From assembly GCA_910574455.1 (NCBI GenBank), contig CAJSYZ010000003.1, forward strand, positions 310,001 through 374,000: a stretch of 64,000 nucleotides of DNA, written 5' to 3'. Source of the DNA: Trichaptum fuscoviolaceum (lineage: Eukaryota; Basidiomycota; Agaricomycetes; Hymenochaetales; Trichaptaceae). Shown in pieces: positions 1 to 64,000 of this stretch (within the stretch, counting starts at the first letter, position 1; each line of letters starts with the position of its first letter). A model generated the notes under the pieces. That model was not told the DNA's origin and made no database searches. It saw only the letters and a program-made list of their open reading frames with translations. The position numbers were made by a program, and so were the translations under genes.

Positions 1-677
1 GGGTCAGGTCGATAGAGTGGAGGAGAGGGATGTTCATTTGGTCGAGGTGTATGTACAACATAAGGGGGTGAAACCGGGGTTGGAGGTTGTTGAGGCTCCG
101 AAGGCTGTTGGGGTGCGTTCTGAACATCGAACTCGTTCCGTTTTGTTGGATCGAAGATAGGCATGTTCTCTTGATCATGGTAGGCTGTGGGAAACTCGGG
201 TGGGGGTAGAGCAATTGGTGATGGGGGAGGGAGGGGTACCGGGTCGACAAATCGAGGAGGTCCTTCAAGGTGTCCATCGTCTAAAGTGTAAGCCAGTAAA
301 CGTTCAAATTCATACTCCGTGAACTCATCAGCTAATTGTCCCATCATCACTTGATTTAGTCGACGAATGATTACTTGAACAAAACGAAAGTTGAATCGCT
401 TATGTCCACCGCGATGCTGGTCGATGTAGTCTTGCAATTGGACGAGTAATTCATGCATGACATTGAGAGTGTAGACAGAGTGGTGAAAGGGGCGCTGAGT
501 CGAGTCGAGGACATATGGTAAGAGTCCACTGTGGAGGAGTGTGGCCGAGTACTGTTGACGAGTGGGTTCCGTGAGGGTAAACGCCTGATTAGGGAGGAGA
601 GATTCGGTCGGACAACGAGGAGGAGGGGGACTATTCTCCTTCGTGAGGGTTCCGCGCCGGGTTCGGATGGGCGGCAT
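1..677 (-). CDS. Element A ORF delta (post-pol, partial, runs off window)
   Basis: Open from ATG at 677 (MPPIRTRRGTL) to the window edge, 225 codons without a stop. It overlaps the end of gamma. It aligns throughout with element B delta (12569-13480): MPPIRTRRGTL with MPATRNTRHGL, TRQQYSATLLHSG with TRRQCAAALLHNG, HSVYT with HIVYT, and FTEYEFERLLAY with FTKYEFERLLSS, then a Pro-rich half with YHDQENMPIFD against YHEQAHVPIFD. Such co-linear conservation makes it a real gene. No known domain recognised. Confidence 0.7.
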   Translation of the reverse strand, partial: MPPIRTRRGTLTKENSPPPPRCPTESLLPNQAFTLTEPTRQQYSATLLHSGLLPYVLDSTQRPFHHSVYTLNVMHELLVQLQDYIDQHRGGHKRFNFRFVQVIIRRLNQVMMGQLADEFTEYEFERLLAYTLDDGHLEGPPRFVDPVPLPPPSPIALPPPEFPTAYHDQENMPIFDPTKRNEFDVQNAPQQPSEPQQPPTPVSPPYVVHTPRPNEHPSPPLYRPD

Positions 678-1314
678 GGTGAAGGGGACAATACAGGCAG
701 CACTCACAAGTACAGAAGGGGTCTCCTGGGTAGGGTGCGAAGTGAGCGTGCAAAGATCCCTTGTGGCGAATTCTCCGGGTGATGTAGGGCGTGTACGGAA
801 GGTCGAGGACGATTTTGAGACCGAGTAAGAGAGGGGGGGCGTGCTCTGGGTTGAAGAAAGTGTGCCTAAGCACTAACTTCACGAGTTCCGGGAAGGGTGA
901 GCAACGTCGAAGTCGCTCAACGTTAACGTGGGGGGTGAGCTTCGGATCGAACAGATAGTGTTGTACCAGATCAACAGGACCAAGAGGGCCGTACTGAGGG
1001 TGGGTGGGGCGTGGGCTTGGTGGAGGTGAAGGGTACTGGAGGGGTCCGGTGACAGTGTTGTGTCGGAGGAGGTAAGTGGTGGGCCAGTCGTCGGCGTTCC
1101 AACCGGGTTCGTCGGCTGGGAGGGACCAAAGATTGGAACCGAATTCCGAGTCGGCTGGTCCAGGCTGGAGTTCTTCTTCTTCTTCTTCGTCAAGGAAATC
1201 AAATTTTAAGGGGGAGGGATAGAAAAAGGGGGCAGTGGCCGCAAGACGTTGTTCAGGTGTTTCGGAAGGCGGTAGTTGATAAGTTGGAATGGGAGTGTTA
1301 AAATTGAAAGGCAT
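631..1314 (-). CDS. Element A ORF gamma (post-pol, Cys-rich C-terminus)
   Basis: The open frame extends from 1779, but the ATG at 1314 matches the start of gamma in element B (MPFNFNTP versus MPFNFDTP), giving about 227 residues. An acidic run and a Pro-rich linker precede a conserved domain: DLVQHYLFDP, LVLRHTFFNPEHA, then TRRIRHKG. It closes with the cysteine cluster CTCECCLYCPLHH, matching CICKCCRYCPVH in B. The cluster could bind metal; this is inference. The frame is +1 relative to beta in both copies. No known family recognised. Confidence 0.7.
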   Translation of the reverse strand: MPFNFNTPIPTYQLPPSETPEQRLAATAPFFYPSPLKFDFLDEEEEEELQPGPADSEFGSNLWSLPADEPGWNADDWPTTYLLRHNTVTGPLQYPSPPPSPRPTHPQYGPLGPVDLVQHYLFDPKLTPHVNVERLRRCSPFPELVKLVLRHTFFNPEHAPPLLLGLKIVLDLPYTPYITRRIRHKGSLHAHFAPYPGDPFCTCECCLYCPLHHAAHPNPARNPHEGE

Positions 1315-1357
1315 AGAAGGTAACGGAATAGTTCTGGGTCTGGGGGTAGGTGGGGAA

Positions 1358-2032
1358 TTAAACAAGGTCTGTCTGGTCGAGGTGGGACCTTTGTAAAAAT
1401 ATGGGAAATACGGATGCGAACGAAAATCGGGGGTTACTGTCGGCGTCGTCGTAGTCGGTTGAGGAAGAGGAGGAGGAGGATGAGGAGGAGTTGGTGGAGG
1501 CGTTGACAAGTGTGTCGTCGCTGTAATTCGTAGTGGTGAAGGTAAAGGGGGTGCTGGTTGCCAGAGGGGGGGAGAAGATGTCCCGGGGGTTGACTGTCGT
1601 TGGGATGGGGCTAGGATTGGGAGAAAAGGGTTCGAGGTCTGGCAGGGAGTCGATAGGACTGGGTGTCGGAGGTGGTGGAGTCTGCTGGGATTCCAGGGGG
1701 GTGCTAGAGGTGAGAGGTTGCTCTTGCTTGTGGTCACGAAGTTTTTCGATGGTGATTTTATAGAACTCGAGGAGTGCATACAGCTGGAGTGCGTATCTCA
1801 CTTTGGTCGGACCGGGGGCGTTTCGGATGCGGTTATTGATGTCTGGGATGAGTATGTCCAATGGTTCCTTATCAGGATGATCGTCCTTAAACACAAAATA
1901 GAACAGATGAGAATTGAGAATAATCTGTTCGTCATGCGATGACTGATTCGCTATCACTTGGAGTTCCGTCAGCTGGCGTTCCACTAAGCTGGAAATGAGA
2001 GGTGGGATCGACTCCTGTGATGAAGAACTCAT
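1358..2032 (-). CDS. Element A ORF beta (post-pol, unknown)
   Basis: 224 codons from ATG at 2032, in +1 phase relative to alpha and overlapping its end. The N-terminal 90 residues look helical and align with element B beta (HLFYFVF to HLFNFIH, then a PL-x2-LI pattern). A Pro/Ser-rich region follows with the shared motif LEPFSP, then a Ser run. No zinc motif, signal peptide or catalytic signature is visible. Preservation of the frame and motif in a diverged copy suggests selection. Function unknown. Confidence 0.65.
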   Translation of the reverse strand: MSSSSQESIPPLISSLVERQLTELQVIANQSSHDEQIILNSHLFYFVFKDDHPDKEPLDILIPDINNRIRNAPGPTKVRYALQLYALLEFYKITIEKLRDHKQEQPLTSSTPLESQQTPPPPTPSPIDSLPDLEPFSPNPSPIPTTVNPRDIFSPPLATSTPFTFTTTNYSDDTLVNASTNSSSSSSSSSSTDYDDADSNPRFSFASVFPIFLQRSHLDQTDLV

Positions 2033-2282
2033 TATTCGGCCCAAGGCCAACGTAAATATGAGTGCTTCGTCCTAGATAGTGTAGTTCTAGATCGTGTATC
2101 CAGAAGGTGGTGGGTCGGCGTTCTGGGAAGATGTACCAGATGAGAAAGAGATGGAAGAGTCGGAAAGAGGTGCGTGTGATGATAGGGTGGATTTGTAAAT
2201 GAGCTATCCAGATAAGAAGTCGGATAATGTCATAGAAGGTGTGCATGAGAATGGGGAGGAAGTGGGGTGGCTTCTGGTGCAT
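1932..2282 (-). CDS. Element A ORF alpha (post-pol, unknown)
   Basis: 116 codons from an ATG about 230 bases after the pol stop. The C-terminal half contains LGPNNEFFITG, which aligns with YGPHNQFIITS in the alpha frame of element B (11122-11532). Upstream, IHP aligns with IRP. In A the middle is strongly hydrophobic (two stretches around residues 17-30 and 37-55), whereas in B it is amphipathic, so a membrane role is not supported by conservation. It overlaps ORF beta by about 100 bases in another phase, an arrangement also present in B. No family recognised. Confidence 0.6.
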   Translation of the reverse strand: MHQKPPHFLPILMHTFYDIIRLLIWIAHLQIHPIITRTSFRLFHLFLIWYIFPERRPTTFWIHDLELHYLGRSTHIYVGLGPNNEFFITGVDPTSHFQLSGTPADGTPSDSESVIA

Positions 2283-2514
2283 TTATACGAAGTTTCTAGT
2301 TGATCATGTGGTCGTTGAATCAGTAGAAAGCTTCTGGGGCACGCTGGGGCATGTTGGTTCTTCGATATCAAACTTCGGGGGCAAGAAGTCTTGTTATCTA
2401 GCCGCAGTGAGGCAAGAAGTCTGAGGAGGGGGCTAAGAAGTTGTGCTTGTAGGTCCAAGGTGTCCAAATCGGGTTAAGTGGGTCGCGTTGTGTGTCCGCT
2501 TTATCCAAATCGGG

Positions 2515-5500
2515 CTACTTCAGCTTGTGCAACTCCTTGTATGCTGATAGCAGTTCTTCTGAATGCTTTAGTGCGTCTTCGGAGGCCCATGTGTTGTTGC
2601 TAGTCGGGTATCCTAACCATTTGATAAGGTACTTCCTTCGATTCGGGGCTCCTTTGTGCTGTAGAATTGCTTCTACTTCGAATTCTTCTTCTCCATCGAT
2701 AAGGTCAGGTGGAGGTTTTGAATAGGCTGGCCCATGTTCTACTGTCTCGGTGTTGGGAGTTAGAAGGGAGGCGTGGAATACAGGGTGAATCTTCCAAGTT
2801 CTAGGCAGTTCGAGTTCATAGACATTATCCCTGAGTTTTCGCTTGATAACGAAGGGTCCTTCGCGTTTTGATTGAAACTTTGAGGGTAGTCCGGTTCTTC
2901 GGAGGTTCCTTGCTTCTAACCATACAGATTGTCCAATGTATAGTGGCTTGAATTGGGTAGATTGAGCTTCGCGTTGATATTCCTGTGCGAGAGTTAGAGC
3001 TGCTTCTGCGTCATTTCGGAGTTCTAGTATCTTTGATAGTCGATTCTTGAGAGTCGGAATGTTGCTATCAAGTTCCGATTTTTCCGAGGGGAATGATGTT
3101 GGATCATATCCCATTAGTAGTCGAAAGGGGGTCTGTTCCGTGGTTGAATGTTTCCGATTGTTGTGTGTGAATTCCATGAGGGGGATGTATTTGCTCCAGA
3201 GGTGGGGGTGATTTGCTGCATAGATCCTGAAGTATGCTTCAATCTCCTGATTGCTGCGCTCTGCTTGTCCATCAGTCTGTGGGTGATATGCTGTAGACAT
3301 TGCCTGCTTGATGTGAAGCAATTGGCATAGCTGTCTGAACACCATAGATGCAAACTGTGGTCCTCGATCCGAGATTATTTTCCTTGGTAATCCGAATCGT
3401 CTGTACACATTATCGAAGTACAGTTGTGCAGTGTCTAGTGCAGTGATCGTCTTGGTGCATGGAGTGAGTACAATCGCCTTGGTGCAGTCATGGTCCACAA
3501 TAACACATATGCTGTCGAATCCATCAGATTCTGGGAGGTCTGTGATGAAATCGATGTTGACGGTTGCAAACGGGTAAGTGTCTTTATCTGCGATGATCGG
3601 GTTGAGTGGAGGTACAAGAGGGTGGTGGTTGATCTTCATCTGTTGACAGATAGCACATCCTTGGATGTATTTCGTCACGAACTGTTGCATTCTTGGCCAG
3701 TAATATGTTCGTCGAATTTGTTCCATTGTATTCGCTACTCCAGGGTGGTTTCGAGTCGGTAAGTCATGATATAGTCGTAAGAGGTTGCGCATGATTTCCG
3801 TGTTCCTTGGCACATAGATCTTGTTCCTGAAGTGTACCAGTTGATCCTTGATTGTGAAGTCGGTCATTTTGGGTTTGGTGAGTGGTAATTCTTTCTGTAG
3901 AAGGCTCATCGCTTCCTGAATATCTCCAGTTTCTTTGCGTATTTGGAGGTGAAGGTCATCGACATCGATGATGTTCCTGTCATCTTCTTCGGCTTCTTCA
4001 ATTCGAGTGGCTAGGAGTTCCATTTCTTTGAGAAAAACTTTCCCTGGTAGAAGTGTAACTTCGTTGCTAAGTTCTCCTTCCGTTTTAAAATGGTCCGCAC
4101 GTCGGGATAGGGCATCGGATTGGATCATGTGTTTTCCTGGTATGGCCTGTATCTTGTAATTGTATCTTGAGAGTTCATTCTGCCATCGAGCTTGTCGAGG
4201 GGTCAAGCGTTGGGGTTGTCTCCAATAAGTCAGATTCTTGTGGTCGCAATGAATCGTAACTGTATGCGGGCTTCCAAGTAGATAGTGTCTCCACATTTGG
4301 AGTGCTCGAATAATAGCAAATAATTCTCTGTCATATATTTGCCAGTTGCGTTGCGTCGGGTTGAGAGCTTGAGAGATATAACCTATGGGTTTGAGTTGAC
4401 CGTTTTCGTCATGTTGGCGTAGTGCTGCGCCGGTAGCTACGGCTGAGGCGTCCGTTTCAAGATAGAATGGTTTGTGTGGGTCGGGTTGCATAAGGAGGGG
4501 TTCCTTCGAAAAGAGTTTCTTGAGCGTCTGAAAAGCCTTTTCACATTTGTCTGTCCAGACAAAAGGTGTGTCCTTCCGTTTAAGTTGATCGAGTGGTCGG
4601 CATATAGTGGCATAGTTTGGAATGAATCTGCGATAGAAGTTGGTAAAACCTGTAAATGATCTGACGTCCTTGAGACATTTCGGAGTGGTCCAGTCAAGTA
4701 TTCCTTGTATCTTGGAGGGGTCTGTCTTGATCTTCGATTCCGAAATAATGTAACCGAGAAATGGTACTTCGAGTTGGTGAAATCGGCATTTCGCTGGTTT
4801 GACGTAGAGTTGATTGTCCTTTAGGATTTGAAAAACTTCTTTGGTGTTTTCAATGAGCTGCTTGAGAGTCGGGGCATGAATGAGTAGGTCGTCCATGTAG
4901 ACAATGACCTTGTTCTGGCGTATTTGCTCCGCTAGAATATCATTCATGAAGCGTTGAAAAACCGCAGGTGAGTTGCATAGACCGAAAAACATAACGGTTG
5001 GATGGTAGAGTTTCCTGTTGCATACAAAGGCTGCTTTCCATTGATCAGATTCCTTGATGCGAATGTTGTGATAACCTTGTCGGATATCGAGGGTAGTGAA
5101 GTATTTGGATCCTCGGAGTTGATCGAGTAGTTGCTGCGAGTTCGGCATAGGATATGCATCTTTGACTGTATGCGAGTTAAGGTATCGGTAGTCCTGTACT
5201 GGTCGGAGTGTTCCATCTTTCTTATCAATAAAGAAGAAAGGTGATGCCATTGGGGAGTTAGATTCCTTGATAAATCCTTTGTTGAGCAAGTCGTCAATTA
5301 ACGTAGTGAGAATTGGTTGTTGATGGTATGGGACCGGGTACGGTTTGTGAATTTTCGGCACAAAACTTGGTAACGTTTTGATCTCCATATCATAGGGTCG
5401 GGCAGGGGGGTAGGTTTGGATTTCATTCTCTGAGAAGATGTCCGCATATTCCAAATATTCGTCTGGAATATTAAGTTTCTCCTTTGGCTTTTGGTTTTGC

Positions 5501-5943
5501 TGTTCGAGTCGAGTAGAGACAGTGATCTTGTTGATAGTGATTGTGTCATCATTCCAGTTAATCTGGGGCTTTGCCTGCTTGAACCAAGGTAGTCCTAGAA
5601 TAACATCGTCGCTTGGAATGTGTGTCCGGTAAAAGATTGTCGAGGTTGAATGAGGGTGGGTGAGATTCAATCGAATCCGTTCTGAAACTGTTCCGTTCTT
5701 GTTCAGAGTTCCATCGGCATTGCTAACTTGTAAAGCTTTATCAAGTTTATGCATTTTGATGTTGAGCTTATCAACTAAGTCCGAGTTGATAAAGTTCAGT
5801 TGTGCTCCAGTGTCAAGAAGGGCATTGATAGTGATGAGGCGTCCGTTAACGAGTAATTTGACCGGGATTCGAAATGATGAGATGTTGCCATTTAGAACAA
5901 CAGTGTTGAGTTGAACCGGGTTAACCAACTCTGAGCTGTTCAA
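2515..5943 (-). CDS. pol: Element A Pol polyprotein (PR-RT-RH-INT-chromodomain)
   Basis: Uninterrupted frame of 1142 codons beginning with TTG, entered by -1 frameshift from gag rather than by its own start. Domains in order: aspartic protease with LLDTGAQ near residue 42; reverse transcriptase with YMDD in the palm, near residue 350; RNase H with LETDASAVATGAAL; integrase zinc-binding HHCC (YYWPRMQQFVTKYIQGC), then the DDE core with DFITDLP, ISDRGPQFAS and HPQTDGQAERSNQE; and a C-terminal chromodomain (FEVEAILQH...YLIKWLGYP). All key catalytic residues are present, so the enzyme set looks functional. It is a chromovirus, close to but distinct from the D and C/E/F families. Four more ORFs follow on the same strand. 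Confidence 0.95.
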   Translation of the reverse strand: MNSSELVNPVQLNTVVLNGNISSFRIPVKLLVNGRLITINALLDTGAQLNFINSDLVDKLNIKMHKLDKALQVSNADGTLNKNGTVSERIRLNLTHPHSTSTIFYRTHIPSDDVILGLPWFKQAKPQINWNDDTITINKITVSTRLEQQNQKPKEKLNIPDEYLEYADIFSENEIQTYPPARPYDMEIKTLPSFVPKIHKPYPVPYHQQPILTTLIDDLLNKGFIKESNSPMASPFFFIDKKDGTLRPVQDYRYLNSHTVKDAYPMPNSQQLLDQLRGSKYFTTLDIRQGYHNIRIKESDQWKAAFVCNRKLYHPTVMFFGLCNSPAVFQRFMNDILAEQIRQNKVIVYMDDLLIHAPTLKQLIENTKEVFQILKDNQLYVKPAKCRFHQLEVPFLGYIISESKIKTDPSKIQGILDWTTPKCLKDVRSFTGFTNFYRRFIPNYATICRPLDQLKRKDTPFVWTDKCEKAFQTLKKLFSKEPLLMQPDPHKPFYLETDASAVATGAALRQHDENGQLKPIGYISQALNPTQRNWQIYDRELFAIIRALQMWRHYLLGSPHTVTIHCDHKNLTYWRQPQRLTPRQARWQNELSRYNYKIQAIPGKHMIQSDALSRRADHFKTEGELSNEVTLLPGKVFLKEMELLATRIEEAEEDDRNIIDVDDLHLQIRKETGDIQEAMSLLQKELPLTKPKMTDFTIKDQLVHFRNKIYVPRNTEIMRNLLRLYHDLPTRNHPGVANTMEQIRRTYYWPRMQQFVTKYIQGCAICQQMKINHHPLVPPLNPIIADKDTYPFATVNIDFITDLPESDGFDSICVIVDHDCTKAIVLTPCTKTITALDTAQLYFDNVYRRFGLPRKIISDRGPQFASMVFRQLCQLLHIKQAMSTAYHPQTDGQAERSNQEIEAYFRIYAANHPHLWSKYIPLMEFTHNNRKHSTTEQTPFRLLMGYDPTSFPSEKSELDSNIPTLKNRLSKILELRNDAEAALTLAQEYQREAQSTQFKPLYIGQSVWLEARNLRRTGLPSKFQSKREGPFVIKRKLRDNVYELELPRTWKIHPVFHASLLTPNTETVEHGPAYSKPPPDLIDGEEEFEVEAILQHKGAPNRRKYLIKWLGYPTSNNTWASEDALKHSEELLSAYKELHKLK

Positions 5944-5949
5944 AAATTT
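5940..5949 (-). promoter_or_regulatory. Element A gag-pol -1 frameshift site
   Basis: The minus strand reads A AAT TTT TGA in the zinc-knuckle phase, a canonical X XXY YYZ heptamer followed at once by the gag stop. Slipping back one base gives AAA TTT TTG, which opens directly into pol. Confidence 0.8.
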
Positions 5950-7105
5950 GCAGCATCGTAGTTGCCATATTCATCGAAATCTTCATTGTCAAGTTCGTCC
6001 AAAGTGTTGAATAGTTCCTCTCGAGACTGATCATCAAGACTGGTGATAATCTCGTTGATCTGATATGCCTTGTCTTCCAGGGTGTCCGTTTCATCATAGT
6101 CATCGTCATCCACTTCCATTGCATTGATTCGGGGCTTGAATCTGCGTTTAGCACCTGGGAAGCGTCCTTGGGGTTTTCCTCTAGGTTTGAAAGAGTTCCT
6201 GGGACGAGATGGGCGTTTGGGACATTTGTTCGCCATATGACCGGGTTTTTCGCAATAAAACAAAGACCTTTGTCTCTAGCTTCCTTCTGCTTCTCTGGGG
6301 TGAGTTTGTTGAAATACATAGCATTGATATTGAATTCTTCCATCTTGTCTTCGAGTGAAGGTTCCGATTCCGGTTCCGGGTCGGAGTCAACTTCCATTTC
6401 ATGAATTCGATATCTGCGATTGAATCGGCGTTTCGGATAGCTGTACTTTTTCCTAAAGAATTGTGAAGGTTTCTGTTGATGAGGGGGATTCATCCTTTCG
6501 TATTGTAGACCAAATTTGAGGGCATTCTCGTAGTATGGGTCCATGAGGGGTTTGCCTGCTGTGTCCTTTGCCATATTGTCTTCAATTCGGATCAGTTCCC
6601 TTTGGATCGAAATTGGAAGGCCTTTCTTGAACAGATTGGTGAGAACTGTGGTGTCTTCGATTCCTGCATCATAAGCTAGTCGTTGGAATTCATAGACATA
6701 TTGATCCGTGCGCATGCCAGGGGTTTGCTTGAGTTTCATAAGTTCCTCATATGCGTCTGCAATGTAGTCTGCAGATATGAAGTGTTCACGAAAATCTTTC
6801 TTGAATTTTGCCCAAGTATAATCCCATGGTTTTCCGTCGGCTAGTTTCTTGTTTCCTTTGGTGATGATGCTGTTTATGAAGGTACCAGCTGATCCTAGGT
6901 TGCAGAATGTGGCTGCAAGTCGAACCTTGTCTTCATCTGTCGTGTAACCGGGTGTGAGAATGATGTAATTCTCCATGAGATCGAGCCATCGTCTAGCATC
7001 CTTGCGACTGCCATCGAAGTTGAATGGTTTATTGGCTCCATTTCTACGTTCTTCGATTTTGTCCGGGGGTCCGGATGTGTTGGCTGCTCCTCCAGAAGTT
7101 CCCAT
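5940..7105 (-). CDS. gag: Element A Gag (frame interrupted before the zinc knuckle)
   Basis: Starts at an ATG in strong context and encodes a capsid-type region with typical motifs of fungal Ty3 Gag (PFNFDGSRKDARRWLDLME early, then KKDFREHFISADYIADAYEE). The CCHC zinc knuckle, CEKPGHMANKC, is present but lies in the -1 phase (frame 5940-6263). The phase change falls at a run of four Ts near 6254-6258, where one base appears missing, and the 0-phase frame runs on as nonsense to 5921. The knuckle phase ends at TGA 5940, right after a slippery heptamer leading into pol. The break may be a true mutation, a homopolymer sequencing error, or an extra frameshift; the first two are more likely because no canonical heptamer is present there. 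Confidence 0.8.
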
Positions 7106-7974
7106 TGGTGGCGAGGAGGTGGAGGTGGCGGTGGTGGTGGCGGTTCAGGGGTCGGAGAATTAGACTTTTTGGGTTTGTAGTCAGGGTCGAAGGGATCGAC
7201 GTAGTCTAATTTGTCTTCTTCCTTCTTTGGAGGTTCTTCTTCCTGCTTCGGAGGTCTTTCTGGTGCTTTTCCTTTGTCTACAGATGGGGGTGTATCTGTT
7301 ACTCCTCTAAGCTTGAGGGCTTCGAGTCGATCTGTTAGAGACTTGACTGATCGCTTGGATTGCTCAATTTCAACGTCAACTTTAGGTTTGTCCGTGCCTA
7401 AGATGGAGGGTCCTGCAAGCGATTGGCTGTGTCTATGCCGGGTGGGGCTTGCGAGTAAAGGATGAGCAACTGGGGAAGTTTCTTCCTTGGGTAAGTGCGT
7501 AGAAGGTCGGGGAGTATTGGGGTCGGGTTGGGTGGTAGGAGGTGGGGTACTTGGGGGTGCAACTGGGGATGTGGCTGCAGTTAATGCGGTAGATTGTGAA
7601 GTGTTTGTGTCAAGCGGTGAAGGGGGGAGTAAGTGGGTAAGAGTAAGAGGGGATGGTCTGGACTGGGGTTGATTTAGTCCGTGTAACTCTTGGTAACGTT
7701 CCTCAGCGTCTTCCGGGTCAACTGCTTGATAATTTGTGTTGTATCTGCGGTAAAATTCTCCGGGGTGGTGTCGATATCTTTTTGGAATAGCTTTCCACTC
7801 TCTTCCTTGCTTGCTGAAGTAGATGTATTCGGAATGAAATCCTCGAGCTCTATACCAACAACGTTCCGAGTAGTCGAAGTATGAATTTTCCGGGGGGTAG
7901 GGAGGTAGTGATTCGAACGAGGTGTCAAGGTGAGGGGTGTCCGGTAGTTGTGATCGAGGTGCCAGAGTGTCTAA
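7106..7974 (-). other. Element A pre-gag open frame 3 (Gag N-terminal extension?)
   Basis: Open from just after a TGA at 7975-7977 into the gag region, with no ATG. The predicted product has an aromatic/basic front (YRRYNTNYQ), a long Pro/Thr/Ser linker, a heptad-like helix (VDVEIEQSKRSVKSLTDRL), a Lys/Glu-rich segment and a run of prolines directly before the gag ATG. The gag ATG lies in the -1 phase relative to this frame, with the change inside the proline-codon repeat. Slippage there may have separated a once continuous Gag, or Gag may simply start at 7105, whose context (ccaccaATGG) is good. Confidence 0.5.
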
Positions 7975-8621
7975 TCAGTAGTTTGGATTCCGTTTGTCTG
8001 ATACTGTGCCGGAATCGGGGGTACTGGGGGAATAGGGGGGGCTTGTCGAATGGGACGGTTCGGAGGTGAAATGAGTGGAATGTCACTTGGGGATAGGCTA
8101 GGTTGACAACCGCAGCGATTGATATAGGTTTGAACGTCTTCTTCAACGTCAGGCCAATAGCAAACGTAATCTAGATGTTCCCTAGTGGTTTGGACTGTGT
8201 AATGATAGTTGGTTTCTGGATGGATGTGTGCTGCGTATATAAGATCGTTTCGAAGGGCTTGGTTGCTTCCAACGTAGGCTCGTCCTTCTGTCCAAATTAA
8301 GTCTACCCTTAGTTTCCAATTGGTGGGGAATCGACGGTTTCGGATAAGAAATGCCAATGATGTGATTACTGAATCTCCGTCGTAGCTTTTCTTGATTCGT
8401 TGATCTAGTCCGTTGAGTTTCAGAAGCCTATAGTTCTCTGCAATTTCTGTTTCGTCTGATACACCGGGTTGGATAGGGTGAAGTCGACTAGTTCTGGGGA
8501 TGATTAGATCCGCCAGGTTGCCTATTTGGTTGATAAATAGAGCTACTAAGTCTTCTTCTGATCCTTCTGAGCTTGGATCGGAATGGTCCAGGGGTGGGTG
8601 TGTTGAGATGGATAGGTGAAC
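7971..8621 (-). other. Element A pre-gag open frame 2, H2C2-like zinc-binding segment
   Basis: Open from after a TAG at 8622-8624 to TAG at 7971, about 216 codons, with no ATG at all; the most obvious internal start is TTG at 8357. The first part is acidic with a helical look (SSEGSEEDLVALF). The second part contains YWPDVEEDVQTYINRCGC, which closely resembles the integrase zinc-binding region in this element's own pol (YYWPRMQQFVTKYIQGC). Histidines lie upstream at similar spacing, but the last pair is C-x-C rather than C-x2-C. The tail is Pro-rich. It overlaps frame 1 in the +1 phase and frame 3 in the -1 phase. A role in nucleic-acid binding is inference. Confidence 0.5.
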
Positions 8622-9117
8622 CTAGAAGGGGGATGGGAGTTCCTTCGCGTTTGATCTCTTGTTTGATCGGAGGGGGAGGGGGTGTATGCTGTTCCTGGAT
8701 CCTTTGAGTAACAGGTGTTACAGGTGGTAATTGCCTGTTATATGTTCCTATTTCGCTTGTCCAATAGTGTTGAGGATCTTCGAAGTTAGATGATGCTGAG
8801 CTAAGATAGGTTTCCCTTGTGAATTCTTGTCCGAGTCGAGGGGCTGAGTATGAAGTAACAAATGGATTGGTTACTATGCTTTCTCGAGCTTCGGATGGGG
8901 GTTCTGCCTTGGTTGTCTGCTCAGTATCGGAGTATTCGAGTTCGGATGGGGTGTGGGGTGGGGTAGAGTTGGTGGGGATGTCTGTGATGCGGATGGGGTC
9001 GAAGATAAAAATCTCCTGCACGTCTTCCAACAATCTTTCCGTATGATTGGCGACTCGTATTAAGACCTTCAGGTTGGGCACTTCCTTGGGTGATCTCTTC
9101 CCTTGAGCTACTTGTTG
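8488..9117 (-). other. Element A pre-gag open frame 1 (no ATG)
   Basis: Open from just after a TAA at 9118-9120 to a TAG at 8488, about 209 codons with no in-frame ATG near the front (the first usable start is GTG at 9081). The product begins VPNLKVLIRVANHTERLLED, then becomes Pro/Thr/Ser-rich and ends in a basic stretch with several RR pairs. Its 3' end overlaps pre-gag frame 2. I do not recognise it. It could be the front of a Gag precursor split by indels, or a separate accessory frame reached by frameshifting. Confidence 0.5.
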
Positions 9118-9669
9118 TTACAACACGAGTGGAGTCTCCTAACTCTCTTCTCGAGTGCTCGTCCGGTATGCTACTTCGGTTCGCTGGATAACAACTTCCT
9201 GTTGTGTTCACCGGTATTTCTGTCGTCAACGAGTGAAGCTAATGTCTCTCTGGATCTTCGCTATATGCGTCTAGCAGTTTCACTAGGTGGATCGGACCGT
9301 TCCTCTGCTTGCTTTCTTCTCTTCAAGTTACCTGGGCTGGCTCTGCTTTCTGATCGGGTCGCGAACCTCAAATCCCGCTTACACCAACCTTAATGTAACA
9401 AGGACCGTTAATTCTGGGCGTGAACCTGCTTAATGCTTTGGGTCTGTTTCGAGCGTCTGTGTAGTTGAATACACAACACAAGTTATGTGTCAATCGTATG
9501 TCGTTCAAGTTCTTTCTTTCCTACTTTGAAAGGTTAGCAATCAATGGCCAGTTGTTCACTTACTTTGAAAGTATTCCGGATTAGTTCTTGTAGGGTGGAT
9601 TGTTTAATTCCGATGGTGGAAAGTGGAGTCAAGTGCAATAGTCTTGGCTGCTTTCCAGGTTATGGAAAG
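9118..9669 (-). other. Element A leader between PBS and first open frame
   Basis: About 550 bases between the primer-binding site and the first long minus-strand frame. I see no convincing ATG-started coding region. A short minus-strand frame at 8921-9229 has only a TTG start. The stretch may be an untranslated leader with packaging signals, but nothing specific is visible. Confidence 0.5.
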
Positions 9670-9680
9670 AAGTCAATCCT
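9670..9680 (-). promoter_or_regulatory. Element A primer-binding site (self-priming type)
   Basis: Three bases inside the 5' LTR the minus strand reads AGGATTGACTT. This is the exact reverse complement of AAGTCAATCCT in the same LTR (9855-9865), just downstream of the TATA box where the transcript should start. No tRNA-like TGG primer site was seen. This is the arrangement known for Tf1, where the mRNA 5' end folds back as primer. Confidence 0.8.
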
Positions 9681-9683
9681 AAT

Positions 9684-10228
9684 TGTTACGTTCACGGCTT
9701 CGGAAGACTTATCACGGAAATGATAAGTGACAAAAGCGTTGTTTGTGAACAAACAAGTGGTGAGATAAGAGTGGGCGCTTTAACGAGGCTCTCTTAAGCT
9801 CGGAAGTCCGTGGGTGAACAGAGTCTTTGGCACGATGGTGTGAAAGACTATAGGAGGATTGACTTAAGTGTCATCCAAAGGCCTATGTACGGGGTTTATA
9901 TACTACAGAGGGAGAAACATAAATAGAACGCGCTTCTGGGGCTAGCTGGGGCTAACTGGGGCTAACTGGGGCTAACTGGGGCTAACTAGGGCTAACTGTG
10001 AAACAGGGGAAATGGGGCTAACTGGGGCTACGTAGGGCTAACTGGGGCTATGGTAAAGCGAAGGGGCAAAGGAAACAAAGAGGCAGTAAAAGGGGGCTAC
10101 CTGGGGCACCGAAGGTTAAAGGTAAAAAGGTTAAATGGTAAAGTCCGAGAGACAAAGGTAAGCGTAGCCTAATCGGGTTACGTGAGGTAAACAAAGGTAA
10201 ACATGGTCCGTATGCTTGATGCATAACA
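9684..10228 (-). repeat. 5' LTR of element A (545 bp)
   Basis: Read on the minus strand it begins TGTTATGCATCAAG and ends CGTGAACGTAACA, the TG...CA ends expected of an LTR. Its start and last third match the 3' LTR of element B (13647-14188). A TATA-like box (TAGTATATAAA on the minus strand, near 9896-9905) lies about 40 nt upstream of the putative self-primer AAGTCAATCCT (9855-9865). The U3 core holds 10-bp tandem repeats (9936-10054) that are absent from the B LTR. Confidence 0.88.
9936..10054. repeat. 10-bp tandem repeat in the element A U3
   Basis: The plus strand shows about nine copies of a GCTAACTGGG unit, the later ones imperfect and interrupted. They lie in the U3 of the A LTR, upstream of its TATA box, so they could act as promoter elements or be neutral slippage. 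Confidence 0.85.
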
Positions 10229-10230
10229 GA

Positions 10231-11076
10231 CCCCAATTTGCATCAACACTATTCAGACAGCTATGCCGCTTACTGCACATCAAGCAGGCTATGTCTACAG
10301 CATATCACCCACAAACTGATGGACAAGCAGAACGAACGAACCAGGAGATCGAAGCATACTTCCGAATTTACGCAGCAAACCACCCCCAACATTGGTCACG
10401 ATACATACCAATGATGGAATTCACTCACAACAATCGCAAGCATTCCACCACAGAGCAGACCCCTTTCCGATTACTCATGGGATACGACCCAACATCATTT
10501 CCTACGGAAAAATCCGAGATCGACAGTAACATCCCCACACTCCAAACTCGCTTAATCAAGATATTGGAACTCCGAACCGAAGCCGAAGCAGCTCTAACTC
10601 TCGCACAAGAATTCCAGCGTGAGACACAGGAATCACACTTCCAGCCCTTGGAAGAAGGACAAAGTGTATGGTTAGAAGCCAGGAACCTCAGACGCACCAG
10701 ACTACCCTCGAAATTCCAATCTAAACGAGAAGGACCCTTTACAATCATCAAGAAGCTCAGGGACAATGTCTATCAACTCGATCTTCCAGAGCATTGGAAA
10801 ATACACCCAGTATTTCATGCTTCTCTTCTCACTCCCCACAAGGAAACGGACGAACATGGACCATCTTACACACGACCACCACCTGACCTTATTGAAGGAG
10901 AAGAAGAATTTGAAGTCGAAGCGATACTCAATCACCGAGGACCACCAAGGAAACGCGAATATCTCGTCAAATGGCTAGGATACCCGACATCAGAGAACCA
11001 ATGGATATTGGAACAATCACTGGAGAATACTCAGGAACTTCTATCGGAATACAAGAAGGCACACCGGATCAAATGA
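10231..11076 (+). pseudogene. pol: Element B Pol, C-terminal part (integrase-chromodomain)
   Basis: 282 codons without interruption, starting at PQFAS of the integrase core. It contains HPQTDGQAERTNQE with the catalytic Glu, the GPFTIIKKLRDNVYQL region typical of the integrase C-terminal part, and a chromodomain (FEVEAILNHRG...YLVKWLGYPTSENQW). Upstream codons were separated by the insertion of A; the first codons of the frame at 10216-10230 are LTR sequence. The frame itself has no stops, so B was probably intact before A landed. Confidence 0.9.
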
Positions 11077-11121
11077 CCTCCCGGTCATCTGTCCAATTAC
11101 CCCATCCGGAACAAGTACACT

Positions 11122-11532
11122 ATGCCATCTGTCAAAATCCTCCGATACTCCGAGTGTAATCTCAACTACCACCCGGAATCTAGACAACCCCAGAAGTATT
11201 TCATCGAACCCAGAAGCTCCCCTACCCACCAGGCCATGATCAAACCAGCCGATCTCGCTAACGTTTGTGCATACATCCTCTCACTTGACATCCGCCCTGA
11301 AGTCAAGGATCTTGCGGAACTACTCCTTATCGAAGCATTCAAACGCATCGACCAAGGCCCAGGACCCTATCAGCCTTTCAACCAACGCTTCGTGTTCTCA
11401 CACGCATATCGAAGAGACACCCCGGAAATTTCAGTACGATATGGGCCGCACAATCAGTTCATTATCACATCAACGCCGCAATATCAACCACCGCCGCCCT
11501 ACTCCGATACCATCTCCACAACCCCTTCGTAA
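11122..11532 (+). CDS. Element B ORF alpha (post-pol, unknown)
   Basis: 136 codons from ATG, 45 bases after the pol stop. Two predicted helices (PADLANVCAYILSLDIRP, then LAELLLIEAFKRI) precede YGPHNQFIITS, the segment shared with element A alpha. The tail is Pro/Ser-rich. The end overlaps ORF beta by 92 bases in the +1 phase, as in A. Function unknown. Confidence 0.65.
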   Translation: MPSVKILRYSECNLNYHPESRQPQKYFIEPRSSPTHQAMIKPADLANVCAYILSLDIRPEVKDLAELLLIEAFKRIDQGPGPYQPFNQRFVFSHAYRRDTPEISVRYGPHNQFIITSTPQYQPPPPYSDTISTTPS

Positions 11533-12058
11533 TGACCCTCCCCCTCCCACAGAAATAAGCAAAGAACAAATTCTTAACAACCTTCGCACACTAGCAGCAG
11601 AAACTCCGACCAACCGTCAACCCACACTCATTTTCCACCTATTCAATTTCATTCATCAACAGGAAGAACCCAACACTCCACCGCTCAATCACCTCATCAA
11701 TTTCATCGATACTCTTCTTACCCACGCGACTCCATTACACCAGGCACACCTTTCGATAGGACTCTATATACTAATTCAAATGGTCAAGTCAAATGACCTC
11801 GAAGGATCTGTACAACTTCCAAACGGATTTAGATTCATTCACAGGCAACCGGCACCCGCTCGAACTTCTAGCTCCAACAGTTCCACATCCCCTCCGCCCT
11901 TGGAACCCTTTTCTCCTGCATATAGCCCGACCACCTCCACGGAATCCCTGACCAGTCACACCACAGACAACCCCGATTCTGACAAAGAGAATATCCCCAC
12001 TCGACATGCCATTCAACTTCGACACCCCCAATCCAACATTCGAAGTCCCTCCCTTTGA
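11441..12058 (+). CDS. Element B ORF beta (post-pol, unknown)
   Basis: 205 codons from ATG at 11441 (MGRTISSLSHQRR). The open frame continues upstream to 11267, but this ATG sits at the point equivalent to the A copy start. Helical core with HLFNFIH and PLNHLINFIDTLL, then a Ser/Pro linker with LEPFSP, also seen in A. The end overlaps gamma. No recognised family. Confidence 0.65.
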   Translation: MGRTISSLSHQRRNINHRRPTPIPSPQPLRNDPPPPTEISKEQILNNLRTLAAETPTNRQPTLIFHLFNFIHQQEEPNTPPLNHLINFIDTLLTHATPLHQAHLSIGLYILIQMVKSNDLEGSVQLPNGFRFIHRQPAPARTSSSNSSTSPPPLEPFSPAYSPTTSTESLTSHTTDNPDSDKENIPTRHAIQLRHPQSNIRSPSL

Positions 12059-12557
12059 CGCCGAGGAACACCTTGCCGCCACTGACCCCGGACCCTTACT
12101 ACCTGTTGAGGATATTGATCCCCTCTGGGTAACAGGCTGGGGCAATCACGCAAATGACTGGCACAATGGCATATGGCACCCGCAACTGACACCCGTCCAC
12201 CCCGAGAACGACTACCCCTCTCCCCCTCCCTCTCCTACACTTCCCCCTTTGAGTCCTCTCGACCTTGTCCGAGAGTATATCTTTGACCCGGCCCACACTG
12301 ATCTCGTCAACATCCGCCGCCTCAAGACTCTCAACCCCCACCCCCAGCTCACCACTCTAGTCCTCCGCCGCACCTTCTTCACCCCTGAATACGCCGTCCC
12401 GATTCTACAAGCCCTCCACATCCTCCTCGAGCTCCCTTACGTCCCCTGGATAGGCCGCCGCATCCGCCACGCAGGAACAGCGCAGCAACACTTTGTGGCG
12501 TACGACAAAGACCCGATCTGCATATGCAAGTGTTGCAGGTACTGCCCGGTTCACTAG
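12006..12557 (+). CDS. Element B ORF gamma (post-pol, Cys-rich C-terminus)
   Basis: 183 codons from ATG, overlapping the end of beta by about 50 bases in the +1 phase. After a Pro-rich front it has DLVREYIFDP, LVLRRTFFTPEYA and GRRIRHAG. It ends CICKCCRYCPVH, eight residues or fewer from the stop, like the A copy. The C-terminal 100 residues are the best conserved part of the module. Confidence 0.72.
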   Translation: MPFNFDTPNPTFEVPPFDAEEHLAATDPGPLLPVEDIDPLWVTGWGNHANDWHNGIWHPQLTPVHPENDYPSPPPSPTLPPLSPLDLVREYIFDPAHTDLVNIRRLKTLNPHPQLTTLVLRRTFFTPEYAVPILQALHILLELPYVPWIGRRIRHAGTAQQHFVAYDKDPICICKCCRYCPVH

Positions 12558-12568
12558 AACTAGTCCCC

Positions 12569-13480
12569 ATGCCCGCTACTCGCAACACCCGGCACGGACT
12601 CTCTGGTCGCCTCTATTACACTTCGACACAGAAACGAGTGCACCCAAACCGACAGAGATACAGAGAAGGCCAACTCCTCCCCCCTCTATGCGACCAACTC
12701 CTCCCCGGACTCCCCTTCATCCAGACCTCGCAGACCCGTCGACAGTGTGCAGCCGCTCTTCTCCACAACGGCAAACTTCGCGACCTCACCAAGAATACCA
12801 GCATCAGTCCACTCCCGCACATCGTCTACACTACGCAACAGATGTATGGCCACTTGTGCAAAATGCTTGATATCTTGGAGAACAACCGACTCAGGAAGCA
12901 GAAGATTGATTCTTATGAGTATCAGGAGCTAGTACATCGCATGAATCAAGTTCTTATTACTCAACTCGAGAACCAGTTCACCAAGTACGAATTCGAGCGC
13001 CTCCTCTCATCGGAAATCAAAGATGGACAGGTACACTTACCAGATGACCCGGAACCACAGCCTATGACGACTCCCTCCCCTCTCGAGCTACCCCCGCTGG
13101 CTGCGTCCGATGCATACCATGAGCAAGCGCATGTGCCGATCTTCGACCTCGATCGACTCAGCAACTTCGAATCCGCTCCGCCATTGCCCAGCCCTCGTCA
13201 ACAGCTCCACTTACCGACAGAGGAAGAACTTCAGGTGATCAATCAGCAAGCCCAGGACGTTCCCCTTCCTGAACTACCTCACATGACTCCGCCCAACGTC
13301 GTTATCCAACCATCTTCGCCAGTTTATGTGGTCAACACTCCCCGATCCGAGGACTTTACTTCGCCCGAGACATATGCCCCCATCGACTGGACTAATCCAC
13401 AGTCTGTTTCTTTATATCATACCTTCCTTAATAACTTTAATTTTTCGCAGACGATTTCATCCAATGTACCCAGCGCTTAA
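12569..13480 (+). CDS. Element B ORF delta (post-pol, unknown)
   Basis: 303 codons from ATG at 12569 (MPATRNTRHGL), just after the gamma stop; the frame is open a little further upstream to 12524. An N-terminal region with TRRQCAAALLHNG and a helical part (YEYQELVHRMNQVLITQLE, then FTKYEFERLLSS) is followed by an acidic, Pro-rich half with PVYVVNTPR, which matches PPYVVHTPR in A. No metal-binding or catalytic motif seen. It is the last gene before the 3' LTR. Confidence 0.72.
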   Translation: MPATRNTRHGLSGRLYYTSTQKRVHPNRQRYREGQLLPPLCDQLLPGLPFIQTSQTRRQCAAALLHNGKLRDLTKNTSISPLPHIVYTTQQMYGHLCKMLDILENNRLRKQKIDSYEYQELVHRMNQVLITQLENQFTKYEFERLLSSEIKDGQVHLPDDPEPQPMTTPSPLELPPLAASDAYHEQAHVPIFDLDRLSNFESAPPLPSPRQQLHLPTEEELQVINQQAQDVPLPELPHMTPPNVVIQPSSPVYVVNTPRSEDFTSPETYAPIDWTNPQSVSLYHTFLNNFNFSQTISSNVPSA

Positions 13481-13646
13481 CCCCCTTATTGGTCTTAACT
13501 TGACCCTATAGCGACTGATATTTATCTCTCTGTTACGCTTTTACTTATTGATCTTAACTTGATCCTATAGCGTTGTACCTTTCTTTGAAATTCTCGCATT
13601 CGCATTCTTATGCTACTACGGAATTTCAATCTTAGTGACAGGGTAT
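13481..13646 (+). repeat. Element B 3' untranslated stretch with direct repeat
   Basis: Between delta and the 3' LTR a segment of the form CTTATTGRTCTTAACTTGA followed by YCCTATAGCG occurs twice (near 13483 and 13543), about 60 bases apart. A clear polypurine tract before the LTR is not obvious (GTGACAGGGTAT). Confidence 0.65.
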
Positions 13647-14188
13647 TGTTACGCATCAAGCTGCTTACCCTTGTTTACACATTGTTTATGTTCCCCCCCC
13701 CTCATCTTGTTCTCTCACCCTTTCTACCTGCATGTGCGTACACACATTGCATCATTCTTTCATTATCGACTCCACACTCCGATGGCTCCACTTGCTCCGA
13801 GAGCCCCAGGACCTTCCACTCCGATGATACATCATTCTACTCCACTCTACTCCACCTATGTTCCGATCTGACATCATCCTCCATTAATTAGAGCCACTAT
13901 GACGGACTCACTCCACTTCTGACCCGCGATGATGTAGTTTCATTCCTTGCTCCACTCTACTGTTCTCTGTAGTATATAAGGCCATGTACATAGCGCCCCA
14001 GGATGACACTTAAGTCAATCCTCCTATAGTCTTTTACAATCACGTACCAAAGACTCTGTTCACCCACGACTTCCGGTATAGAGACCCTCACAAAGCGGAC
14101 CCTCTATACTGTACTTGCTACTTCACCCAACAACGCTTTGGTCACTTATCATTTCCGTGATAAGTCCATCGAAGCCGTGAACGTAACA
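13647..14188 (+). repeat. 3' LTR of element B (542 bp)
   Basis: Begins TGTTACGCATCAAG and ends GTGAACGTAACA. It shares its first about 35 bases and its TATA/R/U5 third (GTAGTATATAA, then GACACTTAAGTCAATCCTCC) with the LTR of A. Most of U3 is unrelated to A. Confidence 0.88.
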
Positions 14189-15250
14189 TCGTTGGTAATC
14201 GACTACCATGCGCAAGGTTCCGTCCTTCTTCTTGATAAAGAAGACGGGAGCCGCTGCAGGGGATTTCGAAGGTCGTATGTACCCTTTGCGCAGGTTTTCG
14301 TCAACGAATTCGCAAAGGGCGTCGCGTTCGGCTGGGGCCAAGGGATAGATTTTGCTGTACGGGGGAACCTTCCCGGGTTCTAAATCTATGGCGTGATCAT
14401 ACGGCTTGCGCAGTGGAAGCCTTTCGGATTCAACTTTCGAGAAAACGTCGGCAAACTCACGAAATTCGGGGGGAACTAGTTCCTCGAAGGTTTTCTCGCC
14501 TTCCTTCACCGCTGACTTCTCAGCGATGGCCTGGGAGTGGGTGTACGAGGCGGCAATTTTGTACGCGAAATGGTCGTCCGTCGTGACGAAGTAGGATTCG
14601 GCGTCGTGGTACTGGTCCCAATATTTTTCTGAGTACCGAAATCCCGGTGGGACAGCTTCCCATTCGGCCTGGGTCCTGTCGGGCCCCCAGGGGGTCTCGA
14701 CTTCTTCTGCTATGGCGAGGCGGGGAAGCGGGACCAGGCGTTGCTGGTTGTCACAATGGGGCGGGCAGCGGTTGAGATCGACCACATCGTTGGTCCAGTC
14801 AATGGTTGGGTTATGGTGCCGCAACCAGTCGATCCCCATGATAATATCGTCGTCGCCAATATCCGCGACGGCCATGGTCAATTGTTCTAAGTGTCCCTTC
14901 ATCTCGACGTTGAGGACTACTTCCTTGGTGATGCGTCCAATCGCGTTCGGGGAATTGTCCGCGTTGCGCAAAAGTATCGGGATTACCAAGTCCCGGGTCT
15001 GGAGTCCGTGTCGCGAAACGTAGCGGGAATTTATGAAAGTTCCCGACGCACTGCTGTCTAACATTACTGTGGCTAAGGCATCCATCTTTCCGTCGCTAAC
15101 CTGTACCGGGAACTTCAAATGTCGTCGAAGACGACGGTCTATTGTAGAGATGGTTAAATACAAGGGACCATTATTAAGAGAGTTCTTTGGCCGCAAGGGC
15201 GGTTGGGTCATATAGGGCGCGACTGAGCAATACGACCCTACTGAAAATCC
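14189..15250 (-). pseudogene. pol: Element C Pol, N-terminal part (protease, start of RT)
   Basis: Starts in the -1 phase at the slippery site at 15244-15250. It encodes a retropepsin-type protease region with MLDSSASGTF, where E and F have MLDSGASGTF. The Gly-to-Ser change hits the active-site D-S-G and would be expected to harm the protease. It continues through the linker to RT start motifs (SPAAAPVFFIKKKDGTLRM) and is cut at VVDY by element B. Confidence 0.88.
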
Positions 15251-16035
15251 GCTGGGGGCGGGGCTTTGGGATTGTGAACGTTCTTGGCGGCGGGCGTCAT
15301 GGCGGCAAATGCGTTCTGTAGCACGGACTGCTGCACATTCTGGACGTACTGTTCCGCCATACGTTTGAGCGTTTCTTCGAACGACTGGAGCGCGGGGGGC
15401 GATGGGCTCGACGGGGACGTGGATTTCGTAGCCTTTAGGTTTCGGGATGGCGGTCGCGTTGGGCAATCGCTCACCAAATGGTCTTTCTCTCCGCAGTAGT
15501 AGCATAGTCCCTTACTCCTGCGTTCCCGGCGCACCCGGTCAATCTCCATTGCGTTGGGATCCTTCGTCGAGCTTGCGCCCGCAGTCGGGATTGTACGCGG
15601 AGCTGAACTAGTGGTGCCGGGATTGCTTCGGGGCGTAGCTGCTGGCTTTGATACTGGTCCATAGGCGTGTGCGAGCCTTAGCTTCTCGTCCGTCTCGGAA
15701 ACCCAATTGACGTAGGCATTGAATTTCATATCCTTCGCCTCTGTGCTGGCGATGTGCTGGCGAACCTGGTCTTTGAGTCCCTTCCGGAACATGTCGAGGT
15801 AGATGACATCCGTCGTTGCGTCCTTGGGCCACCCGGTGAGGGCTTGGAGGGCACGGAATTGCAACGCAAACTTGGCGACCGTTCCTGTCTGGCGTAGGCG
15901 CATCAGCTTGTCGGCTGCGGCTTTGTCTGCATCGATTTCCCCGTAAGAGGCGCGAAGGGCGGTGAACAGGGCCTCCAGGCTGGCGGCTTCTGGCGGTGTC
16001 GGGATGTCCTGGAGTCGATCTAGAATGGGTCGTGT
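15238..16035 (-). pseudogene. gag: Element C Gag, 5'-truncated
   Basis: Matches residues from RPILDRLQD to the C-terminus of intact Gag in F, including the zinc knuckle CYYCGEKDHLVSDC and the tail ending PPPADFQ. About the first 135 residues of Gag are missing. The open frame continues upstream to 16176 only by chance through foreign sequence. Confidence 0.88.
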
Positions 16036-16470
16036 CGGGATCCCCCAGGACCCCAACATGTCTAAGGCAATCCCGAACCGAACCCGGTATACTGAAACCC
16101 GAATCGCGACCTTGGCTAGATCCCGAATGGATCCCCCGCTCTCTGATCCCGGAAGAACCTCTGCTTCGCCATGCATTCTCCTGCTAAGAGTTCCGCCCCG
16201 CTACGACCTCCTCGCCCCTGCTTGTCCTCGCCCACGTCTCCTCGTCAGTCACCCGCCTCGTCCCCGTGTCTCGATCCATCCCTAGCCCGCCTCGTTGTTC
16301 CCCCGACTCTAGGATGATCCCCCGCTTGCTCCCCGCTCCCGTCATGCTCTGTTCCCCGCTCCAGCGAACCCCGTACCTCGCCATAGTCCCGAAGTCACTC
16401 ACCATAGCCACAGCCATAGCCATAGCCTGCCACAGCCATAGCCATAGCCATAGCTATCCCAGACCTCGTA
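16036..16470. other. Unassigned sequence left of element D
   Basis: Sequence between the broken end of C and element D, rich in TCCCG/CCCGA motifs. No coding pattern recognised. With 22818-23153 it formed one stretch before D inserted. It may be a degenerate LTR or spacer; I cannot tell. Confidence 0.5.
16401..16455. repeat. AGCCAT hexamer tandem repeat
   Basis: Imperfect tandem copies of AGCCAT (with AGCCAC and CTGCCAC variants) over about 55 bases, a simple-sequence array just left of element D. Confidence 0.85.
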
Positions 16471-16475
16471 GGTTC

Positions 16476-17050
16476 TGTCAGGAATCCGCCTCAGGTTATT
16501 TTATTTCTTTTATTTTATTTTATTTTCTTTTACGATCACACTCCGAGTCGGATCCCCGACATGTCCGGTCCGAAACCGGACTTTCTTTGACTCCGATTCT
16601 CTTCCTTTTTGCGTAGGTTACTTGCCTGTATGTTTGCAGGCCGCTGGGACAAGCGCCCTGCAAGCAATTCTCTTTTCTTTCTTTCTTCCGCCACTCCGAC
16701 TCGAACCTCCGCTCTACCGATGCGGGACCCCGACTAGAGCGGGACCCCGAACTCCGACTTACGTCAGCGGTATAGGTCGGACCTAGTCGGATCAGGGTCC
16801 AGTGGCTTGGTACTGTATAGTTTTTGCCTCTGTTCATCAAAACCGCGGATCCCCCTGCGAAGCACTCCACTTTTGGCCTCTTGTAAAGTGCTTCTCAGGT
16901 GATGTGTTTATCTTTAGCTCTGATGTGTAGAATAGCTTAATTGACTTGTAAAGTGCTTCTCAGAGTGAGAACCACCGCTCATTGCGTCCGATCGTCGTCT
17001 GTGTCCGATTCAGGGTCTCGAAAGCGAAGGAACCACTCTAGGTCGTAACA
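16476..17050 (+). repeat. 5' LTR of element D (575 bp)
   Basis: Begins TGTCAGGAATCCG and ends GGTCGTAACA. A TATA-like TGTATAG lies near 16814. The putative primer segment ACTTTTGGCCT is at 16869-16879, inside an inverted repeat (GAAGCACT...AGTGCTTC). A near copy of the downstream arm recurs about 70 bases later. Confidence 0.93.
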
Positions 17051-17052
17051 TT

Positions 17053-17063
17053 AGGCCAAAAGT
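17053..17063 (+). promoter_or_regulatory. Element D primer-binding site (self-priming type)
   Basis: AGGCCAAAAGT starts two bases after the LTR and is the exact reverse complement of ACTTTTGGCCT in the LTR (16869-16879). Confidence 0.85.
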
Positions 17064-17114
17064 TTGTTCTTTCGACGCCCTGCGATTGCACCGACCGATT
17101 TTTGATCCCTCTGA

Positions 17115-18395
17115 ATGGGAAGATTCGGACAAGAAGACTCCGACGAAGATATGACCGACCCGATCAACCCCGCGCAAGCAGCGCCCGCGCCAGGCGCTGC
17201 TCCGACTCCGACTCCGGGTGCTGCTCCCCCACAGGCCGCACCGCCGCCCCAGCAGAGCGGAGACCTCCCCCCAGACGTCCTCCAGGCTATCAATGATGCC
17301 ACCCGACCTCTCCAGTCACACCTGCAGGAGGTGACCGCCGAAAACCAGCGCCTCCACGACTTCATGAACCTGTTTGTCCGAAATGCGCAGGAAGGCGCGA
17401 CCCGCACTCCCAAGGGTCCGAAGGTCGGTGCCCCGCCCGCGTTCTATGGGCGTACGCCGAAAGATAAGGAGGCGGAAAGTATCAGCTTTGAGGAGTGGTC
17501 GCAGAAGGTCCGACTTTATGTCCGGATGCGCCCCCAGGAGTTTGTAGGCAGTCCGACAATGGCCTGTCTATGGGCAGCTTCGCTACTCCGCGGGCCCGCT
17601 GAACAATGGGCTCGTCCGCACACGACCGCCGCCCTCGAGGGCACCGAAGTCCCCGCTCTCATGACCGACTTGGAACTCTTCCTGGCGTCCCTCCAGTCCG
17701 CGTTCGGACGTCCGAACATCAAGCGCCACGCCGGACAGGAGCTTATGAAACTGCGCCAGGGCAAGGACACAGTGTCGGAGTATGCGGCGAAGTTTCGTGC
17801 GTTGCTGGTGGAGTCGGAGGTGGACTGGGGGATGGAGGGGAAGATGCTGGTGTTCGAGACCGGACTCAGCAGCCAGTTCCGCTACGATCTGGCGAGCAAG
17901 GAGATCCGGGAGACGAAGAGCTTCGACCAGTGGGTCCGACTGCTTTGCGAATACGATGAGGACTTGCGTGCACGTCGGACTGGCTTCAAGCAGAACAACT
18001 GGAGTCTGAACTGGGGCTCCCGCTTGCAGACACACCACTCCGCTTCACGCGGACCGACTCGGGACCCCGACGCGATGGACATCGACCGCTTGAGCACCGA
18101 AGAGATGATGCGCCGCGGACTCTGCTTCCAGTGCGGTGAGCATGGACACCTGGCTCGAGACTGTCCGCAGCGGAGCAAGAGATCGAATGGCCGATCGAAG
18201 GTGGCTTCACAGACCGCCGCCTCGTCGTCCACCGCTCCGCCCGCCGCCTCTGCGCCCGCCGCCGCTTCCAAGACACCGACTGCGACCCTCGAGGAAGTCC
18301 GCGACGAGACTCAGACCGTGAATGCCGCTCGCACTCCGACCGTTGACGAGATCGCCAAAGCGGTCGCAGCTGCTCTCAAGAGTCAGGGTTTTTGA
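17115..18395 (+). CDS. gag: Element D Gag
   Basis: 426 residues from ATG. An acidic front and an Ala/Pro-rich linker lead to a short coiled region (LQEVTAENQRLHDFMNLF), then the capsid-type core (FEEWSQKVRLYVRM, LLRGPAEQWA, ELMKLRQGKDTVSEYAAKFR). The zinc knuckle CFQCGEHGHLARDC lies near residue 335. An Ala-rich tail ends at a stop that is part of the frameshift signal. Intact; it should form the particle and bind the RNA. Confidence 0.95.
   Translation: MGRFGQEDSDEDMTDPINPAQAAPAPGAAPTPTPGAAPPQAAPPPQQSGDLPPDVLQAINDATRPLQSHLQEVTAENQRLHDFMNLFVRNAQEGATRTPKGPKVGAPPAFYGRTPKDKEAESISFEEWSQKVRLYVRMRPQEFVGSPTMACLWAASLLRGPAEQWARPHTTAALEGTEVPALMTDLELFLASLQSAFGRPNIKRHAGQELMKLRQGKDTVSEYAAKFRALLVESEVDWGMEGKMLVFETGLSSQFRYDLASKEIRETKSFDQWVRLLCEYDEDLRARRTGFKQNNWSLNWGSRLQTHHSASRGPTRDPDAMDIDRLSTEEMMRRGLCFQCGEHGHLARDCPQRSKRSNGRSKVASQTAASSSTAPPAASAPAAASKTPTATLEEVRDETQTVNAARTPTVDEIAKAVAAALKSQGF
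18386..18395 (+). promoter_or_regulatory. Element D gag-pol -1 frameshift site
   Basis: G GGT TTT TGA: a canonical X XXY YYZ slippery heptamer whose last codon is followed directly by the gag stop. The -1 phase opens into pol. Confidence 0.85.
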
Positions 18396-21300
18396 GTGGG
18401 TCTAGGCGCGCGGTCGTTCCGCCAAAGACCCCGAACCGATTTTCGCTGTTAGATGATGATGTATCCGATCCCTCTGTGTACAATCGTACTTCGCTAATAC
18501 ACAAGAGTTTGCGTCGATTCATCCATGTCCCAGTGAGAATAAGTGACGGCCGAAAGATTTTGAGCATGAGAGCGCTGCTAGACTGCGGTGCATTTTCGGT
18601 GATCATCAACCAGAAGTTGGTGCGGAAGTTCGGACTACGTACTCGTCCTCTCGACCGACCAATCAAGGTGTACAACGCCGACGATTCGCTGAACCAGAAT
18701 GGTCCGATTACAGACCAAGTCCGACTTACTCTGGAGATCGGTGGACACAAAGAAGAAGTCGATGCCACAGTGGCAAACATCGGAGACTATCCGTTGATCA
18801 TTGGGATAGATTGGCTACACCACCATAACCCGGAGATTGATTGGAACGACGAGACCATCAGCTTTACGCGATGTCCGAACGAATGCCGCCCTGTCGAAGC
18901 GGCAAGAGTCGTAGAAGCCGGACAACCGCTACCCCGCGCCATTCGCAAGTTGCGGGCCGCGCGATGCAAGAACAGTCGACAGATGCGACCGCGACCGCAG
19001 CCCCATGCGAGAGTCTGCGTTGCGGAAGTCGGTGATGATTCAGATGAGTCGGACAGTGAGTCTGACGACCTTGCGAAGATTCCCCCCGGATTTCGGTACT
19101 CCGAAAAGTACATGGACATCTACCATGATGCAGAGCAGTTCTATGTGGCAGACGATCCGGACTTTGTGCATAAAGTTGCGGCCTCGTATACCTGGTCGCA
19201 GGCGATTGCGGAGAAGTCGGCAGTGAAGGAGGGTGACAAGTCCTTCGAGGAGATGGTCCCCCCGCAGTACCGCGAGTTTGCGAAGGTGTTTTCGAAGTCA
19301 GAGGCCGAACGGTTGCCCGAAAGGAAGCCGTTTGACCATGCGATCGACTTGGAGCCCGAATCGACCCCTTCGTACAGCAAGATCTATCCTATGGCACCGG
19401 CGGAACGTGCAGCCTTGAAGGAGTTCATTGAGGAGAACCTCCGCAAGGGCTACATCCGTCCGTCGAAGTCCCCCGCCGCTGCTCCGGTCTTCTTCATCAA
19501 GAAGAAGGACGGATCGCTTCGGATGGTCGTCGACTACCGAAAACTCAACGAGATCACCGTCAAAAATCGGTACCCGCTTCCCCTGACCACCGAACTCATC
19601 GATTCCTTGAAGAAGGCCCGCGTTTTCACGAAGCTTGACTTGCGGGCCGGATACAACAATATCCGCATCAAGGAAGGCGACGAGTGGAAGGCCGCTTTTC
19701 GGACTCAGGAAGGACACTTTGAACCAACCGTTATGACTTTCGGACTTACGAATGCACCTGCTACGTTTCAGCGGATGATGAACGAGCTCTTCAAGGACAT
19801 GCTGGATGTTATTGTCATTATCTACCTCGATGACATCTGCATATTTTCGGAGAACGAGTCGGAGCACGAGGAACACGTTAAGGAGGTACTCCGACGTTTG
19901 GAAAAGTATGACCTGTTCTGTAAGCCCGAAAAGTGCGAGTTCCACAAGGACTCCATCGAGTACTTGGGCATGATCATTGGCTCTGGAATTATCTCGATGG
20001 ATCCGAAGAAGGTCGAAGCGGTGGCCGACTGGCCAACTCCGGCGAAGGTGAAGGACATTCAGGCTTTCTTGGGGTTTGCAAACTTCTACCGACGTTTTAT
20101 CAAGGACTTCTCGAAGCTGGCGGTTCCCATGACCGAATTGTTGCGGAAGGATGTCCAGTGGCGCTGGACTACCCGCCAGCAAGAGTCCTTCGATGGTCTG
20201 AAGAAGAAGTTTGCGGAGGCACCGGTCCTCGCGATGCCCGACCTCGAGAAACCCTTCATCCTCGAATGCGATGCTTCGGACTTCGCGACCGGAGCGGTAC
20301 TTTCACAGATCGGACCAGACGGTGACATTCACCCAGTGGCCTACTATTCGAAGTCCTTGGGCGATGCAGAACGGAACTACGAGATCCACGACAAAGAGCT
20401 CCTAGCCATCGTCCGAGCCTTGGACGAGTGGCGGCACTATCTCGAAGGAAGTCCGCACAAAATTGATATTGTGTCGGACCACCGAAATCTGCTCTTCTTC
20501 GCGGAAGCCCGAAACCTTACGAGACGCCAGGCCCGCTGGAGCTTGTTCCTTAGCCGTTTTGACTTTCTGATCCGTCACCGCCCCGGACGACTCGGTGGAA
20601 AGCCGGATGCTTTGTCCAGGCGCGAAGATCTTCGCCCTGACGGACCGGACAATACGAACAAGGTCCTGCTGGACACGAACCGCTTCTACACGTTGGCGAT
20701 GCGACGAGGGATGGTCCGGGCCAAGGGGGATACGGAGTTGTTGCGGAGGATTCGGGAGTCCGAGAGGTTTGACGAGGAATTGGTCGAGGCGATTGAGAAG
20801 GTGAAGGAAGGGGCTCCGCGCGCGCTGGCGAACGATCTGGAGGAGTGGAACACGGAGGATGGGCTGCTGCTGTACCGGGGTAAGGTCTATGTGCCGAAGG
20901 ACGAGGAGATCCGCCGCGATATTGTCAAGTTACACCACGATTCGCTTCCGGTCGGACATCCGGGTCGTTGGAAGACCTACGAGCTGGTGAGTCGGAACTA
21001 CTGGTGGCCTGGTATGTCTACCTTCGTCGAGCGGTACGTGTCGGGCTGTGACACTTGCATGCGGACGAAGAATATCCCGCAACGTCCGGTTGGTCCGCTT
21101 CAGCCCAACGAAGTACCAGACGGACCGTGGCAGGTCATTTCTTGCGACTTCATTACACAGCTGCCACAGTCCGGTGAATACGACGCCATCTTTGTGGTTG
21201 TAGACCGACTCACAAAGCAGGCCCATTTCATACCAACGACCTCGGATATTGACTCCGCGCGGACGGCCGACTTGTTTGTGTCCGAAGTCTGGAAACACCA

Positions 21301-22195
21301 TGGCACACCGCGCAAGGTCATTTCGGACCGGGGTACACAGTTTGTCTCCCGGTTTATGAAAGCGGTACTCCACCGACTCGGTATTGAGGGCGCAACGTCG
21401 ACATCCTTCCACCCGCAAACGGACGGTCAGACCGAGCGGGTGAACCAGGAGTTGGAACAATATCTCCGCGCGTTCACCGACGTCCGACAGGAAAATTGGT
21501 CGGAGTTACTGCCCATGGCGGAGTTTGCGCACAACACTCGAGCGCACTCCGCTACCAAGGTGTCTCCCTTCGCGCTGTTGTATGGATACGACCCCGAGTT
21601 CACCATTGTACCGAGTGCCGGACTTTCGACGGTACCCGCAGCGGATGACCGACTCGACTTGCTTCAGAAGGCTCAGGAGGACGCTCGCGCGGCTCTCGAA
21701 GTTGCAGCGGAGCGGATGAAGCGGTATTACGACCAGGGACATGCAGACACGCCGGACATTCGACCAGGAGACAAGGTATGGCTCGACACACGGAATATCG
21801 CAATACCGGGCACGCGCAAGCTGAATCCGCGGAGACTCGGACCCTACACGGTTTTGCGGAAGATCGGACTCTTGAATTACGAGCTTCAGCTGCCTGCGAC
21901 TATGCGGATTCACCCAGTGTTCCATGTGTCGCTTCTCACGAAGTATACACCGGACACTATTCCTGGTCGCGTCCAGACACCGCCAGAGCCCGTAAACGTC
22001 GACGGCGACATCGAATACGAAGTATCCGAAGTCCTTAATTCGCGCCGAAGCGGTCGAGGTCGGACTCTGCAGTATTTGGTTCGCTGGAAAGGCTATGGAC
22101 CCGAGGAAGACCAATGGATCGATGCCGCGAACATGGAGCATGCCCCCGCCGTTATCCGAAAGTTCTATCGTCGGTACCCCGACGCCATTCGCTAA
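18392..22195 (+). CDS. pol: Element D Pol polyprotein (PR-RT-RH-INT-chromodomain)
   Basis: Intact frame of 1267 codons entered by -1 frameshift; its first codon is TTG. Protease with LLDCGAFSV near residue 63 (Cys in place of the usual Ser/Thr after the catalytic Asp). RT with YLDD near residue 475. RNase H with LECDASDFATGAVL. Integrase with an HHCC finger ending CDTC and the DDE core (CDFITQLP, ISDRGTQF, HPQTDGQTERVNQELEQ). Chromodomain at the end (YEVSEVLN...YLVRWKGYG). No stops or frameshifts. All catalytic residues are visible, fitting a young, possibly active copy. Confidence 0.96.
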   Translation: MSGSRRAVVPPKTPNRFSLLDDDVSDPSVYNRTSLIHKSLRRFIHVPVRISDGRKILSMRALLDCGAFSVIINQKLVRKFGLRTRPLDRPIKVYNADDSLNQNGPITDQVRLTLEIGGHKEEVDATVANIGDYPLIIGIDWLHHHNPEIDWNDETISFTRCPNECRPVEAARVVEAGQPLPRAIRKLRAARCKNSRQMRPRPQPHARVCVAEVGDDSDESDSESDDLAKIPPGFRYSEKYMDIYHDAEQFYVADDPDFVHKVAASYTWSQAIAEKSAVKEGDKSFEEMVPPQYREFAKVFSKSEAERLPERKPFDHAIDLEPESTPSYSKIYPMAPAERAALKEFIEENLRKGYIRPSKSPAAAPVFFIKKKDGSLRMVVDYRKLNEITVKNRYPLPLTTELIDSLKKARVFTKLDLRAGYNNIRIKEGDEWKAAFRTQEGHFEPTVMTFGLTNAPATFQRMMNELFKDMLDVIVIIYLDDICIFSENESEHEEHVKEVLRRLEKYDLFCKPEKCEFHKDSIEYLGMIIGSGIISMDPKKVEAVADWPTPAKVKDIQAFLGFANFYRRFIKDFSKLAVPMTELLRKDVQWRWTTRQQESFDGLKKKFAEAPVLAMPDLEKPFILECDASDFATGAVLSQIGPDGDIHPVAYYSKSLGDAERNYEIHDKELLAIVRALDEWRHYLEGSPHKIDIVSDHRNLLFFAEARNLTRRQARWSLFLSRFDFLIRHRPGRLGGKPDALSRREDLRPDGPDNTNKVLLDTNRFYTLAMRRGMVRAKGDTELLRRIRESERFDEELVEAIEKVKEGAPRALANDLEEWNTEDGLLLYRGKVYVPKDEEIRRDIVKLHHDSLPVGHPGRWKTYELVSRNYWWPGMSTFVERYVSGCDTCMRTKNIPQRPVGPLQPNEVPDGPWQVISCDFITQLPQSGEYDAIFVVVDRLTKQAHFIPTTSDIDSARTADLFVSEVWKHHGTPRKVISDRGTQFVSRFMKAVLHRLGIEGATSTSFHPQTDGQTERVNQELEQYLRAFTDVRQENWSELLPMAEFAHNTRAHSATKVSPFALLYGYDPEFTIVPSAGLSTVPAADDRLDLLQKAQEDARAALEVAAERMKRYYDQGHADTPDIRPGDKVWLDTRNIAIPGTRKLNPRRLGPYTVLRKIGLLNYELQLPATMRIHPVFHVSLLTKYTPDTIPGRVQTPPEPVNVDGDIEYEVSEVLNSRRSGRGRTLQYLVRWKGYGPEEDQWIDAANMEHAPAVIRKFYRRYPDAIR

Positions 22196-22221
22196 CGAAC
22201 GCGCGCGCTCTTTAGGAGCGC

Positions 22222-22237
22222 CCTTGGAGGGGGATAA
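22222..22237 (+). promoter_or_regulatory. Element D polypurine tract
   Basis: TTGGAGGGGGATAA ends immediately before the 3' LTR, the expected place for plus-strand priming. Confidence 0.75.
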
Positions 22238-22812
22238 TGTCAGGAATCCGCCTCAGGTTATTTTATTTCTTTTATTTTATTTTATTTTCTTTTACGATCA
22301 CACTCCGAGTCGGATCCCCGACATGTCCGGTCCGAAACCGGACTTTCTTTGACTCCGATTCTCTTCCTTTTTGCGTAGGTTACTTGCCTGTATGTTTGCA
22401 GGCCGCTGGGACAAGCGCCCTGCAAGCAATTCTCTTTTCTTTCTTTCTTCCGCCACTCCGACTCGAACCTCCGCTCTACCGATGCGGGACCCCGACTAGA
22501 GCGGGACCCCGAACTCCGACTTACGTCAGCGGTATAGGTCGGACCTAGTCGGATCAGGGTCCAGTGGCTTGGTACTGTATAGTTTTTGCCTCTGTTCATC
22601 AAAACCGCGGATCCCCCTGCGAAGCACTCCACTTTTGGCCTCTTGTAAAGTGCTTCTCAGGTGATGTGTTTATCTTTAGCTCTGATGTGTAGAATAGCTT
22701 AATTGACTTGTAAAGTGCTTCTCAGAGTGAGAACCACCGCTCATTGCGTCCGATCGTCGTCTGTGTCCGATTCAGGGTCTCGAAAGCGAAGGAACCACTC
22801 TAGGTCGTAACA
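22238..22812 (+). repeat. 3' LTR of element D (575 bp)
   Basis: Same length as the 5' LTR and identical to it wherever I compared. It is followed by the target duplication GGTTC. Confidence 0.95.
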
Positions 22813-22817
22813 GGTTC

Positions 22818-23153
22818 TCGACTATGCCCGGATACCAGATCCCGGCCTCGCGTCCACAGTCATGAAGTGCAGTTAGGAGATTGATCCACTGCGTCCAAAG
22901 CCGACCTCTGTCTGGCCTTGAGTAAGCCAACACGACAGCAGGTCAAGGATTGCCGTCCCGCAATCCTGCCCGGTCACGAACCCTGCCCTGCGCTTGTCCT
23001 GCCACGGTGCCCTAGCTAACCCCTTCGACATCCTGTGCCTCTCGACCTGCCCTTGTTCGTCCACAGCCTGCCCCGCCAGGAATCCCGCCTCGCCGCGAAC
23101 GCTGTCAAGCGTTCCCTCTGACAATCCCGCAAACCACGCTCGTTCACGGTTGG
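22818..23153. other. Unassigned sequence between elements D and E
   Basis: About 340 bases continuing the pre-D target. GC-rich, with no recognised coding pattern. It ends at the left LTR of E. Confidence 0.5.
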
Positions 23154-23972
23154 TGTTACGACCGTCGGGAATTGTAGCGGGAAACAGTTTCGGGAAACTG
23201 GAATTTGCGACAAGAACCCGCGTTCGGGAATCTGGATTCGCGACTGGGAACGAGCGTGGGAATTCAGGCGGAGGAACGCGCGGGATTCTATCCAGGCGCG
23301 TCGCGGGATTCTCAAGGCCAGCTAGGACTCTTCACTGCTTTGAACGTCAAGTAAGCGGATCCCTAAGGAAGCACTCCACAAGTAAGTATTGCGCAACTAA
23401 CTACACAGGAGAAAAGAGAGAGATCGCACCTAAGGAAGCACTCCACAAGAGGTCAAAAGTGGGGTGCTCCTTACGATGCCTACAGCTATTTATCTACTTC
23501 GTAAAGACTGTATAGTTAATCTACGCTAAGTGTCCTTGCGCAATGCGCACCTATCTACTACAAACGATACATGCTACGACCGCACTGCTAGGCATGTCTA
23601 TCCCGTCTCTCCAGATGGCTACGGCCTGTCCGTGGACGTCAGCGTCCGGTCCGGGGCCGCGACTAGCCAGACTAGGTATGCCAGACTGTTGCAGGTCGTC
23701 ACCTTGAGGTACTAACGGATTAATGAGCGTATGTTGATAAGTGAATGTACGTGTGCCGTGGCGGGTCGTCGTAAATGAGTGTGTGTATGCGTGCATGGTT
23801 GCCGGGACGGTGGTGCGGGATAAGTCACGTGAGCATGGGATCGTGCGATTCGGGAATGAGGTTTCGCGCGGGGAATCCAATGGCGGGATTCTCCCCGCGG
23901 GTTTGTCTGCTCATGTCGGGATCCTTGGCGGGAAAGTGCGGGAAATGAGAAAAGGAGCCCGGGATCTCGACA
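23154..23972 (-). repeat. 3' LTR of element E (819 bp)
   Basis: On the minus strand it runs from TGTCGAGATC to CGGTCGTAACA. It shares GAATTTGCG and GCGGAGGAACG (plus-strand reading) with the E 5' LTR near one end, but matches element F over its other half. The last codons of pol lie inside it. Confidence 0.92.
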
Positions 23973-26900
23973 TTACCCCCCTCCAAAGGCGCAACTCCGG
24001 GGCGCCAAGCTTGAATCTTGCTCAGGTCACAGAGCTCGATAGCGTTGACTTCTCGAGGGGCGTCCGGGTGTTTTCGATAGAAACTGCGAATTTTAGCCTT
24101 TGCATTACCCATATCCTTTGCGGGAATCCATGTATCTTCCGCGCTCGAATATCCCTTCCATCGTACCAAATATTCAAATCTCCGTCTAAACCGTCTAGCA
24201 TCCAGAACCTCTTCCACCTCGTATTCCAGATCTCCTTCGACTTCGACTGGGGGCGGCGGGGGTTGCGTTCGACCGGGAATGTCGTCTTCGTGGTATGGCG
24301 AGAGCAGCGATACGTGAAATACGGGATGAATCTTCAGCGACGCGGGGAGTTCGAGTTCGTAGGTGAGGTCACTTAGCTTTGCCTTCACTTTGTACGGCCC
24401 TAGTCGTTTCGGTAATAATTTGCGCGCTCCCGGTCGCCGAACGTTCGTTGCTTCGAGCCAGACTTTATCCCCGACTGCGTACTGCGGGGCCTCGTTCCGG
24501 GCCTGATCGTAGTGCTGCTTCATGCGCTCTGCCGCAACCTCCAAAGCCGCTCTTGCCTCTTCCTGTGCCTGCTGAAGCTCCTGTAGTCGTGCGTCCGCGG
24601 CGGGGACCGTGGATAGGCCGTCGCTCGGGGCAATCGTGAATTCGGGATTGTAGCCGTAGACAAGCGCGAACGGAGATTGTCGTGTTGCCGCGTGCGCTTT
24701 CGTGTTGTGCGCGAACTCTGCCATTGGGAGTAATCCGGCCCAGTTTTCTTGTCGTGTATCTATGAAAGCCCGTAAATACTGTTCCAGCTCTTGGTTTACC
24801 CTTTCGGTTTGCCCATCCGTCTGCGGGTGATACGCAGTCGACGTGGTACCCTTGATACCGAGTCGGGAAAAGAGGGCCTTCATGAACTGCGCGACAAACT
24901 GTGGTCCGCGGTCGGATATGATCTGGCGGGGGGTTCCGTGCAGCTTCCAGACGTGCTGCAGGAATAGTTCCGCAGTTTCTGGTGCATCGATGTCAGACGT
25001 GGTCGGGATAAAATGCGCTTGCTTGGTGAGACGGTCGACCACCACGAAAATTGCGTCGTAATCCTCAGATCGGGGGAGCTGGGTGATGAAATCGCACGAA
25101 ATCGCCTGCCAGGGGCCCTGCGGGATTTCGTTCGGTTGCAGGAGTCCTACCGGGCGTTGGGATCGGTTCTTCGTGCGTGCGCAGGTATCGCATCCCGAAA
25201 CGTATCGTTCTACGAAGTTAGACATCCCGGGCCACCAGTAGTTGCGGCTTACCATCTCAAACGTTTTCCAACGTCCAGGATGTCCGGCGGGGAGACTGTC
25301 GTGGTAAGTCTTCACCACATCCCGGCGAATGGTCTCGTCTTTCGGGACGTAAACCTTACCCTGGTACAGGATGAGGCCTTCTTCGGTGCTCCAGTCCTCA
25401 AGTTCCTTGGTCAGGACTCGAGGCGCCTTGGACTTGACCAGCTCGATCGCGTCCACCAGTTCGTCTTCATATTGATCTGACTTACGAATGCGTCGTAGGA
25501 GGGCCTGATCCCCGTGTACCTGCGTCATTCCCCGACGAATTGCCTTTAGTCGAAACATTTCGGGGGTCAAGAGGGTCCGTCCCGTGTTGTCTTCGCCTTC
25601 TGGTTGAAGATCGACGCGTCGTGACATGGCGTCGGGTTTGCCCCCGAGTCGCCCTGGGCGATGGCAAATCGTAAAATCGAAGCGGGTGAGGAACAGACTC
25701 CACCGGGCTTGGCGTCGCGTCAGCGTTCGGGATTCAGAGAAATATAGCAGATTCTTGTGGTCAGACACGATATCGAGTTTATGACTCGCACCTTCGAGAT
25801 AATGTCGCCACTCGTCAAGCGCTCTAATAATCGCGAGTAGCTCCTTGTCATAAATCTCGTAGTTGCGTTCCGCATCGTTGAGGGATTTCGAGAAAAAGGC
25901 GACCGGATGTATCAGCCCGTCGTCGCCTTCCTGGGACAAGACCGCGCCGGTCGCGAAATCAGAGGCGTCGCATTCCACAATGAATTGTCGCGACATGTCT
26001 GGCATCATCAGGACGGGGGCGGTCGTGAACATGCGCTTGAGATAGTCGAAAGCGAACTGCTGGTTTTCTGTCCAGACCCAGCGAACGTCCTTCTTCAGCA
26101 GCGTCGTGAGCGGTTTGACGATGTGCGAGAAATCCCGAATGAAGCGTTGATAGAAATTCGCGAACCCGAGGAAGGCTTGAATGTCTTTCACCTTTTTCGG
26201 GGTAGGCCAGTCGAGGACCGCCTGTACCTTGGCGGGATCCATCGCCACCTTTCCCTGCGAAATAATCATCCCGAGATACTCGACGGAAGTCTGTTTGAAT
26301 TTGCACTTTTTGGGTTTGCAGAACAAGTCGTTTTCGCGCAGCCGCTTAAGGACTTCCCGTACGTGTTCATCGTGCTGCAATTCATCTTCGGAAAAGATTA
26401 GCAAGTCGTCAAGATAGATGATCACGTATACTCCAATGAGGTCTTTGAAGATATCGTTCATCATGTGCTGGAAGGTCGCCGGGGCATTCGTGAGCCCGAA
26501 TGTCATCACCGTTGGTTCGAAATGTCCTGCCTGAGTCCGAAATGCGGCCTTCCACTCGTCGCCTTGCTTCAGTCGCACGTTGTGGTAGCCCCATCGCAAA
26601 TCTAACGTCGTGAAAACCTTCGCCTTTTGCAGTGCGTCTACGAGTTCCATCGTGAGGGGAAGCGGGTATCAATTCTTGACCGTGATATCGTTCAGTCGTC
26701 GGTAATCGACTACCATGCGCAAGGTTCCGTCCTTTTTCTTGATAAAGAAGACGGGAGCCGCTGCACGGGATTTCGAAGGTCGTATGTACCCTTTGCGCAG
26801 GTTTTCGTCAACGAATTCGCGAAGGGCGTCGCGTTCGGCCGGGGCCAACGGATAGATTTTGCTGTACGGGGGAACCTTCCCGGGTTCTAAATCTATGGCG

Positions 26901-27757
26901 TGATCATACGGTTTGCGCAGTGGAAGCCTTTCGGATTCAACTTTCGAGAAAACGTCGGCAAACTCACGAAATTCGGGGGGAACTAGTTCCTCGAAGGTTT
27001 TCTCGCCTTCCTTCACTGCTGACTTCTCAGCGATGGCCTGGGAGTGGGTGTACGAGGCGGCAATTTTGTACGCGAAATGGTAGTCCGTCGTGACGAAGTA
27101 GGATTCAGCGTCGTGGTACTGGTCCCAATATTTTTCTGAGTACCGAAATCCTGGTGGGACAGCTTCCCATTCGGCCTGGGTCCTGTCGGGCCCCCAGGGG
27201 GTCTCGACTTCTTCTGCTATGGCGAGGCGGGGAAGCGGGACCAGGCGTTGCTGGTTATCACACTGAGGCGGGCAGCGGTTGAGATCGACCACGTCGTTGG
27301 TCCAGTCAATGGTTGGGTTATGGTGCCGCAACCAGTCGATCCCCATGATAATATCGTCGTCGCCAATATCCGCGACGGCCATGGTCAACTGTTCTAAGTG
27401 TCCCTTCATCTCGACATTGAGGACTACTTCCTTGGTGATGCGTCCAATCGCGTTCGGGGAATTGTCCGCGTTGCGCAAAAGTATCGGGATTACCAAGTCC
27501 CGGGTCTGGAGTCCGTGTCGCGAAACGTAGCGGGAATTTATGAAAGTTCCCGACGCACCGCTGTCTAACATTACTGTGGCTAAGGCATCCGTTTTTCCGT
27601 CGCTAACCTGTACCGGGAACTTCAAATGTCGTCGAAGACGACGGTCTATTGTAGAGATGGTTAAATACAAGGGACCATTATTAAGAGAGTTCTTTGGCCG
27701 CAAGGGCGGTTGGGTCGTATAGGGCGCGACTGAGCAATACGACCCTACTGAAAATCC
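23825..27757 (-). pseudogene. pol: Element E Pol, interrupted by one stop codon
   Basis: Same order as F Pol: DSGA protease, RT (YLDD), RNase H, integrase (CDTC finger; CDFITQLP, ISDRGPQF, HPQTDGQTERVNQE) and chromodomain (YEVEEVLDARR). Within RT, after ITVKN, the CGA Arg codon of F is TGA (26669-26671), a C-to-T change at a CpG site that ends the frame. Coding resumes unbroken to 23825, so this is the only obvious lesion. The frame passes through the polypurine tract and stops about 49 codons inside the 3' LTR. Confidence 0.93.
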
Positions 27758-28953
27758 GCTGGGGGCGGGGCTTCGGGATTGTGAACGTTCTTGGCGGCGG
27801 GCGTCATGGCGGCGAATGCGTTCTGTAGCACGGATTGCTGCACATTCTGGACGTACTGTTCCGCCATACGTTTGAGCGTTTCTTCGAACGACTGGAGCGC
27901 GGGGGGCGATGGGCTCGACGGGGACGTGGATTTCGTAGCCTTTAGGTTTCGGGATGGCGGTCGCGTTGGGCAATCGCTCACCAGATGGTCTTTCTCTCCG
28001 CAGTAGTAGCATAGTCCCTTACTCCTGCGCTCCCGGCGCACCCTGTCAATCTCCATCGCGTTGGGATCCTTCGTCGAGCTTGCGCCCGCAGTCGGGATCG
28101 TACGCGGAGCTGAACTAGTGGCGCCGGGATTGCTTCGGGGCGTAGCCGCTGGCTTCGATACTGGTCCATAGGCGTGTGCGAGCCTTAGCTTCTCGTCCGT
28201 CTCGGAAACCCAGTTGACGTAGGCATCGAATTTCATATCCTTCGCCTCTGTGCTGGCGATGTGCTGGCGAACCTGGTCTTTGAGTCCCTTCCGGAACATG
28301 TCGAGGTAGATGACATCCGTCGTCGCGTCCTTGGGCCACCCGGTGAGGGCTTGGAGGGCACGGAATTGCGACGCAAACTCGGCGACCGTTCCTGTCTGGC
28401 GTAGGCGCATCAGCTTGTCGGCTGCGGCTTTGTCTGCATCGATTTCTCCGTAAGAGGCGCGAAGGGCGGCGAACAGGGCCTCCAGGCTGGCGGCTTCTGG
28501 CGGTGTCGGGATGTCCTGGAGTCGATCTAGAATAGGTCGTGCCCAGTCTTGCGCCGGTCCCCGCAGTAGCATCAGGGCGAATGCGACCTTGCGGGTTTCG
28601 TCCAGCCCCGGATGTTGTCCGAACAGGTAGAGCTTAATCTGGTGAATCCAGTTTTCCAGCTTGGCTCGTTCGCCTTCGAAGGTGTCGGGAAGCTTCATCT
28701 TGAGCCCTGCTCCACCCCCAGACGGGGAGGCGGGCTGACTCGCGATTTGGGCTTCTAACGCCCGGTTGGCGTGCTTGAGCTGGGCGACTGTGTTCAGGAC
28801 CTGATTGTGTTCGCTGACTAGCTTGGAGTAGCGCTTTTCGAGGGTGTCGAGGCGATCAAGGATGGGCTGGAGTTTGTCTTCCTCCATCGAGGAGTTCGGG
28901 GACGGGAAAGCGAAGGTGTCTGCAAGTCCTCCCCATTCCTGGTGGGACGACAT
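27745..28953 (-). CDS. gag: Element E Gag
   Basis: 402 residues from ATG (MSSHQEWGGLADTF), the same length as F Gag. Early coiled-coil (LDTLEKRYSKLVSEHNQV), capsid core with LMLLRGPAQDWARP and DKLMRLRQTGTVAEF, a zinc knuckle CYYCGEKDHLVSDC near residue 310 and a C-terminal tail ending PPPADFQ. Upstream codons to 29217 are LTR sequence and unlikely to be translated. The stop lies one codon after the slippery heptamer GGATTTT (27751-27757). Confidence 0.93.
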   Translation of the reverse strand: MSSHQEWGGLADTFAFPSPNSSMEEDKLQPILDRLDTLEKRYSKLVSEHNQVLNTVAQLKHANRALEAQIASQPASPSGGGAGLKMKLPDTFEGERAKLENWIHQIKLYLFGQHPGLDETRKVAFALMLLRGPAQDWARPILDRLQDIPTPPEAASLEALFAALRASYGEIDADKAAADKLMRLRQTGTVAEFASQFRALQALTGWPKDATTDVIYLDMFRKGLKDQVRQHIASTEAKDMKFDAYVNWVSETDEKLRLAHAYGPVSKPAATPRSNPGATSSAPRTIPTAGASSTKDPNAMEIDRVRRERRSKGLCYYCGEKDHLVSDCPTRPPSRNLKATKSTSPSSPSPPALQSFEETLKRMAEQYVQNVQQSVLQNAFAAMTPAAKNVHNPEAPPPADFQ

Positions 28954-29029
28954 CGCGGGTCGGCGGTACGGGTGCGGGGGTAGAAGTAAAGAGCGTGAGG
29001 GTGTCGAGTCCGAGCGGCGGTGAGCCAGG

Positions 29030-29040
29030 ACTTTTGACCT
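29030..29040 (-). promoter_or_regulatory. Element E primer-binding site (self-priming type)
   Basis: The minus strand reads AGGTCAAAAGT two bases inside the 5' LTR, the exact reverse complement of ACTTTTGACCT in that LTR. Confidence 0.82.
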
Positions 29041-29042
29041 AA

Positions 29043-29874
29043 TGTTACGACCGTCGGGAATTGTAGCGGGAAACAGTTTCGGGAAACAGTTTCGGGAAAC
29101 TGGAATTTGCGACAAGAACCCGCGTTCGGGAATCTGGATTCGCGACTGGGAACGAGCGTGGGAATTCAGGCGGAGGAACGCGCGGGATTCTATCCAGGCG
29201 CGTCGCGGGATTCTCAAGGCCAGCTAGGACTCTTCACTGCTTTGAACGTCAAGTAAGCGGATCCCTAAGGAAGCACTCCACAAGTAAGTATTGCGCAACT
29301 AACTACACAGGAGAAAAGAGAGAGATCGCACCTAAGGAAGCACTCCACAAGAGGTCAAAAGTGGGGTGCTCCTTACGATGCCTACAGCTATTTATCTACT
29401 TCGTAAAGACTGTATAGTTAATCTACGCTAAGTGTCCTTGCGCAATGCGCACCTATCTACTACAAACGATACATGCTACGACCGCAATGCTAGGCATGTC
29501 CATCCCGTCTCTCCAGATGGCTACGGCCTGTCCGTGGACGTCAGCGTCTGGTCCGGGGCCGCGACTAGCCAGACTAGGTATGCCAGACTGTTGCAGGTCG
29601 TCACCTTGAGGTACTAGCGGATTAATGAGCGTATGTTGATAAGTGAATGTACGTGTGCCGTGGCGGGTCGTCGTAAATGAGTGTGTGTATGCGTGCCTGG
29701 TTGCCGGGACGGTGGTGCGGGATAAGTCACGTGAGCATGGGATCGTGCGATTCGGGAATGAGGTTTCGCGCGGGGAATCCAATGGCGGGATTCTCTCCGC
29801 GGGAATGTCTGCTCATGTCGGGATCCTTGGCGGGAAAGTGCGGGAAATGAGAAAAGGAGCCCGGGATCTCGACA
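29043..29874 (-). repeat. 5' LTR of element E (832 bp)
   Basis: The same family LTR, longer by a 13-base tandem duplication around GTTTCGGGAAACA near 29070-29100. Several substitutions separate it from the left LTR. Confidence 0.92.
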
Positions 29875-30662
29875 CCCTTCGCATCAAGCGGAATCGTAAA
29901 ACGTAAGTCCGCGAACGAACCTTCATCATACTGCATTTTCCTTGTTGATAATACAATATTCTTCCTTTCGTTTGTGAGAGATATAACAGTAGCTCGGGCA
30001 TCAAGATTGAGCTCTTTTCGTACGATATCAAGTACGTGAGCCGGTAGAGTCGCTGAAGCTACTACGAACGGTATGGATTTTGCGACCCGTCCCCGGAGCA
30101 CACCAATATTGCTGTATTCCGTGCGGAAGGAGCTCCCCCAGTCCGCTATACAGTGAGCCTCATCGACTATAACGCATTGAAGACGATCTTGAAGGGTTTT
30201 TTTTGATAAGACAGCTATGCCAAACTCTCTCGAGTTTGCGATCTCTGGTGAGACTATCACTCGTCGGAATTTACCCCTGACAATGTCCTGATCACTCTAT
30301 TAGATTTTAAGAGCTCTTGATTGATTGTAAGTCCTCACCTGATACACTTGCTCTTTAGATGTTCGTTCGAACGTCTCCGTGCATACAGCTATCGTCAGAA
30401 TCGGTGCGTTTTCCATTTGCTCGATCATAAGGCCCGATAACGGAGAAACAATTATAGCAATGGCATCTGGATTCGTTAACAATGCTGAGGTGAATGCGAC
30501 AGTCTTTCCGCTGCCCGTGCCTACGTCGAGCACAACATCCTGACCCTTCAAAATAGCTGCAGCCGTGTCTATTTGCCACCCGAAAGGGATGAATCCAAAA
30601 GCCAGTTGACCAAGCGACCTCAATGCGTCTCTATTGACTCTTATGCTCTTGTAGGGCCTCAT
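29875..30662 (-). pseudogene. RecQ-like DNA helicase, 3'-truncated by element E
   Basis: Superfamily-2 helicase front half. Exon 1 (30662-30339) starts at ATG and has the Walker A motif DVGTGSGKT near residue 46. Exon 2 (30287-29875) has the DEAH box in VIVDEAHCIADWG and the SATLP motif III. A 51-nt intron (30338-30288) with a GTGAGG donor, a CTAAT branch-like site and an ATCAG acceptor joins the exons in phase 0. The match is to the multi-copy RecQ-like family of mushroom fungi. Coding stops at the LTR edge after DAKG. The helicase C-terminal domain is absent, and I found no continuation left of element E. Confidence 0.88.
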
Positions 30663-30929
30663 AGTGTTAGGTAGTTAACAAGTAGCACAAAAATCTGTAT
30701 GTATTCGCTATCTGATTCTAATACAAGTCGAATTTCAAAAAAAAAAAGGAGTGACCGGGACTCGGGAAGCCACCGGCAACCTAAGGACCCTGTGAAAATT
30801 TGCCACCATTAAGCTGAATAATCAGGCACATTGTGACCGATGGGTCACAATGGCGTTACAGGCCTCCTTCTGATTGAGTCATACCAGTCGTTTCTATTTC
30901 ACGACACAAACGACTGGTTTACGAGTCTA
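30663..30929. repeat. Non-coding stretch with two adjacent perfect inverted repeats
   Basis: No gene seen. CATTGTGACC (30829-30838) is the inverse of 30843-30852 across a 4-base loop. Next to it, ACCAGTCGTTT (30883-30893) is the inverse of 30908-30918. An 11-base A run lies near 30740. Confidence 0.8.
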
Positions 30930-31159
30930 CGTTGGTCTCAGACTTTCAGTCTTCAGACGAGTCGTCTATTTTGTTTTTGGTGGTTCCTTACCGCAATCCC
31001 GACATATTTTCTGCAACATTGACGAGCCTTGTTACAATGACCGGTTAGCCTTGCTTCGGATGCTGTGAAGGCGTGCCTAGACAGTGGGCTGTTTTGAGGC
31101 TCGGTCGGCGCAGAGTTTCTTTCATGGAGCTAATTCACTCAACTTTCTGGTACAGTAAC

Positions 31160-31807
31160 TAGGGCTCCGCACCGTACCGTAAACAGTAACAGCCGTATAG
31201 TATGTTACCCCATACGGTAACGGGACGTAAATTTACGGCCGTAAATAGACCATTCCAGCCTCTTTTACGGTACAGGACGGCCGTTTTACGGCCGTAAACG
31301 GTAATACGGGTTTTAATTACCGAAAAAGCTATCTGTACATATTTTATCTAGTAAAATCTATAGATGACATCCATAAGTAGCTATAGAAATGAACTTACAC
31401 ATCATAATAGATTCCATATGCCTAAAAAAGCCTCTGCACAGCCTGTGCTTCGCAAGAGTCACAACATGTTGTCACGAGCAAGCGTGCGGACTTGTGGTAG
31501 GTGTGACTTTTCGACATCAATGCAAGTGATTTGTGACGGAAAAGACTATTTATAGATACTATTGTCATGCATATAGCATGTGGTAATATGTTTCCATGGA
31601 AAACCGTAGTAGTTTTACATAAAATCATACTATTCTAGGTAACCCCGTACAGTAACCGTATACGGCCGTAATTGGTGACCCATATACGGTTACGGTCCGT
31701 AAATTTACAGCCGTAATTTGAGCTGAAAAATTCTCCTTACGGTACGTGTACGGGCCGTACCGTACCGTACCGTAAACCGTATAATACGGTACGGTTGCGG
31801 AGCCCTA
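31160..31807. mobile_element. hAT-like MITE 1 (648 bp)
   Basis: Flanked by the perfect 8-bp duplication ACAGTAAC (31152-31159 and 31808-31815). Terminal inverted repeats begin TAGGGCTCCGC and continue into ACCGTACCGTA-type repeats. The inside has many TACGG/CCGTA motifs and an AT-rich middle, with no transposase. The paralogous site near 41393 (GGTACAGTAACTCC) is empty. 8-bp duplications point to the hAT superfamily. Confidence 0.93.
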
Positions 31808-32572
31808 ACAGTAACTCCATCATTTATTCTTGAAGCCTCCTTCCTCGCCTTCTTCATGTGATCTTCGCTGTATGATTCATCCCAATGTGCGACGCAAACA
31901 AGACCACTGGTGCACTTTGCGTGAACTACCATCCGAAGGAGGGCAGAGGGGTGAAAACGCATGATGAGAAGTTAATGTTGGACGACATAGCGAGAGAGAT
32001 TTAGGTACGCACATATGCTCCTGGCGTGTCACTCTTTCCACCTTCCACCCTTTGTTCCTTTCTACGTGTACCCTCCACCGATGTGCGCGAGGGTTTTATA
32101 CTGTTCCTCTCTTTCAGAATCGCATTCTTTGTCTTGTCATTCCGCAGAATCACGACCGACACTTACTCCCGCCGAACTCTCGCGTCGCGTAAGAATGCAA
32201 TTCCTTCGAGCTCGTGTAACCCTTCAAAGCGCTCGTCTCATTCTGCGCATGTGGCGTCGCCGTCTGTGTAATACTTCGCACATCCAGCCTCTTGCTCGTG
32301 CATTATCCTCTATTTGCGCGCCTCAGCTTATCCATCTATAATCTCCAGTCGGATCCACCGCAAAGTGCTTTATTTGCAGTGTCTCCCTTTACTTTCATTT
32401 TCCATACCTTGCTGGGTGCGTACTCTGAGATTTCTGTCCGCTGGGCAACGATAAGCTAGAGTAGGCGCTCTGGGAGTCGATGAGGCTGGTGTGCCGTCAC
32501 AGGAAAGGCGGTTTGAAGAAGGAAGGAGATATCATTCTAAAGGATGGAGAAGAAAGGAGGTGATGGTGAGCC

Positions 32573-33249
32573 TATAGTCCTCAATGGGTCGGGCCGACCC
32601 TCATTGACCCGGGGTCGGCCTTGACCCGGCCCGTGGGGTCGGGTCAATACAGGGCCGGGTCAGGGAAGGTCGAAGTGGGGCCGGGTCAAGGGTCAGATGA
32701 TGTAGAGAAACACCTGACCCTCTGTGACCCGGGTCGGCCCGACCCGACCCCCGACCCTTACTGTTACCCATTTCGGTAGCTAATAGTGCAATTTTTGTTA
32801 AGTCTAACTCAGGTTAAGGCAGCTAAGTTATCCTGAGTAATTATATTTGTCCTAGTTTACTTAATACCGCCTTATAATGACAATATACCCTTGGAAAGGT
32901 AATGAAGGACTGTTAAGCACCGTGAGAAATTAATGGAAGTAAAGGCCGGAGCCTTATATCTCTTCATGGACTATCTCTAATGAAGTATTATTGATAGATA
33001 CATATATAAGGCTGTTACAGTAGTCAATAATTAACTTACTATACTAATGTTTTTAGTTACTAGATTTTATAGGGCCGACCCGGGGTCGACCCCGGGTTGA
33101 CCTTGACCCGACCCCCAATGACCCGACCCGGAGGGTCAGAGAGGGTCAGGGTCAGGGTCGGGCACTTGCCTCAAAATGCTGACCCGGCCGGGTCGGGGGT
33201 CAACCAAAAGATGCCCTGACCCGACCCGACCCGACCTTTGAGGACTATA
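32573..33249. mobile_element. hAT-like MITE 2 (677 bp)
   Basis: Flanked by the 8-bp duplication GGTGAGCC (32565-32572 and 33250-33257). Terminal inverted repeats TATAGTCCTCAA. GC-rich subterminal arrays of GACCCGG/CCGGGTC surround an AT-rich core. No coding capacity. The paralogous region near 42117 lacks it. Confidence 0.92.
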
Positions 33250-34697
33250 GGTGAGCCTGGAGGAAGAGTGATTCTTCCATCAGGCAAACCGCGAAACCAG
33301 TTTTGTCCGTATCCTTGCACCAGCATCTCGTACTCGGCTCAGACGTCAAGACCGGTAACGGAAGACATTTGTTGTTGGCTGAGACCTTGCGCGTCGTGTC
33401 CTTGTGGCTTCCACATTGTATGTGTTTGTGTCTTCCGTGGAGATGAAAAGGTGCTTCGCCCGAGCCTGTGTATGTGTTTCCTCGCGAAAGCGAGCCCTCA
33501 GCATCCGTTCAGCTTCCGGTCGTCGTGGACGCAGTCCAAAGCTCACTGTACCTATAAGAGATGCTCGTATGGACAATGAGGGTGCATAGAGGTGAGAGTC
33601 GAAGACGAACTTCGGGGGAAGAAATGCGTGCTCGTCCGGCACTCGGCAAGTCAAGCGATAGTCGATTCTTTCGCAATGGCGACCTCCGGAATATGACGAG
33701 ATTCTTGTCGCTGGCGACTCAGAGAATAACCGGCCCGTCGCGCTGCTTCCCTGTTCAGCGACTCTCTTCAGCAATCAACGAGCCGCACCTTCACTCACGT
33801 TTACAAATGCTTTGACTCACTTTCACCCTGCGATGCAAACAAAGACACACTTGCATCTTCGCGCTAACTACACACCGAAGGGGAGAAAAGCCTCGAAAGA
33901 GCGCGATGTGGAAGTTAATGTTATGCGGCATGATGGATGAGATGAGGGTGCGCACCGTCATTGAGGAAAGTTGCTTTTAGCTGACGTGTGTATACCGCTT
34001 TTTGTGTCCTATCAATATCGACTAACACTTTCTTAACGTCGAGCTGGGAGGCCTGGAGTGCTAGATCCCAACTTACTTCGTCTCGCCTATTCTGCTTGGC
34101 AGAACACCGGGGAATCACTTGCCAATGCTTATCTGCCCTTTTACTTCCGCCACCATTCCGTGACGGCATAGCAAAACGTCATTCCCTACGAGCACGCTTC
34201 AAAGCAATCACCTTATTCTGTGTATGGGGCGTCGTCCTCCGTACCATCCCTCGCAAATTCGACCTCTTGCTCGTGTACCATCTGCTATACCCGCCCCGAA
34301 TTCAAACTAAAAGCGCTTCATTCTATATATCTCCATTCACTTGCAACTCTCCCCTTCTCTGCCTTTGGCGCGAACCCTGCGACTCATTGTTAATTGGTCG
34401 TCGTGAAGCTAGGTTACCCGGTCTGGGAATCGATGAAGATGACATGCCGTCGCTTGCAGTCGGTTCTTGAGGGAAGGAAGTCTGACATCTAGAGGACAGA
34501 GAAGGGATGGAGGTGCTACCCGAGAGAGAGCATGGGCAAGCAGGCTGGCGAGGCTGGGGGTGCTGAATGATCTGAGGTGGAGTAAAATTTGGTGGAGGTA
34601 CGCAAAGTTTGTCGATGTTAGCTAATACGTAGCATCGGACTGACCTCTCTTCAAACACCAGTTTCAAACAACAATCATATCCTTAGTCCTCTACCAG

Positions 34698-35120
34698 TTG
34701 TATATATTGTCATCCCACCAATACCGTGATTTCCTCGAGTTGGCGAGGGACACGAAGGTGGCTGGTGCAAGTAACGTCATGGTCGACGTCCTCGAGTTGA
34801 TCCCTGCACTTTCACCTTCTACCTCAACTATGTCATCAGTGGATGCAATCGAGGATGTACTGGAATCCATCAAGCTCATCCTACGAAGCGGCATCTCGCG
34901 CAATCACGACCGAAGAATATTACTTGCCTTTTTACTCGCGCACCTTCGCGATGCTTGCGCTGAATACTCCGCTTACGCTCTCCGATCTTGCGCAACTCTA
35001 GAAAGTCACCATCTTTCCTCGCATGGGCTTCGGCATCCTATGTTGACTCATCCCTTGCTCGTCAAACTACCACCATACCTAGTTCCATTGAATCCAGATC
35101 TCCAGGGTACAGCGTCTTGA
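34698..35120 (+). other. Open frame at the end of duplication copy 1, unknown
   Basis: 140 codons beginning MYILSSHQYRDFLELARDTK. The first about 60 residues are matched in copy 2 (43596-43763: SSHQYRNFLELARDTK), where the frame then stops. Substitutions between the copies are a mix of silent and replacing, so coding status is doubtful. It could be the first exon of an unrecognised gene. Confidence 0.3.
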
Positions 35121-35973
35121 TCGCAGCTGAACCATTTTAAGGCAATGGTCCCTGCCCCGCAAAGTTCGTGGTGAAAACCATAGAAGACGAAGGCGATGCC
35201 GGTGAGGTCAACGTGTTTACAGTTGGAAAGGGACAGTTGGACGCTTTTCATATGAGACTAAGAAGAGGGAAAAGCATCGGAATATACATCTTTCTCTTCA
35301 AGAATCCCATAAAAGTCGATCTCTAACGAGCTAAAGGCTTTACAGTTGGCACCATCTCTTCTAGCCCCCCCTCTATCTGTCTTGTCGACCTTAATTTCTC
35401 AAGCAGCCTTTCTGTGGAGTCCCGCATTAGTTAATAGCGTCGAGGCAGGCGAATCTTGACCAGCACTCTCAACTAAGTAACCTTGTCGTCATCCCCGTAC
35501 CAATCTTCTGACTTGGCCTTCTCTTTCCATGTCCGGAACCCTACAAAGACCACTGTCATCCCCTGACCCAGATTTCGTGCCGAGCTGTCGTTCACTGGCA
35601 CTTCTCGACTTCGATGCAATAAGTTAAATTATCTAGCTATTCCAGTCATGTATCTAACTCATAAATGCATTGGGATAACACCCTCTTTGAATTCAAGCTG
35701 TGCAAGTAGGCGTCGAAATAAGTGAGAACCCATCCGCAAGCTTCAAAGGACACGTCAGATATCAATCTGACGTTCCGGCGCCATTCAAGAACGATAATGT
35801 GAGAAAACGTCAATTACATAGCAGGACACGGAATAAAAGCATCATTATAAGCAAATGGGGAAAAGGCATTCGTACGGCCACTTTTCACTTGGCGCCGTTC
35901 TATGAATATGAATTTCAGAAAGTTAATCTCGATGAACCAATGCATAAACGCACCCCTTCTACGAAGTACAACA
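35121..35973. other. Intergenic stretch, nothing recognised
   Basis: About 850 bases with only short, shadow-like frames. No repeats or RNA genes recognised. Confidence 0.5.
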
Positions 35974-38900
35974 TTACTCTCCCAGTTCTTCCTCGTTCTC
36001 GTTCTCCGATGTGGACGTGACCTCTTCAATTTCATTGAGCGTAGCAACTCCCGTTCGTATTACAGGAGTGCTTGGCAGCAAATTCAGATCTGCAGGCGAA
36101 GATCCAGGCGCTACTGGGCTTGGTGATGCAGTTGACGGAAAGTGTTCATCAGGAGGAGGAGGAGGATGGTCAAGCTGGTCTGGGCTATCCGGTTTGAACT
36201 CCATCTGTGTTGATGGCAAATGTTCCGCGCTTTCACGAAGGGAAGCGGGCTGGCTTGAATGGGACGGAGTGGTCTGAGTGGATGCGGCGTGGTCGTGGTC
36301 AGCGACTTCTGATCCTGGAGGTAGAGAATCAATGTCGGCATGCTGCTCCTCCTCAATCTTCCTGCGTGCTTTTTCGCGTTCATCAATCCATGCGGGGCGT
36401 ACTACATCGAGGAATTTCTTCCTGAGGTCTGGGTAACCCCAGAGAAATCCCTCAATATAAGAATTTGCAAATTCTTCACTCTCCATACTAATTCATGTTA
36501 GTATGCTCTTCATGTTAAAGTAGACAGGTGCTTACATCTCGGGTTTCCAGATTTTAATTTTCGACATGACAAAATTGGCCGTGACGTCGTTGAAGGTCGT
36601 CAGCAGAGCTTCACGAAACTCGGCTTCGGCGTTCTTGGCAAGGTTTTCCGCTTGGGTTTCCTCCGGCCCCTCAGCTTTCTCGTGTCTGTCTCTTCCTCTA
36701 GATTCAACATCGCCTTCTGTCCTTCCCGCAGGGCAACATGCGCATATATGCAGCCGAACAAGATGCCCAAGATCAGAAAATACCTTCTTTGTCACCAGCC
36801 AGCCCTTCTTGATCGTACGTACGATGAAGCGGATGATTCTCGAAAGGAGGTAAGGATTTGGCCAGTCACGTTTCCAACGAATGTCGAAGTTTAGACGTGC
36901 CACGCGGTTGTCGATTGCGAATGCCCTTTATGTGCAACATCAGCTCGGCCTTGAGTGATGATGAAGAGAATGAAAGTACCAGAAGAAGTTTCGTTGCAGA
37001 TGTAACTTCTTGACACGGTATTCCCGCCGTGGGTGTCGAATCCATATCCAAACTTGCAGATTTCTGATCCATTTCCAAGCTTCGCCACTCCAGTTCCAAG
37101 CTTTGCCGCACCATTTCCAGACTCGCAGATCTTCGATCCACTGTAATGCCTTCCCAATCCATTTAGCCCAGACTAATTCACGCTTGAGCTGGTATATGAA
37201 CCAAAGTGTAACTGCCAGTAAGCACATGCCATGCAGACCTGTGAGGATACTTGTTGCGAAAGAGACGAATCGTGGCTAGCCAATAGTCAGTTCTGGGGAG
37301 TCCTTAGATTAACTGATGCCGCACCTGGAGAGACAGGTATGCGAACAGGTTCAATCCAAGGACAAACGCAACAGCCGCAATGATCAGGAACAGCATGGGC
37401 GCTTTGTCGAACCACATGCAAATGAGCCGAGGAGGTGCACACGAGTCATAGCTGTCAGATACATCACTTAACCATCGGCAGGATAACTATAGAATAAAAG
37501 GCGCACATTGAAGACTTCCTCCACGTCAAGCCCAGCAAGCTACTCACACCCGAGGACACACTAAAGACTAGCGACAAGAACCAAAATAGGTTGACGACTC
37601 CTCTCAAGGAATTAGACGGCACCGCATCTGTCGCCGCATACGTGAACTGGAGCGTGGTCGCTGTCACGCTGGAGAAGAAGGTGGCGATCGTAGTTAAGTT
37701 GACATATCGCGTCGTATCCCTCTCCATCTGGTCAACAAGGAATTTTGGAAGGGCTAGCTTTAAGTCAGAGTGTGTAAGGACGTAATACACGGTAAAGAAC
37801 TTACCCTCCTTTCCGAACGTCTTCAGCTCTTCAGCCACATTTCCGACATCGATCGGAGCAAGGTTGTCTTTTGGCTCTTCTACCGCGTAACTCACGCCAA
37901 CCATTATGGAATTCGACTCGGGGAGAAGCTCATCGCAAATGTAATCCAGGAGACGATCCGAACGGTGAGATCTAACTGTATTGAAGTTGTCAGATATTAT
38001 TTTACCGGAAAGTAATCTTTAATATATACCTAAGAGTTTCGGCAATCCAGCCTTCAGGACGAACATATTAGAACCAGATATGACCCGCAGTTGCGAGACT
38101 CACCCGTACACAAACCACCCATTTCCTGACTTTACGGAAATAGAACGCATGTTTTTGATGATAAAGGCTTTCCTGGAATTCATTTATAGCTGAATACAGA
38201 TTCACAAAAGATGTTACAACGGCGCCAACTTCTGTCTGTCGCTCTAAAGCCATATTCAGTTCCTAGTATAAACTTTATGACATTACGCACCAAACGGTTG
38301 TACGGCCAAAGCGTCAACTGGCTCTGTAAGCCTCTTCTGGAGTTTCTTTGAAGCTGTGATAACCGTACTGTCACCTCCAATGATTCGGTAGTGTTCAATG
38401 AGATGGTTCAGCTGTTTTCATTGTTAGCAGTAGTTTTCAGTAATTATAAGCAAATGTTGACCTCTTCCTGCATTTTAATGCATGATCTAGACCAAAATAG
38501 ATCTGTTAATCTAAAAACTGTCAGGGATTAGGATATAAACCGTACTGTCTGTGTGTTGCGAGATGTTTTCCAAATCTCGAAATCTTCTCACCTCCCAGGC
38601 AGCCGGTTACGGCTACCTCGGACGATAAAACTCGACTTATGTATTCCTGGCACTGGATCTCGAAGACTTCTATCTTCTGCGTAGACAGCCATTCATGAAA
38701 GGCTTTGGAATAATCGAGGTCGTCGTAATAGAGAGTAGTGTCAGTGCCGGAGCATTCAATTGCAACAAACTACTTACATTTCTCTTCGAATGTTGTCAGC
38801 GCTTCGACAACACCATCCATCTCCGTTTCCAAGTCGGAGAATAATTTGTCGTGGATGAATTTCAAGCATTCGACATATTTACTTCCCCTTACGAGGACTG

Positions 38901-40090
38901 TGCCACGCATCATTAGAGACCAAGCTACGCTTGAAAGTCCTTCATCCTTACCCGTTATTTTGTCATTTCCGTCCTTGAATGAGGGAATTAATCCTTTGCA
39001 TTTTCCATAGACACTCTGAACTCACCCAAGCGATGCTAATCCATTGCTTGAGCTTATCAGGATAAAGTGCATCTTTTTCATGCGGACTCCAAGCGACGTG
39101 ATCGATTGTGTCCCAAATCCTATAGAAAGACAGACTAACTTCGCCCATTGCGTTCGGTCTCCCTAAGACTTCATTAGTCATACAAAATCTTCGCTTAAAC
39201 ATTAATACGACATACCACTGGGAGTCACATCGAAGGCCTTCTCCAGAGATTGTACAGGTTCAAGCAATCTTTCCCGTAAATTTTCTGCCCTATCAATCAA
39301 CCACTTGTTGCCCCTGACAATGCCCAAGTGTGCTATAAAGCATCCCAACTATTATTGTTCGAGAGAGTATTTGCTCAAGAAAGGTCTCATACGTACCTCC
39401 ACCTGCATCTTATCACATTCGCTTGAATGGAAGACAGTATTAGAGCCAATTTGAAGAGGTAGACAGAGCGTAGTACCTTCTGTGCTTCGCACATCTGTCT
39501 TTGTACTTGGCAATTGTTTCTTCCTTTGGCCAGTCGTCTATGGGTGTCTTTGAGCCACCACGGCGGCCGTCATTAATGACACGTCATCACGCACCATCGA
39601 TATCAGTCTCATTCTGCTCCATCTCAATGTTGAGAAGTTCCTGAGTAGTAGGGTCTGCAGCTGCTGGTGAATTGTCACCTACGTATTCATTCGATTCATC
39701 TCAGTTGCCATCATGAAAGACACGATGCTCACTCTCAGTTTCGGCATCTAAGCTTTCCGTATCAGTATTGAGAGGTTCCTGATTAGCAGCGTTTGCTACT
39801 TCTGCTGAACCATCGCTTTGACGCCGAGATTCACAAATTTCCTGGGCTGTTTTCGCGTCAGAAAGGATTCACGCATGAATTGGAGTCGAGAGAGATTGCC
39901 ACTCACTCTTTTCTTGATCTGCCTTTCGAAGCATATGGTCTCGCATCTCCTTCACGACAGTGAGGATATCCTTTAACGTGTCATTCGATACTTGCGACGA
40001 ATTGACGCCTTGACACCATCAATATCTCAACGAAATAGATTGCTGAGAATTACGAACCTATTCCTGGATCTGTGAAACCGCGTCAGCTTG
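35974..40090 (-). CDS. Multi-exon predicted membrane protein, unknown family
   Basis: A chain of minus-strand exons separated by short GT-AG introns. From 5' to 3': a helical segment (TLKDILTVVKEMRDHMLRKA, about 39950); an acidic region with repeated QE-x-LN motifs (39600-39840); DDWPKEETIAKYKDRC; ENLRERLLEPVQSLEKAF; DEVLGRPNAMGEVSLSFY; MALERQTEVGAVVTSF (38253); then KFFTVYYVLTHSDLKLALPK (37800) and at least three hydrophobic helices (37700-37200). It closes with a basic stretch, a Pro-rich acidic tail and a stop at 35974. The layout, a long soluble front plus C-terminal membrane anchor, resembles lineage-specific proteins of Agaricomycetes. Exon boundaries were placed by eye and the true start is uncertain. 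Function unknown. Confidence 0.55.
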
Positions 40091-41174
40091 AAGTCTGTAA
40101 CAGGAAGTAGGAAGAAACAAACCAGACATATCTTTCACAGCGAGAAGAAGGATATGGAGGTGGGAGGAAAGAGACTCGTCGGCGCTGAAGAGGCTGGACC
40201 CCTTTATAGCACATGCGAATACAATGAGGCAGCCAGCGCTAATCAAGGTGATTTTAGGCACTGCTGGCACCAGCAATAGAAGGTCGAATGCAGATAAGCG
40301 CTGGTCTGAAAAAGTAGCCAAGGTCCACGAACGTTTCCTCACATCACCTGTGAAGTCGGAGCGCAAAGCCTTCGAGGTGTCTTGTGCCTAGCGGCAGGGC
40401 TCGGAACACAGTACCGCCATAGTGCTTCGGGGTTTCACCCTCACAAGATAATAACCTTACAATCCAAAATGTAGATCATGTTGTCAGTCGTAGAAACAGA
40501 TCAGACATTATCCCAAGAATGCAATCCCCAAGAGATTTGCATCCAGAGGCGGTGTAGAGATAGCAAGACTCGACAATGCAACAGAAATGTGGCGAGCGAC
40601 AATCCGTGCGGGAGAGCGGTACGAACTTAAGACGCAGAGGAAAGTGTCGACCACGTTCAAAGAGAACTGACCAGCGATGATATGATATTTGACGTGCAGG
40701 AAAGCAGGAAGAAGACATGGGGGGCATGACGGATGAGACCGGGCGCTGTGTGATATGTAAAACGTGGCAATTGCGAGATAGACGGAGTTTGATACCAACA
40801 GCGGCAGACGTGAGAACATTGCGCATGCTATATCATTGTAATTACCTCTGGTAAGCTCCCTTGATCTTCTGTGGCAACCGTTTGTGCTGTAACTCCTCGA
40901 AATCTGATGTGAAGATGTTCTTAGTGTCATAAGCGCCCGGTGACCGTACGAGAGTCTAGAACAGATTTATTGTTGAAAGGATAGCCATACTTCAGTCGTT
41001 GATAAGGAATGCATGAAAAAGAGGGCGTCAACTGCATTTCTCTCGTTTCTTGGGCGGTAATGGGCGACGGAGGAAGAAAAGCTTGGTGGTGCGGGGCTTC
41101 CGGGTAATAAACATATATTTAAATTGGCGACTTGGAGACTCGGAATAGCCGGTCCGGCGGGTGCGCTTTTCGTT
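40091..41174. other. Intergenic stretch, nothing convincing
   Basis: Only overlapping shadow frames. It could include upstream exons or the promoter of the membrane-protein gene, but no clear splice-joined coding was found. Confidence 0.4.
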
Positions 41175-43775
41175 TGTCTCAGAGTCTTCAGACGAGTCGT
41201 CTATTTTGTTTTCGGTGGTTCCTTACCTCAATCCCGACGTATTTTCTGCAACATTGGCGAGTTTTGTGACAATGGCCGGTCCACCTTGCTACGGATGCTG
41301 TGATGGTGTGCCTAGACAGTGGGCTGTTTTGAGTCTCGGTCGGCGCAGAGTTCCTTTCATGGAGCGAATTCACTCAACTTTCTGGTACAGTAACTCCATC
41401 ATTTATTCTTGAAGCCTCCTTCCTCGCCTTCTTCATGTGATCTTCGCTTCATGATTCATCCCAATGTGCGACACAAACAAGACCACTGGTGCACTTTGCG
41501 TGAACTACCATCCGAAGGAGGGCAGAGGGGCGAAAACGCAAGATGAGAAGTTAATGTTGGGCGACATAGCGAGAGAGATTTAGGTACGCACATATGCTCC
41601 TGGCGTGTCACTCTTTCCACCTTCCACCCTTTCTTCCTTTCCACATGTAAACTCCACGGATGTGCGCGAGGGTGTTATCCTGTTCCTCTCTTTCAGAATC
41701 GCATTCTTCGTCTTGTTATTCCGTAGTCACGACTGACGCTTACTCCCGCCGATCTCTCGCGTCGCGTCCCAGAATGCATTCCCTGCGACCTCATGCAGCC
41801 ATTCAAGGTGTTCTTCTCGTTCTGCATATCTGGCGTCGCTGTCTGCATAATCCTTTGCACAACCAACCTCTTGCTCGCGCATTATCCCTTATTCGCGCGC
41901 CTCGGCATATCCTTCCCCGATTTCCAGCTGAAACCATCGCAAAGTGCTTTAATTCTTTACTGGCATTTTACCTAGCTTGCTTGGTGCTTGTTCTGAGATG
42001 CTCTGCGCGCTGGGCAACGTGAAGATCGGATAGGCGCGCTGGGCCTCGATGAGGCTGGTGTGCCGTCACAGGAAAGGCGGTTTGAAGAAAGAAGGAAATG
42101 TAATTCTAAAGGATGGCGATCCTGGAGGAAGAGACTGTCGCCTGATTCTTCCATCAGGCAAATCGCGAAATCAGCTTTGTCCGTATCCTTGCACCAGCAT
42201 CTCGTACTCGGCTCAGTCGCCAGCACCGGTAACGGAATGCATTGAATATTGGCTGAGATCTTGCGCGTCGTGTCCTTGTGGCTTCCTCATCGTGTTTGTA
42301 TCTTCCGTGGAGATGAAAAGGTGCTTCGCCCGAGCCTGTGTATGTGTTTGCTCGCGAAAGCGAGCTCTCAGCATCCGTTCAGCTTCCGGTCGTCGTGGAC
42401 GCAGTCCAAAGCTCGCTGCACCTATAAGCGATGCTCGTATGGACAATGGGGGTGCATAGAGGTGAGAGTCGAAGACGAACTTCGGGGGAAGAAATGCGTG
42501 CTCGTCCGGCACTCGGCAAGTCAAGCGATAGCCGATTCTTTCGCAATGGCAACCTCCGGAATATGACGAGATTCTTGTCGCTGGCGACTCAGAGAATAAC
42601 CGGCCCGTCGCGCTGCTTCCCTGTTCAGCGACTCTCTTCAGCAATCAACGAGCCGCACCTTCACTCACGTTTACAAATGCTTTGACTCACTTTCACCCTG
42701 CGATGCAAACAAAGACACACTTGCATCTTCGCGCTAACTACACACCGAAGGGGAGAAAAGCCTCGAAAGAGCGCGATGTGGAAGTTAATGTTATGCGGCA
42801 TGATGGATGAGATGAGGGTGCGCACCGTCATTGAGGAAAGTTGCTTTTAGCTGAGGTGTGTATACCGCTTTTTGTGTCCTATCAATATCGACTAATATTT
42901 CTTAACGTCGAGCTGGGAGGCCTGGAGTGCTAGATCCCAATTTACTTTGTCTCGCTTATTCTGCTTGGCAGAACACGGGGAATCACTTGCCAAAGCTTAT
43001 TTGCCCTTTTACTTCCGCCCACCCTTCCATGGCGCATACCAAAACGTCATTCCCTACGAGCACGCTTCAAAGCAATTACGTCATCCTGTGTATTTGGCCT
43101 CGTCTTCCGTACTGTCCTTCGTAAACTCAACTTCTTGCTCGTGTATCATCTACTATACCCACCCCGACATCAAACCCAAAGCGCTGTATTCTCTGTTTCC
43201 TTTCAGTGACAATTCTCCCCTACTTTGCCTTTGGCGCGAACCCTGCGACTCATTGAAAACTGGTCGTCGTGAAGCTAGATTATGCGGAATGGTTCACGAT
43301 GAAGAGGACGTGCCGTCACTTGCAGCTGGCTCTGGAAGGAAGGAAGTCTAACTTTAAGAGGACGGAGAAGGGATGGAGGTGCTGCCCGAGAGAGAGGATG
43401 GACAAGCAGGTTGACAAACTGGAGGTGTATAATGATCTGAGGAGGGGATAAGCTTGGAAGAGGACAGATTCTTTATTGGGAGGTACGCAAAATTATCTTG
43501 ATACTGGCTTATAGCATCGGACTGACCTCCGTTCAAACATCAGCCTCAAATAACAATTATATCATTAGCGACTACGTACAATCTGATCGACTCGTATGTC
43601 CTCCCACCAATACCGTAACTTCCTCGAGTTGGCGAGGGACACGAAAGCGACTGGGGCTAGCGACGTCAAGGTCGAAGTCCTCGAGCTGATCCCTACCTTT
43701 ATACCTCCTGCCACACCTATGTTGCCCGTGCACGCAATCGAGGATGTACTGGAATTCATCTAGCTCCTTCCTGCC
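41175..43775 (+). repeat. Direct duplication, copy 2 (no MITEs)
   Basis: Counterpart of 30930-34885, containing the empty sites for both MITEs. No convincing gene. Confidence 0.88.
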
Positions 43776-44529
43776 AAGGGACTTTTAGGAGCAACCTCAG
43801 GAGAATAGTTTAAACTAATACAAGAAATCTTGTCAAAGTAGTTTAAACTAAACTAATAGTTTAAACTTACTAATATGAAATTAAAATTTGCAATACTAGT
43901 ATCATGTCAGTGTAGAGCTGCGCCGAGCGGTGCGTCAGTATCGGTATTGTCCGAAACGTGAGAATTGAGTACTACTTCTGATTCCACTGGCACGTGCCGG
44001 TGACAGAGTACGTCACGATTGCGCGGGGTACTAAGTAGCATTTAGACGGCTGCGGCGAAGGCAAGGGTTGCCTGATCGTCTGTTCACCTCTTAAGCTATG
44101 CGTACTGCCTCGGCGTGAGATGGAAGGGGATGACTTCAGATGCCCGTGAATATCTCTGGCCGTGATTACTCCCCCGAATGTTACAGACAGCTCGGATTGT
44201 CTACCTGAAATTTGAGTTATAAGCCCGATTTCGTGCACAGCACGAAGGTCAATTGAGAAGTCCGTTGAGGGTTGAAGCGCCAGCATGCCCCTAATCCTTC
44301 GGTCCAACTCAGGAGCCGCCATCCTGGACGAGATGAGATGGCGAACCATCTGGAAAATGTGGTTTCCACTGTCATCGTCTCTTCGCCGTAAACAGGCCTT
44401 TCGAACTGTACTTGATAAGTCTAGCCCGCGCAGTTTTCTTAGCTACGCATATGTCTCGCATTTGAATATGTATTTAAATTCACGAGTGGCAACTGATACT
44501 CGACGGGTCCGGACGCATGTGTGTGCGAG
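43776..44529. other. Intergenic stretch with GTTTAAAC motifs
   Basis: No gene seen. The octamer GTTTAAAC, itself a palindrome, occurs three times within 43808-43868 in an AT-rich patch. Confidence 0.5.
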
Positions 44530-44866
44530 GCTCCGAAATCGGAGTGCAACGGACAATGTGGTGATCACACTCAAGCGCTCTGCGGCGAACACAGTGAACG
44601 CCTCGTCCTTTTCCCTATGGCACTGAGTAGATTAGACAGGTTGTCCAGAGACATCGCAAGGACTGGATTGGACGATTCGGGGTTGGAGGCCGCAAGTGTT
44701 CGACGTATCTTCTCCGCTTCCTGAATAGCAACGAGTGCCGAAGCCTCTTTCCTACGTCACTGAAACGAAGAGACAGGTTGTTCAGAGAGCTCGCAAGAAA
44801 TGTGTTGAACGTTTCAGGGTTGGATGCTGCGAGCACTCGATATATGAACGTTGAAAGCGACAACAG
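44530..44866 (-). pseudogene. TPR-repeat remnant of an NLR/STAND-like fungal protein
   Basis: Two 40-odd-residue units lie in tandem on the minus strand: LAASNPETFNTFLASSLNNL, then LAASNPESSNPVLAMSLDNL, joined by a helix of the form ALVAIQEAEKIRR. This matches the TPR consensus common in fungal NB-ARC/STAND proteins. The two units lie in different frames, with a shift between them, and no ATG or other domain is present, so it is a relic. It directly abuts the 3' end of the KDZ transposase frame, suggesting the transposon landed in or beside a TPR gene. Confidence 0.65.
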
Positions 44867-47800
44867 TCATGACATAATAGATATAGTAACAGACAGAACA
44901 CCATGAACTAGTAGTACAAATATCAATCTACTCATTCCGCCACATGTTTGACTTGTTTTGTTTGGCGCGAGTGCTTTGATAGCTGTCAAAGTGGTCAGTA
45001 TAGAGTCCGAAGTAGCAACGGCAGCACGGAGTCTCACCTGATCTTCGCTTCTATCAGAAAAAGGGGTATACTTCCAGAACAAACTAAGTTTTTCAAACTG
45101 TTTTCGAGCCTGGAATGCAAGTGCTCTGAATTGTTCAGCCTTCGATAAGGCAAAGGATTCCTGGTGGAGCTTCTGGCTTTCGGCCGCTTCGACAGCAATC
45201 ATCGTCCACGCAGCATCCCAGTAATCAAAACCTCTTATCAAACGTCGAAGTTCTTCCTCCAGCAATTCAGCTTCTTCGCACCATCGATCCCGGACGGCAC
45301 GGGCATGGAACCAAATTACTCGAGCATCTACCAAAGTGAGCGATGGCAATACAAATATATCAATGTTATTAATTACCTTCCAATGCCCATTCCGAAGGAT
45401 CTTGGCCCTCTTCCCCCTTGTGAACCAACCATATCCAGCCAGGTGCTTGGCCACCTTTCCCAAGAGCTGGAACGCTAGAGGTGGAAGGCCTATATAAATC
45501 TTCTCTCGTCAAAGGTAGGAATCGTTTGTCATCTGTCGGCATCCCAAGACCGAGCATCTTCTCTCTAATGGTAAGATACTCGTCAACCAGAATTCCTGTA
45601 CCTTCTTCGCATTGTTTACTGCAGTAGACCCACGCGTCGTATTCTTTTCACGCTCCTTTAGATGCCTGTTTTCGCTTGATAGAGCCCGAACTTTGAGTGT
45701 CGCAGACTTGATAGCTTGAATTACTTCACATGCGTCGCCTTGCCGCAGAGTCAGCTCGTATTTTGCTATCTCTTCAAGGCCAAGAATTTTGCGCTCCTCG
45801 GGCGTGAGATCAGATGGTAGGAACAGATCAGCATCCTTCGCGGTGCCGGATAAGTCCTTCTCATCCAAGAAATCACCAATTTGAGGGATAAGAGCACGGT
45901 ATTGAACTCTCCAGGACGCAATGAATTCTTCCAGGTCGTCCTCCGTCGGTTGAGGTTGATCCTCGAAATCTAACCCTTTCTTTATTTGCTGCCTTCAGAA
46001 TATTTGTGACTAATCCCATCCAGTAACGAGACGGATAACAACATACTGCTTTCGTTGAATGCGCAGTGCTCTTTCCAGCAACACTGCCATCTTTCCCTTC
46101 AACCCCGTATTTGCAGTCCCGCTAGCATTGACGATTAAGGTACGCAAACTTGCATCCTTGCTGGACACTGGTATGGATAATTAGGAAGTAACAACGGATT
46201 GTTATATTAGACGACTCACGTGTCAGTTTAGATCTGTATGGACTCTCCCACTGCTTGGTCTTCGAATTGTATACCGGCAGTATAGACATTTTGGTCCACA
46301 TTTCAACAACTTCATCGCCAAACGTTTCCCGCGCGGACTTGTCACCGACAGTGAATGCCACACGTGCTTTGACATATTCTTTGACGGTTTTCGGTATCTT
46401 CTGTGAAATATCATCCGCTGTTCATTTGATGGATATATGTGAGTAGCTATCTTAAATATTATAGGCACATCTCACCCATTTTGTACAGCTTGACTCGATT
46501 CCAGTGTGAGAAGAAATCATCGAGCGTCTCGTCACGATGGCCGGGGGTCATCTGCTTTGTGCTCCCCGCAGCTTGGTTTAATTCGGCCCAGAGCCGTTCA
46601 GCTGCCTCTCCGTCCATGCGACCCACATTGTTGCGGAAATGAAGGTTGTAACACCATTGACACTTCTCAACATGACACAAGCAGTGCATTTTGCCAATGA
46701 GGAATTCGATGATACTCACATCAAGCTCTGGGAACTCCTCCTTCATGCGCTGCTTTAAGTTAATCTCGTACTGACAGGAGACATCATACGCGCAGACGAT
46801 TCGTTCCACGCATTTACAACTCTCTAATGCACCACTAAGAGCGAGGTCCACATTTATGAACCTGGTTAAGCATAGTTAGCTTTATAGTACAAGGCCTCCG
46901 CTTGTACGAGCTTACCTTTCTCCCCGCTGAAGATTGACAACACTTTTCGGAGGGATGAGATCGTGCCTGCATATGAATGCCACTACGCCGGTGCTCGTTT
47001 GCTTGACAAATTGTTTTCTATTCCAGTTCTCTGTTACGGAGAACTCTCTACAGTCACCTTTCTAATTGCATATGAGTACAAGGCACGAGACTGGTGAAAA
47101 ATAACTTACGGCAACTTTTAACGCCTTGTGTTTCTTAACGTGTTCCAATACCTCATCATTCCTCTGCATATAACCTCTCCCGTGCCATAATGAACGATCA
47201 TGTGGGTTGTTTTTCTTCAGCAAGTTGATCAATTTGAAGTTGCCATCTACGCTCAAGAATTTCGTTCGCAAGTGTCTCATATGAAGAAGTTTACCGTCAG
47301 CTATATAATATATATAGGTTCAGGCGCAGGCTTACAATGGTAAAGTTTCTTGACCATCTGTTGACACGTTGATGCCTGGTATTGGACAGGCCAAGCAAAC
47401 ATCGGCGAAAGACCCGCTGGGTCGAATTGCTAAGTGTTTGTCAATACCGACTGTCTGACCGCTCTCGCGTTCGGCTCGTAGGTAGCGCCAATACCGAGCT
47501 ATGCGCGAGAACCTGTTTGTAAGGTCCTGTAGGGTGCTTAGTAGAAAACAAAATGTCGAAGATCGCAAACTAACGTGAACTTCGAATGGTAGTTCCGATG
47601 TCTTTTCACAAAGCACTTTTGCGTAATCGAATGCAGATTTCTTCGATGCGAGTGCGATTAAGTGAAAGTCTTGCAGGCTGCGGATCGTGAATCCTGCTAT
47701 TGGAAACTTGACGGAAGAAGCGAAAATACCCCCCTCTAGAAGTTGTAGGAAATGTGACTTCATGTCTCGGCAATAACAGTACATAACCCTGAGCATATGC

Positions 47801-48561
47801 GTGCCGTTTATGTCCGTTACGCGAATCTTGGATGTGGACGTCTCGCTGCTGGCGTTAGTGCACCGGTCTCCTCCGTGTCCCATACAGTGGACCAGTCCAA
47901 GTTGATACAGGCTGTCTCTGACGAAGTGCTTCGCGCTCCACCTCTCTATGGTATGGAGTGGCTCACTTCTATGCTTCTCGACGATGCATACTTTGCACCA
48001 AGTCGTGTTAAGCATGCAGTCCGTGCAGCGATAGATTCGGGGTTCTCCGGATCCGCATTCGCAAGCACGCTCGACTGTACCGCAATAATGAAACCTCTTG
48101 ATAATTTCTTCCTGAATTATGGCTTGCAACTCGACGAATTCCGATAACAACTCTTCCTGAGTCTACGTAAAGGTTTGTCAGTCAGATTCTCCACTGATGT
48201 GCAAGGATTGTACCTGGACACGTGGTTGTTTATCAGATGACGGACGAGGCAGTTCTTCTCCCGCCGCTCTCTTCTCTGGCCTCTCGCCCATACCGGCATT
48301 AGACACAGGAATGGTATGATCATGCCCAGGACTGCCACATCCTAGCGATGGCGCGCTGAACGGATCCGCATCAGGCGCAAGTGAGTTAGCGACTATGGTC
48401 TTGATCTGACTTGGACTGAAGATGAGTTGTGAGTCGGAATGAGTGCGAGCTAGAGGGGTGGAGTGTTGTCTGGGTTTTTTAGGGGATCCAAACGCGAGTC
48501 GTCCAGGAGTCCTTGGTCTTCCAGACAATCGGAATACATCGTCGCTCGGATTGCTATTGTT
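44867..48561 (-). CDS. KDZ transposase with CxC2 cysteine cluster (multi-exon)
   Basis: Ordered minus-strand exons spell a KDZ (Kyakuja-Dileera-Zisupton) transposase. The Ser/Pro-rich front is at 48178-48530. The CxC2 cluster (CECGSG, CTDC, CKVC, then LVHCMGHGGDRC) is at 47750-48100. FADVCLACPIPGINV lies near 47370, SVDGNFKLINLL at 47230, and the core with CAYDVSCQYEINLKQR, GKMHCLCHVEKCQ and LNQAAGSTKQMTPGHRDETL at 46459-46851. The tail is MWTKMSILPVYNSKTKQWE (46300), SDLTPEERKILGLEE (45800) and the helical C-terminus ending at 44867. Visible introns include 47530-47570 (GTTAGT...CTACAG). Most exons stay open, so the gene may still be expressible. The first exon lacks an obvious ATG. Confidence 0.85.
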
Positions 48562-48848
48562 GTCCTGCTTTTAATAATATGAGTTTACTCTCACTTGAAA
48601 CGAATGCTTTCGCTCTCACGTTCGCTTTCTGAGGTGTGCGCTCTTTCGTCTGATCCATTAGCGATTGTGCTATATTATATTAAGTGCCACAATTTGGCAA
48701 TAATAGTACTAATTCTAATGGTACTTATTCTTACAAAAGTAAGAGCGATGAGAGAGAAAAAGTCATTTGAAATTCTACGCTGCCGAGTAACCGTTCGCAT
48801 ATCCTACTTAGGGCCGGTCCGTAGCGTTCGGTGTACTCAAATAACGAC

Positions 48849-51804
48849 TTAGACCGGGTCTGTATAGTCCGCGACACGTGTTACATCCGCGACAGCATAC
48901 GACATAGACGTCTTCGACTTTCCGTATCCTATTCGCACTGATATACCTGTCTTCTCTTTCTTCTCGTTACGAATGAACTTGACTCCGTGGTGGATTTCTC
49001 CAACATCTGCCCCGCTCAGAACAAGGACCCGATCAACTGCCCTAGGCTGACAAGCAGTAAGATTGCGTACCTGGACCCATGCTTCGTTCAATTTACCATC
49101 CCGAGTGCGGTATGAGAGATAAATCTCATCGTTAGAGTTGCGCCCAGCTTCATTGACGCGGAATGACGAGGTCCGTGTTGTCCATGCCATTGATCCGGAG
49201 ACATCGCGTGGGCTCGAACACCCTTCAACGAATCTGAAGTAGACTCGCATACGTGCCATGACTTGGATGACCATAGGGTGGTTAACCCACGTCGGCGTAA
49301 CTGATGTAATGGTTATCCTGGTTAAACACTTGTAAACCTTCCATATACAAACCTGAAGGTGACGACGGATCTAGTGCTGGCGGTCCCTGTATATCGAGCG
49401 GTATCGCATGGCCAGAATCTGGTGCCGGTGGTCTCAGTGTTGCCTTCCGATGTTCGCGCGTCTTCACCTTGATCAGCTCTACATCGGGCGCCTCGCTGTC
49501 ATCAAGGCAGCGCAAGGTTGCTCTACGTCACGGATCGGTGGTGAGAACAGCGTCGAGCTGGGTTACGAGTTATCTTACATTGAGACGACATCCTTTAGGG
49601 GAAACGGTAGAGGCTGACACATGCCATCGACCAATACTATCGCGTGCGCTCGCCCGTTCGCCGCCACGAGCGTACCGAACGATTTGAACTTGGAATCCAT
49701 GACATATACTTCATGACTCTCACTGCACATTACGTTTAAAGCCTTGTCTATCTCGGGTAGCAAGTCCACACCGGCTGCTGTTGCCTTTACTATCTCGGAG
49801 TCAGAGGTTGACTCGAATGCTTTTCCAAGTAGTAATTCGCGATTTACAGCGGGTGGTTCCGCATTCCCATCCTTACTCGGGAGAGGGCAGGGAACTGGTA
49901 AAGACTTAGGAGATAATGGTGGCCTAGGGAACGGGTTGCATAGTTGGTCTACCTCTGTATCGTAAATGCTCGACAATGATCGGCTTCGATTCGAAACGTA
50001 GTTCGCAAGGGCCTTTTTGACCGATACTGTATCATCGAACACGGTACCGTCAAGACGAGCAAAAGTTTCCCTATTGAAATGTTATTCGGGCTATGCATAC
50101 GGTGCAGGAAAGTACTCACGTGTTCACCACCTCACTCAGGGAGAAAATGTTGCTCGTTATCTCCTTCGAGAGGGGAACGTCAACTTCCACAAACCCCTTC
50201 AAATACACTTTTGTAATCGGTCCCACTTTGCCTCTCGTCGTAACATACACCATTTTTTTCAGTAACGCATGGTCCTCTTTTCCCTCTGACGCTAGAAGAT
50301 TCATAGTGGCGAATGTTAGCGAGGGTGGGTATGTTTTTTGCGCATCGTCTGTTTGCACAAAATCCTTTGGCACTTTCAGCTATGAGCATAGTTAGTACGT
50401 ATATGGCCGACATAACATCGTGCGTACCTCTCCACGTGCTCGCTCATCGAGTAAAATCAAGACATCTTCGCCTTCTGCCATCACAAATCCTTTACGACCG
50501 GTCTCATTTCCAAGCCGTACCACTACCGTTGTCCCCGCGGAGAAATGCCTATGTGCATCAGCCAACCGAAGTTTGATGCCCTTTCGATGGTCACGGTCAT
50601 TTGTTATCCAAACATCGTCTCCAGACAGATACGTTACAGTCCCTTCGACGTGCAACCCCTCCGTAGAGACACCTCCGATATGATCTCCGTATCGGATAAA
50701 GGATTTGTTCGTGATATAGCGAGTGTCGTACCCAAGTAATGTGAAATAATACACGTCCGATGCATGGGGCTGAACTGGTATCGCTGCATGGATCCCGTAC
50801 GCCTCGATAATCCGCAGACCATTGCGCAGATAGACCTCTCCTCTGAAGACAAAGGAGTCGTTTGTCGGGCCAGGTTGTACGTTGAGATTAAATATCGACC
50901 GGGCAACTTCTTCTGTCAACAGTCTCTGCGGAGGGCGGCTTGAAGGTCTTTCTCTCCGTGCTACCCGCTTCCTCAATGAACGGTCCGGTTGACTCCAAAA
51001 TCGTGGAACGACTGCGACCCGCAGTACATCAGAGTCTGCGACATCAAGAATGATTCCTACGTCGTCCTTGAATTGGCCGCATCTCATACGAACCCAAGAG
51101 CGTCGCACAAAAACCTCTCCACTGTCTAATGTTGATTGAATAAGGTGTAACACAGCCCCTCTATCCTCCCATGGTACCACTTTCATTCCTAGCACGTTGA
51201 CACCCATGAAATTCGCATTGCTTGCAATTCCCGTCACTTGGTCCACCGTTTCCGCCAACACATATATCCTCCTTCTAAGTAATCGCGATGCCAGCACTAC
51301 GCAAGGTCGCGGTGCACGCTGTTGCAAATGCGCGGCTGCCCTCAGCTCTTGACCGCCCTTCATTAGACATCTCAGCTACGTGCATATGTACAGTCCAAAC
51401 AGCAGTAGCAAACCTTCGTTGGCAGGAGAAACATGTGAAGTCCGCGTGTCTCTTCATCGAGTCCGTCCACATTCTCGCGTGGCTGACGTTCGGTCGGAAT
51501 TCTCGCTGTGCCACGAGCCAAATTGCGATATCTGTTGGCTAAGGTTTCCAGATTTTCCAATGCGACGTCCTCGGACGCTCGGATCGCTGGGGATGTGCCA
51601 TCTCTGTCGTGCTCAATTTCCAGGTCATCCTCCACCAGAAAGCCATCTATATCACGCTCAACATTTGTTTCTTTTTGAGTCTTCGTCTCCCTCACCTTCA
51701 TCTGACATATAATCCTCCTCACTTTCCTCGCCGACATCCTCGCGAGCTTCTACGTCGATAAATGACCACGCCTCCGTCACACGCATGCGCCTTCTTTTGT
51801 GCAT
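48849..51804 (-). CDS. Spt5-like protein with NGN and KOW motifs (multi-exon, minus strand)
   Basis: Six consecutive minus-strand coding blocks separated by short gaps. The front is acidic (EEDYMSDEGEGDED), as in Spt5. An NGN-like domain follows (RPCVVLASRL, then RIYVLAETVDQV). KOW motifs include SWVRMRCGQFKDDVGIILDV (about 51120), TVVVRLGNETGRKGFVMAEG (50500) and RVLVLSGADVGEIHHGVKFI near the C-terminus. Spt5 is the DSIF elongation factor that contacts RNA polymerase II; this copy is far from the canonical sequence, so a paralogue or mobile-element-associated version is more likely. The front blocks (51658-51915 and 51372-51737) are in different phases, without an obvious intron between them, so the 5' end may be broken. 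Confidence 0.6.
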
Positions 51805-51915
51805 TCTGCTACAACACAATGCCAATTTAGAGTCTTCTACATAAAGCACATTTCTGTTCCTTACTCCCAGAGTGTATTCTGGCTTTGTATGCCGACTCCC
51901 TTTTGACAAATTCAA

Positions 51916-52805
51916 TGATCGATCTATGTGTTACTACGACTCATGGCGACTGTACGAAAAGTAGAAACGCCACGCCACAGGTGGCCATTTGCCCGGCTCG
52001 ATCGACGTGAGAATCACCTGCCTATTCAAGATATATCCTCGATTTGCATTCTCACGAGGGGTCGGCCGGTCTTAAAGGGAAACGGTCGATGCATCAAACG
52101 CTGTCTGCTCTCTCTTGACTACCTTCCTGAAGCATACAGGTTAATAATCTTCTTTTCATTTCCGTTTACGAATCTTGACTTTGGCTCTTTCTACTCTGTG
52201 TCGAAGTACCGACGTTGCCGAATTCTGGGTCTAGTCTAGGAGTATATCTGGTCAATATTATGTCTTCACAGTACGACCCTAGCCCGTGAAATTGGTGCTC
52301 GTTGTCTGTGCGGCGTGTTAGTGCCGATGGCATCGTAGATTGTTACCCGTTGACGAAGCTGCTTTAAATGCCCAAAAGAAAGATGTGGGTTCACCAATAA
52401 CATTTAGATGCATATTATTGTTAACATGTAGTTGGTTGTTTCCCCAAATTTCATGCTGTCGTCTTCGTTATCATTGAGAGTGGTGCTGTATACACGGCGG
52501 TCAGGGCCGTGGGCCATCCTGATTGCGAAGCGTACCAACCGGTTTTAGCCTCGGACTCGGAAATTACCGAGTCAGTAACAAAATGGTTACCGACTAGGCT
52601 ATATATGGCTCAAACTCCAACGCGAGGTGATTGATGTGCGCACACTCAGCTACTTCAGTTTTATTCAAAGTTAATGCAGTCCCATTCACACAGAATGAAC
52701 AACACGAAGGTCGTTAAAGATGGTCATAAACATTTCTTTCATAATCTTTGGCGCGATTAGGCGGAGTACATAAAACGAGAACTTGCAAAATAGAAAAAAA
52801 AACGA
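51916..52805. other. Intergenic stretch, nothing recognised
   Basis: Roughly 900 bases between the minus-strand Spt5-like gene and the next small gene. Only short frames. A shared promoter region is possible but no motif stands out. Confidence 0.45.
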
Positions 52806-53250
52806 TCATCGACGTCTGGAAACCGTCACCCTGAACTCTGCGCACACCATAGAGAGCGTGTCCGCCGCCCACTCGAAATCGGCGCCCGCCTGCAACCAGT
52901 CTTGAAGCACATCGGGCTCATCGACATACCGAACTGCGACGATTGCATAGTTCTTGGCAATGTCATCCAAGAACTCTGCGCACAGCTCCATGCGCTCTGC
53001 AAGCTGTCGGGAGGTGTACGCGTGTTCTACGAATAATGTGTCAGTCCTAAAGCAATTCCCCATTGATGGGTCACAACACTGTACTCACGAGCTAACACGA
53101 TATAGGGGCTCTCCCTCGCCTTCTTGGCCCTCATGCAGGGAAGGATGCACATGAGGACTTTCCTCCAACGTGGCGTCTGCGGCCTCAGACGCAATCCATT
53201 TGCTATTTACGGTGTATCGGCTTGGGTGATGAAGAGGGTTTGAGAAAGAT
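52806..53250 (-). CDS. Small two- or three-exon hypothetical gene
   Basis: The last exon (52806-53043) encodes TDTLFVEHAYTSRQLAERME, an acidic helical protein ending VTVSRRR. An upstream exon (53087-53200) encodes LEESPHVHPSLHEGQEGEGE and joins in phase through a GTGAGT...TTTAG intron. A possible ATG with GTAAGC donor lies near 53260, but its phase does not join cleanly. No family recognised. Confidence 0.45.
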
Positions 53251-53255
53251 GGAGC

Positions 53256-54180
53256 TTACCTGTTTCCATTGTTGTGGATGATGGGCGCAAAAATCGAATG
53301 ATGGTGAGAGCGGTGGTAATGTGGGCGGCGACGTGTGTATGGTTGCGGGATGAGGTGAGAAGCACAGTCGCGCGTGCAAAAGGGGGCGTACAACATCTGC
53401 TTCCGTAAGCCCTTCACAGGCCGCACCCTTTTTCGGATGTATACTGATGTACGGTTAATTCCAAGATACCGGAACCAATTGGCAACGTGAGGCTGGGCCC
53501 AGAATTTCTGCAGAAGGTCAAATCCCGCTGACTTTCGATGATGTTTTGGTATCTTGTGTCCTTGCCAGTGGGCTAAGTTTACTACTTCGTCCCCATATGC
53601 CCGCACTTACCGGCTTCGCACTCGGAAGCACTGCTCATATGACCGGCGTAAGATTTGATTCCGTAGTCACCGCGTGCCAACGGCGCCTCAGGGTGCGGCA
53701 TGACGTTTCAGCCTCGTTGTTGCGGAAGTATATGAACGGCCTACTCTCCTGACTGGCGCGCGCCTACCCTAACCCCCCCCCTATCGTTATGCCTGCCGCT
53801 TTGCCCCCTATCTTGCTTTCCTCCTCCAATGGAACCTCACAACTTTCGCGCAATATAATCTGCTTTCTCCTCTTTCTAATCAGCTCTGTAGAACTACCGC
53901 TTCAGCATCGGCATAACCGCCCTCCCGACTTGTTGTCTGTTTGACGCTTAGGGTGATGCCTACAAATGTAGCAATGGTGTAGACACTATGCAAACTCTGC
54001 GTTAAACATACAGACTGACTGTCAGAGTAGAGCTTAATATATTCGTGGGTACTTGACTGCATGGTCAATGACGGAGTTTGCAAGAACTCTCAGGACAAAG
54101 GCGATGGAAGCCATAGTGAGCTGATTTCACGATAGTGTTGAGGGTTCTCATACTTACTCTCTCGTACAGCCTGCTCGCCA
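53256..54180. other. Stretch with weak open frames only
   Basis: A 116-codon minus-strand frame (53256-53606, His/Arg-rich) has no recognised similarity and may be chance. A run of ten Cs lies near 53772. Nothing else seen. Confidence 0.35.
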
Positions 54181-54199
54181 ACCGCCAGAGTTCGGAATG

Positions 54200-55981
54200 C
54201 CGCCTTTCTCAATCATGCGCGATGTTACCCGCGCGAAGGCCCGGTTCAACTGTCCTCCTTTGCTACGTTAGCTCGCGGAAGTTTAACACCGAGTATCTAT
54301 ATGGTACAAGTTACGGTGAGTGATTACACCCTCCAGCTTTACCATTTCCTTCCACTAATTTTGGCACTCGAAGATGGGGATGGAGTACTACGCTGCTCAG
54401 TCAGCGAACAAGCGAGTATATGGCGGTGGACTATCGGGCCCTTTGCTGTTGGATACTCGCTTCTCCGCATTCTCTATCACGCTCAATCCTGGTGTTATCT
54501 ACGTGGAAACTGAGGATGAAGTCATGCTAAAGACCGCCACCGACTTTCATCCTGATTATCATTACCTGTTGCTCGAGAAGTTGGACAGGTGCAGTGCACT
54601 CAGAATTAATGATCTGCGCTTCGGCAATGCGCGTTTGCGCTTCTCCCGTTTTGGGTCGTGGGTGCGGATTATCAAAGGTCATTACTCAGGTGATCTTGGG
54701 AGGATTGTCGAGTTCGGTGTCTCGTCGTCACACCCCGCTGACAGGCCCGTATGGATATTGGTGCCAGCCCGTATGAGGTTTCATTGTGCTAGCAACTCAA
54801 AATGCATGACCATGCTCGCACCCGATGGACTCCCCTTTGCGCCCAAGGCATACACCTATCAAGAAGTGGCTAAAATCGTTGGCGAATCGAAAGTTTTCTT
54901 TCACGGAGAGAACACGTTTGAAGTCTTCCATCATATTTTCGTCAATGGGCTTTACGCCTTACCTGCAAAGTCGAGTGAGTTCCGGGCCATATCATTTGCC
55001 GATCCAGCCGAGGCTTTCATCTTTGCTCAATCAAATGTACCCGTTCACGACATCACGAATCGTGCGTATCTGCGGGTTGGCGACTCTGTCGTTATTCATG
55101 ACAACTGTAGCATTCCAAAGCTCCGTGGCCATTCTGGCAAGGTCATAGTACGTGCGAACAACCACCTCTCCGTTGAGCTGCACCATCCGACGCTCGAAGG
55201 GGAATCGCGAGTTTTCGGGTTGGCATACGGGGACGTCCATATCCAACTCTCTCCAGGCACGTGGGTCTCGATTGAAGCTGGGGAGCATGCCGGCCGATCT
55301 GGTGTTATTGTCCTCGTGTGTCAGGGAAGGGCTTGTCTTCTGAGTCCAAATGCGGACACGGGTTCCTTCGTCGAGCTGGAGGACATCAGTGGAAATTTCC
55401 TGAGGACGCTACCTCCGAATTTGGACGTGCTTCGGCGGGGCTTTTTCGGCTGTGGTCAATATCCTTGCTGTCTTGAGCGTCTGATCGGTCATCCCGTTGC
55501 TATCGTTGGAGAACTTTATCGAGGAATTGGGGTCCTTGAACACGTGTGGAGCAGTCGCGCAACTGTTCGTCTGCGCAAGGGAGTGTACGTCGCACTTCAA
55601 CTAACAGACGTGATTTCTATGTATGTCTTGCTATTTCTCCTTCAATTTGCATCCGCGGCTAAAACGATTTACAGGGGTAATTGGAAGACTCTTATGAATG
55701 CCTTCTCTCTACCCGATGGTCTCCAGGACCACTTCCTTGGCTCCCTTACATCTGAGAGCCCGGTAGTTTGGGTATTTGGGGGCGATCACACGGGAATGGG
55801 TGAGCTGGTTGGCTTTACCGACGGCGTGGTATTGGTTTGGTTCCCCGAGAAGCCGAATCCTCGTTTTCAGACCGTGAAAGCTGATGATGTGTTTTTCATT
55901 GTAAGAGACTGTCCACTACTTTGTCATCAGGTATTAATGCGACTGTTCAAGTGCAACGTCTCGGACCTTGTCCAACGTTGA
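54200..55981 (+). CDS. Spt5-like protein with NGN and KOW motifs (plus strand)
   Basis: The main exon is open from about 54374. Its front has an NGN-like strand (LNPGVIYVETEDEVMLKTA), followed by KOW motifs: SWVRIIKGHYSGDLGRIVEF, GDSVVIHDN...LRGHSGKVIV and TWVSIEAGEHAGRSGVIVLV. A short upstream exon ends in a GTGAGT donor near 54316 with an acceptor at 54373. A 54-nt intron (GTATGT...TTACAG, 55621-55674) and a probable last intron (GTAAGA...CATCAG, about 55901-55930) precede the stop. The layout parallels the minus-strand Spt5-like gene, but the sequences are not close duplicates. Function inferred from domains only. Confidence 0.6.
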
Positions 55982-56190
55982 AATGAATAAAAGTCTACGG
56001 GACCAGGCTTTTTTGGAATTTTCAAATTACATGGGTGCAATCGTTCCTTCCACTTCTCATCAATATTCACTTTCGGTACCCGGAAGACCGCTGTCGATTT
56101 ATCCCGAGGGCGTTCAGAACGTTCCGCTGGAAACAGATATGTAGCACGTGAAGACTTACCTGCGTCGCTTGCCAATGGTAAGGCTCACGT
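55970..56190 (-). CDS. Minus-strand exon pair of an unrecognised small gene
   Basis: A clear intron (GTAAGT...TTTCCAG, about 56127-56160) splits a coding stretch ending ERSERPRDKSTAVFRVPKVN, then DEKWKERLHPCNLKIPKKPG and a stop close to 55970. The 3' end overlaps the convergent Spt5-like gene. No ATG was identified upstream, so it is a fragment or has further exons. Basic protein, family unknown. Confidence 0.35.
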
Positions 56191-56944
56191 CTTTCTGCTT
56201 TTTAATTTATACAAATGAAAACGGAAATGAAAGTTAACATATTTTCTTGCCTTGATCTCAGTTATTCGTTTAACTGTCCCAATTTGTCAGTCGCTATGGG
56301 GCTACGTGCATCGGTCCCCTCTTAATAGCCGGGCGAACGCGGGACGATGTCAAGAATGCGCAATGCTACAGGGCCTAACGGCCGTGGTCACTGGAAAGAG
56401 GAAGGATGTTGATGCTGCGGTAACTGAGAAAGGAGAACAAGTTGACCAGTGCTCACATCCGTGCTGCTTGGAAGTCCGAAGTTTGCCCGTGTGGTTCGAC
56501 GTATTCTGGTGCCACCAGCTCAGCCAAGTTACGATGACCGCAACTATGTGTGGCTATTGTCTGACCTGTAATTTGTCAGTTACTGCGGGCTCCCGGTCTA
56601 CCCTGCACATGCCGTGAAATTTCGGGTTTTGCTTTCTGCGGTGACGCAGCGAGCCGCCGGACTTTAGATCTGACAAGGTGATCCGTTCAATTTTTGTCGA
56701 GTTTTTTTTCACTGACTGCGAATCCAGGCAATAAAAGGACGAGGATATCGCATTTTTTCGCCCATCTGTCCACTTCATCCTTCACCTTCCTTCATTTCCA
56801 GTCAACACATCGTCGCTCCCTTGCTTCCGCTATCTATCAACTTCAATATTGATATCCTTTCCGAACTCTTGATACCTTTTTGCTATTTCGCTTCTGCCCC
56901 CATTCACGTCATTCGAAACTATTCTTCTTTCATTTAATTTCGCC
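56191..56944. promoter_or_regulatory. Non-coding stretch; promoter region of the gene at 56945
   Basis: The last about 200 bases before the ATG at 56945 are C/T-rich on the plus strand (many CTTC/TTCC runs), as often seen before fungal start codons. The rest shows no convincing gene. Confidence 0.4.
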
Positions 56945-57511
56945 ATGTATAAACTTGTCCTTGATGATTTTCCTTATCTTTGTCGTGTTGGCGCCCCCTA
57001 CGCGTCGAGAGATGGTGTATTTCCGTTGGATTTCTATGCACCACTGGTTGATATGATTAGTATTGACTCTGGGCGGCTCCGTGTCGCCCTTCACGACCAC
57101 GCCATACTATGCAAGGGTCAGTTCACAGGAGGTACCCGATGCAGTGGCGATCCGTTAAAGCACTACATGTTTTTGGAGGTCAGACCGGTGCTTTTTGGAT
57201 TACTTGTCGTCCGTGTAAGCACCCAAAATGTTATGCGATGTTTCCTTTACTTATGCTGTTGTCAGTGTCAGGATTCGAAACGCATGTTCCTCTTTCAGTT
57301 CCAGTTCTCCAAGCAGGAGCTCGTAGATTTCCTCGCAATAATGGAGTCACGGGTTCTTGCGGATTATCGTCACTTTAATTTCGTGCTCGTTGATGCGTAC
57401 AAGAGTAAGTTGGAATATCTGCGAGATATCGTTGTGCATCGTCCGAACGACTTTCTGCTCAAAACTCCTTACTCGAGTCATTATGGCCGCAACTATGCTA
57501 CACATCGTCTT
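56945..57511 (+). pseudogene. Unknown gene cut by element F
   Basis: Starts at ATG in good context (cgccATGT). Exon 1 encodes MYKLVLDDFPYLCRVGAPYA and continues to about HYMFLE. A probable intron (GTCAGA...GTCAG, about 57180-57272) leads to an exon with FQFSKQELVDFLAIMESRVL and FNFVLVDAYKSKLEYLRDIV. Coding runs into the LTR of element F at 57512 and is lost. No family recognised. The continuation should lie right of F, outside the window. Confidence 0.5.
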
Positions 57512-58329
57512 TGTTACGACCGTCGGGAATTGTAGCGGGAAACAGTTTCGGGAAACTGGAATTCGCGACAAGAACCCGCGTTCGGGAATCTGGATTCGCG
57601 ACTGGGAACGAGCGTGGGAATTCAGGCGGGAAACGCGCGGGATTCTATCCAGGCGCGTCGCAGGATTCTCAAGGCCAGCTAGGACTCTTCACTGCTTTGA
57701 ACGTCAAGTAAGCGGATCCCTAAGGAAGCACTCCACAAGTAAGTATTGCGCAACTAACTACACAGGAGAAAAGAGAGAGATCGCACCTAAGGAAGCACTC
57801 CACAAGAGGTCAAAAGTGGGGTGCTCCTTACGATGCCTACAGCTATTTATCTACTTCGTAAAGACTGTATAGTTAATCTACGCTAAGTGTCCTTGCGCAA
57901 TGCGCACCTATCTACTACAAACGATACATGCTACGACCGCACTGCTAGGCATGTCTATCCCGTCTCTCCAGATGGCTACGGCCTGTCCGTGGACGTCAGC
58001 GTCCGGTCCGGGGCCGCGACTAGCCAGACTAGGTATGCCAGACTGTTGCAGGTCGTCACCTTGAGGTACTAACGGATTAATGAGCGTATGTTGATAAGTG
58101 AATGTACGTGTGCCGTGGCGGGTCGTCGTAAATGAGTGTGTGTATGCGTGCATGGTTGCCGGGACGGTGGTGCGGGATAAGTCACGTGAGCATGGGATCG
58201 TGCGATTCGGGAATGAGGTTTCGCGCGGGGAATCCAATGGCGGGATTCTCCCCGCGGGTTTGTCTGCTCATGTCGGGATCCTTGGCGGGAAAGTGCGGGA
58301 AATGAGAAAAGGAGCCCAGGATCTCGACA
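57512..58329 (-). repeat. 3' LTR of element F (818 bp)
   Basis: TG...CA-ended LTR of the same family as E. The polypurine tract TTTGGAGGGGGGTAA (minus strand) lies immediately upstream of it. The end of the pol frame lies within its U3. Confidence 0.93.
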
Positions 58330-61300
58330 TTACCCCCCTCCAAAGGCGCAACTCCGGGGCGCCAAGCTTGAATCTTGCTCAGGTCACAGAGCTCGATAGC
58401 GTTGACTTCTCGAGGGGCGTCCGGGTGTTTTCGATAGAAACTGCGAATTTTAGCCTTTGCATTACCCATATCCTTTGCGGGAATCCATGTATCTTCCGCG
58501 CTCGAATATCCCTTCCATCGTACCAAATATTCAAATCTCCGTCTAAACCGTCTAGCATCCAGAACCTCTTCCACCTCGTATTCCAGATCTCCTTCGACTT
58601 CGACTGGGGGCGGCGGGGGTTGCGTTCGACCGGGAATGTCGTCTTCGTGGTATGGCGAGAGCAGCGATACGTGAAATACGGGATGAATCTTCAGCGACGC
58701 GGGGAGTTCGAGTTCGTAGGTGAGGTCACTTAGCTTTGCCTTCACTTTATACGGCCCTAGTCGTTTCGGTAATAATTTGCGCGCTCCTGGTCGCCGAACG
58801 TTCGTCGCCTCAAGCCATACTTTATCCCCGACTGCGTACTGCGGGGCCTCGTTCCTGGCCTGATCGTAGTGCTGCTTCATGCGCTCTGCCGCAACCTCCA
58901 AAGCCGCTCTTGCCTCTTCCTGTGCCTGCTGAAGCTCCTGTAGTCGTGCGTCCGCGGCGGGGACCGTGGACAGGCCGTTGCTCGGGGCAATCGTGAATTC
59001 GGGATTGTAGCCGTAGACAAGCGCGAACGGGGATTGTCGTGTTGCCGCGTGCGCTTTCGTGTGTGTGTGCGCGAACTCTGCCATTGGGAGTAATCCGGCC
59101 CAGTTTTCTTGTCGTGTATCTATGAAAGCCCGTAAATATTGTTCCAGCTCTTGGTTTACCCTTTCGGTTTGCCCATCCGTCTGCGGGTGATACGCAGTCG
59201 ACGTGGTACCCTTGATACCGAGTCGGGAAAAAAGGGCTTTCATGAACTGCGCGACAAACTGTGGTCCTCGGTCGGATATGATCTGGCGGGGGGTTCCGTG
59301 CAGCTTCCAGACGTGCTGCAGGAATAGTTCCGCAGTTTCCGGTGCATCAATGTCAGACGTGGTCGGGATAAAATGCGCTTGCTTGGTGAGACGGTCGACC
59401 ACCACGAAAATTGCGTCGTAATCCTCAGATCGGGGGAGCTGGGTGATGAAATCGCACGAAATCGCCTGCCAGGGGCCCTGCGGGATTTCGTTCGGTTGCA
59501 GGAGTCCTACCGGGCGTTGGGATCGGTTCTTCGTGCGTGCGCAGGTATCGCATCCCGAAACGTATCGTTCTACGAAGTTAGACATCCCTGGCCACCAGTA
59601 GTTGCGGCTTACCATCTCAAACGTTTTCCAACGTCCAGGATGTCCGGCAGGGAGACTGTCGTGGTAAGTCTTCACCACATCCCGGCGAATGGTCTCGTCT
59701 TTCGGGACGTAAACCTTACCCTGGTACAGGATGAGGCCTTCCTCTGTGCTCCAGTCCTCAAGTTCCTTGGTCAGGACTCGAGGCGCCTTGGACTTGACCA
59801 ACTCGATTGCGTCCACCAGTTTGTCTTCATACTGATCTGACTTACGAATGCGTCGTAGGAGGGCCTGATCCCCGTGTACCTGTGTCATTCCTCGACGAAT
59901 TGCTTTTAGTCGAAACATTTCGGGGGTCAAGAGGGTCCGTCCCGTGTTGTCTTCGCCTTCGGGTTGAAGATCGACGCGTCGTGACATGGCGTCGGGTTTG
60001 CCCCCGAGTCGCCCTGGGCGATGGCGAATCGTAAAGTCGAAGCGAGTGAGGAACAGACTCCACCGGGCTTGGCGTCGCGTCAGCGTTCGGGATTCAGAAA
60101 AATAGAGCAGATTCTTGTGGTCAGACACGATATCGAGTTTATGACTCGCACCTTCGAGATAATGTCGCCACTCGTCAAGCGCTCTAATAATCGCGAGTAG
60201 CTCCTTGTCATAAATCTCGTAGTTGCGTTCCGCATCGTTGAGGGATTTCGAGAAAAAGGCGACCGGATGTATCAGCCCGTCGTCGCCTTCCTGGGACAAG
60301 ACCGCGCCAGTCGCGAAATCAGAGGCGTCGCATTCCACGATGAATTGTCGCGACATGTCTGGCATCATCAGGACGGGGGCGGTCGTGAACATACGCTTGA
60401 GATAGTCGAAAGCGAACTGCTGGTTTTCTGTCCAGGCCCAGCGAACGTCCTTCTTCAGCAGCGTCGTGAGCGGTTTGACGATGTGCGAGAAATCCCGAAT
60501 GAAGCGTCGATAGAAATTCGCGAACCCGAGGAAGGCTTGAATGTCTTTCACCTTTTTCGGGGTAGGCCAGTCGAGGACCGCCTGTACCTTGGCGGGATCC
60601 ATCGCCACCTTTCCCTGCGAAATAATCATCCCGAGATACTCGACGGAAGTCTGTTTGAATTTGCACTTTTCGGGTTTGCAGAACAAGTCGTTTTCGCGTA
60701 GCCGTTTAAGGACTTCCCGTACGTGTTCATCGTGCTGCGATTCATCTTCGGAAAAGATTAGCAAGTCGTCAAGATAGATGATCACGTATACTCCAATGAG
60801 GTCTTTGAAGATATCGTTCATCATGTGCTGGAAGGTCGCTGGGGCATTCGTGAGCCCGAACGTCATCACCGTTGGTTCGAAATGTCCTGCCTGAGTCCGA
60901 AATGCAGCCTTCCACTCGTCGCCTTGCTTCAGTCGCACATTGTGGTAGCCCCATCGTAAATCTAGAGTCGTGAAAACCTTCGCCTTTTGCAGCGCGTCTA
61001 CGAGTTCCATCGTGAGGGGAAGCGGGTATCGATTCTTGACCGTGATGTCGTTCAGTCGTCGGTAATCGACTACCATGCGCAAGGTTCCATCCTTTTTCTT
61101 GATAAAGAAGACGGGAGCCGCTGCAGGGGATTTCGAAGGTCGTATGTACCCCTTGCGCAGGTTTTCGTCAACGAATTCGCGAAGGGCATCGCGTTCGGCT
61201 GGGGCCAAGGGATAGATTTTGCTATACGGGGGAACCTTCCCGGGTTCTAAATCTATGGCGTGGTCATACGGCTTGCGCAGTGGAAGCCTTTCGGATTCAA

Positions 61301-62117
61301 CTTTCGAGAAAACATCGGCAAACTCACGGAATTCGGGGGGAACTAGTTCTTCGAAGGTTTTCTCGCCTTCCTTCACCGCAGACTTCTCAGCGATGGCCTG
61401 GGAGTGGGTGTACGAGGCGGCAATTTTGTACGCGAAATGGTCGTCCGTCGTGACGAAGTAGGATTCGGCGTCGTGGTACTGGTCCCAATATTTTTCTGAG
61501 TACCGAAATCCCGGTGGGACAGCTTCCCATTCGGCCTGGGTCCTGTCGGGCCCCCAGGGGGTCTCGACTTCTTCTGCTATGGCGAGGCGGGGAAGCGGGA
61601 CCAGGCGTTGCTGGTTATCACACTGAGGCGGGCAGCGGTTGAGATCGACCACGTCGTTGGTCCAGTCAATGGTTGGGTTATGGTGCCGCAACCAGTCGAT
61701 CCCCATGATAATATCGTCGTCGCCAATATCCGCGACGGCCATGGTCAACTGTTCTAAGTGTCCCTTCATCTCGACGTTGAGGACTACTTCCTTGGTGATG
61801 CGTCCAATCGCGTTCGGGGAATTGTCCGTGTTGCGCAAAAGTATCGGGATTACCAAGTCCCGGGTCTGGAGTCCGTGTCGCGAAACGTAGCGGGAATTTA
61901 TGAAAGTTCCCGACGCACCGCTGTCTAACATTACTGTGGCTAAGGCATCCGTTTTTCCGTCGCTAACCTGTACCGGGAACTTCAAATGTCGTCGAAGACG
62001 ACGGTCTATTGTAGAGATGGTTAAATACAAGGGACCATTATTAAGAGAGTTCTTCGGCCACAAGGGCGGTTGGGTCGTATAGGGCGCGACTGAGCAATAC
62101 GACCCTACTGAAAATCC
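58182..62117 (-). CDS. pol: Element F Pol polyprotein (PR-RT-RH-INT-chromodomain)
   Basis: About 1311 residues entered by -1 frameshift at GGATTTT; the frame is open further back to 62372 under gag. Protease with MLDSGASGTF; RT with IIYLDDLLIF; RNase H with VECDASDFATGAVL; integrase finger ending YVSGCDTC, DDE core with CDFITQLPRS, ISDRGPQFVA and HPQTDGQTERVNQELEQ; chromodomain with YEVEEVLDARR and YLVRWKGYS. All catalytic residues are present. Compared with E, one extra residue occurs at AEFAHTHTK (E has AEFAHNTK), from a GT-repeat expansion. The frame crosses the polypurine tract and stops about 49 codons into the LTR. Confidence 0.95.
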   Translation of the reverse strand, partial: GFSVGSYCSVAPYTTQPPLWPKNSLNNGPLYLTISTIDRRLRRHLKFPVQVSDGKTDALATVMLDSGASGTFINSRYVSRHGLQTRDLVIPILLRNTDNSPNAIGRITKEVVLNVEMKGHLEQLTMAVADIGDDDIIMGIDWLRHHNPTIDWTNDVVDLNRCPPQCDNQQRLVPLPRLAIAEEVETPWGPDRTQAEWEAVPPGFRYSEKYWDQYHDAESYFVTTDDHFAYKIAASYTHSQAIAEKSAVKEGEKTFEELVPPEFREFADVFSKVESERLPLRKPYDHAIDLEPGKVPPYSKIYPLAPAERDALREFVDENLRKGYIRPSKSPAAAPVFFIKKKDGTLRMVVDYRRLNDITVKNRYPLPLTMELVDALQKAKVFTTLDLRWGYHNVRLKQGDEWKAAFRTQAGHFEPTVMTFGLTNAPATFQHMMNDIFKDLIGVYVIIYLDDLLIFSEDESQHDEHVREVLKRLRENDLFCKPEKCKFKQTSVEYLGMIISQGKVAMDPAKVQAVLDWPTPKKVKDIQAFLGFANFYRRFIRDFSHIVKPLTTLLKKDVRWAWTENQQFAFDYLKRMFTTAPVLMMPDMSRQFIVECDASDFATGAVLSQEGDDGLIHPVAFFSKSLNDAERNYEIYDKELLAIIRALDEWRHYLEGASHKLDIVSDHKNLLYFSESRTLTRRQARWSLFLTRFDFTIRHRPGRLGGKPDAMSRRVDLQPEGEDNTGRTLLTPEMFRLKAIRRGMTQVHGDQALLRRIRKSDQYEDKLVDAIELVKSKAPRVLTKELEDWSTEEGLILYQGKVYVPKDETIRRDVVKTYHDSLPAGHPGRWKTFEMVSRNYWWPGMSNFVERYVSGCDTCARTKNRSQRPVGLLQPNEIPQGPWQAISCDFITQLPRSEDYDAIFVVVDRLTKQAHFIPTTSDIDAPETAELFLQHVWKLHGTPRQIISDRGPQFVAQFMKALFSRLGIKGTTSTAYHPQTDGQTERVNQELEQYLRAFIDTRQENWAGLLPMAEFAHTHTKAHAATRQSPFALVYGYNPEFTIAPSNGLSTVPAADARLQELQQAQEEARAALEVAAERMKQHYDQARNEAPQYAVGDKVWLEATNVRRPGARKLLPKRLGPYKVKAKLSDLTYELELPASLKIHPVFHVSLLSPYHEDDIPGRTQPPPPPVEVEGDLEYEVEEVLDARRFRRRFEYLVRWKGYSSAEDTWIPAKDMGNAKAKIRSFYRKHPDAPREVNAIELCDLSKIQAWRPGVAPLEGGNVEILGSFSHFPHFPAKDPDMSRQTRGENPAIGFPARNLIPESHDPMLT
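62105..62117 (-). promoter_or_regulatory. C/E/F family gag-pol -1 frameshift site (shown in F)
   Basis: G GAT TTT CAG TAG in the gag phase; -1 gives GGA TTT TCA and opens into pol. The heptamer resembles G GAU UUA of a mammalian retrovirus pro-pol junction rather than a perfect X XXY YYZ. The same site occurs in C (15244-15250) and E (27751-27757). Confidence 0.7.
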
Positions 62118-63313
62118 GCTGGGGGCGGGGCTTCGGGATTGTGAACGTTCTTGGCGGCGGGCGTCATGGCGGCGAATGCGTTCTGTAGCACGGACTGCTG
62201 CACATTCTGGACGTACTGTTCCGCCATACGTTTGAGCGTTTCTTCGAACGACTGGAGCGCGGGGGGCGATGGGCTCGATGGGGACGTGGATTTCGTAGCC
62301 TTTAGGTTTCGGGATGGCGGTCGCGTTGGGCAATCGCTCACCAAATGGTCTTTCTCTCCGCAGTAGTAGCATAGTCCCTTACTCCTGCGCTCCCGGCGCA
62401 CCCTGTCAATCTCCATTGCGTTGGGATCCTTCGTCGAGCTTGCGCCCGCAGTCGGGATCGTACGCGGAGCTGAACTAGTGGTGCCGGGATTGCTTCGGGG
62501 CGTAGCCGCTGGCTTTGATACTGGTCCATAGGCGTGTGCGAGCCTTAGCTTCTCGTCCGTCTCGGAAACCCAGTTGACGTAGGCATCGAATTTCATATCC
62601 TTCGCCTCTGTGCTGGCGATGTGCTGGCGAACCTGGTCTTTGCGTCCCTTCCGGAACATGTCGAGGTAGATGACATCCGTCGTTGCGTCCTTGGGCCACC
62701 CGGTGAGGGCTTGGAGGGCACGGAATTGCGACGCAAACTCGGCGACCGTTCCTGTCTGGCGTAGGCGCATCAGCTTGTCGGCTGCGGCTTTGTCTGCATC
62801 GATTTCCCCGTAAGAGGCGCGAAGGGCGGCGAACAGGGCCTCCAGGCTGTCGGCTTCTGGCGGTGTCGGGATGTCCTGGAGTCGATCTAGAATGGGTCGT
62901 GCCCAGTCTTGCGCCGGCCCCCGCAGTAGCATCAGAGCAAATGCGACCTTGCGGGTTTCGTCTAGTCCCGGATGTTGTCCGAACAGGTAGAGCTTAATCT
63001 GGTGAATCCAGTTCTCCAGCTTGGCTCGTTCGCCTTCGAAGGTGTCGGGAAGCTTCATCTTGAGCCCTGCTCCGCCCCCAGACGGGGAGGCGGGCTGACT
63101 CGCGATTTGGGCTTCTAACGCCCGGTTGGCGTGCTTGAGCTGGGCGACTGTGTTCTGGACCTGATTGTGTTCGTTGACTAGCTTGGAGTAGCGCTTTTCG
63201 AGGGTGTCGAGGCGATCAAGGATGGGCTGGAGTTTGTCTTCCTCCATCGAGGAGCTAGGGGACGGGAAAGCGAAGGTGTCTGCGAGTCCTCCCCATTCCT
63301 GGTGGGACGACAT
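62105..63313 (-). CDS. gag: Element F Gag
   Basis: 402 residues from ATG (MSSHQEWGGLADTF). Coiled-coil near residues 30-70, capsid core (LPDTFEGERAKLENWIHQIK, LMLLRGPAQDWARP, LMRLRQTGTVAEF), zinc knuckle CYYCGEKDHLVSDC near residue 310, and a Ser/Pro and helical tail. Intact. The stop is one codon beyond the slippery site. Confidence 0.95.
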   Translation of the reverse strand: MSSHQEWGGLADTFAFPSPSSSMEEDKLQPILDRLDTLEKRYSKLVNEHNQVQNTVAQLKHANRALEAQIASQPASPSGGGAGLKMKLPDTFEGERAKLENWIHQIKLYLFGQHPGLDETRKVAFALMLLRGPAQDWARPILDRLQDIPTPPEADSLEALFAALRASYGEIDADKAAADKLMRLRQTGTVAEFASQFRALQALTGWPKDATTDVIYLDMFRKGRKDQVRQHIASTEAKDMKFDAYVNWVSETDEKLRLAHAYGPVSKPAATPRSNPGTTSSAPRTIPTAGASSTKDPNAMEIDRVRRERRSKGLCYYCGEKDHLVSDCPTRPPSRNLKATKSTSPSSPSPPALQSFEETLKRMAEQYVQNVQQSVLQNAFAAMTPAAKNVHNPEAPPPADFQ

Positions 63314-63389
63314 CGCGGGTCGGCGGTACGGGTGCGGGGGTAGAAGTAAAGAGCGTGAGGGTGTCGAGTCCGAGCGGCGGTGAGCCAGG

Positions 63390-63400
63390 ACTTTTGACCT
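63390..63400 (-). promoter_or_regulatory. Element F primer-binding site (self-priming type)
   Basis: The minus strand reads AGGTCAAAAGT two bases inside the LTR, the exact reverse complement of ACTTTTGACCT at 63698-63708 in the 5' LTR. Confidence 0.85.
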
Positions 63401-63402
63401 AA

Positions 63403-64000
63403 TGTTACGACCGTCGGGAATTGTAGCGGGAAACAGTTTCGGGAAACTGGAATTCGCGACAAGAACCCGCGTTCGGGAATCTGGATTCGCGACTGGGAAC
63501 GAGCGTGGGAATTCAGGCGGGAAACGCGCGGGATTCTATCCAGGCGCGTCGCGGGATTCTCAAGGCCAGCTAGGACTCTTCACTGCTTTGAACGTCAAGT
63601 AAGCGGATCCCTAAGGAAGCACTCCACAAGTAAGTATTGCGCAACTAACTACACAGGAGAAAAGAGAGAGATCGCACCTAAGGAAGCACTCCACAAGAGG
63701 TCAAAAGTGGGGTGCTCCTTACGATGCCTACAGCTATTTATCTACTTCGTAAAGACTGTATAGTTAATCTACGCTAAGTGTCCTTGCGCAATGCGCACCT
63801 ATCTACTACAAACGATACATGCTACGACCGCACTGCTAGGCATGTCTATCCCGTCTCTCCAGATGGCTACGGCCTGTCCGTGGACGTCAGCGTCCGGTCC
63901 GGGGCCGCGACTAGCCAGACTAGGTATGCCAGACTGTTGCAGGTCGTCACCTTGAGGTACTAACGGATTAATGAGCGTATGTTGATAAGTGAATGTACGT
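63403..64000 (-). repeat. 5' LTR of element F (partial)
   Basis: The first 598 bases counted from the inner edge; the outer end is beyond the window. Includes the R/U5 region with the primer segment and its surrounding inverted repeat. Confidence 0.93.

Follow-up and report, generated by a model that had tools for sequence, protein, structure and literature searches.

The question raised by this locus is whether four unassigned reading frames, carried between pol and the 3′ LTR by two diverged chromoviruses, are genes, and what else these elements encode. The locus is a window of 64,000 nucleotides from the basidiomycete Trichaptum fuscoviolaceum (contig CAJSYZ010000003.1, positions 310,001 to 374,000). 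A sequence-only reading had described the frames, named alpha, beta, gamma and delta, in elements A and B, and had proposed that they could form a new accessory module. With a probability that we put at roughly 0.7, the evidence points to a recently active self-priming chromovirus with conserved extra frames, an AUG-free leader with CUG starts and a 3′ accessory cassette.

Anatomy and distribution of the elements

Element A sits antisense within pol of element B, a nesting absent from the earlier reading. Its features are given below; its 3′ LTR is outside the window, beyond the left edge.

9684..10228, minus strand: A 5′ LTR, 545 bp; TSD GGGTC (element orientation)
9896..9902, minus strand: TATA box of the LTR promoter, TATATAA
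9855..9865, minus strand: inferred RNA 5′ end, 11 nt exactly complementary to the PBS (element positions 363-373)
9670..9680, minus strand: putative self-priming PBS, Tf1-type (element positions 548-558)
8488..9072, minus strand: leader ORF L1, without ATG; proposed CUG start at 9072
7971..8516, minus strand: leader ORF L2, without ATG; proposed CUG start at 8516 (AACCTGGC); Integrase_H2C2
6895..7965, minus strand: L3, AUG-less N-terminal Gag extension; proposed CUG start at 7965 (ACTCTGGC)
5921..7105, minus strand: gag, starting at its AUG, which no other AUG precedes on the inferred RNA; Retrotrans_gag
5940..6275, minus strand: zinc-knuckle end of gag; zf-CCHC at E 0.0012, slightly short of the Pfam cut-off
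5943..5949, minus strand: slippery heptamer A_AAT_TTT, immediately before the gag stop
2515..5970, minus strand: pol (protease, RT, RNase H, integrase, chromodomain)
1932..2282, minus strand: alpha, conserved core from the Met at 2246
1358..2032, minus strand: beta
631..1314, minus strand: gamma, MPFNF start, C-terminal CxCxCCxYCPxH cluster
1..677, minus strand: delta, part within the window

In pol of A, Pfam domains follow one another as Asp_protease_2 (E 5.1e-9), RVT_1 (1.2e-36), RT_RNaseH (3.4e-35), rve (8.6e-11) and Chromo (3e-12), and by this order, the C-terminal chromodomain, the LTRs and the short TSD (5 bp) element A is a Ty3/gypsy chromovirus. Its LTR pair shows no mismatches and three gap openings. 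The heptamer A_AAT_TTT precedes UGA in the gag-pol overlap of A and B alike, and a −1 frameshift from gag into pol is likely to occur there. The window's A copy is frame-disrupted in gag upstream of the zinc knuckle, and also in L3 relative to other copies, in which L3 continues into gag. Gamma starts at the conserved MPFNF Met (window position 1314) and not in the open frame upstream. The earlier reading had assigned positions 1 to 2282 to element A; the four frames are present there, but delta passes the window edge, running from position 677 to −63 (246 codons). The exact 11-nt complement of A, between element positions 363-373 and 548-558, lies behind the TATA box; its LTR motif is also found in B and C and the PBS also in B. 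This pairing of the PBS with the putative RNA 5′ end is consistent with self-priming of the Tf1 type.

The 5′ LTR and leader of element B lie left of the window, and the remainder is laid out as follows.

10229..11076, plus strand: C-terminal part of B pol, broken by the insertion of A
11236..11532, plus strand: alpha, from the conserved Met
11441..12058, plus strand: beta
12006..12557, plus strand: gamma
12569..13480, plus strand: delta
13647..14188, plus strand: B 3′ LTR; 542-bp match between the LTRs, no mismatches, one gap

The module occurs in three related chromovirus families of this 59 Mb genome, with at least 22 copies in A, at least 22 in B and at least 15 in C, counted as near-full-length module matches and given as lower bounds. 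Genome matches number 72 for the delta protein and 75 for gamma, some copies being matched more than once, and all four frames are unbroken in nine of 14 A-copy 3′ halves; the frames are thus not missing from most family members. Because nine of 13 copies have LTR pairs without substitution (the 14th has no 5′ LTR), the element family is considered recently active. Families B and C are approximately 97–99% identical outside the module, in the parts read, and mostly 53–87% identical inside it, and since they are near-identical outside and far less alike inside, the module looks like a cassette exchanged between families.

Coding status of the 3′ module

As described earlier, A and B both contain the four overlapping frames in the same order from pol to the 3′ LTR, with amino-acid identities in codon alignments of 34% for alpha, 27% for beta, 54% for gamma and 40% for delta. 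The claim that selection acts on their products is borne out by the comparison of B with C, in which NG86 dN/dS is 0.19, 0.18, 0.11 and 0.21, respectively, hence between 0.11 and 0.21 and in no frame near 1. Substitutions at codon positions 1/2/3 amount to 17/7/29 in alpha, 12/10/34 in beta, 14/9/60 in gamma and 75/49/132 in delta. On these substitution patterns alpha to delta are real protein-coding genes under purifying selection between B and C. Polymorphism among 14 A copies strongly supports gamma (0.11) and delta (0.16) and supports neither alpha (15 events, P 0.31) nor beta (0.89, P 0.43); over the beta stretch the +1 frame, which is that of gamma, falls below beta's own (0.55, P 0.033). 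The frames also remain as unrecognised as had been stated, with no significant match for alpha to delta in Pfam, NCBIfam and PHROGs or for beta, gamma and delta in PDB sequence searches. Profile comparisons of the latter three gave no sign of paralogy, and of 38 pattern matches in an IMG/VR scan for gamma relatives none was confirmed.

Expression of the 3′ module

Because 108 gag-pol ATGs lie between the leader and the module, the latter would probably be translated from a separate mRNA, either spliced or internally initiated. No TATA box or splice signal near the module is common to A, B and C, and a TATAAA near alpha was rejected as module promoter, being present in A only. The module holds 9 ATGs in A (about 12.6 expected), 11 in B (13.5) and 10 in C (10.1); with common signals absent and ATG numbers near expectation, neither leaky scanning nor splicing is supported for it. 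Leaky scanning within the module was considered for family A, which has no ATG in the 636 nt between the gamma and delta starts (3.0 expected), and was not adopted because B and C hold several ATGs there. A tentative alternative is that one subgenomic mRNA serves all four frames through termination-reinitiation at close stop and start codons. In A, B and C alike, no module ATG is more than about 100 nt away from the stop before it, with overlaps of 92–101 nt for alpha-beta, a 53-nt overlap to a 43-nt gap for beta-gamma and a 47-nt overlap to an 11-nt gap for gamma-delta. However, these distances vary between A, B and C, and compact overlapping genes are not necessarily coupled; this alternative is less likely than not.

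An AUG-free coding leader

The earlier proposal of an accessory module holds in that the 3′ frames are conserved, coding and travel together, but it was incomplete, as three AUG-less frames precede gag. These conserved frames, which the earlier reading did not contain, are L1, L2 and L3, the last being an N-terminal extension of Gag. Polymorphism-based w over 13 copies is 0.53 for L1 (P 0.02), 0.30 for L2 and 0.22 for L3, values that 0 of 300 simulations reached for L2 and L3, and w exceeds 1 in both other frames of each. Selection thus appears strong for L2 and L3 and modest for L1, the weakest of the three. L2 matches Integrase_H2C2, an integrase-type H2C2 zinc domain (Pfam E 9.2e-8), and a near-identical L2 is present once in the protein collection.

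The A leader (element positions 546-3122, 2.6 kb from PBS to gag AUG) contains no ATG, compared with a mean of 19.5 (sd 3.5, minimum 12) in 200 dinucleotide shuffles. The same holds for 13 of 14 full-length A-family leaders (about 20 expected in each), for the partial A leader L036 and for the C leader; if the count begins at the inferred RNA 5′ end, A (363-3122) and C (365-3241) are likewise ATG-free. None of 161 substitution events counted across the A leaders gives rise to an ATG (5.0 expected, P 0.0075); TGA (12 against 5.8) and TTG (10 against 3.9) exceed the expectation of the placement model, showing that the null of this test is imperfect. Two leaders speak against the model. The 14th A-family leader, that of the diverged copy L033, has two ATGs, and the window's B copy has three, although its LTRs are without substitution, so that a recently inserted copy can carry some ATGs. 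These three are private to that copy (1/39, 1/39 and 1/37 matched places). The argument that the leader is unstructured was dropped because its RNA folds only slightly less than gag or pol, with an MFE per nt of −0.133 for L1-L3, −0.169 for gag and −0.147 for pol.

Candidate CUG starts

Every leader frame has a single leucine pair, aligned between A and B, that is CTG in both, and this pair lies where conservation sets in on the N-terminal side. Few leader Leu codons are CTG, and the joint chance of this pattern is 1.3e-7, or 4.5e-5 if the CTG is allowed anywhere in each frame. The L2 and L3 starts carry AnnCTGG in all 14 full-length A-family leaders, in B and in C. When those three bases were left free, CTG was kept at 37/37 and 38/38 matched B/C places for the L2 and L3 starts, respectively, which is weak evidence by itself since the B and C copies are close relatives. 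B and C have two further AnnCTGG sites, A has one that is short, and copy L029 has an extra one. The L1 CTG has A and not G at +4; CTGs with A at −3 number 7–10 per full A-family leader and 13–14 in C and B, and the L1 context alone is therefore not distinctive.

In the proposed model, ribosomes would scan from the cap through the AUG-free leader, a minority initiating at the conserved CUG codons to produce L1, L2 and L3-Gag and the majority reaching the gag AUG. The gene set would then be unusually complex, in the order LTR - L1 - L2 - L3/Gag - (−1 frameshift) Pol - alpha - beta - gamma - delta - LTR. We favour, slightly less firmly than the overall reading, that three accessory products including an extended Gag arise from conserved CUGs in a 2.7-kb AUG-purged leader, next to a swappable four-gene 3′ cassette.

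Splicing occurs in some LTR elements, and L1-L3 could instead be made from spliced mRNAs that take their AUG from an upstream or host exon, the unspliced RNA merely avoiding AUG. A GTAAGT donor at element position 665 of A fits this explanation; the pattern of this donor did not turn up in the scanned stretch of B, A and C offer no upstream ATG on the inferred RNA, and the conserved CTGs are located at the frame starts, all of which make it unlikely. Slightly less likely still is a single L1-L2-L3 polyprotein with one upstream non-AUG start, produced by recoding (L1/L2 frameshift, L2/L3 readthrough). The overlap of L1 and L2, the common frame of L2 and L3 in B and the apparent use of a −1 frameshift for gag-pol would suit it, but L2 and L3 are in different frames in A, and a conserved CTG at each separate start would be needless.

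Role of the 3′ module

The module products would most likely be accessory proteins acting on the host, in silencing or assembly, with the module kept by selection and swapped between families as a cassette; the Pfam, NCBIfam and PHROGs searches, and those of PDB for beta, gamma and delta, gave no homology in support of this role. That the module is env-like or serves particle release agrees with its place between pol and the 3′ LTR and with a hydrophobic stretch seen by eye in alpha of A. It is nevertheless improbable, as alpha of B and C lacks this stretch, by eye in the alignment, and no env match was found in Pfam. Last, the frames might be open only because the strand is poor in G, rich in C and short of stops, as its strong C over G bias and its many other open frames of up to about 150 codons might suggest. 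This is very improbable: substitution is codon-position-specific, dN/dS of the named frames is far lower than 1, and w exceeds 1 in the alternative frames of L1-L3, gag, gamma and delta. For gamma, delta, L2 and L3 the explanation is already refuted; the refutation is least firm for alpha and beta among the A copies.

Implications and comparison with known systems

If this reading is true, accessory gene sets like those of retroviruses can evolve in retrotransposons that have no recognisable env, and scanning ribosomes can traverse about 2.7 kb of coding RNA, with three CUG codons serving as starts on a single message. Natural, deeply diverged homologues make non-AUG initiation directly testable here, and cassette exchange offers a way to learn how accessory proteins serve transposons. 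Moreover, transposon proteins such as L1-L3 escape annotation that relies on AUG; gene callers allowing other starts can catch pieces of them.

Tf1 elements have an RNA 5′ end complementary to the PBS and a single ORF. The putative RNA 5′ end described here similarly complements the PBS over 11 nt; we know of no long coding leader in Tf1. To our knowledge, Caulimoviridae are without LTRs and integrase, and membership of that family was rejected for the present element, which has both. Nor do we know of further ORFs in an AUG-free kilobase leader in murine leukemia virus.

The domain order PR-RT-RH-IN-chromodomain, together with LTRs and gag, is shared with fungal chromoviruses such as the basidiomycete clades MarY1, Laccy1/2 and Tcn2 (PMC2864245). 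The earlier statement that chromoviruses have nothing or at most one frame after pol is roughly right: most elements in the available parts of this survey have one ORF or two, and a figure legend gives 'add. ORF', of unknown function, for some (PMC2864245). Unlike the elements in those parts, the present ones carry seven additional conserved frames, of which three precede gag and have no AUG. Plant and animal LTR elements with captured ORFs downstream of pol resemble them by description, and a four-ORF cassette with a coding leader is not described in the available parts of those reports (PMC6431247; PMC5408684). In the parts of the open-licence PMC literature that were available, no LTR retrotransposon was found whose coding leader is AUG-free or which has more than one CUG start.

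The closest parallels in mechanism come from viruses, as far as the available parts of the sources describe them. In rice tungro bacilliform virus (RTBV) and badnaviruses, the first ORF has an AUU start, and leaky scanning to later ORFs is helped by a lack of internal AUGs over about 900 nt (PMC5902531). The leader described here resembles it in having long AUG-free ORFs upstream of the main AUG, and CTG and its context are conserved at the candidate starts. RTBV, a DNA pararetrovirus of plants, uses ribosome shunting and a single non-AUG start (PMC5902531), whereas the present leader, about 2.76 kb long with three proposed CUG starts, belongs to an LTR retrotransposon that encodes an integrase. 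Murine leukemia virus, a retrovirus, makes a CUG-initiated N-terminal extension in frame with its AUG-initiated Gag (PMC3542737), and the proposed CUG-started L3-Gag is similar to it in layout.

Nested elements in the window

The window (contig 3 310001-374000, from a 12-contig genome of 59 Mb) holds element A, inserted antisense within pol of element B. Since its pol encodes protease, RT, RNase H, integrase and a chromodomain, A is classed as a chromovirus, and within the window the pol of B is 76% identical to it in DNA.

9684-10228, minus strand: 5' LTR of element A (11,031 bp in total), which extends past the window's left edge
10229-14188: 3' part of element B, whose 5' part lies left of the 3' LTR of A

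The two LTRs of A differ by 0 substitutions and 3 gap openings and those of B match over 542 bp with 0 mismatches and 1 gap; LTR pairs are free of substitutions in 9 of 13 A-family copies, and recent activity of this family is evident at the level of sequence. The nesting at 10229-14189 comprises A within B and a third LTR-type element adjoining the 3' LTR of B. This third element, at 14189-16034, shares 98% identity with 26696-28541 and with 61056-62901, and the genomic A copies L010, L020 and L024 likewise sit inside or close to pieces of it. Another LTR-type repeat family occupies 23275-29476 and 57632-63822, represented by four 300-nt copies that are 100% identical and form two pairs with a spacing of about 5.9 kb, and diverged direct-repeat blocks (82-97% identical, spaced 8.9-10.2 kb) are found at 30948-34877 and 41183-43766. 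In the A LTR, some 12 tandem copies of the 10-bp unit CTGGGGCTAA (9936-10050) lie upstream of the promoter. A T precedes TGTTATG in 13/13 other A-family copies and the 3' LTR match is one base short in 12/13, which places the boundary between LTR and target-site duplication one base away from the TG...CA form of the window copy.

Four coding frames behind pol

The sequence-only reading had proposed four conserved frames under selection (alpha, beta, gamma and delta) between pol and the 3' LTR, and these frames are, judged by their substitution patterns, real. Between family B and the related family C, NG86 dN/dS is far below 1 in every frame (alpha 0.19, beta 0.18, gamma 0.11, delta 0.21), with substitutions mostly at third codon positions. 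Within family A (14 copies), constraint is strong for gamma and delta, with a polymorphism-based ratio w of 0.11 and 0.16 and values above 1 in the other frames of both; neither alpha, with 15 events (P 0.31), nor beta, with w 0.89 (P 0.43), is under detectable selection there. In the beta stretch of A (window 1358-2032, minus strand), the +1 frame, which is the gamma frame, has w 0.55 (P 0.033), below beta's own 0.89; this frame is open upstream of gamma, and an N-terminally extended gamma may be encoded there.

The frames recur in other family members. All four are unbroken in 9 of 14 A-copy 3' halves, and the A module has at least 35 genomic matches, at least 22 of them virtually full-length. 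For the B module, where 40 of 70 candidates were scored, at least 41 matches were obtained: 22 virtually full-length at 97-100% identity, 15 at 81% (family C) and 4 partial. Protein searches of the genome give at least 72 matches for delta and at least 75 for gamma; all these genome counts are lower bounds.

The description of the frames as unrecognised was borne out: alpha to delta have no significant match in Pfam, NCBIfam or PHROGs, and beta, gamma and delta, the three queried there, none among PDB sequences. Among 5.77 billion proteins, a single-sequence query with gamma recovered 3 relatives, and a delta profile, scored on the best 8000 candidates by number of shared words, recovered 2, none of them carrying a name. 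B gamma shares 87% identity with P0001 and 54% with P0002 and P0003. The latter two are distinct from A, B and C, as is P0005 by eye; P0004 by eye resembles A itself. Because P0002, P0003 and P0005 are distinct, the module is probably present in families beyond A, B and C. The invariant CxCxCCxYCPxH cluster at the gamma C-terminus probably binds zinc.

Apparent cassette exchange and mosaic copies

B and C, compared through two parts of a single C copy, share about 97-99% identity along their first 4 kb and, once more, between the region of the delta stop and the LTR (96% in the final 47-base window, which lies in this second part). Identity is 90% in the pol-end window and 53-87% from the pol end to the delta stop, save two beta windows at 94-96%. 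The copy L033 is the reverse of this B/C mosaic, with a leader at 86% against A and a module at 97% (same locus, C12:1618914); L033 (C12:1610501-1619000) and L022 represent a second mosaic element of the A family.

A coding leader purged of AUG

Directly downstream of the TATA box in A, the 11 nt at positions 363-373 are perfectly complementary to the primer-binding site (548-558). Self-priming of Tf1 offers a model for an RNA 5' end at a primer-complementary sequence, and by this analogy we infer that the RNA of A begins at 363-373. The LTR ATGs of A (4, 24, 308 and 354) all lie upstream of this start, and none occurs between it and gag in A (gag ATG at 3123) or in C (to 3242). Dinucleotide shuffles of A 546-3122 contain 19.5 ATGs on average (sd 3.5, minimum 12, 200 shuffles) against 0 observed; CTG, GTG, ACG and CAT are near expectation there and TTG is at twice expectation. 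ATG is absent from 13 of 14 full-length A-family leaders, from the partial L036 and from the C copy; there are 2 in the diverged L033 and 3 in the window's B copy, each of these 3 private at its site (1/39, 1/39 and 1/37 places). The sequence read for B and C covers the window's B copy and two parts of one C copy, and statements on family B beyond the window copy come from pattern searches. ATG-creating events number 0 among 161 recent leader substitutions against 5.0 expected (P 0.0075), under a null that is rough because it under-predicts TGA and TTG. Together these counts show, in sequence terms, an AUG purge of the leader. The C-rich 3' module has no such purge: A has 9 ATGs from pol stop to delta start (about 12.6 expected), and the stretches counted in B and C have 11 (13.5) and 10 (10.1). 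The window's B copy (L039/L009; 5' half C3:302224-309195), which carries these three private leader ATGs and whose gag has in-frame stops close to its end, is, with LTRs free of substitutions, a recent but defective insertion.

Selection patterns show that this leader is coding, with three AUG-less frames. L1 has 209 open codons; L2 has 216 in A against 199 in B and C. Of the 6 A-family copies examined, 4 have an L3, an N-terminal Gag extension, that runs on into gag (678 open codons), as it does in B (638); the other 2 and the window copy have frame breaks. In 13 copies w is 0.53 for L1 (P 0.02), 0.30 for L2 and 0.22 for L3, and above 1 in both alternative frames of each. The A and B frames are alignable along their lengths at 31-40% amino-acid identity. 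Selection on the extra frames is shown by these ratios, being weakest for L1 and, within A, for alpha and beta. L2 matches Pfam Integrase_H2C2 at 9.2e-8 in A and at 7.2e-4, below cut-off, in C; at the position of the usual C-x2-C spacing both have C-x-C, and L2 probably represents an integrase N-terminal domain acquired by capture or duplication. An L2 query found one protein, 97% identical to the L2 of A.

Proposed CUG starts and the gag-pol junction

Each leader frame has exactly one aligned Leu pair for which A and B both use CTG, and this pair lies at the N-terminal limit of conservation; aligned gag has no such pair.

Patterns at the candidate starts
L1: AACCTGA
L2: AA[CT]CTGGCG
L3: A[CA][TA]CTGGC

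CTG makes up 4-15% of leader-frame Leu codons, and with codons treated as independent the joint chance of the three pairs is 1.3e-7, or 4.5e-5 if any position is allowed. Within A-family leaders, AnnCTGG is confined to positions 25 (a nine-codon frame), ~1166 (L2) and ~1717 (L3), apart from one extra in the copy L029; B and C have the L2 and L3 sites plus two others. CTG with A at -3 and any +4 base, the L1 type, occurs 7-10 times per full A-family leader and 13-14 times in C and B. With the three bases of the CTG left free, the L2 and L3 patterns return CTG in 37/37 and 38/38 B/C matches, among closely related copies. The CTGs at the putative frame starts are conserved. In many systems no other non-AUG codon initiates as efficiently as CUG, and non-AUG starts normally require strong context (PMC3542737); extension of a reading frame from a near-cognate start is documented for filamentous fungi (PMC5487733).

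In A and B, an A_AAT_TTT heptamer stands directly 5' of the gag-frame UGA, and a -1 slip there leads into the pol frame; it is the probable gag-pol frameshift site.

Proposed expression and comparison with known systems

Ribosomes would scan the leader from the cap, initiating at the CUG codons of L1, L2 and L3 and leaking on to the gag AUG; alpha to delta would come from a separate mRNA, their products serving accessory roles. In the open-licence literature searched, no LTR element came up whose leader is both coding and free of AUG. A survey of fungal Gypsy elements describes one or two ORFs for most of them and an additional ORF for some (PMC2864245), and ORFs captured behind pol are already known from LTR elements elsewhere (PMC6431247). 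The proposed scanning logic resembles that of rice tungro bacilliform virus, in which leaky scanning is permitted by an ORF that starts at AUU and by some 900 nt lacking internal AUGs (PMC5902531). The putative L3-Gag product has a counterpart in murine leukemia virus, where an extended Gag starts at CUG (PMC3542737). Both are likenesses of mechanism, not of kinship.
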